Part shown: in pieces, positions 1-38,959 of the stretch | How positions within the stretch are numbered: the stretch's first letter is position 1 | Layout: each line of letters opens with the position of its first letter | Assembly (NCBI GenBank): GCA_021323555.1 | Contig: JAJONP010000023.1 | Coordinates: 1-38,959 of the forward strand | Reading direction: 5' to 3' | Length of the DNA: 38,959 bases | Source of the DNA: Gammaproteobacteria bacterium | GTDB taxonomy: Bacteria > Pseudomonadota > Gammaproteobacteria > DSM-16500 | Notes under the pieces: generated by a model | Database searches by the model: none | Seen by the model: the letters and a program-made list of their open reading frames with translations, nothing else | Told to the model about the DNA's origin: nothing | Program-made: the position numbers and the translations under genes

Positions 1-87
1 ATGATGGCTTATGAATTACAGCAAAGTTCCTCGGTGCTTGTTTCTCAGTATGGGCAGCCCATTGAACTGAAGATTGAGGGATTCTGA
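1..87 (+). CDS. icmK: IcmK/DotH, C-terminal end (partial)
   Basis: An open frame runs in from the window edge and stops with TGA at 85-87. Only 28 residues are visible, ending in the motif GQPIELKIEGF. IcmK/DotH is the outer-membrane-associated subunit of the Dot/Icm core complex and its gene normally lies directly upstream of icmE. The stop overlaps the icmE start codon (TGATG), which indicates translational coupling. The call rests mainly on gene order and on the general look of the C-terminus. The true start lies outside the window. Confidence 0.72.
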   Translation: MMAYELQQSSSVLVSQYGQPIELKIEGF

Positions 88-2204
88 TGGCACTTAAATT
101 TCCTGGCTTTAAATTTCTTTCCGGAGACAATCCCAAATCCAGAGTCATTGTTTTACTGGCTTCATTTATAGGGGTTGCGGTTCTTATTTATGTCAGTATG
201 CAATTATTAGGCGGAGGTACTTCAGCAACGGGCCCTTCCAAAGTAGCGGGTGCGCCAGCAGGATTACAGTCTGTTCCAGGCAGTAAGGACTTATCGCCAC
301 AATATTATCGCACATTAGCACAAGCGAATACACAAGCTGCTCAGCAAGCTCAAATCACAGGAGGAAGCGCTGTTCCTACACTCATCAATACAGCCCTTCC
401 GCAACAACAATCTACACAAAGTTGTACTGTCTTATGTTCAGAAAATAAAGCGAATGTGAGTGATGATATTAACAACTTGGTTAAATCAAGTAAGCTATCA
501 CAAAAAGAGGCGGATCACTTATTAGATCTTGCTAAAAAAAACGTTTCTATTGCTGAATATGCTGCTGCTTTAGATGAATTGGTGCGGCAAGGAAAATTAA
601 CACCTGAGCAAGCCCGAGCCTTATTAGAAAAATATAAAAAGCAGCATGCAAATTTATTGCTTGAAAGCAGTGCCAATGGGATGGATCCACTTATCAAATC
701 AGGTCAATTGCCATTGGGTATTGCGAATGATTTATTGGATTTACAAAAACGTAAAATAATACCTGCTAACTATGCAGCTTATTTAGAAAAATTAGCAAAA
801 GAAGGTAAACTTTCGCCAGAAGCGGCAGCACGGTTATTAGCGCAATATACACAACAGCATGCGCTCGAAGCAGGAAAAGAAGGCGCATTTGCTATCAGAC
901 AAATGGCTAAAGCAGGCGAAATGATACCTGAAGTTGCCAAAGTTCTAGAGGATATGCAGAGTAGAAATATTCCTCTTGATCAATATGAAACGACACTCAA
1001 TAAATTAGTCGCTGGCGCGAAAATAACACCGGCTGTTGCGATGAAGTTATTAGCGCAATATCGAGCGCAGCGCACAGCAATAGGCGCGGGGGGACTGTTA
1101 GGTGAGATGCTTAACAAAGGAGGTGCGAGCGCTGATCAAGCAAAGCGTTTATTGAATATGCAAGCAAATAATGCATCGATGAATGATTATACAGACGAGC
1201 TAAAACGAGCAGTTACCGCAGGATTAATAACACCCCCCGATGCAGCGAATTTGTTACAGCAATATCAGGCTATGTTAGCAACAGATGTAGTGGGCATTGC
1301 GCCTGATACCCAAGTAGTTATTCCGGGTGCAGAGGATTTCGCCAAGTTGCAGCAGAATTTACAGGCAAAAGCGACTGTTCAAACAACGCCTGCTGCGACA
1401 ACGCAATTTCAAGCAGCCGTTACTCAACAACAAACTCAATCTGCAGAAGATCGTCAACAAAAAATTCAACAAATGCAGACAGCGATGTCAGCTCAAGCAC
1501 AAACGCTTTTGACTGCATGGAAGATAACGCCCATGAAGCATGAAGGAGGAGTGGCAGAGAAACCAGCACTGGCTGGCTCTACATTTACCTCTTCCACTAT
1601 TGTTTCTCCTCTCGGCACGCAAGGCACGGTTTTGAAGACGGGCATAGTGAAGCCGGCTTTAATCAAGGCAGGTACTATTGCCTATGCTGTATTAGATACA
1701 GGTGTCAATAGCGATTATCCAGATACACCTGTAATGGCTACCATTGTGCAAGGGCCTCTTAAGGGAGCGAAATTGATTGGCAAACTGACATTAGCGAAAG
1801 ATCAAGATAAAGTGAGCCTGAGCTTTACTCAGATGAATAAGGAAGAATGGCCTGCGACTAAAACGGTTTCGGCTTTTGCAGTAGATCCAGATACGGCTCG
1901 TACTGTTCTCGCAAGTAACGTGGACCACCATTATCTTGAGCGTTATGGCGCGATCATGGCAGCTTCATTTTTAACAGGTTATTCCAGCGCGATTACGCAA
2001 GCGGGTCAAAGTACGACAGGTGTTTTCGGAACAAGCGCTACACATCCAGCGCTGAGTCCTGGAAATAAGATTGCTGTGGGTTTAGGCCAAATAGGTACGA
2101 ATTTAAGCGCGATGATGCAGTCGAAAGTCAATAAACCTGCAACAGTCCAGGTGAATTCTGGCGTAGGGTTAGGTATATTATTTGTTTCTGACGTGGCAGA
2201 ATAG
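87..2204 (+). CDS. icmE: IcmE/DotG, VirB10-like core-complex subunit
   Basis: DotG spans the inner membrane and periplasm of the type IVB machine and links the inner-membrane ATPases to the outer-membrane ring. The 705-residue product has a short cytoplasmic N-terminus, one membrane segment at about residues 20-38, and four tandem helical repeats at about 126-395. A Gln/Ala-rich linker follows, then a C-terminal TrbI/VirB10-like domain from about 505 to the end. Legionella pneumophila DotG is about 1050 residues with a long pentapeptide-type repeat region. Here the middle is much shorter and is built of roughly 62-70-residue helical units. The start overlaps the upstream icmK stop, and icmG follows after 32 bases. 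Confidence 0.93.
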   Translation: MALKFPGFKFLSGDNPKSRVIVLLASFIGVAVLIYVSMQLLGGGTSATGPSKVAGAPAGLQSVPGSKDLSPQYYRTLAQANTQAAQQAQITGGSAVPTLINTALPQQQSTQSCTVLCSENKANVSDDINNLVKSSKLSQKEADHLLDLAKKNVSIAEYAAALDELVRQGKLTPEQARALLEKYKKQHANLLLESSANGMDPLIKSGQLPLGIANDLLDLQKRKIIPANYAAYLEKLAKEGKLSPEAAARLLAQYTQQHALEAGKEGAFAIRQMAKAGEMIPEVAKVLEDMQSRNIPLDQYETTLNKLVAGAKITPAVAMKLLAQYRAQRTAIGAGGLLGEMLNKGGASADQAKRLLNMQANNASMNDYTDELKRAVTAGLITPPDAANLLQQYQAMLATDVVGIAPDTQVVIPGAEDFAKLQQNLQAKATVQTTPAATTQFQAAVTQQQTQSAEDRQQKIQQMQTAMSAQAQTLLTAWKITPMKHEGGVAEKPALAGSTFTSSTIVSPLGTQGTVLKTGIVKPALIKAGTIAYAVLDTGVNSDYPDTPVMATIVQGPLKGAKLIGKLTLAKDQDKVSLSFTQMNKEEWPATKTVSAFAVDPDTARTVLASNVDHHYLERYGAIMAASFLTGYSSAITQAGQSTTGVFGTSATHPALSPGNKIAVGLGQIGTNLSAMMQSKVNKPATVQVNSGVGLGILFVSDVAE
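462..1271 (+). repeat. Four tandem helical repeats coding within icmE
   Basis: The protein shows four degenerate copies at about residues 126-187, 198-258, 266-328 and 336-395. Each has the pattern: short helix, 'LxDLxxxxxxxxxYxxxLxxLxxxGKLTPExAxxLLxxY', then a spacer. The copies are clear at protein level but have diverged at DNA level, so this is an old duplication and not a slippage tract. Copy 4 is the most diverged. Confidence 0.75.
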
Positions 2205-2236
2205 GTTATACAAATTTTACGAAGAAAGGGGTACGC

Positions 2237-3250
2237 ATGGTGAATGAAAAGGAAGAGCGTTTTGATGAAGAAGGAGAGTATCATTTTTCTGACGACCAGA
2301 TGAATGATGAAGCCGCGCCCGAAACATTAAAAGCAACGTCCACTAGTGCATTTACCAAAGAAGCGATGGTTGCAAAGCTTAGCCAATATCGAAAAGGAAT
2401 TGTAGGTGGGGTATCGGTCATCACGTTAATTACTGTCATCTATAAAATATTAACGCCTTCATCAGCGCCACCCCCAACTGATTTTAGCAAAGCAGCCATA
2501 GTTAAGGCAGCCAAGCCAGTCACTACCAAAACAGTCAAACCTCTTTCGCCACCTGTTGCACGCCCTGTTGCTACTGCAACGCAGCAGCCATCTACCATAA
2601 CAACTACAACCGCTACGCCACCTGTTACGCCTTATTACACCCAGTCAAATGTCCAACAAAACCAGGTAGCAACCACCTCAGCAGCCGTGGCACCTGCAAA
2701 CCAAGCATCTACGGTTGCTGCGACAACCTTACCTGTTTCTTCAGGCGCATCAGCGAATGAAATGAATGTGCAAACTAAAAATGTCCTCGATAGATTAACT
2801 CTGTTAGAGCAGCAGAATGCAGCAATGATGAATTTGTTACAAACTGAATATGCACAAAAAATTTCGGATACTGAAACGCTCGAAAATACAACACGAGGAA
2901 AAATAGAAGAAGTCACTAAACGCGTGAATCGCATGGAAGCCAACTTGAATCAGATAACTGATTTATTAAAAGGGATGAGTAAGTCTCAATCATCCAATGG
3001 GATGGAGAATGTTTCAACGTACCCTTCTGAAGCAAGATCGACCGAACCCACAACAATCTATGCCGTACAAGCCATTATTCCTGGGCGCGCATGGTTGAAA
3101 TCCGAATCCGGTGATACAGTCACAGTTGCAGAAGGGGATTATTTAAAAAATTATGGGCGTGTCTCAAAAATTGACCCCTATGATGGAATTGTAGCTATTG
3201 ATACAGGAAAGAAAGTAATTACATTGTCTTATGGGATGGGTTCAGATTAA
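2237..3250 (+). CDS. icmG: IcmG/DotF, inner-membrane Dot/Icm protein
   Basis: DotF is a bitopic inner-membrane component of the Dot/Icm system reported to contact DotG and substrates. The product has 337 residues: an acidic cytoplasmic N-terminus (1-50), a single membrane segment at about 54-72, a long Pro/Thr/Ala-rich periplasmic linker (75-175), a predicted coiled coil at about 183-245 and a compact C-terminal domain (about 270-337). L. pneumophila IcmG is near 270 residues, so the linker is extended here. The ATG is preceded by a purine-rich AAGAAAGGGG ribosome site. The gene lies between icmE and icmC, as expected. Confidence 0.9.
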   Translation: MVNEKEERFDEEGEYHFSDDQMNDEAAPETLKATSTSAFTKEAMVAKLSQYRKGIVGGVSVITLITVIYKILTPSSAPPPTDFSKAAIVKAAKPVTTKTVKPLSPPVARPVATATQQPSTITTTTATPPVTPYYTQSNVQQNQVATTSAAVAPANQASTVAATTLPVSSGASANEMNVQTKNVLDRLTLLEQQNAAMMNLLQTEYAQKISDTETLENTTRGKIEEVTKRVNRMEANLNQITDLLKGMSKSQSSNGMENVSTYPSEARSTEPTTIYAVQAIIPGRAWLKSESGDTVTVAEGDYLKNYGRVSKIDPYDGIVAIDTGKKVITLSYGMGSD

Positions 3251-3265
3251 TTAAAGGGATATAGT

Positions 3266-3931
3266 ATGATCTATGACACGAAGATCACAACTCCATCAAC
3301 CGTTCTGATGAGGCTAAGATTTTTTTGTTTTTTAAAATATCTCGCTGTGTTTTATAGTGGTTTTGCTGTTATTAATATGGCTTATGCGGATTTTGGTAAT
3401 ATCAACCCAAGCAATATCAATGCAGCAACGATGATTACCAATTTAAGTAAATCCATTCCCAATTTAATGGAGTTAGTGACAGCGATTGCGTATGTGATGG
3501 GGTTTTTCTTTGTGGTAAACGGATTATTTCACTTAAAAAAATATGGCGAACAACGTTCACATTCATCAGGTGATGCAAGTTTAAAAGGGCCCCTACTTTA
3601 TTTATTTGTCGGTGCAGCCCTCATTTATTTGCCAACGACTGTTCGCACAGGATTTACCACATTTTGGACTGATCCTATGCCATATGCGTATGATACCGAC
3701 AAGACAGATGCTTGGTCTAACTTAATTAAAGCAAGTTATATGATTATCCAGTTAGTTGGAGTTATTGCATTTATTCGAGGATTAGTTATGTTAACATCAC
3801 TGGGAGGGCACGGAGGGCATCAGCAAGGTGGTTTAAGTAAGGCATTAGCACATATTATTGGAGGAATATTGTGTATTGATTTATACGATTTTTTACAAAC
3901 AGTGTTGAATACACTAGCATTAGGTAAGTAA
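3266..3931 (+). CDS. icmC: IcmC/DotE, polytopic Dot/Icm membrane protein
   Basis: IcmC/DotE is a small inner-membrane protein of the Dot/Icm apparatus, and IcmC, IcmD and IcmV share a family fold. The 221-residue product has an N-terminal hydrophobic stretch ending in an AYA-D signal-like site near residue 41. Membrane segments follow at about 66-88, 108-124, 152-175 and 192-212. The region between segments 2 and 3 has the KYGEQRSH and LKGPLLYLFVGAALIYLP patterns typical of the family. An AAAGGGA ribosome site precedes the ATG. The N-terminus is about 25 residues longer than in L. pneumophila, so a later start is possible. Confidence 0.88.
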   Translation: MIYDTKITTPSTVLMRLRFFCFLKYLAVFYSGFAVINMAYADFGNINPSNINAATMITNLSKSIPNLMELVTAIAYVMGFFFVVNGLFHLKKYGEQRSHSSGDASLKGPLLYLFVGAALIYLPTTVRTGFTTFWTDPMPYAYDTDKTDAWSNLIKASYMIIQLVGVIAFIRGLVMLTSLGGHGGHQQGGLSKALAHIIGGILCIDLYDFLQTVLNTLALGK

Positions 3932-3988
3932 TTTAAGTTAAATTGGAAATTTATATTTTTAATTAACATCAACATATAAGGAGAGAGC

Positions 3989-4399
3989 ATGATGATTAAT
4001 CAATCGTTGAAAAAAAGCATTTTCATGGCAATAGGAGCTATTGCTTGTTTTTGCTTAGGTATGGCAGCCTTCGCTGTTGATCCTGCTACTGCGTCTGCTG
4101 CTACGTCAGGCATTGGTATTGGAGGAGTGGCGGGTAATGTGAAAAATAATTTAGGGAATATTGCACAGCTTATTACTGCGGGTGCCTATGTTGCAGGGAT
4201 GGGGTTTGGCGTTGGTGCCATTGTGAAATTTAAAGCACACAAAGATAACCCAACGCAGGTGGCTATTAGCGTGCCAATTGCCATGTTATTTATTGCTGCA
4301 GCCTTGCTGTATGTTCCAAGTGTATTTAAATCGACAGGCCAGACATTGTTTAAGGATAGTGGTACTCCAGCTGGAATTTCGGGCGTTACAAAATTTTAA
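3989..4399 (+). CDS. icmD: IcmD/DotP, small Dot/Icm membrane protein
   Basis: IcmD/DotP is a short membrane protein needed for Dot/Icm function. The 136-residue product has a signal-like N-terminus with a hydrophobic core at about 9-27 ending at AFA-VD. Two membrane segments follow at about 55-75 and 88-106, the second with the SVPIAMLFIAAALLYVPS pattern shared with IcmC. A strong AAGGAGAG ribosome site lies just upstream of the ATG. A 24-bp palindrome and a 166-base gap separate it from icmJ, so transcription may weaken or restart here. Confidence 0.88.
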   Translation: MMINQSLKKSIFMAIGAIACFCLGMAAFAVDPATASAATSGIGIGGVAGNVKNNLGNIAQLITAGAYVAGMGFGVGAIVKFKAHKDNPTQVAISVPIAMLFIAAALLYVPSVFKSTGQTLFKDSGTPAGISGVTKF

Positions 4400-4440
4400 A
4401 TTATTTTTGTAGCATTCACCCTATTTTTATCATTCTGGGG

Positions 4441-4464
4441 AAGAGAGTATCGCGATACTCTCTT
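4441..4464. terminator. 24-bp perfect palindrome between icmD and icmJ
   Basis: The sequence is a perfect 24-base palindrome centred on CGCG: AAGAGAGTATCG and its complement. It forms a 10-12 bp stem with almost no loop, followed by TAATAC and not by a clean T-run. It could be an attenuating terminator, an RNA-processing hairpin or a protein-binding operator. The sequence does not decide between these. Confidence 0.5.
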
Positions 4465-4565
4465 TAATACGCAACCGTGAATTACTTTCGTGCGGGTACT
4501 CTGAATAGATAAAGATTTTGAGTAATCGTTCATGGACTTTGCCTGTGAGGTCGTGAACACTTACT

Positions 4566-5225
4566 ATGATTTTTAACCAGGATAAGTATAGGTTAATACA
4601 AGGTATGCATGAACTTCAGCTCGCAGTCAATTTAATGGGTTGGCGTATGTATATACGGCGCCGAGAAGATAAATTATTTCAATCTGTGGTTGCGAAAATA
4701 TTAAGACGAGATAGTTATACTTGTCAATATTGTGGATTTCAAGCAAAAGAATATCAAGAAATAGTTAATCTTGATGGTGATTATACTAATAATAAGTTTA
4801 GTAATCTTATTACAGCTTGTTGTTTCTGTGCGCAGTGTTTATTTATTGAATCCATTGCGTTGGATGAAATGGGCGGCGGGCAATTGATTTATTTGCCCGA
4901 AATGACGCAGGCAGAGGTCAATGCGTTTTGTCATGTTTTGTTTTGTGCAATGGGTAATGGCACAGGTTATCAAGACACGGCACAATCTATTTATCGCAGC
5001 TTTAAATTTCGTAGCCAGCCTATTGAGACTAAATATGGGGCGGGCACGAGTAACCCCTCTGTGCTGGGTCAATTGCTTCTAGAGCATCGTCCTCAGAAAG
5101 AAAAGCCAGATCGTGCCATCCTAAAAGATTTACGGTTACTCCCATCCTATACTAAATTTAAAGTTCAACTGGAAGCGTGGGCAGCCGCTGCCTTAGAGGA
5201 ACTTGCAGCAGAGGCGCAATCATAA
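4566..5225 (+). CDS. icmJ: IcmJ/DotN, zinc-binding Dot/Icm adaptor
   Basis: DotN/IcmJ is a cytoplasmic component that joins the DotL coupling complex in L. pneumophila and has a degenerate HNH-like zinc fold. The 219-residue product carries the expected cysteines: C53 and C56 in YTCQYCGFQ, and C85, C86, C88 and C91 in TACCFCAQC. Downstream are the family patterns LIYLPEMTQAE, NAFCHVLFCAM and SIYRSFKFRSQ. L. pneumophila IcmJ is about 208 residues. No strong ribosome site precedes this ATG; an internal start at residue 14 is possible. Its stop shares one base with the icmB start (TAATG), so the two genes are probably translationally coupled. Confidence 0.93.
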   Translation: MIFNQDKYRLIQGMHELQLAVNLMGWRMYIRRREDKLFQSVVAKILRRDSYTCQYCGFQAKEYQEIVNLDGDYTNNKFSNLITACCFCAQCLFIESIALDEMGGGQLIYLPEMTQAEVNAFCHVLFCAMGNGTGYQDTAQSIYRSFKFRSQPIETKYGAGTSNPSVLGQLLLEHRPQKEKPDRAILKDLRLLPSYTKFKVQLEAWAAAALEELAAEAQS

Positions 5226-8200
5226 TGCGAAATATCATAGATCCTATTCTTGATGGTGTTGATTCTATTCTGGCTTGGTTTAGCACTGAGCTTAAACAGA
5301 CAGCAGAATCTTATTGTGATTTAGAAACAGCCGATAATCAAACCACATTAGTGGCTAGAGATGGCTCTTTAATTTCTGTACTTCGAGTAGATGGCGTAAC
5401 ACGACTGGTCGGTACTGAAGAATTCGAAGCGATTCACACAGGATTAACTCGAAGTTTACAAGCCACTCTTAAACGTCCTGGCCATGTCGTGCAGATCTAT
5501 TTTAGTTATGATAAAGCGACCGTACAGTCTGAACTTGAAGATATTCTTTCTCCTGCCAAAGCAACTGCTAAAAAATTACAGCTTGAGCTTGATGATTTAT
5601 TTAAAGAACGTACTGAGCATCTTTCAAAATATTGTGCACATGAAGAAATGTATTTTGTGTTATGGACGCGGCCTTATTCATTGACGAATGAACAGCAAGA
5701 CAGGGCTAGAAAAGATAAACTTAAATTAATTCGTGATAATAAAATACCGCCTTTTCAAAACGGACAAAATTTAATAGCGGCTGTTCCAGATTTACGTGAA
5801 TCACATACTTCGTTCGTGAGAGCATTAGTAAATGATTTAGGGAGTTTAAACGTTTATTGTAAATTATTGGAAGTGCATGATGCGACTCATGCTATCCGCT
5901 GTTCAGCCGATCCTGATTTCACAGATAAAAATTGGCGTGCGTCATTGCCAGGTGATCCTATCCCAACGCATGAGGCACGAACGTTGGCAGGCGAATTGTC
6001 TGGGTTAATGTGGCCACCTTTAGCACGCCAAGTCTTTCCTCGCGATGCAGTGACAATGGATTTGCGTACCATTCGAGTGGGTGATCGAATTTATACGCCG
6101 CTTTTTATTGATTTATTTCCGCAAGAATTAAATTCTTTTATGGGATTGTTTGCCAGAACATTGCCAACACGTATTCCTTGGCGTATTTCATTTTTAATTG
6201 AAAGTGGTGGTTATGCAACGATACGGTTTAAATCCGTTATGGCGGCTATTTTAAGTTGGACTTCTGCGCATAATGGCCTGGTGCATGACGCAGCCAAATT
6301 ATTGCGTAATGTAGAAGTGAATACAGATGATGCCGTGGTTAAATTACAGGTGAGTCTTGCCACATGGGCACCTGAAGGCAATATTCGTTTACTTAGAACG
6401 CGAACCGCAGAATTAGCAAAAGCAGTCCAGGGTTGGGGCTCTTGTGAAGTGTCTGAAGTGTCGGGCGATGTGTTTGCAGGCATTGCATCCAGCATTTTAG
6501 GGTTTACTGCGGCAAGTGTTGCAACGCCTACTGTTGCGCCTTTATCTGATGTAGTTTATATGTTGCCATTCACGCGCCCCGCGTCTGCATGGCAGTATGG
6601 CGCTGTGTTATTACGCTCACCTGATGGCAAGCCGTGGCCATATCAACCTGGGTCATCGCAGCAAACAACCTGGATTGATTTGATGTATGCACGGCCTGGT
6701 TCAGGTAAATCAGTGCTCTCTAATTCGATCAATTTAGCATTATGTTTATCAGGCGGTATTCAGCGTTTGCCACGCATTGCCGTCATTGATATTGGCCCAT
6801 CCAGCAGTGGATTAATTTCTTTGTTAAAAGAAGCGTTACCTTTGGCGAATAAACATTGGGTGGCGTATCACCGTTTACGTATGACACCTGATTATGCGAT
6901 TAATCCACTGGATACACAGTTAGGATGTCGTTATCCGACTGCCCAAGAACGCAGTTTTTTAGTGAATTTTATTACATTGTTAGCCACACCCATGGGAACA
7001 GAAAGACCTTACGATGGTGTTTCAGATATGGCGGGGCTGATTGTCGATGAGCTTTATAAGTTTCTTGCAGACGATGGAAAACCACGCCTTTACACGAGTG
7101 GTGTTGAGCATCTGATTGATGATATTTTAGGAGAAATTGGTTTTGTATTAGATGAACATACTACGTGGTGGGAAGTCACAGATGCGTTATTTTTAGCAGG
7201 GTTTCATCATGAAGCATTGCTTGCGCAACGATTTGCAATGCCATTATTAGCAGATGCGGCAGCCATTGTACGTACTCAAGCCGTAGAGGATTTATATGGG
7301 TTAGTCAAAGCGCCGACAGGTGAACCTTTGATTCAAGCTTTTAGTCGTATGATTTCCAGCGCAGTGCGTGAATATCCTATTATCGCAGGCATCACGAAGT
7401 TTGATATTGGTGATGCGCGTATTATCTCGCTTGATTTGGATGAAGTGGCAAAAAGTGGGGGTGATGCGGCGGATCGACAGACTGCTGTGATGTATATGTT
7501 GGGTCGTTATGTTTTAGGGCGTAGTTATTATTTAACGGAAGATATATTAGGCGATATTCCAGAAATTTATCGCGAATATCATCGTACTCGAATCAGCGAA
7601 ATTCGAGAAGATCCTAAACGATTAGTCTATGATGAATTTCACCGTACCTCTAAAGTGCGTGCCGTGCGTGAACAAGTGATTTTAGATATGCGCGAAGGGC
7701 GTAAATGGAATGTGCAAATTGCGTTGATTTCACAATCGCTTGAGGATTTTGATCCTGTGATGGTGGAATTTGCCACTTCTATTTTTATTATGGATGCAGG
7801 ACCTGAACAATCTATCAAGCGCTCCACAGAAATTTTTGGTTTATCGGAAACAGCTCGGGTTGCACTAAAAACACGTGTGCATGGGCCACGTGAAGGCGGA
7901 GCGACTTTTCTTGCGCAATTCTCAACAAAAAGCGGCACTAATACGCAATTATTAACAAGTACATTAGGGCCTGTAGAATTGTGGGCATTTAGTACGACAG
8001 CCGAAGATGCACAAGTTCGTAATAAACTCTATGTTAAATTAAAACCGGCAGAAGCACGCCGCGTGTTAGCTAATTTATTTCCCAATGGTTCTGTAAAACC
8101 CTTAATAGAAGCACGCCTTGCTGTGATAAAAGAACAAAAAGGGATGATAGAAGAGGCGAATGTATTAGGTGTAGTAGATCGTTTAGTAGAAGAAATTTTG

Positions 8201-8239
8201 CAGGCATACACTGCCAATCCAGATGTAAAAAAATTGTAA
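5225..8239 (+). CDS. icmB: IcmB/DotO, VirB4-like Dot/Icm ATPase
   Basis: DotO is the VirB4-type hexameric ATPase that powers assembly and transport at the cytoplasmic base of the Dot/Icm channel. I start it at 5225, giving 1004 residues (L. pneumophila IcmB is about 1009). A longer frame from 5177 only reads back into icmJ. The Walker A motif ARPGSGKS spans residues 489-496 with K495. The Walker B motif LVYDE has D803 and E804, followed by a long Arg finger/Gln-rich region (ISQSLEDF). The N-terminal half (about 1-450) is the VirB4-like membrane-facing domain. It is the last gene of this dot/icm block and is followed by a large palindromic element. Confidence 0.95.
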   Translation: MRNIIDPILDGVDSILAWFSTELKQTAESYCDLETADNQTTLVARDGSLISVLRVDGVTRLVGTEEFEAIHTGLTRSLQATLKRPGHVVQIYFSYDKATVQSELEDILSPAKATAKKLQLELDDLFKERTEHLSKYCAHEEMYFVLWTRPYSLTNEQQDRARKDKLKLIRDNKIPPFQNGQNLIAAVPDLRESHTSFVRALVNDLGSLNVYCKLLEVHDATHAIRCSADPDFTDKNWRASLPGDPIPTHEARTLAGELSGLMWPPLARQVFPRDAVTMDLRTIRVGDRIYTPLFIDLFPQELNSFMGLFARTLPTRIPWRISFLIESGGYATIRFKSVMAAILSWTSAHNGLVHDAAKLLRNVEVNTDDAVVKLQVSLATWAPEGNIRLLRTRTAELAKAVQGWGSCEVSEVSGDVFAGIASSILGFTAASVATPTVAPLSDVVYMLPFTRPASAWQYGAVLLRSPDGKPWPYQPGSSQQTTWIDLMYARPGSGKSVLSNSINLALCLSGGIQRLPRIAVIDIGPSSSGLISLLKEALPLANKHWVAYHRLRMTPDYAINPLDTQLGCRYPTAQERSFLVNFITLLATPMGTERPYDGVSDMAGLIVDELYKFLADDGKPRLYTSGVEHLIDDILGEIGFVLDEHTTWWEVTDALFLAGFHHEALLAQRFAMPLLADAAAIVRTQAVEDLYGLVKAPTGEPLIQAFSRMISSAVREYPIIAGITKFDIGDARIISLDLDEVAKSGGDAADRQTAVMYMLGRYVLGRSYYLTEDILGDIPEIYREYHRTRISEIREDPKRLVYDEFHRTSKVRAVREQVILDMREGRKWNVQIALISQSLEDFDPVMVEFATSIFIMDAGPEQSIKRSTEIFGLSETARVALKTRVHGPREGGATFLAQFSTKSGTNTQLLTSTLGPVELWAFSTTAEDAQVRNKLYVKLKPAEARRVLANLFPNGSVKPLIEARLAVIKEQKGMIEEANVLGVVDRLVEEILQAYTANPDVKKL

Positions 8240-8248
8240 CCTTCAAGA

Positions 8249-8384
8249 AATAAATCAGCCAACGGCCATCCATGGGCAATCTGCGGCGAAAAAACGCCTC
8301 GAAATGCTCGCATACTGCGTGTATGCTCCGCTTTCTCGTTGTTTTTTCGCCGCACCTTGCATGGCTGACCGTTTGAGATTTATT
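8249..8384. repeat. 136-bp imperfect palindromic intergenic element
   Basis: Between the convergent ends of icmB and the ankyrin gene is a long inverted repeat. A perfect 14-bp arm, TGCGGCGAAAAAAC (8282-8295), pairs with 8341-8354. Outer arms AATAAATC (8249-8256) and 8377-8384 also pair exactly, with imperfect pairing between. The inside contains GCATAC/GTATGC and CGAAATGC/GCTTTCTCG-like arms. The fold could stop transcription from both sides. Its size and nested arms also fit a REP/MITE-type dispersed repeat. No second copy was seen in this window. Confidence 0.7.
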
Positions 8385-8414
8385 AAGGCTGACGGTGAAT
8401 ATACGTTTTTTGAT

Positions 8415-9326
8415 TTACATGCTTGTTAGCAATGAAAAAGCAGGCGCTGCCTGTCCTCGAAGTTCATTTTCTCTTCTATGCGTTTCAGCAGGCTTGAAAA
8501 AACTGATTCGACAATGATAGGCAGAATGAATCATTAATGCTATTAACAAAGTGCCTACTGTTCCTATACAGCAGACGCTTAACAAAACTGTACCTGTCAA
8601 CGCATAAGAAATACCAACAGATACAACAACACCCACCCCTAAACTACATAGGGTTTTCTTAACTCTTTCTCGATTTATTTGTCGCTGTAATTTTTCTAAT
8701 TCTAACTCGTTGTGCATATTATGTAATACTAATATAACAGCAGTTACTTGCTTTTGTTCTGGAGCTTCCTTTTCTTCTCTTTTAATAAGTGACCCATCTT
8801 TTTCGTTGTGATTATCAAAATTAGCTCTCTCTGGAGCTACTACTGCTTGTGGTTGTTCTGAATCACACTCTTTTTCTTCTTCTTGGGCAGCTTGAGTTGT
8901 TTCTGTTGCCCAATCAGCGGGTGTTTTGCCATCATTATCTTGTGCATTTGGATCAAAACCCACTTTTAGAGAATGTAAGAACTCTATTACTTCATTCGAA
9001 CCGCTTTTAGCTGCATGCTGGGCTGCATAATGCAATGCTGTGGCACCGCATCTTGAACGTATTAACCACCTAGAGGCATCAATTTTTCCTTCAAAACAAC
9101 GTAAAATATCTATTGCCCCTCTTTTTGCTGAATCGTGTAACAGATTTGTGCCTGATTGAGCAGAGAAATATCTCAGTAAATGGTTAATATGAATAATAGA
9201 GCGTAATACAGCTACTCGTTGTTCATCAGTTTTCACGGCTCCGCTTTTTTCTGCACAAAACAATAGAGTAGTCGATTTAAAGTCACTCATAAAAATGCTA
9301 TAGCTATTTAACGCCTCCATGAGCAT
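8415..9326 (-). pseudogene. Ankyrin-repeat protein, C-terminal part of a split F-box/ankyrin gene
   Basis: This 303-codon frame is in the same reading frame as the upstream frame ending at 9342. A single TGA at 9344-9342 and five sense codons separate the two. Across the stop the sequence reads ILHYAA-stop-SGSYEML, which is an ankyrin consensus if TGA replaces an Arg codon such as CGA. This half has two to three ankyrin repeats (about residues 60-145: TNLLHDSAKRG, TALHYAAQHAA, NAQDNDGKTPADWA). An acidic Glu/Gln-rich linker and a C-terminal hydrophobic hairpin at about 228-268 follow. It could be re-initiated at 9326, but no good ribosome site is visible. Function: probable host-directed effector, inferred. 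Confidence 0.65.
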
Positions 9327-9341
9327 TTCGTAAGAGCCGCT

Positions 9342-9947
9342 TCATGCTGCATAATGTAATATATTTGCGGCTTTAGAGCTCTCGGTTCTATCACGTATTG
9401 CTAGGCCGCCTTCAAAAGGTATCTGTTTCCATATATCCGAGCTCATATTTAAAATTAAACGAGAACCCCCTAAAGCCAACTGCAAAAATTTAGGTCTTTT
9501 CAGAATAGGATAATGATCACCTTGTCTAAGCCAATCAGCCTTTGAGTGTTCGGAAAAACGTGAGGCATAGTAATATCTATCATTTGGAACGCACGCATTA
9601 TCAGGGGCATGAGCAAACAAGAGGTTCCATGCAATATACCATCTTCTACAATCTACAGCAGGGTCTGTCTTCGCTTGTTGAATGAATTCTCTTTCTAAAC
9701 CATGCTTAATAACAAGCTGAGATTCCCAATAACAGGGTGCCTGCTTATTATTAATTTGATTAATTTGGTTATTAATTTCCTTGGAAGTTAAAGAAAACCG
9801 TATGGCTTCTTCAGGAAATAGGCATACAAAAACTATTCCTAAAGGGTCTTTCATCCCAAGGAATGGAAAAGAAAATAAATTTTTTTTAGGTGAGGCTTTA
9901 ACAAGATCCTCTGTACTCTGTCGAGCTATCGTCATATTTTTCCTCAT
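9342..9947 (-). CDS. F-box-like domain protein, N-terminal part of a split F-box/ankyrin gene
   Basis: The 201-residue product has an F-box-like segment at about residues 33-80 (DPLGIVFVCLFPEEAIRFSL, then TSKEINNQIN and YWESQL). This matches the pattern of a short helix, 'LxxLSLTSK', then a Trp near the end. Ankyrin-like sequence begins after about residue 145 and is cut by TGA in the middle of an ankyrin helix. The frame continues uninterrupted downstream. F-box plus ankyrin is the architecture of L. pneumophila AnkB, a Dot/Icm effector that recruits host ubiquitin ligase. Two starts are possible; the ATG at 9935 has the better ribosome site (GAGGAAAA). The F-box call is by eye and moderate. 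Confidence 0.6.
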   Translation of the reverse strand: MRKNMTIARQSTEDLVKASPKKNLFSFPFLGMKDPLGIVFVCLFPEEAIRFSLTSKEINNQINQINNKQAPCYWESQLVIKHGLEREFIQQAKTDPAVDCRRWYIAWNLLFAHAPDNACVPNDRYYYASRFSEHSKADWLRQGDHYPILKRPKFLQLALGGSRLILNMSSDIWKQIPFEGGLAIRDRTESSKAANILHYAA

Positions 9948-10136
9948 CTACTGAAAATATATTTTTTATCTGAAAGATAGGATTTTTAAAAGGTAAAGGA
10001 TATAATTTTGTACATTACTTTACAAAGAAATTCAAAAAATTGCTATTTTAATATAACTGATTGTTTAATAATGGGAATTTTTTATTCTTGTGAATATCCC
10101 AATTATCTTCTGTTGAAACCGACTAATAAGTGCCAT

Positions 10137-10181
10137 TTATCCGTGTAATTTTGAAGGACGACCTCAAAATTACACGGATAA
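10137..10181. repeat. 18-bp perfect inverted repeat (hairpin)
   Basis: TTATCCGTGTAATTTTGA (10137-10154) is exactly complementary to 10164-10181, with the 9-base loop AGGACGACC. It lies in the 259-base gap between two minus-strand genes, downstream of the phosphatase operon. No T-run follows on either strand, so a plain intrinsic terminator is not certain. It could be a terminator, an mRNA-end stabiliser or a small mobile repeat. The remainder of 9948-10206 is AT-rich and shows no gene. Confidence 0.6.
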
Positions 10182-10206
10182 TTAAATATTAAACGAACAT
10201 TCTCAA

Positions 10207-10830
10207 TTATTCTGAAAATTGCTTCATTTCATTAATTATTTTTTGTGCCAAAATAAATTTTTTTCGCTGGATGAGTACCTGCTTTCTCGCATTTTTCAGA
10301 AAAAGAATGGCCTCAGGCAGGGTATATTTTTGTTGAGTTGCAGGATTATCAACAAACATTGTTAAATAAACAGCGCATAACATAGCGCTTCTGGATCGAC
10401 CTGCTTTGCAATGGATATAAACTGATTCGCCTGCATCAATCGTTTTTTTCATTTGTAAAATCGCAGTGATTACTTTTTTATGATCGACATCAGCAGAAAA
10501 ATCTCGCATTTCAACCAAGAGGTGTTTAATGTTTTTTGCTTTCCAATCAAGGGGCGAAACCATGGTAATACCAAGAAACCCTTTGCTGGCTAATTCATCA
10601 GGTTCTACAACGCTGACGATTAATCCGAGAGGCTTGTCAGGATTTGTGTGTTTTATATTTTGTATAATGTCATCCGATGTATTACTGAAAAATTTCCCTG
10701 CGAAGGTGGATGCTGTTGGAATCACACCAAGAAAAAGCCCAGGTAGAATTTGATTATGCTTGTCCCAGTCTGTTTTTTGTCTTACAAGGTTAAACCATAA
10801 GGAACAGGTGCGTATAATTGAGCGTAGCAT
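10207..10830 (-). CDS. Dual-specificity phosphatase, PTPMT1-like
   Basis: The product (207 residues from the chosen start) carries the cysteine-phosphatase signature YIHCKAGRSRSAM, with catalytic C141 and Arg147. It has the N-terminal ILPGLFLGVIPT strand and a general-acid region around MRDFSAD. The C-terminal pattern AxxFLKNARKQVLIQ resembles eukaryotic PTPMT1 (mitochondrial phosphatidylglycerophosphate phosphatase) and related bacterial proteins. It could act on phosphoinositides, phosphatidylglycerophosphate or phosphoproteins; which one is not known. The ATG at 10830 sits one base after the cinA stop with GGAA upstream; an ATG at 10842 is the alternative. A longer frame from 11022 overlaps cinA and is rejected. 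Last gene of an avidin-like/cinA/phosphatase operon. Confidence 0.8.
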   Translation of the reverse strand: MLRSIIRTCSLWFNLVRQKTDWDKHNQILPGLFLGVIPTASTFAGKFFSNTSDDIIQNIKHTNPDKPLGLIVSVVEPDELASKGFLGITMVSPLDWKAKNIKHLLVEMRDFSADVDHKKVITAILQMKKTIDAGESVYIHCKAGRSRSAMLCAVYLTMFVDNPATQQKYTLPEAILFLKNARKQVLIQRKKFILAQKIINEMKQFSE

Positions 10831-10831
10831 A

Positions 10832-11608
10832 TCATTTTCCATGAGTGATGACATAAGGTGTAATTGCTTTTTCAATAAGTGGTAATAATATATTAAAATC
10901 TTCTTTGTTTTTTGAGTATAATTTGAATTCGAGATAAGGGTAAAAAAAACGATAGCCTGTGGTGCATTGAAAGGGCCCTGCAAGTTTATCAAGTTCCTCA
11001 GCAATTTGTGCTTCGCTAACACCAGAGAGTAACCATTTTTGATAATAAATCGTTTGTTGAAATTGATTGTTCTTTAAGATAGATAGCACGCTGTTATCAA
11101 ACATCGGTAAACATTCTCCAGGGGGCCCTGGAAGCATAAAAATAAATTTTTCTGCATGCTGTATCATGCACCCTGCTGCTGTGCCATTGGGGTTAGGAAT
11201 AATCATCGCGTCGTTAGGAAATAAAGCTTGTTGACGATTGCTTTCGGGGGGTGTGTGAATGCCAAAGCGATGCAACCTTTCAATAATCGATTGCCAGCTA
11301 GATTCGTCAAACACAAGAGGGCGTTGTATAGTGTGGCTGACTGCCTGGCGTGTTAAATCATCTGAGGTGGGACCAAGCCCGCCGATAGTAATCAGTGCGC
11401 GGTGGTTTTGTAATAAAAAATTCATAGCCATCTCAAGATCAGCAAGATTGTCCGCGACTGTGATATGTATGCCAGTTTGTATGCCGTTACTAAATAATCG
11501 CTGTGCAATTTCTTGAGAATTAGAATTTAAAATATCGCCGTTGCAGATTTCATCTCCTGTCGCGAGCAGTGCAATGGCATGAGAGGATAAGAGCTTTTCT
11601 CGAATCAT
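10832..11608 (-). CDS. CinA N-terminal (MoaB/Mog-like) domain protein
   Basis: The 258-residue product matches the molybdopterin-binding-like N-terminal domain of CinA. ALLATGDEICNGDILNSNS lies at about residues 14-32, ITIGGLGPTSDDLTRQAV at about 72-90, then NPNGTAAG and MLPGPPGEC. The family is linked to NMN deamidation or ADP-ribose pyrophosphatase activity, and the MoaB fold binds nucleotide-like ligands. The C-terminal PncC amidohydrolase domain of full-length CinA (about 400 residues) is absent, as in the short gammaproteobacterial forms. It starts two bases after the stop of the avidin-like gene, and its stop abuts the phosphatase start, so the three are probably cotranscribed. Confidence 0.85.
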   Translation of the reverse strand: MIREKLLSSHAIALLATGDEICNGDILNSNSQEIAQRLFSNGIQTGIHITVADNLADLEMAMNFLLQNHRALITIGGLGPTSDDLTRQAVSHTIQRPLVFDESSWQSIIERLHRFGIHTPPESNRQQALFPNDAMIIPNPNGTAAGCMIQHAEKFIFMLPGPPGECLPMFDNSVLSILKNNQFQQTIYYQKWLLSGVSEAQIAEELDKLAGPFQCTTGYRFFYPYLEFKLYSKNKEDFNILLPLIEKAITPYVITHGK

Positions 11609-11610
11609 TA

Positions 11611-12021
11611 TTAAGTTCGCGTAAACACATCATGACTAATCATTCTTGCCCCTGGTCCTTCTGTAGCTATTTCAATGGATTGGTGAGCAACAATGGCTGT
11701 TGTATCAATAATTGTTTTATTTTTTTCGATATTGCCGATGAAAGTGACAACGGAACCACACGCCGGATAATTCGTGCTAAAAGTGATGGCATTTTTTGCG
11801 ATAAAGCCTATGATAGGTCTTTTCATGCCGATGGCTTGCGGACATTCTTTTGAAGCGACAGCTGTTGTAAATGTACCAGCCAGTGTATTATCTAAATTAA
11901 ATTGTAATGTAAGCATGGAACCGCGAGTGTTTTTATAATTAATGCTATCGCTTGCAGCAAATACCATTTGACTGAGTAGTAAGCTTAAAATGGTTATAAA
12001 AACGGTGTTGTTTATTTTCAT
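11611..12021 (-). CDS. Secreted avidin-like protein
   Basis: The 136-residue product has a signal peptide (about 1-22, cleavage near VFAA-SD). The mature part of about 114 residues resembles the avidin/streptavidin barrel. RGSMLTLQF aligns with the first strand of the family (GSxMTI), then LAGTFTTAVAS with the G(E)xTGTYxTAV motif, then RPIIGFIAKN with QPTFGFTVNW, and the ending HDVFTR with INIFTR. Two cysteines (in KECPQ and PACGS) could form a disulfide. It contains no tryptophan, whereas avidins use several Trp to hold biotin, so strong biotin binding is doubtful. The ATG has an AAGGAA ribosome site. First gene of a probable operon with cinA and the phosphatase. Confidence 0.6.
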   Translation of the reverse strand: MKINNTVFITILSLLLSQMVFAASDSINYKNTRGSMLTLQFNLDNTLAGTFTTAVASKECPQAIGMKRPIIGFIAKNAITFSTNYPACGSVVTFIGNIEKNKTIIDTTAIVAHQSIEIATEGPGARMISHDVFTRT

Positions 12022-12084
12022 TTTTAATTATTCCTTATCGTTTAGAAAATTCATTATATCAAACTAAATGCCATTTGCTATTTT

Positions 12085-12948
12085 TTACAAGCGCGGGATA
12101 GATGTGTTATTCTCGGTTTGCTGTCCTATCACGCAAGCTTGAATAGCAGAAACGATATCTGTCTGCTTATCGCATCCGCAAATTTTTATACCATTTGATT
12201 TTGCCCATTTTTCAACTGTTGAAGTATTTTTTTCATTTCTCTCGCTAATGCTACCTGCATTCAGATTATCAGAACGTAATACAAGTGTTGTTTTATCAGG
12301 GTTTAACTGCAATTGATCCATTATTTTGGAATAACATTCCGCATCCAGGCAACGATGCTGGTAGGATAGAAATACAGGTATTTTATCCCACTGATCTATA
12401 CCCAGTTTTCTTGCGTGAATAGGATTAGTACCACTTAAAAAAGCTATCCGTATATTAAGGCTTTCAATAGTTTTGAGGCGATTTTTCAGGATCTCTGGAT
12501 CGCCCAGCATAGCATTCCAGGCATTATCAAATTCTTCGTCAGATGGATTGATTCCTAAAATTTTATTAATTCGAATTCTGAATTCATGTTCATCTATTTC
12601 GCCGCGTTTGAAAAGATCGTCTTCCTTGAAAACATCTTGAAGCATTAAAGGGGTTATAATGAGTTTTTTATTTTCTTTAGAAGCAACTTTCATAAACTCT
12701 GCGATACTGGCTTGATAGTCAAGTTTTAGCAATGAACCAATAGTAACAATATACGTTTCATTTACTGCATTAATCGGCTCGTTATTGGCGTAACAAAATG
12801 CAGAGGTTGCTATTCCAATAGCCGCGCCCATTTTTAACCAAGAAATAGGACGAGGTTGTCGTAGAACCCTATTAGCCTGAAAGTGAGTGTTAGGAAATGA
12901 ATTCCGTGCTGCGCTTGAAAAAAATCTCATAATACGTGATCGTGACAT
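12085..12948 (-). CDS. HAD-like protein lacking the catalytic aspartate
   Basis: The 287-residue product has a basic N-terminus, a hydrophobic segment at about residues 36-54, and a haloacid-dehalogenase-like domain. The cap region reads FKRGEIDEHEFRIRINKILG with DEEFDNAWNAMLGD. Motif II is present as IAFLSGTNPIHA, close to the YihX/GPP34 type (LSNTNxxH). In motif I the sequence is YIVTIGSLLKLD where active enzymes have a hhFDLGxV-type aspartate nucleophile, so Thr replaces Asp. It is therefore probably a pseudo-phosphatase or a binding protein. It is monocistronic and separated from its neighbours. A membrane-anchored or host-targeted role is possible but unproven. Confidence 0.6.
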   Translation of the reverse strand: MSRSRIMRFFSSAARNSFPNTHFQANRVLRQPRPISWLKMGAAIGIATSAFCYANNEPINAVNETYIVTIGSLLKLDYQASIAEFMKVASKENKKLIITPLMLQDVFKEDDLFKRGEIDEHEFRIRINKILGINPSDEEFDNAWNAMLGDPEILKNRLKTIESLNIRIAFLSGTNPIHARKLGIDQWDKIPVFLSYQHRCLDAECYSKIMDQLQLNPDKTTLVLRSDNLNAGSISERNEKNTSTVEKWAKSNGIKICGCDKQTDIVSAIQACVIGQQTENNTSIPRL

Positions 12949-13136
12949 AGTTAGGTACCTCTAAAATTAAATAAAAAATTTTTTTATTCAGTAGTAATAG
13001 CATAATTTTTCTGAATAATACTCTACATAAGAAATTCCAGTCTAATCCTTTTTGACTCTGTCTCGAAGGCAAATTATTATATATAAACTAATTTTGGTTT
13101 GACAGAATTATTAGTATTTAACATGAGATTTAATCT

Positions 13137-13754
13137 ATGCTTGCACTCTTCTTAAAAGGGTTAGTTATCGGCTTTGCCATTGCTGCACCCATTGGCCCTA
13201 TCAGTGTTCTTTGCATACAGCGTTCCTTGAGTGATGGTTTTAAGATTGGTTTCATGACAGGCATAGGTGCTGCTCTTGCAGATGGTACTTATGGCTTGAT
13301 TGCTGGGTTTGGATTAACAACAATCTCCTCCATGTTGGTCGCCCAACAATTTTGGATACGAATAATTGGCGGTTTATTTTTACTTTATCTTGGAATAAAA
13401 ACATTAATTACCTCTCCGCGTCAGCAGTCAATAAGTAAAGACGCAGAGAAATCCTCTTGGCATGCGTGTGCAACGAGTTATTTTTTAACAATTGCCAATC
13501 CGATGACTATCCTCTCTTTTATTGGTGTTTTCGCAGGATTAGGGGTAGGAAGTGCAAGCATTCATTATTTTAATGCAGTTTCTCTTGTAACAGGTATTAC
13601 ATTAGGGTCAGCTATTTGGGGATTATTATTATGTGGTAGCGTAGTGTATATTTTACGTGACCGTGTTAATCAGCCTTTTATGCGAATAATTAATTGGATT
13701 TCTGGTGGAGTTATTTTCGCGTTTGGCCTTTTTGCATTGAAGGTCGTGATATAA
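13137..13754 (+). CDS. LysE/RhtB-family amino-acid exporter
   Basis: The 205-residue protein is almost entirely hydrophobic, with about six membrane segments. It has the family signature near the N-terminus, GFAIAAPIGPISVLCIQRSL, followed by GIGAALADGTYGL and, near the middle, FLTIANPMTILSF. The family exports amino acids or derivatives from the cytoplasm; the substrate here cannot be read from sequence. A GAGA-type ribosome site precedes the ATG. The gene stands alone, divergent from the HAD-like gene across a 188-base AT-rich spacer (12949-13136) that should hold both promoters. Confidence 0.85.
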   Translation: MLALFLKGLVIGFAIAAPIGPISVLCIQRSLSDGFKIGFMTGIGAALADGTYGLIAGFGLTTISSMLVAQQFWIRIIGGLFLLYLGIKTLITSPRQQSISKDAEKSSWHACATSYFLTIANPMTILSFIGVFAGLGVGSASIHYFNAVSLVTGITLGSAIWGLLLCGSVVYILRDRVNQPFMRIINWISGGVIFAFGLFALKVVI

Positions 13755-13882
13755 GATCCTATTATCTTGCTTGTGACATTAATTAAAATGCAAATTTAAA
13801 TCCTACAAAATTTTACTCAAATTTCCTACAGACAAATCTAATCATCAGCGTAAAATTCAAAATCTTAACGTGGAGGTGCACT

Positions 13883-14101
13883 ATGGAAAATAGATTCGAT
13901 AAATTATTTTTTAAGAGTGATACGAGTTATAAGCGTGATTCAATGAGTAAAATGAATTGGAGACGTTATACGTTAGGCCTGATTTTTGGTACGGTCGCGG
14001 GGGGACTTCTTCTGGCTGGAATTTTGTTTAGTGCTGTTTTTGATTCTGTCGCCAGTGTTTTAGTTCTTGTTTTGCTTGCTGCTATAAGTGCAATGGAATG
14101 A
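13883..14101 (+). CDS. Small membrane protein of unknown function
   Basis: The 72-residue product has a charged N-terminus (1-27) and a C-terminal hydrophobic region. This region could form two short membrane segments (about 30-48 and 53-69), the first with a Gly-rich GLIFGTVAGGLLLAG pattern. A strong GTGGAGGTG ribosome site lies eight bases before the ATG, which supports real translation. It overlaps the next small frame by ATGA. No family was recognised. Confidence 0.6.
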   Translation: MENRFDKLFFKSDTSYKRDSMSKMNWRRYTLGLIFGTVAGGLLLAGILFSAVFDSVASVLVLVLLAAISAME

Positions 14102-14286
14102 CGCAGGTTGAATTTAAAGAAGATGCTTCTAGTGTCAAAAGTAGCTGGACTGAAAAAGATATAGAAGCAGTGTCGGATGTTGGTGTGCGCGTACTCCGAT
14201 CAAAGTTGGTAGCAAAAAAGCTTTTACGCTATCTGCTTCTATTTAATTCTTCATATCAATTTAGATTGATAAAATGGTTATCTTAA
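14098..14286 (+). CDS. Small hypothetical protein, coupled to the preceding gene
   Basis: The 62-residue frame begins inside the stop of the upstream small membrane protein (ATGA overlap), which is typical of translational coupling. The N-terminus is acidic and polar (EFKEDASSVKSSWTEKDIEA) and the C-terminus basic and hydrophobic (KKLLRYLLLFNSS). No family was recognised. A two-protein membrane module, possibly of toxin type, is one reading, but nothing in the sequence shows toxicity. Confidence 0.45.
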   Translation: MTQVEFKEDASSVKSSWTEKDIEAVSDVGVRVLRSKLVAKKLLRYLLLFNSSYQFRLIKWLS

Positions 14287-14375
14287 CCAGGGCAATCGCA
14301 CTGAAATTTGAGGTTTGAAGTCAATAAAAAATCAGTCTGATCTTTTTAAAGAAGCATACTATCGTTGCGAAAGGA

Positions 14376-14442
14376 GAGCTGCTTAAGGTCGTCCCCTCTC
14401 CCCTCACTGCGTTCCGGGAGAGGGGACGATCTTAAGCAGCTC
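14376..14442. repeat. 27-bp near-perfect inverted repeat
   Basis: The arm at 14376-14402 (GAGCTGCTTAAGGTCGTCCC and seven more bases) matches the complement of 14416-14442 at 26 of 27 positions. The 13-base loop is CTCACTGCGTTCC. The stem is G/C-rich compared with its surroundings. No T-run follows on the plus strand. It looks like a mobile hairpin or REP-like element as much as a terminator. Confidence 0.7.
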
Positions 14443-14462
14443 ATACCGATTATTTATTAATA

Positions 14463-14526
14463 GAAACGGGATCAGGCCTTCACAGTTATTAGTATTAGTT
14501 CAATTGTGCAAGCCTGAGCCCGTTTC
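14463..14526. repeat. Second long inverted repeat (64-bp unit)
   Basis: GAAACGGGATCAGGCCTT at the left pairs with AAGCCTGAGCCCGTTTC at the right, with about one mismatch and one bulge. Inner CACA/TGTG pairing extends the stem, around a loop rich in TATTAG. It starts 20 bases after the previous hairpin and does not resemble it in sequence. Together the two fill the 14287-14557 gap, where no gene is visible. Confidence 0.65.
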
Positions 14527-14557
14527 CGTTTTGCCGCTCTCGATTTTTAATAGAGGA

Positions 14558-14812
14558 TTATTTTAAAAAATGGAATAAAGTTTGTAGGCCACCCAGTATT
14601 GCAATATTCGCTGTGATTGCTTTAAATATAAAAGCATACATTTTCATCTCGAGGTCTTTTAGATGATCTTTAGTAGATAGTCTATCGTTAATTAAATTAC
14701 TTAATATTTCTGCAGTTACCTCAGCTTGAGTCTCTGCTATCTTAGGCCCAACACCCACTTCTTTTAATTTGTTTGCATAAGCCAGAGTGTCAAAAGCAAC
14801 GTGGGATTTCAT
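14558..14812 (-). CDS. DUF1640-like small coiled-coil membrane protein
   Basis: From the ATG at 14812 (ribosome site AGGTGGGG) the product has 84 residues. It shows the DUF1640 pattern: FDTLAYANKLKEVGV, then AETQAEVTAEIL, a short coiled coil with STKDHLKDLEMKM, and a C-terminal membrane helix (about 62-81). A frame from 14902 adds 30 residues with no good start signal and is not preferred. Such proteins are frequent in mobile or intracellular-bacterial genomes and have no settled role. It lies just outside the tRNA-flanked island. Confidence 0.65.
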   Translation of the reverse strand: MKSHVAFDTLAYANKLKEVGVGPKIAETQAEVTAEILSNLINDRLSTKDHLKDLEMKMYAFIFKAITANIAILGGLQTLFHFLK

Positions 14813-15030
14813 TTTTTCCCCACCTCTATAATTGCGTTTTTTATTTGAAAATATAGTATATTCAACAGGATTAATACTATCAGAGTGTTTTAAACATTGC
14901 ACCTTAATCTTTCCAAAAGTCCTTAAACCATCTCGGAAAGAGTTGTGTATAATGAAAATTTACTACACTCTCCAGTGTCTCATAAGCAGAAAGACAATAT
15001 AAATGTTTTAACTAGCTGATTATATTTTTT

Positions 15031-15056
15031 TTGATGGGCCGTGTTGGGATCGAACC
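15031..15056. repeat. 26-bp direct repeat, left copy (putative att site)
   Basis: The 26 bases 15031-15056 are identical to 17741-17766. Both copies are the 3' end of a tRNA-Lys from the T loop outwards. They enclose about 2.7 kb of accessory genes. The arrangement fits att sites of a tRNA-targeted integrative element. No integrase gene remains between them. Confidence 0.65.
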
Positions 15057-15076
15057 AACGACCTACTGATTAAGAG
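15035..15076 (-). tRNA. 3' half of tRNA-Lys(CTT) (fragment)
   Basis: Read on the minus strand this is the anticodon loop CTCTTAA (anticodon CTT, Lys), the 3' anticodon strand TCAGT, variable AGGTC, T arm GTTGG-TTCGATC-CCAAC (perfectly paired), acceptor strand ACGGCCC and discriminator A. Upstream of the loop there is no D arm or acceptor 5' strand; the five bases before the loop pair only partly. It is therefore a remnant, of the kind left as an attachment-site copy when an element inserts into a tRNA 3' end. CCA is not encoded. Confidence 0.75.
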
Positions 15077-15123
15077 TCTGAACGGGCATATTTAATTTCA
15101 TTTAAAATCAACACCTTACGATG

Positions 15124-15207
15124 AATTAGCTGTAACAAACCCGATCTAAATAGTTCATAATCAGGAGATATTTCATCTTATTTTGTTACAATTTTGCTAC
15201 ACTATAT
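15124..15207. repeat. 84-bp direct repeat, copy 1
   Basis: Bases 15124-15207 align without gaps to 16493-16576 at about 68 of 84 positions (81%). The best conserved parts are AATTAGCTGTAA at the left and TTTGTTACAATTT with GCTACACT at the right. Both copies are in the same orientation inside the island. The segment has no long frame and may be an integrase arm site, a recombination remnant or a shared promoter region. The rest of 15077-15321 shows no gene. Confidence 0.65.
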
Positions 15208-15321
15208 TTCAATTTTACGAATACGCTGCAAGAGACTCTTATAAGATAAATAAGCCAAAATTTGGATTCTTTTAAATAGCCTGCTATAATTTATATGTCC
15301 ATTGTTGTCATGAGGTTTCGC

Positions 15322-15732
15322 ATGAAAATTACCTTTAAAAAAAGCATTACATACAAAGTGTTAAAGCGAATCAATACGCTTTCAGGGGATGTTATTTTGC
15401 GTTCAGATGTTGCTACTATTGCTGCCCCTCGTCAAATCAGTCGTGCTTTAAAGCGTCTTGTGCAAAAAGGATACTTAGTGAAACTTGGGTATGGCGTGTA
15501 CGCTAAATTAACTCGCTCGGAAATTGCTAACACGACCTATCTTAAAGAAGGCGTACTTCCAACAATGCGTGCTGCATTAAACAGGCTCAATATTCGCTGG
15601 GACATCTCTCGTGAAGAACAGGACTATCAAGCAGGAATATCCGCACAAATTCCCGTTAATCCAGCCACAATACTCAAAGACAGATTTCGCCGACAATTGT
15701 GTTATCGTGATATGGAATTAACCCATGGATAA
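15322..15732 (+). CDS. AbiEi/DUF6088-like winged-helix regulator
   Basis: From the ATG at 15322 (ATGAGG upstream) the product has 136 residues. The N-terminal half fits the AbiEi/DUF6088 family of winged-helix antitoxin-like regulators: ITYKVLKRINTL, then RQISRALKRLVQKGYLVKLGYGVYAK. Such proteins normally repress and pair with an AbiEii-type nucleotidyltransferase toxin. Here no full toxin gene follows, only a short overlapping frame. Earlier starts at 15295 and 15310 are possible. It lies in the tRNA-bounded island. Confidence 0.65.
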   Translation: MKITFKKSITYKVLKRINTLSGDVILRSDVATIAAPRQISRALKRLVQKGYLVKLGYGVYAKLTRSEIANTTYLKEGVLPTMRAALNRLNIRWDISREEQDYQAGISAQIPVNPATILKDRFRRQLCYRDMELTHG

Positions 15733-15847
15733 GCTGCTTACCCAAGAACAATTAAAAGAACAGGTGTTGGGTTTATTGAAAAATCATTTTTTATTTTATA
15801 ATAATGAACATCCTCATCAAGAGTTAAAATGGTATGTTTTAAGCTAA
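15725..15847 (+). CDS. Short frame overlapping the regulator, possible remnant
   Basis: A 40-codon frame starts with ATG inside the last codons of the upstream gene and ends at TAA 15845-15847. The peptide begins MDKLLTQEQLKEQVLGLLKN and is not recognisable. Its position is where the toxin partner of an AbiEi-type antitoxin would start, so it may be the first codons of a deleted gene or a genuine small protein. The evidence is position and overlap only. Confidence 0.35.
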   Translation: MDKLLTQEQLKEQVLGLLKNHFLFYNNEHPHQELKWYVLS

Positions 15848-16222
15848 ATTTACCTCTAACTAGTATCCAACTTTATAGCGTCATGCTTTAAAACAATTTT
15901 TTTTACGTTGCCACAACAAGATAGCATATTTTGTGGCAATCAAAACGGTTAAATCATGGCAAAATCTGTAATAGGTGAGATAAAAATAGGATAATTCAGC
16001 GTTGTCTCACAACCATATCCTAACTGGAATCTTCTTCTTGATTATCGTCCGTATGAGGCATAATTTCTCCTGCTGCTAAAGGAGTAGTTAACTGCATATG
16101 TTTTCAACGTCAATATTATAACCATCGACTAATGTTTTTGTTCTGCTAGAGGTATTTGCTTTAAATTCTCTAGTAAGTAAGGTGAGCGCTATGTTGTGAA
16201 TATACATATATGCGTTATTTAT
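15848..16222. other. Gap inside the island with no clear gene
   Basis: These 375 bases are AT-rich and show no frame above about 30 codons that I would call a gene. On the minus strand a 25-codon frame near 16023-16100 reads MQLTTPLAAGEIMPHTDDNQ and ends EEDSS. It may be the tail of a lost gene. No repeat, tRNA or clear terminator was seen. Confidence 0.4.
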
Positions 16223-16453
16223 TTATTGAGCATGAGTTTTTTTTGTTACAGAACTTAAAGCTTCTCTGATTTTAATGAGTTCTTTTAAAATATCTATTAA
16301 GTAATCAATAACTAAAAATAGAGAGGATATGACAATACAAGCAGACGAAATTGTGAAAAAGTTAATACCATCCATGCGTCCGGTAAACCAAAGGAAGGCT
16401 GCAACAATAGTCGCAATTAAGAAACGTATATTTTGCCTCTCGTAGTTCGCCAT
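16223..16453 (-). CDS. Small two-helix membrane protein
   Basis: The 76-residue product has two hydrophobic segments (about residues 9-24 and 31-52) and a basic amphipathic tail with LIDILKELIKIREAL. The ATG is preceded by a strong AAAGGAGAT ribosome site. No family was recognised. It lies inside the tRNA-bounded island, next to the second 84-bp repeat. Confidence 0.5.
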   Translation of the reverse strand: MANYERQNIRFLIATIVAAFLWFTGRMDGINFFTISSACIVISSLFLVIDYLIDILKELIKIREALSSVTKKTHAQ

Positions 16454-16492
16454 TCAGGATCTCCTTTACCCGTAAAATCTTATAAGTTTCTA

Positions 16493-16576
16493 AATTAGCT
16501 GTAATAAAACTGATCTAACTAACCCATAATTATAAGTTATTCTATCTTACTTTGTTACAATTTCGCTACACTGTAT
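16493..16576. repeat. 84-bp direct repeat, copy 2
   Basis: This is the second copy of the segment at 15124-15207, same orientation, about 81% identical without gaps. The copies are 1369 bases apart and enclose the regulator and the small membrane protein gene. This suggests a tandem or nested insertion, or an old duplication of an island end. Confidence 0.65.
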
Positions 16577-16635
16577 CACGATTACTTAAGAAATGTTTTT
16601 TAAGGAGTTATAAGTGCCTATGCAAATTCATAGTA

Positions 16636-17724
16636 TTATTTTTTCTTTTTTTTAGATTTAATAAAGTCAGCGTTTAATTCCATTTCAATTTCTTCTATAG
16701 TAGGCAAGCTAGTTTGTAGTTTTTTAGGTAAAGCTTTTGAAAGCTGATATTCAGAAATTCCTATGGGTTTTTTAATATCACGTAATGAATATTCAGCAAA
16801 TATTTTATTTTTCTTTTCGCATAATAAAAGACCAATACTGGGATTATCGTGAGGAGTTTTTAATAACTCATCTACTGCTGACAAATAGAAATTTAATTTC
16901 CCTGCGTGTTCTGGTTTAAATTCTCCTTTTTTAATTTCTATCACAAAATAGCTGCGAAGTTTAAGATGATAAAATAGAAGATCAAGCCTAAATTCACGCC
17001 GATCAATAACCAAGGAATATTGGTTGCCAATAAAAGCAAAACCTTGTCCTAATTCAAGCATAAATTGGGTAATATGCGCTACAATTCCCCTTTCAATCTC
17101 TTGCTCATGAGCATCTTTTCCAACAGTCAGGAAATGAAATTTATAAGGGTCTTTCAATATTTCTTCTGCCAATGCAGATTGAGATTCTGGCAATCTTTGA
17201 TGAAAATTACTCGTTTTAATTTTTTTAGGCCCTTGACGTTTATACAGCTTGCCTTCTATTTGGGAAATAAGTTGACGGTATGACCATCCGTTTTGAAGTG
17301 TTTGTTTGGCATACCAATCTCTCTCTTCTTTTTGTTTCACTATTCTTAATAGTGCTATATTATGACTCCAGGGTAATTGGCTAGACACTGTCTGACCAAT
17401 TTTAAATTTAGGATAAGACTGAGCAAATAATTTCATATTTTTTAAATTAGCAACAGAAAAGCCTTCCGTATCAGGAAAGCTATGCTGCAAATCTTCTGCT
17501 AACACTCCAAGCAGATTGTCTCCCCATTTTGAAACTTTCTGTTTTTTAAGAATTAAAGTACCCACTTCCCAATAAAATTCCAACAAGATTTTATTAACTA
17601 CAATGGATGCTTGTAATTGTGTCGTACGAATTTTACTTTTAATCTTTAATAAAAAAGACTTGTAGCGAGGGTCTATGCGAAAAGACGTTACTCTAGCTAA
17701 GGTGTTAGTTTTATTTTTCTTCAT
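16636..17724 (-). CDS. DUF1016/YhcG-family PD-(D/E)XK nuclease-like protein
   Basis: From the ATG at 17724 the product has 362 residues. The N-terminal DUF1016 part reads LLEFYWEVGTLILKKQ, WGDNLLGVLAEDLQHSFPDT, GFSVANLKNMKLFAQSYP and LPWSHNIALLRIVKQ. The C-terminal nuclease-like part reads FRLDLLFYHLKLRSYFVIEI followed by KKGEFKPEHAGKLNFYLSAV; D, E and K are the expected active residues. The family occurs in mobile islands and near defence genes; its role is unsettled. A frame from 17820 adds residues only by reading through the tRNA and is rejected. The C-terminus ends in a Lys run. Confidence 0.85.
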   Translation of the reverse strand: MKKNKTNTLARVTSFRIDPRYKSFLLKIKSKIRTTQLQASIVVNKILLEFYWEVGTLILKKQKVSKWGDNLLGVLAEDLQHSFPDTEGFSVANLKNMKLFAQSYPKFKIGQTVSSQLPWSHNIALLRIVKQKEERDWYAKQTLQNGWSYRQLISQIEGKLYKRQGPKKIKTSNFHQRLPESQSALAEEILKDPYKFHFLTVGKDAHEQEIERGIVAHITQFMLELGQGFAFIGNQYSLVIDRREFRLDLLFYHLKLRSYFVIEIKKGEFKPEHAGKLNFYLSAVDELLKTPHDNPSIGLLLCEKKNKIFAEYSLRDIKKPIGISEYQLSKALPKKLQTSLPTIEEIEMELNADFIKSKKKKK

Positions 17725-17740
17725 TATTTCACTATTTTTA

Positions 17741-17766
17741 TTGATGGGCCGTGTTGGGATCGAACC
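17741..17766. repeat. 26-bp direct repeat, right copy (putative att site)
   Basis: It is identical to 15031-15056. Here the tRNA-Lys-type 3' end is joined at the T loop to the 5' two-thirds of a tRNA-His, so the junction lies within or just before the shared TTCGATC/GGTTCGATCCC segment. Confidence 0.65.
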
Positions 17767-17818
17767 CGCGACAACTGGAATCACAATCCAGGGCTCTACC
17801 GGCTGAGCTACGTCCACC
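17745..17818 (-). tRNA. Chimeric tRNA-His(GTG) with a tRNA-Lys 3' end
   Basis: The 5' part is a normal tRNA-His: GGTGGACG, D arm TAGCTCAGCCGGTAGAGC, and anticodon arm CCTGG-ATTGTGA-TTCCAG with anticodon GTG. From the T loop on it carries CCAACACGGCCCA, the same as the tRNA-Lys fragment at 15035. The T stem (GCGGG/CCAAC) and acceptor stem (GTGGACG/ACGGCCC) then have many mismatches, so the gene is probably not functional as it stands. It sits first after tRNA-Pro and tRNA-Arg, a common gammaproteobacterial order. CCA is not encoded. Confidence 0.75.
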
Positions 17819-17836
17819 AAAAACTTTTTTATCGTC

Positions 17837-17913
<77 letters not shown>

Positions 17914-17951
17914 ATTTTACCGCATTTTTTAGCCCAAAAAGCGCAAATTGA

Positions 17952-18025
17952 TCGGGGTAGAGGGATTCGAACCCCCGACATCCTGCTCCCAAAGCAGGCG
18001 CGCTACCAGACTGCGCTATACCCCG
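17952..18025 (-). tRNA. tRNA-Pro(TGG)
   Basis: The minus strand folds as a complete cloverleaf. The acceptor is CGGGGTA/TACCCCG, with D arm TAGCGCAGTCTGGTAGCGC, anticodon arm CCTGC-TTTGGGA-GCAGG (anticodon TGG), T arm CGGGG-TTCGAAT-CCCTC and discriminator A. CCA is not encoded. It is the first gene of the tRNA operon. Confidence 0.95.
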
Positions 18026-18065
18026 AATTTTGTTGCACTTGTATCCCTCAGCGCAATGGTTTGGA

Positions 18066-18094
18066 ATCATACTAGGCAAAAAGATAACAGTCAA
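18066..18094 (-). promoter_or_regulatory. Sigma-70 promoter of the tRNA operon
   Basis: On the minus strand TTGACT (18094-18089) and TATGAT (18071-18066) are spaced by 17 bases, about 40 bases upstream of tRNA-Pro. This is close to consensus and in the right place. The divergent folD gene has a TATAAT-type box at 18133-18138 with no clear -35. Confidence 0.65.
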
Positions 18095-18173
18095 TTTCTT
18101 TAAAATGACCTAATAAATCTTTTCTAATCCTGTATAATCTCGGCTGTTTATCAATAAAATTGGAACACCTATC

Positions 18174-19028
18174 ATGACAGCCAAGCTTCTCGATGGCAAA
18201 TTACTCGCAAAAAAAATTCGTGCCGAGATTGCAGAGGAAATTTGTTTAAGAACACAACAAGGCATACGATCTCCTGGACTCGGTGTGATTCTAGTAGGGG
18301 ACGATCCTGCTTCACATCTTTATGTCCGTAACAAACGCCAAGCGTGTGAGGAAACAGGCATCCGCTCTATTTATCATTCTTTACCCGCGAATACGCCAGA
18401 AACTGATTTGATTCACTTAATTCAACAGATGAATCAAGACACTGCTATTGATGGCATTCTTTTACAATTGCCTCTTCCCAAGTCTATAGATAGTCATAAA
18501 TTATTAGAACTCATTCATCCGAATAAAGATATTGATGGATTTCACCCTTATAATCTTGGCCGATTGGCGCAACGATGTCCTTTGCTTCGCCCCTGTACGC
18601 CTTATGGGATTATGACTTTATTAAGTAGTATTCAAGAGACTTATAAAAATCGTCATGCTGTGATTGTGGGTGCGTCTAATATTGTGGGGAGACCACTCGC
18701 GCTTGAATTTCTATTAGCAGGAAGTACAGTGACGGTTTGTCATCGCTTTACTCAAAATCTACCTTTTTATGTATCGCAGGCGGATATTTTAGTCTCTGCG
18801 GTAGGCAAATTAGATATTATTAAAGGCGATTGGATTAAACCAGGTGCGATAGTTATTGATGTTGGAACGAATCGACTACCGGATGGTTCTATAAGAGGGG
18901 ATGTTGAATTTGATGTAGCCCGTGATAGAGCCGCCTGGATTACGCCAGTACCCGGCGGAGTAGGTCCTATGACAATTGCTATGTTATTAAAAAATACTTT
19001 GCTCGCTGCTGCCAGTCGTTCCTGCTAA
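18174..19028 (+). CDS. folD: Methylenetetrahydrofolate dehydrogenase/cyclohydrolase FolD
   Basis: FolD converts 5,10-methylene-THF to 5,10-methenyl- and then 10-formyl-THF in the cytoplasm, using NADP. The 284-residue product has [18 protein letters not shown] with Y50 and the catalytic K54, then [10 protein letters not shown], the signature [11 protein letters not shown], and PCTPYGIM. The Rossmann motif is [10 protein letters not shown], followed by [17 protein letters not shown] near the end. Length is normal (E. coli 288). It stands alone, divergent from the tRNA genes. Confidence 0.97.
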
Positions 19029-19140
19029 AAAGCGTGGGATCTGTATGTTGCGCGTCACCTATTAAAAATACCGCATCGCTTAGAGTTAGCGAGAATTCTT
19101 TTTGCGGGATAATCATAAGAAATATACCTAATAACCCTTA

Positions 19141-19169
19141 TTGCACCTCCCGCCTCTCCTCAGTATACT
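19141..19169 (+). promoter_or_regulatory. Putative sigma-70 promoter
   Basis: TTGCAC (19141-19146) and TATACT (19164-19169) are 17 bases apart and lie about 50 bases upstream of the small gene at 19221. Nothing else was seen in 19029-19140. Confidence 0.5.
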
Positions 19170-19220
19170 CATCAGTTATTTCTCTTGTATGAGAATCATT
19201 CAGTTGAAAGGAGATCAGCT

Positions 19221-19382
19221 ATGGAAAGCAATGCAAAGCAACTTAACAAAGAAAGAGTGGCAATTCTGAGTAAAATATTAGGTATTCCAAAACCACAGGC
19301 ATGGAGTTTACTCGAAGGTCATTCTGCAACTGATCCTCTTGTATTAAAAAAATTAGCACATGAGTTTGAGTTAAATTTATAA
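19221..19382 (+). CDS. Small HTH-like protein of unknown function
   Basis: The ATG at 19221 has an AAAGGAGAT ribosome site and a promoter-like pair upstream. It gives 53 residues: a basic start, then NKERVAILSKILGIPKPQAW and SLLEGHSATDPLVLKKLAHE. The pattern of short helices resembles part of a helix-turn-helix of the Xre type, but it is too short to be sure. A 65-codon version starts at 19185. The stop overlaps the end of the convergent Sel1 gene by six bases. Confidence 0.5.
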   Translation: MESNAKQLNKERVAILSKILGIPKPQAWSLLEGHSATDPLVLKKLAHEFELNL

Positions 19383-20789
19383 CTGGTTTGTGTATTTTTG
19401 ATAGTACGTTTGTGCTTGCTGTTTGGCGGCGTTTATTTCATCCGCATTCATGTCGTGGGCTAATTTATCGCGCAATTTAATAGCCGCATTTCGTATGTCG
19501 TTATTGCTGGAAGTTGAAGCAAGATTCAACCAAACGTAAGCAAGCGTCTTGTTTTTAGGAATGCCTTGGCCTTGTTGATACATCACGCCAAGTAATAGCT
19601 GAGCATTATCCATGCCTTGTTCTGCTGCTTTGCTATACCAATAAGCGGCTGATGGCATATCGCTTGGAATGCCTGTTCCTTGCTGATAAAACAAGCCGAC
19701 CATATACTGCGCGTTGGCTGATCCCTCTTTTGCTGACGTGAGATACCAGGTAAATGCTTGCCTGTCATCCTTAGGTACACCCAGTCCATTATGATAGACA
19801 TAACCTACAGCAAATTGCGCTTCAGGAAAATTTTGTTGTGCTGCTTTCAAGTACCACTCTAATGCTTTCTGTGGGTTTTTGGGAACTCCAATACCATTAG
19901 ATGTTAAAAATCCAAGAAAATACTGCGCTCTGGGTAATGCTTGATCTGCTGCTTTGGTGACCCAGTTGACTGCTAAGGCTAAATTGGCGGGGGTGCCTTG
20001 TCCATTATAATAAGCGATGCCTAAATTATATTGTGCGATAGCAAGATTTTCTTCCGCCGCTTGTTTATACCAGGAAAAAGCCTGCGTTTTATCAAGTGCA
20101 GTGCCTTGGCCTAAACTATGCATTAAACCTAACATAAATTTAGCGGGTGTGAAGCCTTGTTGTGCGGCTAAATTAAACCAATGAATGGCTTGGTTATAAT
20201 CTTTATTGCTTGCTCCACCTAAATAATACATTAAACCTAAATTATATTGTGCTTGTACTAATCCTGCTGTAGCTGCCTTTGCATACCAATTCATTGCATC
20301 CGTCAGATTTTGAGTGACCCCAAAGCCTTTGGCATACATATACCCCAGCATATATTGCGCAGATGGATTGCCACGCAATGCAGCCTGGTTAAATAAAGTG
20401 ATGGCTTGCGTTAAGCCTTGCGATGCTCCTATGCCATAATAATACATCATGCCATACGCAAATTGGCCTTCAGGCAATCCTGCTGCACTGGCTTTAGCAT
20501 ACCAGGCTGTTGCGAGATCATTCTGTAGGGTTGTGCCAAAACCATGTTGATAAAAATACGCTAGCATATACTGAGCGACAGGGATGCCTTTTTCAGCATA
20601 GTCTTTGTAGATAGCAAATGCTTTCTCATATTCCTTATTTTTAAACGCTGAATAAGCTTCTGGTAGCTTTTGTTCGGCTGCTTTTTGCTGGAAGAATACG
20701 ATATTGGAATCGGTAGCAAGTAAAAAATGTGGGGTAAATCCTGATAAAATAATACTGGTTAATAAAATTTCCTTTATCCTATTTTTCAT
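19377..20789 (-). CDS. Secreted Sel1-repeat (TPR-like) protein
   Basis: The 470-residue product has a signal peptide (about 1-26, after FLLA-TDS) and then about eleven Sel1 repeats of 36 residues. Their pattern is 'AxxxYxxAAxxGxxxAQYxLGxxYxxGxGVxxD', from about residue 40 to 435. Sel1 proteins form protein-binding solenoids. Legionella relatives such as LpnE and EnhC act in host-cell entry or vacuole trafficking, so an envelope or host-interaction role is possible here by family only. It starts two bases downstream of the rocD stop on the same strand, so the two are probably cotranscribed. Confidence 0.88.
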   Translation of the reverse strand: MKNRIKEILLTSIILSGFTPHFLLATDSNIVFFQQKAAEQKLPEAYSAFKNKEYEKAFAIYKDYAEKGIPVAQYMLAYFYQHGFGTTLQNDLATAWYAKASAAGLPEGQFAYGMMYYYGIGASQGLTQAITLFNQAALRGNPSAQYMLGYMYAKGFGVTQNLTDAMNWYAKAATAGLVQAQYNLGLMYYLGGASNKDYNQAIHWFNLAAQQGFTPAKFMLGLMHSLGQGTALDKTQAFSWYKQAAEENLAIAQYNLGIAYYNGQGTPANLALAVNWVTKAADQALPRAQYFLGFLTSNGIGVPKNPQKALEWYLKAAQQNFPEAQFAVGYVYHNGLGVPKDDRQAFTWYLTSAKEGSANAQYMVGLFYQQGTGIPSDMPSAAYWYSKAAEQGMDNAQLLLGVMYQQGQGIPKNKTLAYVWLNLASTSSNNDIRNAAIKLRDKLAHDMNADEINAAKQQAQTYYQKYTNQL

Positions 20790-20791
20790 GG

Positions 20792-22000
20792 TTAATGTTT
20801 CCTGTCTGCTTGGGTTAATACTTGCGTAATGACTGCAATCACTTGATCAATTTGTTCCTGAGTAATAATCAGTGGAGGCGCGAGGCGAATGACGGTGTGA
20901 TGCGTCTCTTTAGTGAGTATGCCTCCTTCCATTAATTTTAAACACAGTTCTCTCGCCGAATAATAACGTGTGTTAATACTGAGGCCGAGCAATAATCCTT
21001 TTCCTCGTACTTCCTCAATCAAGGGGGATTGTATTTTCTTTAAATGCTGCATTAAATAATCACCCATTTCTGCAGCGCGTGCAATCAGATTTTCGTTAGC
21101 TAATACATTCAACGCTGCCAATCCAACCGTTGCTGCAAGTGGATTCCCGCCAAACGTACTGCCATGATCGCCAGGTGTAAAAACATCCATGATGTCTTTA
21201 CGGCTTAAGAAAACAGAAACAGGGAGTAAGCCACCGCCTAAAGCTTTTCCTAATAATACGCCATCAGGTGTTACATTTTCATGCTGACAAGCGAGAAATT
21301 TTCCCGTTCGGCCAATACCTGTTTGTATTTCATCGCAAATAAGTAATACATTATATTTGCGGCAAATCTCCGCGCATTTTTTTAAATACCCTACAGGTGG
21401 AACAATAATTCCGCCTTCGCCTTGGACGGGCTCTACTAAAAATGCGGCCGTGTTAGGTGTGATGGCTTGCTCAAGCGCTGCTGCATCACCATAAGGAATT
21501 TGTTTAAAGCCGCGAGGGAAAGGACCAAAGCCTGCGCGATATTGGGGTTCAGAAGACATGCCCACAATAGTGATCGTTCGGCCATGAAAATTACCTACAC
21601 AAGTGATAATCTCAGCCTGATTTTCTGGAATATTTTTTATAGTATATGCCCATTTACGCGCTGCTTTTAAAGCAGTCTCCACGGCTTCTGCGCCAGTATT
21701 CATCGGCAATGCTTTTTCCTGGCCTGTGAGTTCACAAATCTTTTGTAAAAACGTACCTAATTTATCTGTATAAAAAGCACGAGATACCATTGTTAATGTA
21801 TGCGCTTGTTCTGTGAGTGCTCTGACCAGTACAGGATGGCAATGTCCATGGCTCACTGCTGAATAAGCGCTCATCATGTCAATATAGCGTTTACCTTCTT
21901 CATCCCATACGTAAATGCCATTGCCTCGTGTGATTACCACTGGCAATGGATCATAATTATGTGCGCCATATAAATATTCTTGATCAATGATAGAATGCAT
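20792..22000 (-). CDS. rocD: Ornithine-oxo-acid aminotransferase RocD
   Basis: This PLP enzyme transfers the delta-amino group of ornithine to 2-oxoglutarate, linking arginine and glutamate/proline metabolism. The 402-residue product matches ornithine aminotransferase more than ArgD. It begins HNYDPLPVVITRGNGIYVWD, with SAYSAVSHGHCHP at about 44-56, NTGAEAVETALKAARKW at about 101-117, the PLP-contacting LLICDEIQTGIGRTGK with D223, and LLGKALGGG with the Schiff-base K252. The length is normal. It lies 74 bases downstream of the 6S RNA on the same strand. Confidence 0.9.
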   Translation of the reverse strand: MHSIIDQEYLYGAHNYDPLPVVITRGNGIYVWDEEGKRYIDMMSAYSAVSHGHCHPVLVRALTEQAHTLTMVSRAFYTDKLGTFLQKICELTGQEKALPMNTGAEAVETALKAARKWAYTIKNIPENQAEIITCVGNFHGRTITIVGMSSEPQYRAGFGPFPRGFKQIPYGDAAALEQAITPNTAAFLVEPVQGEGGIIVPPVGYLKKCAEICRKYNVLLICDEIQTGIGRTGKFLACQHENVTPDGVLLGKALGGGLLPVSVFLSRKDIMDVFTPGDHGSTFGGNPLAATVGLAALNVLANENLIARAAEMGDYLMQHLKKIQSPLIEEVRGKGLLLGLSINTRYYSARELCLKLMEGGILTKETHHTVIRLAPPLIITQEQIDQVIAVITQVLTQADRKH

Positions 22001-22073
22001 GATAATTCCAATAGAGATTTTAATATGTAAGTAGTATAGCGGAATCTTGGAAAATTAAAGAGAGGAATTAAAA

Positions 22074-22239
22074 GGGTATTTTTCCAGGGCGCCTTAAGAA
22101 ACCCTCTTCCTATTATGTTGGAGACCTCTGCTGCATTTTAGGCTTTCCTTTCATGAAGGACTTGCTCACCACGCTTCAAGTCGATCCCCCTTTAATTACT
22201 ATTGCACGGTTCCAGACGAAACTCCTGATAAAAATACCC
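22074..22239 (-). ncRNA. ssrS: 6S RNA
   Basis: The 166-base region folds with a long closing stem: GGGTATTTTT at the 5' end pairs with AAAAATACCC at the 3' end, and a CAGG/CCTG helix follows. Inside, the minus strand reads GGTGAGCAAGTCC...GGAAAGCCTAAAATGCAGCAG. This parallels the E. coli 6S region GGTGAGC...AAGCCTTAAAACTGCGACGA. 6S RNA mimics an open promoter and binds sigma-70 RNA polymerase. It is usually about 180 bases, so this one is slightly short; the ends are set by the closing stem. A near-consensus promoter lies immediately upstream. Classical neighbour ygfA is absent; rocD follows instead. Confidence 0.85.
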
Positions 22240-22245
22240 ATAGTG

Positions 22246-22273
22246 AGTATACAAAAGATTGTTTAATTTTCAA
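22246..22273 (-). promoter_or_regulatory. Sigma-70 promoter of 6S RNA
   Basis: On the minus strand TTGAAA (22273-22268) and TATACT (22251-22246) are 16 bases apart. The predicted start is the first G of the 6S closing stem at 22239, seven bases past the -10 box. Confidence 0.75.
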
Positions 22274-22389
22274 CCACAACCAGGGTCAAAAAATAGCACA
22301 CCCTTGATTATATTGGAAATATATATTTATATAAAATGGATGAATATTGTTACTATTAGACATTTTTAATCATCATCAGATTTTTAATC

Positions 22390-23721
22390 ATGATAAAGCA
22401 TAAACAACAAAAAATATTAACTGAAGTGGAAGCAACGATTCATGCATTAAGTCATGATGGGCGTGGTATTGCTCGCATCAATGGTAAAACCCTTTTTGTT
22501 CATGGTGCAATCCCAGGCGAAAAAGTGAAATGCCATATCACCCAACATCATCGTCACTATGATGAAGCTGTCGCAATAGATGTGGTGATTGCAGCGCCTG
22601 AGCGTGTGACTGCTGATTGTCCCCATTTTGGCGTGTGCGGCGGTTGTAGTATGCAGCATATTCATATCACCCACCAAATTCAATTTAAGCAACAAATAGT
22701 ATTAGAGCAGCTTAAACATTTTGGAAAAGTAGTGCCTCAAACTCTTTTGTCGCCTGTGATTGGTGAAGCGTGGGGTTATAGACGTAAAGCACGCTTAGGT
22801 GTGCGTTATGTCATAAAGAAAAATAAAGTGCTGGTGGGGTTTAGGGAAAAATTCAATCGTGGCCTTGCAGAGATACAACAATGTTTAGTTTTGCATCCGA
22901 GTATAGGAACACGGATGACAGCACTTGCTGAATTAATAGCAAGTCTAAGTCAGTACGACCATATTGCACAGGTTGAAGTAGCTATTGGTGATGATGCGGC
23001 TGCTTTAGTTTTTCGGAACTTGAATTCTCTCCCTGAAGAAGATTGCGTAAAATTGCGTAATTTTGGAAAGGCGACTGACTTGCATATTTATTTGCAGCCT
23101 AATTTACCTGAGCCTCTCAAAAAATTATGGCCGGAAGATCATAACGATAGACTGACTTATGCATTACCTGAATATGCACTTACTCTGCGCTTTCATCCAC
23201 TCGATTTTACCCAAGTGAATAGTGAAATTAATCAAGTGATGGTCAAACAAGCCGTTTCTCTGCTTGCACCAGAACCCACTGATTCTCTATTAGATTTATT
23301 TTGCGGGTTAGGTAATTTCACATTACCATTAGCGCGTTATGCCAAGCATATTGTGGGGGTGGAAGGTAGTGAGGGAATGGTAAAACGCGCAGAAGAAAAT
23401 GCACTTTATAATAAAATAACAAATACAAAATTTTATGCGGCCAATTTGATGGGGGCATTAGAAAATGCGCCATGGCTGCAACAAACATATGACAAGATTT
23501 TGTTAGACCCTCCACGAACAGGTGCAAAAGAAATTATTTTATATTTTTCAAAATTATCCGCAAAAAAAATCATTTATATCTCTTGTAACCCCGCAACGTT
23601 AGCGCGCGATGCAGGGGAATTGGTTCATCAACAAGGATATGCACTTACGCAAGTAGGTGTTATTAATATGTTTCCGCATACGAGTCATATCGAGTCGATT
23701 GCGGTTTTTGAGAAGAAATAA
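22390..23721 (+). CDS. rlmD: 23S rRNA (uracil-1939-C5)-methyltransferase RlmD
   Basis: RlmD methylates U1939 of 23S rRNA using SAM and contains a 4Fe-4S cluster. The 443-residue product has an N-terminal TRAM domain (about 8-65), then the cluster cysteines in CPHFGVCGGCSMQHI at about 77-91 with a further Cys near 165. The SAM-binding LLDLFCGLGNFTLPLA is at about 300-315, followed by GVEGSEGMVKRAEEN. The catalytic region reads LDPPRTGAKE and YISCNPATLARD with the nucleophile Cys. It stands in front of relA, as in many gammaproteobacteria where rlmD-relA is a common pair. Confidence 0.95.
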   Translation: MIKHKQQKILTEVEATIHALSHDGRGIARINGKTLFVHGAIPGEKVKCHITQHHRHYDEAVAIDVVIAAPERVTADCPHFGVCGGCSMQHIHITHQIQFKQQIVLEQLKHFGKVVPQTLLSPVIGEAWGYRRKARLGVRYVIKKNKVLVGFREKFNRGLAEIQQCLVLHPSIGTRMTALAELIASLSQYDHIAQVEVAIGDDAAALVFRNLNSLPEEDCVKLRNFGKATDLHIYLQPNLPEPLKKLWPEDHNDRLTYALPEYALTLRFHPLDFTQVNSEINQVMVKQAVSLLAPEPTDSLLDLFCGLGNFTLPLARYAKHIVGVEGSEGMVKRAEENALYNKITNTKFYAANLMGALENAPWLQQTYDKILLDPPRTGAKEIILYFSKLSAKKIIYISCNPATLARDAGELVHQQGYALTQVGVINMFPHTSHIESIAVFEKK

Positions 23722-23812
23722 TCAAGCGTGTAAGATAAGCCACGAAAAAAAAGATTTTGTGTGATACCATAAGCTGCTTTTGTTTTTTAAAAAGTAATTC
23801 TTATAAAAAGTA

Positions 23813-25630
23813 ATGCTTATGATAGCTATAGAAGAAAAAATCATACACTTACCTAACGGTCCCATTGATGTCAACGGGTGGTTGACGCGGTTTCAAGCGA
23901 ATGCTATTTCATCGACAGACATTATTCAAAAAGCAGTCCAACTGGCGGAGGTAACGGCCCAGGGGCTTACAACATTTTATGGGAAACCTTACCTTGCGGA
24001 AGGCATAAAAATAGCGGAGATTTTAGTGGATCTAAAGTTAGATCACGAAGCCATCGCGGCCAGTATTATTACGCCTATCCATGAAAATTATTTGACATTG
24101 GATACCATCAAAAAACAGTTAGGGGAAAATATTGAAAAATTAGTGAGAGGGGTGCGTCAAACCAAAATTATTGACACTCTACAGACTCATACTAATAAAA
24201 CCCGTGATAAAACGAAAATTGACTGTTTGCGTAAATTATTTTTAGCAATGGTGTCTGATATTCGCGTAGTGTTAATTAAATTGGCCGAACGTCTCTGTAT
24301 CATGTACGGCATTAAAAATATTAACCCCACAGAGCGCCAACGTTTCGCCCAAGAAACGCTGGATATTTATGCTCCTCTTGCCAATCGTTTAGGAGTAGGA
24401 CAGTTAAAAGGCGAATTAGAAGATATTGCTTTTCGTTATTTAGATCCGGCTGCTTATAAAAAAATTGCGGCATTTCTTGCTGAACGGCGTAGTGATAGAG
24501 AAAAACGTATTCAAGAAATGCTTTTATTTTTAAATAAAAATTTTGAAGAAGAAAAAATGAAAGCAGTGATTTCAGGCCGTGCGAAGCATATCTATAGTAT
24601 TTATACCAAATCACAAAAAAAACACCTTAATTACCAAGATATCTATGACTACAGTGCATTACGCATTTTAGTGCCAACAGTCAATGATTGTTATGCTGCA
24701 TTAAGTATCGTGAATAAACTTTGGGAATCTATTCCGGATGAATTCTGTGATTATATTGCAAACCCTAAACCGAATGGATATCGTTCTATCCATACCGCTG
24801 TGATTGATCAATATAATAAATATGTCGAAATTCAAATTCGTACTCATAAGATGCACGAAGAAGCAGAGCATGGCATCGCCGCGCATTGGTTATATAAAGA
24901 AGATAAAACACGTGACCCTGATTATCAAAAGAAAATTACTTTTTTACGCCAATTGCTTGCGTGGCATAAAGACCTTGTGAATCAAGGAATACAGCCTGAC
25001 TCTACCATGAAAACTATTTTTGAAGATTGTATTTATGTATACACACCCATGGGTGATGTTATTGAGTTGCCTAAGGATGCTACGCCATTGGATTTTGCCT
25101 ATCATATTCATACGGCTCTAGGGCATCGCTGTCGAGGCGCCAAAATTAATGGGCATATTGTGCCTTTGACTCACGCATTGCATACAGGTGATCGCGTGGA
25201 AATTCTCACAACGCCACAAGGTATACCCAGTAGAGATTGGTTAAGAAAAGAAGCGGGTTATATTAAAACTGCAAATGCCTATGGGAGAGTAGCGCATTGG
25301 TTTAAGCAGCAAGATAGTAGTCAACGAGTGGAAGCCGATAAAAAAATCTCACATCCTCCAAAGCGTAATTTGCCGCCTGCTATTGTACCGACTGATACAC
25401 CCTCTGCTGTTTCCTTAACAGGCGTGCGAATTGATGGAGTAGGAGGGGGCCTGCTTGTTCGAATCGCGGGATGTTGTCAACCAATCCCACCCAATGCGGT
25501 GATAGGTTATATTACACAAAGCCGAGGTGTTTCTATTCATCGAAAAAATTGTAGCACTGTTTCTTATTTAACTCAGGATTATCAAGATCGTTTAGTGCAA
25601 GTTGAGTGGAATTCACTACCTGCTAAATAA
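23813..25630 (+). CDS. relA: RelA-type (p)ppGpp synthetase, short, lacking ACT domain
   Basis: RelA makes (p)ppGpp when ribosomes stall on uncharged tRNA. The 605-residue product has a degenerate hydrolase domain (about 35-200) with no HD pair (ASIITPIHENY where SpoT has a HD motif). The synthetase domain follows at about 250-365 (ISGRAKHIYSIYTKSQKK, DYIANPKPNGYRSIHTAVI, KMHEEAEHGIAAHW), then a TGS domain at about 405-465. A shortened linker leads to the zinc-finger-like CC region, IAGCCQPIPPNAVIGYI and HRKNC (about 545-580). Full RelA is about 740 residues; here the helical part is cut down and the C-terminal ACT/RRM is missing. An alternative start is at 23819. Downstream of rlmD by 91 bases. 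Confidence 0.9.
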   Translation: MLMIAIEEKIIHLPNGPIDVNGWLTRFQANAISSTDIIQKAVQLAEVTAQGLTTFYGKPYLAEGIKIAEILVDLKLDHEAIAASIITPIHENYLTLDTIKKQLGENIEKLVRGVRQTKIIDTLQTHTNKTRDKTKIDCLRKLFLAMVSDIRVVLIKLAERLCIMYGIKNINPTERQRFAQETLDIYAPLANRLGVGQLKGELEDIAFRYLDPAAYKKIAAFLAERRSDREKRIQEMLLFLNKNFEEEKMKAVISGRAKHIYSIYTKSQKKHLNYQDIYDYSALRILVPTVNDCYAALSIVNKLWESIPDEFCDYIANPKPNGYRSIHTAVIDQYNKYVEIQIRTHKMHEEAEHGIAAHWLYKEDKTRDPDYQKKITFLRQLLAWHKDLVNQGIQPDSTMKTIFEDCIYVYTPMGDVIELPKDATPLDFAYHIHTALGHRCRGAKINGHIVPLTHALHTGDRVEILTTPQGIPSRDWLRKEAGYIKTANAYGRVAHWFKQQDSSQRVEADKKISHPPKRNLPPAIVPTDTPSAVSLTGVRIDGVGGGLLVRIAGCCQPIPPNAVIGYITQSRGVSIHRKNCSTVSYLTQDYQDRLVQVEWNSLPAK

Positions 25631-25689
25631 AATAATTGTTTTTAGCGTAAATCATAGCTAATAATACAAAATATATTTAATATATTGTG

Positions 25690-25701
25690 TTATAATTATA
25701 A
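25690..25701. promoter_or_regulatory. Palindromic -10/operator-like site upstream of hipA
   Basis: A perfect 12-base palindrome TTATAATTATAA contains a consensus TATAAT and lies 20 bases before the hipA start. HipB-type repressors bind palindromes over their own promoter, so this is a candidate operator. AT-rich palindromes also arise by chance, and the -35 box is unclear. Confidence 0.35.
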
Positions 25702-25721
25702 GAATATAAAATAGGTTTTAT

Positions 25722-26960
25722 ATGGCCAATACTCTGTGGGGCAAAGTCTATTACAAAGATAGGTATGCAGGGCGCTTGCAACAAGAGCCTGGCGGGCGAG
25801 TGACTTTTACGTATGATGTATCCTATCTTCAAGCCAAACAACCTGCCATTGCTTATACACTTCCTCTACGCGAAGAGCCTTATTTGTCAGAAAGAGGATT
25901 GCATCCTTTTTTTGATAATTTGGTGGCAGAAGGCTGGTTTCGTAATGCGCAAGCGAAAGCGCTAGGCATACATCCTAATAACCGTTTTTCACTATTATTG
26001 GGTTTTGGATATGATTTAGCAGGCGCGGTTTCAGTGATTGATCCTGAGCCCCAAGCCCATTATCCATTGGATCACACAGATGAGGCAACTCTTGCTGCTT
26101 TGTTAGGGCGTGCGTCTATCTCAGGCGTGCAGCGTAAGTTACTTATTGTGCAGACAGAAAAATTATTTCGTCCAGTGAGACCTAATGAACTGAGTACACA
26201 TATAGCCAAATTAGCTTCTGGAAATTTAAGCCATTTATTAGAATTGGAATATTTGACTTCGCTGGCTGTTAGCCGATTATTACCTGATGATGAAGTTGTC
26301 AAGATGGAAATGGCGACCGTTGCCTCTCTACATGAGCCTGCATTAGTGATTCCGCGTTTTGATAGAAGTGCGACTGGCAAACGCACGCATCACTTTGAAG
26401 AATTCAATCAGCTATTAGGTAGGTTTTCTGGTAATGATAAATACGAGGGTGATTATAAAGAAATGGGGCAATTTATTTTGAATACCCCTGAATGTATTCC
26501 TGCTGAAGCGGAGAAATTATTGAGACGTATTTTGGCTTGTCTTTTAGTTGGAAACACAGACGCGCATTTTAAAAATTTTGCTATGTTCCATACGCGAGAT
26601 GGGTTAAGACTCACGCCTTTATATGATTTAGTCGCGTCCTCTATTTATAGTGAATACCAATCTATTGCATTGAATATATGCGGTATTCGCAATATGGCAA
26701 TCTCTAAGTTAGATGCCAAGCATTTGCTTTGCATGGGAGAAGGATTTGGCGTTTCACCTGAAGCAGTCATTGCGATAATAGAAATGTTAAGCAAGCAATT
26801 ATCAAATGCATTGATTGCTGTTAAAGAGTCACCTATTGGTACATTACAATTACGTAAACAACTCATTGAGAAAATGGAGAAGCGATGGAATGGAAGTTTT
26901 TCATTAACTGGCCAGCGATTGTTGAAGAAGCAAAGCAAAGGCGAAAAAAACAACGGTTAA
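25722..26960 (+). CDS. hipA: HipA-family serine/threonine kinase toxin
   Basis: HipA kinases phosphorylate targets such as glutamyl-tRNA synthetase and cause growth arrest. The 412-residue product has an N-terminal lobe with WGKVYYKDRYAGRL and LREEPYLSERGLHPFFDNLV, and the motif SGVQRKL near residue 130. The catalytic VGNTDAHFKNFAM is at about 275-287 and the metal-binding LTPLYDLVAS at about 297-306, so the active site looks intact. The hipB-like gene begins 76 bases before its end and in another frame. In E. coli hipB precedes hipA; here the order is reversed. Confidence 0.9.
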   Translation: MANTLWGKVYYKDRYAGRLQQEPGGRVTFTYDVSYLQAKQPAIAYTLPLREEPYLSERGLHPFFDNLVAEGWFRNAQAKALGIHPNNRFSLLLGFGYDLAGAVSVIDPEPQAHYPLDHTDEATLAALLGRASISGVQRKLLIVQTEKLFRPVRPNELSTHIAKLASGNLSHLLELEYLTSLAVSRLLPDDEVVKMEMATVASLHEPALVIPRFDRSATGKRTHHFEEFNQLLGRFSGNDKYEGDYKEMGQFILNTPECIPAEAEKLLRRILACLLVGNTDAHFKNFAMFHTRDGLRLTPLYDLVASSIYSEYQSIALNICGIRNMAISKLDAKHLLCMGEGFGVSPEAVIAIIEMLSKQLSNALIAVKESPIGTLQLRKQLIEKMEKRWNGSFSLTGQRLLKKQSKGEKNNG

Positions 26961-27358
26961 CACAAGCGACATTAGCAAGAATGGCAAATGTAAGCACTCC
27001 GACTGTTTCACGTTTTGAAAACGGTGAGAAAGATATTCAGCTTTCAACAGTAATCAGTATTTTGAATGTATTGGGAATGAATGATAAACGGCATCTTATT
27101 TTTTCCGAAAGAAATGAACATGATAAACCTAGTCGCACGTGTGTGGTATTTACAGGACAAGATGCAGATAAAATAATCGAATGTGCTATTAGTTGGGAAG
27201 CTCTCCAAGATTATTTTGGATCGGATGGAAGAAAAAATAATTTAAAAGTGTTTCAAGCGAACCGTGAAAGTATTCAGCAGATCGCGCGACGAAAATATCT
27301 TGCGGGAAATTTTGAGTTGGATGGTTCTATTCTATTAAAATCTAGTGATTTTGATTGA
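26885..27358 (+). CDS. HipB-like Xre regulator fused to a DUF1488-like domain
   Basis: The 157-residue product has a basic Xre helix-turn-helix at about 12-65 (QRLTQATLARMANVSTPTVS, RFENGEKDIQLST) and a C-terminal part at about 75-155. That part resembles DUF1488: VVFTGQDADKIIECAIS, WEALQDYFG, NRESIQQIARRKY, GSILLKSSDF. E. coli HipB has only about 88 residues, so the C-terminal part is an addition. The start overlaps hipA by 76 bases with GGAG upstream, so coupling to hipA translation is likely. Its probable role is antitoxin and repressor of the pair. Confidence 0.75.
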   Translation: MEWKFFINWPAIVEEAKQRRKKQRLTQATLARMANVSTPTVSRFENGEKDIQLSTVISILNVLGMNDKRHLIFSERNEHDKPSRTCVVFTGQDADKIIECAISWEALQDYFGSDGRKNNLKVFQANRESIQQIARRKYLAGNFELDGSILLKSSDFD

Positions 27359-27423
27359 GTTGAAGTAAACTTTATTAACTATGAGATATACTATAAAACT
27401 TATTTTTTTGGAGGAGATGCAGC

Positions 27424-28065
27424 ATGCTAAAACGAACTAAAATCCAAGGTTTTTTTGAAAGCGGTAATGCAATGATGGAAGAAGCTGAAGAATTAGGTGT
27501 CGATGACACGCATACTCTATCTAGTGAGGTTCCTTCAAAAGAAAAATTGGGAAATAGAATTTTGGGTGATGGAGAAGAGAAAGAAGACGAAGACGAAGAC
27601 GAAGAAAAACACGCTATTGATGCCAGTGAATTACTGACTGCTGAGAATATAGAGAAGAGAAGCTTGTCAGAGAAGAAAAGAAAGAGAAGCAATAGTGTAG
27701 CATCTACGATATCCTTAGGTTCTCCATTATATGACAATGATTTAACGCCACCCGAATCACCGTTAAAACCACGAAAACTAGATTTAAACGGAGCAGAGGC
27801 TGAAGATCTTGGAGAGGAAGAAAAGTTTAGAACACTATCACCTGCATCATTAAGTCGTTCATCATCAGGAACATTATTTGCCTATAGTGAAAGACAAGGA
27901 ATAACGCAGGCTAAGGTATTGCCTCCTGAATTACAAGAATTAGCAAACAGGTTGGTAAAAAAAACTAAAGAATATCCACCAGAATATGCTGATAAAGTGA
28001 TGGGTGTTATCACAGAAGAGCTTGCGGCATGTAACAAGGAGTTAATTTTATTGAAAAATGATTAA
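27424..28065 (+). CDS. Acidic low-complexity protein, candidate nuclear-targeted effector
   Basis: The 213-residue product has no bacterial domain I recognise. Its N-terminus has RTKIQGFF, then an acidic run at about 50-62. A basic cluster KKRKR at 84-88 looks like a nuclear-localisation signal. Proline-directed sites follow at T108, S112 (TPPESPLKPRK) and S139, then a Ser-rich stretch and a more ordered helical C-terminus (about 165-210) with an EE pair. Dot/Icm substrates often have such acidic and disordered parts, but secretion is inferred only. A GGAGG ribosome site lies at 27411-27415. Downstream it converges with the Sel1 lipoprotein gene. Confidence 0.55.
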   Translation: MLKRTKIQGFFESGNAMMEEAEELGVDDTHTLSSEVPSKEKLGNRILGDGEEKEDEDEDEEKHAIDASELLTAENIEKRSLSEKKRKRSNSVASTISLGSPLYDNDLTPPESPLKPRKLDLNGAEAEDLGEEEKFRTLSPASLSRSSSGTLFAYSERQGITQAKVLPPELQELANRLVKKTKEYPPEYADKVMGVITEELAACNKELILLKND

Positions 28066-28071
28066 CGTTTT

Positions 28072-29791
<1,720 letters not shown>

Positions 29792-29808
29792 TCATAGTAG
29801 TTGGTAAA

Positions 29809-30459
29809 ATGGAAACAGTACATTATTTGATTGATTTTATTCTGCATCTCGATGAGCATCTCATTGCATTTGTCACTGCTTATGGTGTTTGGACGTATGC
29901 TTTGCTCTTTCTCATTATTTTTTGTGAAACGGGCATTATTTTAACGGCTGTTTTGCCCGGCGATTCATTGCTTTTTGCAGCAGGCGCACTGACAGCGAAT
30001 GTCTCTATCATAAACGTTCATCTCTTGTTTAGCTTGCTCGTGATAGCTTCTGTACTAGGAAATGGACTTAATTATTATATAGGAAAGTGGCTGGGGCCTA
30101 AGATTTTTACTTCGGGTGATTCGCTTTTATTGAGTCAAAAACATCTTAAAAAGGCACATGTTTTTTTTGAGCGCTATGGTGGAAAAGCGATAGTCATTGC
30201 GCGGTTTATTCCGATGATTCGTACATTTACTCCGTTTGTAGCAGGCATTGGTTATATGGTTTACCGTAAATTTTTTATTTATAGCTTGATAGGGGCTTTA
30301 TTATGGATAGGCGTACTGGTGTATGGTAGCTATTTATTTGGTAACATTCCCATTGTTAAGCAACATTTTTCATTTGTGATTTTTGCGATTATAGGGTTAT
30401 CTATTTTGCCGGCTATGGTTGAGATTGTGCGTAGGAAATATTCTGGATTTTTTGGTTAA
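29809..30459 (+). CDS. DedA-family membrane protein
   Basis: DedA proteins are polytopic inner-membrane proteins of the VTT superfamily, linked to lipid-carrier and membrane homeostasis. The 216-residue product has about five hydrophobic segments and the family signature: [22 protein letters not shown] at about 39-60, [14 protein letters not shown] at about 84-97, and [18 protein letters not shown] at about 140-157. The ATG at 29809 is 59 bases from the divergent hemB start. The aroQ start is 11 bases after its end, so the dedA-aroQ-accB-accC genes look like one operon. Confidence 0.88.
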
Positions 30460-30469
30460 GGTAGTAGGA

Positions 30470-30958
30470 ATGGCGAGTATTTTGATTTTACAAGGCCCTA
30501 ATTTGAATTTGCTAGGATTGCGCGAACCTTATTTGTACGGGCATGATACGCTTCCTGTGCTTCATTTAAAAATAGTAACGCTTGCAAAAGAATTGGGGCA
30601 TGAGGCATTTACTTTTCAAAGTAATGCAGAATCTGCCTTAATTGACCGTATCCATCAGGATGATTCAGATTTTCTGATTATAAATCCTGCTGCGCTTACT
30701 CATACAAGTATTGCATTACGAGATGCGTTAATCGCCGTCACCAAGCCATTTATTGAAGTCCATTTATCTAATATTCATCGTCGTGAAGCATTTCGCCAAG
30801 TTTCATATTTTTCTGATATTGCATTAGGTACTATCACAGGACTAGGCACAGAAGGATATCTAGTGGCTGTGCGTTATGCTCATTATTATTTAACAAACTT
30901 AACAAAGCAAAAAGGATCATATCATTATGGATCTGCACAAGATTCGCGAGCTCATTGA
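30470..30958 (+). CDS. aroQ: Type II 3-dehydroquinate dehydratase AroQ
   Basis: AroQ converts 3-dehydroquinate to 3-dehydroshikimate in the shikimate pathway. The start is ATG 30470, giving 162 residues; a longer frame from 30419 reads back into dedA. Visible motifs are [20 protein letters not shown] with the catalytic Tyr near 23, [17 protein letters not shown], and [14 protein letters not shown]. The usual length is about 145-150. The C-terminal tail (about 145-162) extends over the start of accB by 32 bases. This aroQ-accB order is widely conserved. Confidence 0.94.
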
Positions 30959-31268
30959 GCTTGCTCAAGAAAAAGGTATTGCTGCAGCCCCTGCAACTGC
31001 AACTAAAACAGAACCCGTAGAAATTGTTTCTCATAAACATACGGTAAAAGCTCCCATGGTGGGAACGGTTTATCTTTCTCCCTCTCCTGATGCGAAAGCA
31101 TTTGTTCAAGTGGGTCAAACAGTCAAGGCAGGTGACACGCTTTGTCTAATTGAAGCTATGAAAATGTTTAATCAAATTGAAGCAGATAAAGCGGGATCCA
31201 TTGCTTCTATTCTGATTGAGTCAGGCGTCCCTGTTGAATTTAATCAACCTTTATTTGTGATTGAATAA
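30927..31268 (+). CDS. accB: Biotin carboxyl carrier protein AccB (short form)
   Basis: AccB carries biotin for acetyl-CoA carboxylase, the first step of fatty-acid synthesis. The 113-residue product has the N-terminal [13 protein letters not shown] helix, a very short Ala/Thr linker, and a biotinyl domain from about 38 with the signature EAMKM (biotinylated K79). Typical proteins are about 150-160 residues, so the Ala/Pro linker is reduced here. The ATG overlaps the aroQ end by 32 bases with AAAAGGA upstream. accC follows after 17 bases. Confidence 0.95.
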
Positions 31269-31285
31269 GATCAAGGAAAAGCTAA

Positions 31286-32626
31286 ATGTTAAATAAAGTT
31301 GTGATTGCGAATCGTGGCGAAATTGCGCTTCGTATTCTTCGTGCTTGCAAAGAGCTCGGTATTGGAACGGTAGCCGTGCATTCAGAGGCAGATCGTGAGT
31401 CGATACATGTGCGTCTCGCAGATGAATCCGTTTGCATAGGACCTGCGCCTGCTGCGGAAAGTTATCTGAGTATTCCTCCTATTATCAGCGCTGCTGAAAT
31501 CACAGATGCAGAAGCGATTCACCCAGGCTATGGGTTTCTTGCAGAAAATGCCAATTTTGCTGAACAAGTTGAAAAAAGCGGCTTTATTTTTATTGGCCCC
31601 TCACCCGACAGTATTCGCCAGATGGGTGATAAAGTAGCTGCGATTACTGCAATGAAAGCCTTAGGTATTCCTTGTGTTCCAGGTTCGAGCGATCCTATTA
31701 ATGAGGATGATGAAGCAACAGTACGACTGGCTCGTGAGATTGGCTATCCTGTGATCATTAAAGCCGCGGGTGGCGGCGGTGGCCGCGGAATGCGTGTCGT
31801 ACACACTGAATCCCATTTATTAAATGCTATTGCGATGACACGTGCGGAAGCGAAAGCAGCTTTTAATAATGATAAAGTGTATATGGAAAAATATTTGCAA
31901 ACTCCAAGACATATTGAAATCCAAGTATTAGGGGATGGCAAAGGGAACGCTATTCATTTGGGCGAGCGTGATTGCTCTATTCAGCGCCGACATCAAAAAA
32001 TTATTGAAGAAGCCCCTGCGCCTGGGATTACACAAGAGCAGCGCGCAGCGATAGGGGAACGTTGTGCGCAAGCCTGTCGCGATATGGCTTATCGGGGTGC
32101 AGGAACATTTGAGTTTTTATATGAAAATAAAGAATTCTTCTTTATTGAAATGAATACACGTATTCAGGTAGAACATCCTATCACTGAAATGGTGACGGGT
32201 GTTGATATTGTCAAAGAGCAACTTCGAATTGCAGCAGGAGAAAAGCTTTCTTTGAGTCAATCAGATATTAAAATAAATGGCCATGCGATTGAATGTCGCA
32301 TTAATGCAGAAGATCCACGTTCTTTTGTTCCATCGCCTGGTACAATTTCTTATTTTCATGCGCCAGGAGGCCCTGGCATTCGCTTGGATTCACATATCTA
32401 CAGTAGTTATAAAGTACCGCCTTATTATGATTCGCTCATTGCGAAAGTGATTGCTTATGGTGAAGATCGAGAAGTGGCTTTGGCAAGAATGCGGAATGCG
32501 CTTGATGAAATGGTGATTGAAGGAATTAAAACGAATTTACCTTTGCATCAAGATATTCTGCGCAGTGATACATTTCAGCGTGGTATTTTGACTATTCATT
32601 ATTTAGAACAGTGGCTGAATTTGTAA
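31286..32626 (+). CDS. accC: Biotin carboxylase AccC
   Basis: AccC carboxylates the biotin of AccB using ATP and bicarbonate. The 446-residue product has [22 protein letters not shown] at the start, [16 protein letters not shown] at about 75-90, and the ATP-grasp Gly-rich loop [12 protein letters not shown] at about 159-170. The catalytic region reads [13 protein letters not shown] and EAPAPG, then [17 protein letters not shown]. Length and domains are standard. It follows accB closely and is the last gene of the operon. prmA, which often lies between accC and fis, is absent. Confidence 0.96.
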
Positions 32627-32688
32627 CCTGTTGTTTTTAAATAAAAAATATAAAAACAAAAAATTTCTAATAAAAAGTTAAACAGTGT

Positions 32689-32718
32689 TTGATCGAACAA
32701 CGAGCAGTGGTGTATAAT
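32689..32718 (+). promoter_or_regulatory. Putative promoter of fis
   Basis: TTGATC (32689-32694) and a consensus TATAAT (32713-32718) with TG just before it are 18 bases apart, about 70 bases upstream of fis. The rest of 32627-32787 is AT-rich and holds no gene. Confidence 0.5.
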
Positions 32719-32787
32719 TGCCCTTTTTGGTAAGCTATAAGTGCTTTTTAATCTATTTTGAGTTATCTATTAAATGAGAGAATGACA

Positions 32788-33099
32788 ATGACTATGAATA
32801 CTTCAAACACGATGGAAACAACTGAGACAGGACAAAGAGCGCAATCTGCGTTTATTGTTGCCCATAAAAATCAACCTTTGCACGATAGCGTTAGACAAGC
32901 GCTTGAGAGCTATTTTTCGCAATTAAAAGGCCAAGCACCTTCCAATTTGTATGATTTAGTATTAGCTGAAGTGGAAGTGCCTTTATTAGAAGCAGTAATG
33001 GAATATACAAAAGGTAACCAATCTCGCGCAGCTATTTTATTGGGGTTGAGCCGAGGAACATTACGTAAAAAATTAAAAATCTATGGAATGTTAGATTAA
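32788..33099 (+). CDS. fis: DNA-binding protein Fis
   Basis: Fis is a small nucleoid protein that bends DNA and controls many promoters. The product (103 residues from the chosen ATG) ends in the typical Fis helix-turn-helix: [20 protein letters not shown] and [12 protein letters not shown]. The central part has [14 protein letters not shown] chose 32788 because GAGAG lies seven bases upstream; a TTG frame from 32758, an ATG at 32782 and one at 32794 are alternatives. E. coli Fis has 98 residues. A good intrinsic terminator follows. Confidence 0.92.
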
Positions 33100-33124
33100 T
33101 TCTCTGTAGTTATTTAATATATTT

Positions 33125-33163
33125 GTCCGTCACTCACTCTATTGATGACGGACTTATTTTTTT
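33125..33163 (+). terminator. Intrinsic terminator after fis
   Basis: GTCCGTCA (33125-33132) pairs exactly with TGACGGAC (33146-33153), with a 13-base loop, and TTATTTTTTT follows directly. Confidence 0.85.
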
Positions 33164-33180
33164 GAGAAGGCAATAGAAAT

Positions 33181-33642
33181 ATGAAGTTTCTTTTTTTGCT
33201 AAGATCCGTTCTTATATGGAGTATTGTGGGGGTTACTTCTGGAAAAGCTCTAGCTGATCAATCTGACTTGGTTAGAGAATTACATGTACAAATTAGCAAT
33301 CAAACAAATACAATTTGCACCTTAATTTTCCAAAAAACGCTTCATGGTATACTGCATTCTTCTCCTCCTCAATCCTTACTGGCGGGTCAATCAGCGAGCT
33401 TTGATATGGAGCAAACTTTCTTATTTGGCCCCTCTGAGTTATTAAAATATCAATGTGACCTTAATACGGTTGAATTTAAAGTTGGCCAACCTCTTTATAT
33501 TTATTTTGGGCAAACTCCTTATCTTACTCTAATTGAATCAAAGGGTTTAACAGCGATAGCCTCGTATGCACAAGGATCTTCTATAATTTTTAATAATAGA
33601 GGATTACTAAATGTATCGCTGAGACGCTTGAATCTAGCCTAA
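33181..33642 (+). CDS. Exported protein of unknown function upstream of icmH
   Basis: The 153-residue product has a signal peptide (about 1-25, cleavage near ALA-DQS). The mature part is rich in beta-type residues and has two cysteines (near residues 42 and 96) that may pair. It was not matched to a known family. The gene lies 48 bases upstream of icmH on the same strand and may be cotranscribed with it. A periplasmic accessory role for the secretion system is possible from position only. Confidence 0.65.
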   Translation: MKFLFLLRSVLIWSIVGVTSGKALADQSDLVRELHVQISNQTNTICTLIFQKTLHGILHSSPPQSLLAGQSASFDMEQTFLFGPSELLKYQCDLNTVEFKVGQPLYIYFGQTPYLTLIESKGLTAIASYAQGSSIIFNNRGLLNVSLRRLNLA

Positions 33643-33690
33643 TTCATTTTATCACGTATAATCCCCTAGAAGGATAGTTGTGGAATTGAT

Positions 33691-34479
33691 GTGATGATGA
33701 CCAGTGATGAAATCGGCTCGAAAGAAAATGTTGCTGTTCTGTCTTCAGAAAACCAATTAGTACAGCAAGATAAATGGATGACGCATGATCCAAAAGCGGG
33801 TTTAAACCCGTTAGTGGATAGTGCCGCTTATTTGTTTTCTTTGATTGGACAATTAAAAAACTTAAAGTCTTATCATCAGTTAGATCAATTACAAAAGACA
33901 TTAATAGGGGAAATCAATCGTTTTCAAGAGGCGGCTAAAGCCCAAGGTTATCGCTCTGAATATATCGTGGTGAGTCGTTATGCATTGTGTGCCACATTTG
34001 ACGATATTATCGCGAACACTGCTTGGGGTGGGCAAGGACAGTGGGAGCATTATAGGTTGTTAAATGCGTTTAACTCGGAAGTAGGACAGCAAGAACGTTT
34101 TTTTTTAATTCTTGATCGCATCATCAAAGAGCCTGCGCTGTACATTGATGTCATGGAATTGATGTATCTCTGTCTTAGCTTGGGTTATAAAGGAAATTAC
34201 CGTTCAACAGAATGGAGCCAGCATCAACTTGAAAAAATTACGCATGGATTGTATAAGCGAATTTGCGCTTATCGCGGTCATTCAAGTAGAATGCTTTCGC
34301 CATTTCCCTTAAAAACAGGGCTTTCTCGTAAAATAACTAAAAAGCCTTCCTATTGGTTGGTTCTTTTTATCACGGCAAGTATTGTTTCTTTATTATTTGT
34401 TGGATTGGGTTTTTTATTGAATACTTTATCTGATCAAACTTATCAAGCATTAACACAGATCGGGAAATTAGCTGTATGA
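33691..34479 (+). CDS. icmH: IcmH/DotU, Dot/Icm stabilising membrane protein
   Basis: DotU and IcmF stabilise the Dot/Icm inner-membrane complex; homologues occur in type VI secretion. The 262-residue product has the DotU patterns LNPLVDSAAYLFSLIGQLK at about 37-55, ARYALCATFDDIIANTAWG (here SRYALCATFDD), and MELMYLCLSLGYKGNYR at about 153-169. One C-terminal membrane segment lies at about 221-245. L. pneumophila IcmH has about 261 residues. The stop overlaps the icmF ATG by four bases (ATGA). A second ATG at 33694 is possible. Confidence 0.93.
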   Translation: MMMTSDEIGSKENVAVLSSENQLVQQDKWMTHDPKAGLNPLVDSAAYLFSLIGQLKNLKSYHQLDQLQKTLIGEINRFQEAAKAQGYRSEYIVVSRYALCATFDDIIANTAWGGQGQWEHYRLLNAFNSEVGQQERFFLILDRIIKEPALYIDVMELMYLCLSLGYKGNYRSTEWSQHQLEKITHGLYKRICAYRGHSSRMLSPFPLKTGLSRKITKKPSYWLVLFITASIVSLLFVGLGFLLNTLSDQTYQALTQIGKLAV

Positions 34480-37307
34480 AGCGAATCAAACAATTCATTG
34501 CGCCAGAGATAAAAAAAAAATTACAAGAGTTGCAAGGCCAGTTTCAAGGCGCGATTAAATTTCTAAAGAGTACAGTGATTCATCGAAATGGTAAAAAAGT
34601 CAATTTAGCTTGCTTGCCTTGGTATTTGATGATGGGATCGAAAGGTTCCGGTAAAACGACTTTACTTGCAAATGCCGAAATTAATTATATTTTAGCGAAA
34701 CAATTTAAGTCAGAAATAAACGATATTTCTTCCTCGGATGCCTGTAATTGGTGGGTAACGCGGGATTTAGTTTTAGTAGACGTGCCTGGGTTTTATCTTG
34801 CTTCTAAATCCAGGTCTCTTTGGCAATCTTTGTTGCAGATGTTAAAAGTCATTTATCGTAAAAATAAGCTTCAAGGTATTATTGTAACGTTGAATTTACC
34901 AGAACTGATGGCATCCAAAAAACAACAAGAGAAAACTGAAATTTTTCTGAGTCTAAAAAGACGATTAAGAGAGGTAATAAAATTATTTGGCGAGACGATG
35001 CCTATTCACTTAATCATTACAAAATGTGATTTTTTACCAGGATTTACCGATTTTTTTGGTGAAAGCAGTCAGGAGGAGATAACTCAAGCTTGGGGGGTGA
35101 CCCTTCCGCATTGTAAGGAACAGGAAAATTTAATTACAATTTTTTCTGAACGATTTAATGCGTTGATCAAGCGTATAAATGATCAGTTAATTCGGCGATT
35201 GCACCACGAGAGGAATGTCACTGTACGAGCTCATATCAAAAATTTTCCATTGCATATCGAGCAATTAAAAGAGTCAATCATTGAATTTTTGAAAAGAGTA
35301 GAGATTTCTCACCCATCCTTATGTAGCGTTTATCTCACCAGTGGTACGCAACATACCCCCCCTCAAGAAACAACGGCTTTATCTTCTGTCGAGAGCAATG
35401 CTGCTTACCAGCCTCTTAGCATCATGTCGGTTCCTGCGGTGCCTGCGCGCGCTTATTTTGTTCGACAATTTATTTTACATCATTTGCTAGCAGTGCCAGT
35501 GCCGCCTGGAACAAAAAGTCATTATTTTTGGCGAAAACGAATCGCGTATGTGATGGCAGTAAGCACTGTTATGGTGGCTTCTGTTTTGTTGGCGCGTGAT
35601 TTTCAATTCAGCCTACAGCAAACTTATTCTATGCGAAATGATTTATCAAAATATCAATCAAGTTTGCAAACATCGCATAATAAAAATGAACGCTTGATTC
35701 AAGCAATCCCTTTACTCAATTCATTACAACAGGCGACAATGAAGACGGGAGGCACATCATCCCTAGCTATTTATTCTCATAAAACAAAAAAAATGGCTAA
35801 CGAAGTTTATCGTCAAGCGTTACAAACCGTTGTTTTGCCAGACATTAAAAATTATTTTGAAAATTATTTAAAAACAGCGAGCCATAAAAATCCGGAGCAA
35901 GTTTATAGCCTATTAAAAGCTTATTTAATGTTGAATGATAAAGAACATTTTGAGGCCGATTTTATGATTGGGGCATTGCAGGAATTAATGGCAAGTGATG
36001 GGAATAAAGCATCTATTGTTGCATTAACTGACCCTATACGCATTGCTTTAAGGGCAGAGTGGATGTCGATTCCGCTCAATTCTGAGTTGATTGCAGAAGT
36101 GCGGAAACAATTATTAAGTTTGTCGAGTTCGGCGTTGGGTTTTGTTATTTTGAAAAATACAGGTGCTAATAATGTTGATCATACGATTGATCTTGGCACT
36201 GCGTTGGGCAACCCGCCTATTTTTACAAGTAAAGCAGTGGCTATGCGTGTCCCAGCTATGTTTACAGCCAGTGCGTTTAACCGAATTGTAACCAATGAAG
36301 TCGTTATGGCGGCGTCTGAAGCTTTACAAGGCAACTGGGTTTTAGGTGAAAATGGAGTGGTCTCTGATCACGCAGCGATTGATACATTAGCTGCAGAATT
36401 GCGTACACACTACATCAGCAATTATATTGATATTTGGGAAAGTTTATTAGCCAATATTCAACTGCGCGTTCCTCAAAATCTCATTCAATTGAATGAAATG
36501 ATTGCAGTGTTGACGAGTAATAATTCACCTTTGTTGCGATTATTAAATACAATAAAAATCAATACATCTCTTGCACCTATTGTTTTGGCGAGCCCTAAAT
36601 TACAGAGCTTAAATATTTTGTTAGCGAGTGTAGATAATAATAAGTCGAATGCGTTATATGGTATTTTCGTGAGTTTACATGAGTTGCATACTTATTTAGA
36701 AAACCTGCTAAATGGGTCTGCAATGGATGAAGCTATCTTCCAAGCGACTCTTCAGCGTATGAAGAACTCTAGCAATGATCCTATTACACATATTTATTTG
36801 ATGGCTGTGCAAAGCCCTCAGCCTATGAAAACTTGGTTAAATGGGATCGCAACAAAAAGCTGGTATTTTATGTTGCAAGAATCGAGCCAGTATATTGAAA
36901 ATGCGTGGCAGAAAAACGTGCTGAGTATTTTCCGTAATAAGATCGCTTGCTATTATCCATTTAACCCTACGGCTATCCAATCAGTGAATGTGCAACAATT
37001 CAGTGATTTCTTTAAGCCCCAGGGAGTGTTGACGAATTTTTACAGTGATTATTTACAACCTTTTGTGGATGATACGCAGGAGAAATTACAATGGCGGGCC
37101 GTGAATGATCAAAAACCTTTATTTTCAAGTACCATCCTGGATCAGTTAGAACGTGCTGCTCATTTACAACAACTCTTTTTCCCGAAAGGGGATGACAAAT
37201 TAAATGTACAGGCGCTGGTTTATTTGTCACGGACGGATAGGGATAAGAATATTGAATCACCTATCAATTTCGCACAAATTAAATTGCCTGACCAATTGGC
37301 AAGTTAG
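34476..37307 (+). CDS. icmF: IcmF, Dot/Icm membrane protein with P-loop
   Basis: IcmF is a large inner-membrane partner of DotU. The 943-residue product (L. pneumophila about 973) has an N-terminal cytoplasmic GTPase-like domain with the Walker A motif MGSKGSGKTTLL (about 52-63) and DVPGFYL at about 102-108. HLIITKCDFLPGF follows near 180. A membrane segment is at about 355-373 and the rest is a long periplasmic part. The two TM segments that precede the P-loop in many relatives are not evident here. It overlaps icmH by ATGA. Confidence 0.93.
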   Translation: MKRIKQFIAPEIKKKLQELQGQFQGAIKFLKSTVIHRNGKKVNLACLPWYLMMGSKGSGKTTLLANAEINYILAKQFKSEINDISSSDACNWWVTRDLVLVDVPGFYLASKSRSLWQSLLQMLKVIYRKNKLQGIIVTLNLPELMASKKQQEKTEIFLSLKRRLREVIKLFGETMPIHLIITKCDFLPGFTDFFGESSQEEITQAWGVTLPHCKEQENLITIFSERFNALIKRINDQLIRRLHHERNVTVRAHIKNFPLHIEQLKESIIEFLKRVEISHPSLCSVYLTSGTQHTPPQETTALSSVESNAAYQPLSIMSVPAVPARAYFVRQFILHHLLAVPVPPGTKSHYFWRKRIAYVMAVSTVMVASVLLARDFQFSLQQTYSMRNDLSKYQSSLQTSHNKNERLIQAIPLLNSLQQATMKTGGTSSLAIYSHKTKKMANEVYRQALQTVVLPDIKNYFENYLKTASHKNPEQVYSLLKAYLMLNDKEHFEADFMIGALQELMASDGNKASIVALTDPIRIALRAEWMSIPLNSELIAEVRKQLLSLSSSALGFVILKNTGANNVDHTIDLGTALGNPPIFTSKAVAMRVPAMFTASAFNRIVTNEVVMAASEALQGNWVLGENGVVSDHAAIDTLAAELRTHYISNYIDIWESLLANIQLRVPQNLIQLNEMIAVLTSNNSPLLRLLNTIKINTSLAPIVLASPKLQSLNILLASVDNNKSNALYGIFVSLHELHTYLENLLNGSAMDEAIFQATLQRMKNSSNDPITHIYLMAVQSPQPMKTWLNGIATKSWYFMLQESSQYIENAWQKNVLSIFRNKIACYYPFNPTAIQSVNVQQFSDFFKPQGVLTNFYSDYLQPFVDDTQEKLQWRAVNDQKPLFSSTILDQLERAAHLQQLFFPKGDDKLNVQALVYLSRTDRDKNIESPINFAQIKLPDQLAS

Positions 37308-37381
37308 AAAGATATGCTTGTATGAGTGATGACAAAAGTAAGATATAATGCCCGCCGAATAGTCATCTTTATCAGAGAAAA

Positions 37382-38839
37382 GTGATGAACAAGCTTAATA
37401 AAGGGCAAGCCGTAGGCTTAAGCGCATTTGCACTTGTGATGCTAATTACAGGAGCCATTGATAGTATTAGAAATTTGCCAGCGACAGCGCTTTTTGGCAG
37501 TTCATTAATTTTCTTTTTTGTATTTTCAGCCATTGTTTTTTTAATTCCTGCAGCTTTAGTTTCAGCAGAATTATCATCGCGCTCCACTGACAAAAGCGGT
37601 ATATTTCATTGGGTGTATGAGAGTTTTGGGGAAAAAATCGCTTTTTTAGCGATATGGTTGCAATGGATTAATACAATGGTCTGGTTTCCAACAATCCTTT
37701 CTTTTCTAGCCGGAACATTGAGCTACTTCATTAATCCTGCGCTAGTACAAAATAAATTGTACTTAGTCAGTATTATTTTAAGTTTATTTTGGCTGTTAAC
37801 ATTATTTAACTTAAAGGGCTTGCATTTTTCCTCCAAGCTTTCGAGTTTCTGTGCTGTAGTGGGTATGATTATCCCTATGGCGCTTATAGTGATTTTGGCT
37901 ATCGTTTGGCTTTTGGTGGGCAACCCATTACAAATCCATTTTACCACTACTGAAATGTTTCCCTCATTAGGTCATGCGGCTAATTGGGTTTCTCTGACTG
38001 CGATCATGGCTTCTTTCTTAGGAATGGAGCTTGCGACAGTCCATGTTAAAGAAGTGAGGAATCCACAAAAAACATTTCCTAGCGCATTATTTTTTTCAGT
38101 ATTGCTTATTCTAGCCACTATGATTCTAGGTTCATTAGCGATAGCAATGGTTTTGCCCAAAAATCAAATTAACCTAGTGAATGGGGTAATGCAGGCATTT
38201 ACCCAGTTTTTCGCAATGTATCATCTTTCGAAGTTGATGCCAGTCATTACCGTAATGTTATTATTGGGCACGTTGGGTAGTATGGTCAGTTGGGTTATTT
38301 CACCTGCCAAAGGATTACTGACAGCAGCGCAATTAGGGTATCTTCCTCCATTTTTTACCCACGAAAACAAACAGGGTGTTGCCACACCGCTTTTGATTAC
38401 GCAGGCTATTTTGGTCAGTATAGTTTGCCTAGCTTTTTTGCTGATGCCGAGTGTAAATGGTTCTTATTGGTTATTAACTGCACTAAGCACGCAGCTTTAC
38501 GTGTTAATGTATGTGTTGATGTTTTTAGCGGCTATCTGCTTAAAGTATAAGGCAATAGATAGGGTGCATGGGTTTACTATCCCGGGTGGTAAACTCGGCA
38601 TGTGGTTTACCTGTCTGTTTGGCTTGATCGGTTGTGGTATTACACTTTGTGTGGGTTTTATTCCACCTGCAGGTATTGATGTCGGAGGCATTCTGCATTA
38701 TGAAATTGTCTTTTGTAGTGGATTGATTGGCATGGTCTTGCCTGTGCTGTTATTTTATTGGTATAAAAAAAAGCGATGCAAAAATGTAGTGCGCTGGAAG
38801 AACCAGTCTGGTTCTCTGCTCCCTCTTAAATTTCCTTGA
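37382..38839 (+). CDS. APC-superfamily amino-acid permease
   Basis: The 485-residue product is highly hydrophobic with about 12 membrane segments. It has the APC-family pattern near the start (GLSAFALVMLITGAIDSIRN) and later FWLLTLFNLKGL and GMELATVHVKEVRNPQKTFP. The general look is that of the glutamate/GABA antiporter (GadC/YjeM-like) branch; the substrate is not known. In L. pneumophila a transporter gene (tphA, a different MFS family) also lies beside icmF, so the position is similar though the protein is not. It stands 74 bases after icmF. Confidence 0.85.
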   Translation: MMNKLNKGQAVGLSAFALVMLITGAIDSIRNLPATALFGSSLIFFFVFSAIVFLIPAALVSAELSSRSTDKSGIFHWVYESFGEKIAFLAIWLQWINTMVWFPTILSFLAGTLSYFINPALVQNKLYLVSIILSLFWLLTLFNLKGLHFSSKLSSFCAVVGMIIPMALIVILAIVWLLVGNPLQIHFTTTEMFPSLGHAANWVSLTAIMASFLGMELATVHVKEVRNPQKTFPSALFFSVLLILATMILGSLAIAMVLPKNQINLVNGVMQAFTQFFAMYHLSKLMPVITVMLLLGTLGSMVSWVISPAKGLLTAAQLGYLPPFFTHENKQGVATPLLITQAILVSIVCLAFLLMPSVNGSYWLLTALSTQLYVLMYVLMFLAAICLKYKAIDRVHGFTIPGGKLGMWFTCLFGLIGCGITLCVGFIPPAGIDVGGILHYEIVFCSGLIGMVLPVLLFYWYKKKRCKNVVRWKNQSGSLLPLKFP

Positions 38840-38848
38840 ACACTCCCT

Positions 38849-38867
38849 AGCCATTTAGGCTTTTTTT
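38849..38867 (+). terminator. Weak terminator-like hairpin
   Basis: AGCC-ATTTA-GGCT forms a four-base-pair stem followed by TTTTTT, ten bases after the permease stop. The stem is short, so the call is tentative. Confidence 0.4.
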
Positions 38868-38916
38868 AGGTATGCTATCAACAAACTTGTCACAGCAAAT
38901 CAGAGTAATAATTCTA

Positions 38917-38959
38917 ATGGCTCGATACTTAAACCCCAAAATTGATTTAGTATTTAAAC
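38917..38959 (+). CDS. Rpn-family nuclease/transposase, N-terminal end (partial)
   Basis: The frame starts with ATG at 38917 and runs off the window after MARYLNPKIDLVFK. This is close to the usual start of Rpn-type recombination-promoting nucleases of the PD-(D/E)XK superfamily (often MAKYLNPKxDxxFK). These genes are frequent repeated accessory genes in Legionellales. Only 14 codons are visible, so the call is by start motif alone. Confidence 0.65.
   Translation, partial: MARYLNPKIDLVFK

Follow-up and report, generated by a model that had tools for sequence, protein, structure and literature searches.

The stretch of DNA analyzed here (the window; 38,959 nucleotides [nt]) carries a tRNA gene assembled from parts of two tRNAs. 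From position 17818 to position 17745, its minus strand has the sequence of a tRNA-His(GTG) between G-1 and the T stem and thereafter that of a tRNA-Lys 3' end. The gene lies beside two further tRNAs and a gene that we take, from the look of its sequence, to be folD:

17745..17818, minus strand: His/Lys chimeric tRNA gene, presumed pseudogene (sequence reading, ARAGORN, Rfam, relatives, stem pairing)
17818-17767, minus strand: tRNA-His 5' part of the chimera
17756..17766, minus strand: fusion interval GGTTCGATCCC, 11 nt that recur in 6 of 21 His T arms from relatives
17745..17755, minus strand: tRNA-Lys-type T-stem and acceptor 3' strand, with A73 at its end
17837..17913, minus strand: tRNA-Arg(TCT), intact (ARAGORN, Rfam)
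17950..18026, minus strand: tRNA-Pro(TGG), intact (ARAGORN, Rfam)
18174..19028, plus strand: folD, anchor of the Pro-Arg-His-Lys cluster in relatives

Relatives were identified by an IcmB search of 369 genomes (the class of a distant match), in which the best match was genome G153, at 88% identity; its family comprises 36 genomes. The names icmB, argD, rlmD, relA, and hemB, like that of folD, are presumptive and follow the look of the sequences.

The original prediction, that the 5' part of a tRNA-His(GTG) is joined to the 3' end of a tRNA-Lys, is borne out by the sequence, and both programs applied accepted the gene, Rfam only barely. ARAGORN predicted a tRNA-His(GTG) at 17745-17816 on the minus strand, and Rfam scored the chimera at 31.3 bits (cut-off, 29), as against 71.4 and 70.2 bits for the two neighboring tRNAs. 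The T and acceptor stems no longer pair, as had also been claimed: at canonical positions, the acceptor strands GTGGACG and ACGGCCC form 2 of 7 pairs, and the T-stem strands GCGGG and CCAAC form 3 of 5. The full 7 acceptor and 5 T-stem pairs expected of a functional tRNA-His are thus missing from the chimera; both are complete in each of the His and Lys genes of G153. The D and anticodon stems are paired, with no broken pair, and the anticodon is GTG. The predicted fold of the chimera is no better than those of shuffled sequences (z = 0.47; 136 of 200 shuffles were at least equally stable), compared with z values of -2.07 and -2.16 for tRNA-His from two relatives and -3.70 for one tRNA-Lys. 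G-1 opposite C73 is an identity element of tRNA-His, and the chimera has G at position -1 and A, not C, at position 73.

No evidence for a working chimera was seen in stem pairing, folding, or position 73, and on its sequence the gene should, presumably, neither fold nor work as tRNA-His. It is very improbable that the chimera is instead the organism's only tRNA-His, working through an alternative fold or made functional after transcription by editing, by repair or replacement of its 3' end, or by joining to a piece encoded elsewhere. Such a reading would fit the single tRNA-His that relatives appear to have and the use of both CAT and CAC in the six window genes counted, but it conflicts with the broken stems, the unremarkable fold, and the A at position 73.

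The tRNA-Lys portion has a counterpart at a second locus in the window, which lies among apparent remnants and cargo of mobile elements:

15035..15078, minus strand: displaced 3' fragment of tRNA-Lys(CTT), extending from the anticodon loop to the discriminator base (repeat and relatives)
15124..15214, no strand assigned: element arm adjoining the Lys fragment and forming copy 1 of a 91-nt repeat; its match to the arm in G153 is 81% over 79 nt
16493..16583, no strand assigned: copy 2 of the 91-nt repeat, 79%
15295..15732, plus strand: DUF6088/AbiEi-type antitoxin-like protein, island cargo (tested from an inner ATG at 15325)
16636..17724, minus strand: YhcG/DUF1016 PDDEXK nuclease, island cargo
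14957..15001, plus strand: past the Lys fragment, a probable C-terminal remnant of an integrase (weak, from a short DNA alignment and a protein resemblance judged by eye)
12085..12948, minus strand: gene whose 58% relative in G153 likewise lies beyond a Lys fragment, each gene being on the strand of its fragment

A 40-nt direct repeat (93%) pairs 15023-15062 with 17733-17772. Its core, 15031-15056 and 17741-17766, is identical over 26 nt, of which 22 are within the chimeric gene and 4 extend past its end, and an identity of this length inside the repeat is far beyond chance. The claim that the 3' part of the chimera is identical to a Lys(CTT) fragment 2.7 kb away therefore stands, with 26 exact nt from the T arm on; the identity of that fragment also held, and its extent was refined to run from the anticodon loop through the 3' end. 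The chimera and the fragment are 2,710 nt apart, start to start, and have the same orientation. Neither a displaced tRNA-His 3' end nor a tRNA-Lys 5' half had a match in the window at up to 3 mismatches, and a displaced His 3' end, as would be expected had the element integrated into tRNA-His, was accordingly rejected.

The order of tRNA genes in relatives accounts for both halves of the chimera. FolD was matched in 32 of the 36 family genomes, and 30 loci were compared; a FolD contig search returned at least 80 distant loci, with a best identity of 61% and with no Legionella or Coxiella among the matches listed. Nineteen of the 30 loci contain tRNA-Pro, -Arg, -His, and -Lys(CTT) consecutively, 3 to 89 nt separating His from Lys. 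Of the others, two extend to His but include no Lys, two end short of it, and seven lack any tRNA over the stretch compared. Longer or other stretches showed His and Lys as neighbors in three of these seven (G370, G371, and G379) and in one of the two ending before His (G393). The halves of the chimera therefore most likely derive from direct neighbors.

The His T arm contains GGTTCGATCCC, as does the Lys fragment of the window, in 6 of 21 cases, and the GGTTCGA portion of it in the other 15, such that a deletion between the T-arm repeats common to His and Lys would yield the sequence of the window. The fusion point falls within this common sequence in the T loop, which supports the suggestion that a deletion occurred between similar T loops. 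Against a deletion, the same fusion was present in none of the 36 related genomes (up to 3 mismatches), and no tRNA was predicted within 20 kb around folD in G391. Viral contigs contained no exact match to the junction.

The gene for tRNA-Lys(CTT) is a recurrent island site in these relatives. Among 36 genomes searched, 28 had a match to its 3' end, and 8 of these contained an extra copy. Seven of the 28 carry a displaced fragment (G153, G379, G384 [two], G398, G399, G401, and G402); the fragments in those seven were uncalled by ARAGORN, and by eye their Lys likeness begins in the anticodon loop or at most 4 nt from it. In the eighth genome, G396, the Lys copies abut masked bases or a contig end. 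Together with the adjacency of His and Lys in 19 of 30 loci, these fragments sustain the original proposal of an island at the 3' end of a tRNA-Lys beside tRNA-His. In G153, an intact tRNA-Lys has a tyrosine integrase directly behind it (PF00589; E = 2e-31), and the distal Lys fragment is on another contig. No integrase was found among the 15 open reading frames (ORFs) tested from the islands of G384 and G401. In G402, an AbiEi/AbiEii pair (L242, 674-2298) adjoins the Lys fragment, the same kind of cargo as the AbiEi-type gene of the window.

Several features link the distal fragment of G153 to that of the window. Both adjoin the element arm, an integrase-like end lies beyond each (clear in G153, over 17 residues, and weak in the window), and a gene located farther outward, on the same side and the same strand, is 58% over 256 residues. 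This was the only one of the window's ORFs to match beyond the G153 fragment, a point against the deletion history. Among 4 ORFs within or adjoining the 2.7-kb island, Pfam detected no integrase, and tblastn of the G153 integrase against the window gave no match at 1e-3. We infer that the 2.7-kb segment is a decayed member of the island family common at tRNA-Lys(CTT).

A second decayed element probably lies beyond the Lys fragment. The 110 nt past that fragment were compared with 30 loci, 12 of which had no flank or too short a flank, leaving 18 tested. Only G153 stood out, its score being reached by 1 of 300 shuffles; the next locus, L095, was reached by 35 of 300. That these 110 nt are plain ancestral flank was rejected, the alignment falling on the integrase end of G153.

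Other parts of the window also contain features of note. A LysE-type gene beyond the Lys fragment (13137-13754) has a 65% relative inside the G384 island at tRNA-Lys (L192, 13611-14228), which hints that island DNA makes up more of the window's flank. An inverted repeat at 14376-14442 has 27-nt arms that are 96% complementary and 13 nt apart. An ankyrin-repeat protein and a dual-specificity phosphatase-like protein, both effector-like in look, are encoded near icm/dot genes (8415-11022), and genes for a HipA-like protein and, next to it, a DUF1488-containing helix-turn-helix protein form a toxin-antitoxin-like pair (25722-27358). In G153, what we take to be icmB is directly followed by a sel1-repeat gene and hemB, and the tRNA-folD-argD-rlmD-relA block is on a different contig from icmB; in the window (8240-28071), about 20 kb, comprising this block and other genes, separates icmB from the sel1-repeat gene and hemB.

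The position of the fusion bears on how it arose. An integrase specific for tRNA-Lys could have joined His to Lys directly at an off-target site, and the tyrosine integrase at Lys in G153, together with the element arm common to the window's island, would be in keeping with such an event. But the fragments at tRNA-Lys start at the anticodon loop and the fusion is in the T loop, the window offers no match to a displaced His 3' end, and its island yielded no integrase to either search; direct recombination of His with Lys by an integrase is accordingly disfavored and appears quite unlikely. This difference in position makes a separate deletion, dependent on homology and about one tRNA unit long, the best reading of the fusion, rather than an act of the integrase, and the fusion looks ordinary in its mode of origin. 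The lack of broken pairs in the D and anticodon stems suggests that the deletion is recent.

The number of tRNA-His genes bears on whether the deletion is real in the cell. A 30-base His pattern, allowing up to 2 mismatches, was searched against the family's 36 genomes and a further 143 from another order. There was exactly one match in 30 of 36 and in 112 of 143 genomes, respectively (142 of 179 overall); no genome had two, and the rest had none. Because nearly all matches in the 143-genome set used both mismatches, the pattern would overlook a second copy of slightly divergent sequence; many of the assemblies are, moreover, split into numerous contigs. In the 6 family genomes without a match, a shorter pattern gave 7 matches, equal to the 7 for a reversed control and hence background. 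As had been anticipated for a tRNA described as often single-copy, tRNA-His looks single-copy in relatives, and so either another tRNA-His exists outside the window or the assembly is wrong here.

The single match in all 142 genomes makes the second tRNA-His needed by a deletion unexpected, and an artifact of assembly or amplification, though the less probable reading, retains a real share of the probability. The true locus would then keep both His and Lys, and about 80 nt between the T arms would be missing through a consensus error or template switching. Three points favor an artifact: if tRNA-His is single, its true loss should be lethal; the D and anticodon stems of the retained His part are without a broken pair; and the contig of the relative G396 ends at a Lys tail. 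However, the stretch in common is at most 11 nt, and 11 nt is too short for the usual assembly-graph repeat; moreover, the cluster's two remaining tRNAs have normal scores, and the neighboring genes on the folD side align with those of relatives in unchanged order.

We favor, with moderate confidence, a real deletion of about 80 nt that fused neighboring His and Lys genes beside an island, yielding a nonfunctional pseudogene in a cell served by another tRNA-His. Integrative elements would have entered tRNA-Lys(CTT), directly 3' of tRNA-His in the Pro-Arg-His-Lys cluster, with a crossover at the anticodon loop that rebuilt Lys on the near side and left its 3' fragment at 15035-15078. The integrase would later have been lost from the element. 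Thereafter, the T arms of His and Lys, which have a repeat of 7 to 11 nt in common, would have served as end points of a deletion about one tRNA unit long, whereby the 3' end of His, the 5' part of Lys, and the spacer between them were lost. Lys(TTT), which can cover Lys(CTT) by wobble, is present in G153 and G360, making the loss of Lys(CTT) less serious. Because this history predicts that His stands beside Lys and that islands occur at Lys(CTT) in relatives, the presence of both supports it.

Islander, in the available part of its description, defines a tRNA-borne genomic island by a tDNA and a displaced 3' fragment in the same orientation, 2 to 200 kb apart, with an integrase inside, and distinguishes crossover subsites (PMC4383910). 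Like these islands, the 2.7-kb segment is flanked by a tDNA and a same-orientation 3' fragment, at 2,710 nt, and the fragment begins at the anticodon loop (subsite A). Unlike them, no integrase gene was found in the segment, and the near-end tDNA is a fusion of two tRNAs rather than a rebuilt gene; the Lys site is nonetheless used by an integrase-bearing element in the close relative G153. In Rickettsia peacockii, the accessible account describes a chimeric tRNA gene at the junction of a decayed tra cluster (PMC2791219). In both cases, the chimeric gene borders a mobile cluster that has decayed, and here both parent tRNAs, and their order in relatives, are evident. The literature searched, including the part of that report available, held no closer precedent, although others may exist.

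The locus carries a warning for annotation: a dead chimera can be listed as tRNA-His by a tRNA finder, and both ARAGORN and the Rfam cut-off let this one pass. If the deletion is real, islands at a tRNA gene can accompany the loss of a neighboring, normally single-copy tRNA, a loss made possible by the T-arm sequence that adjacent tRNA genes have in common.
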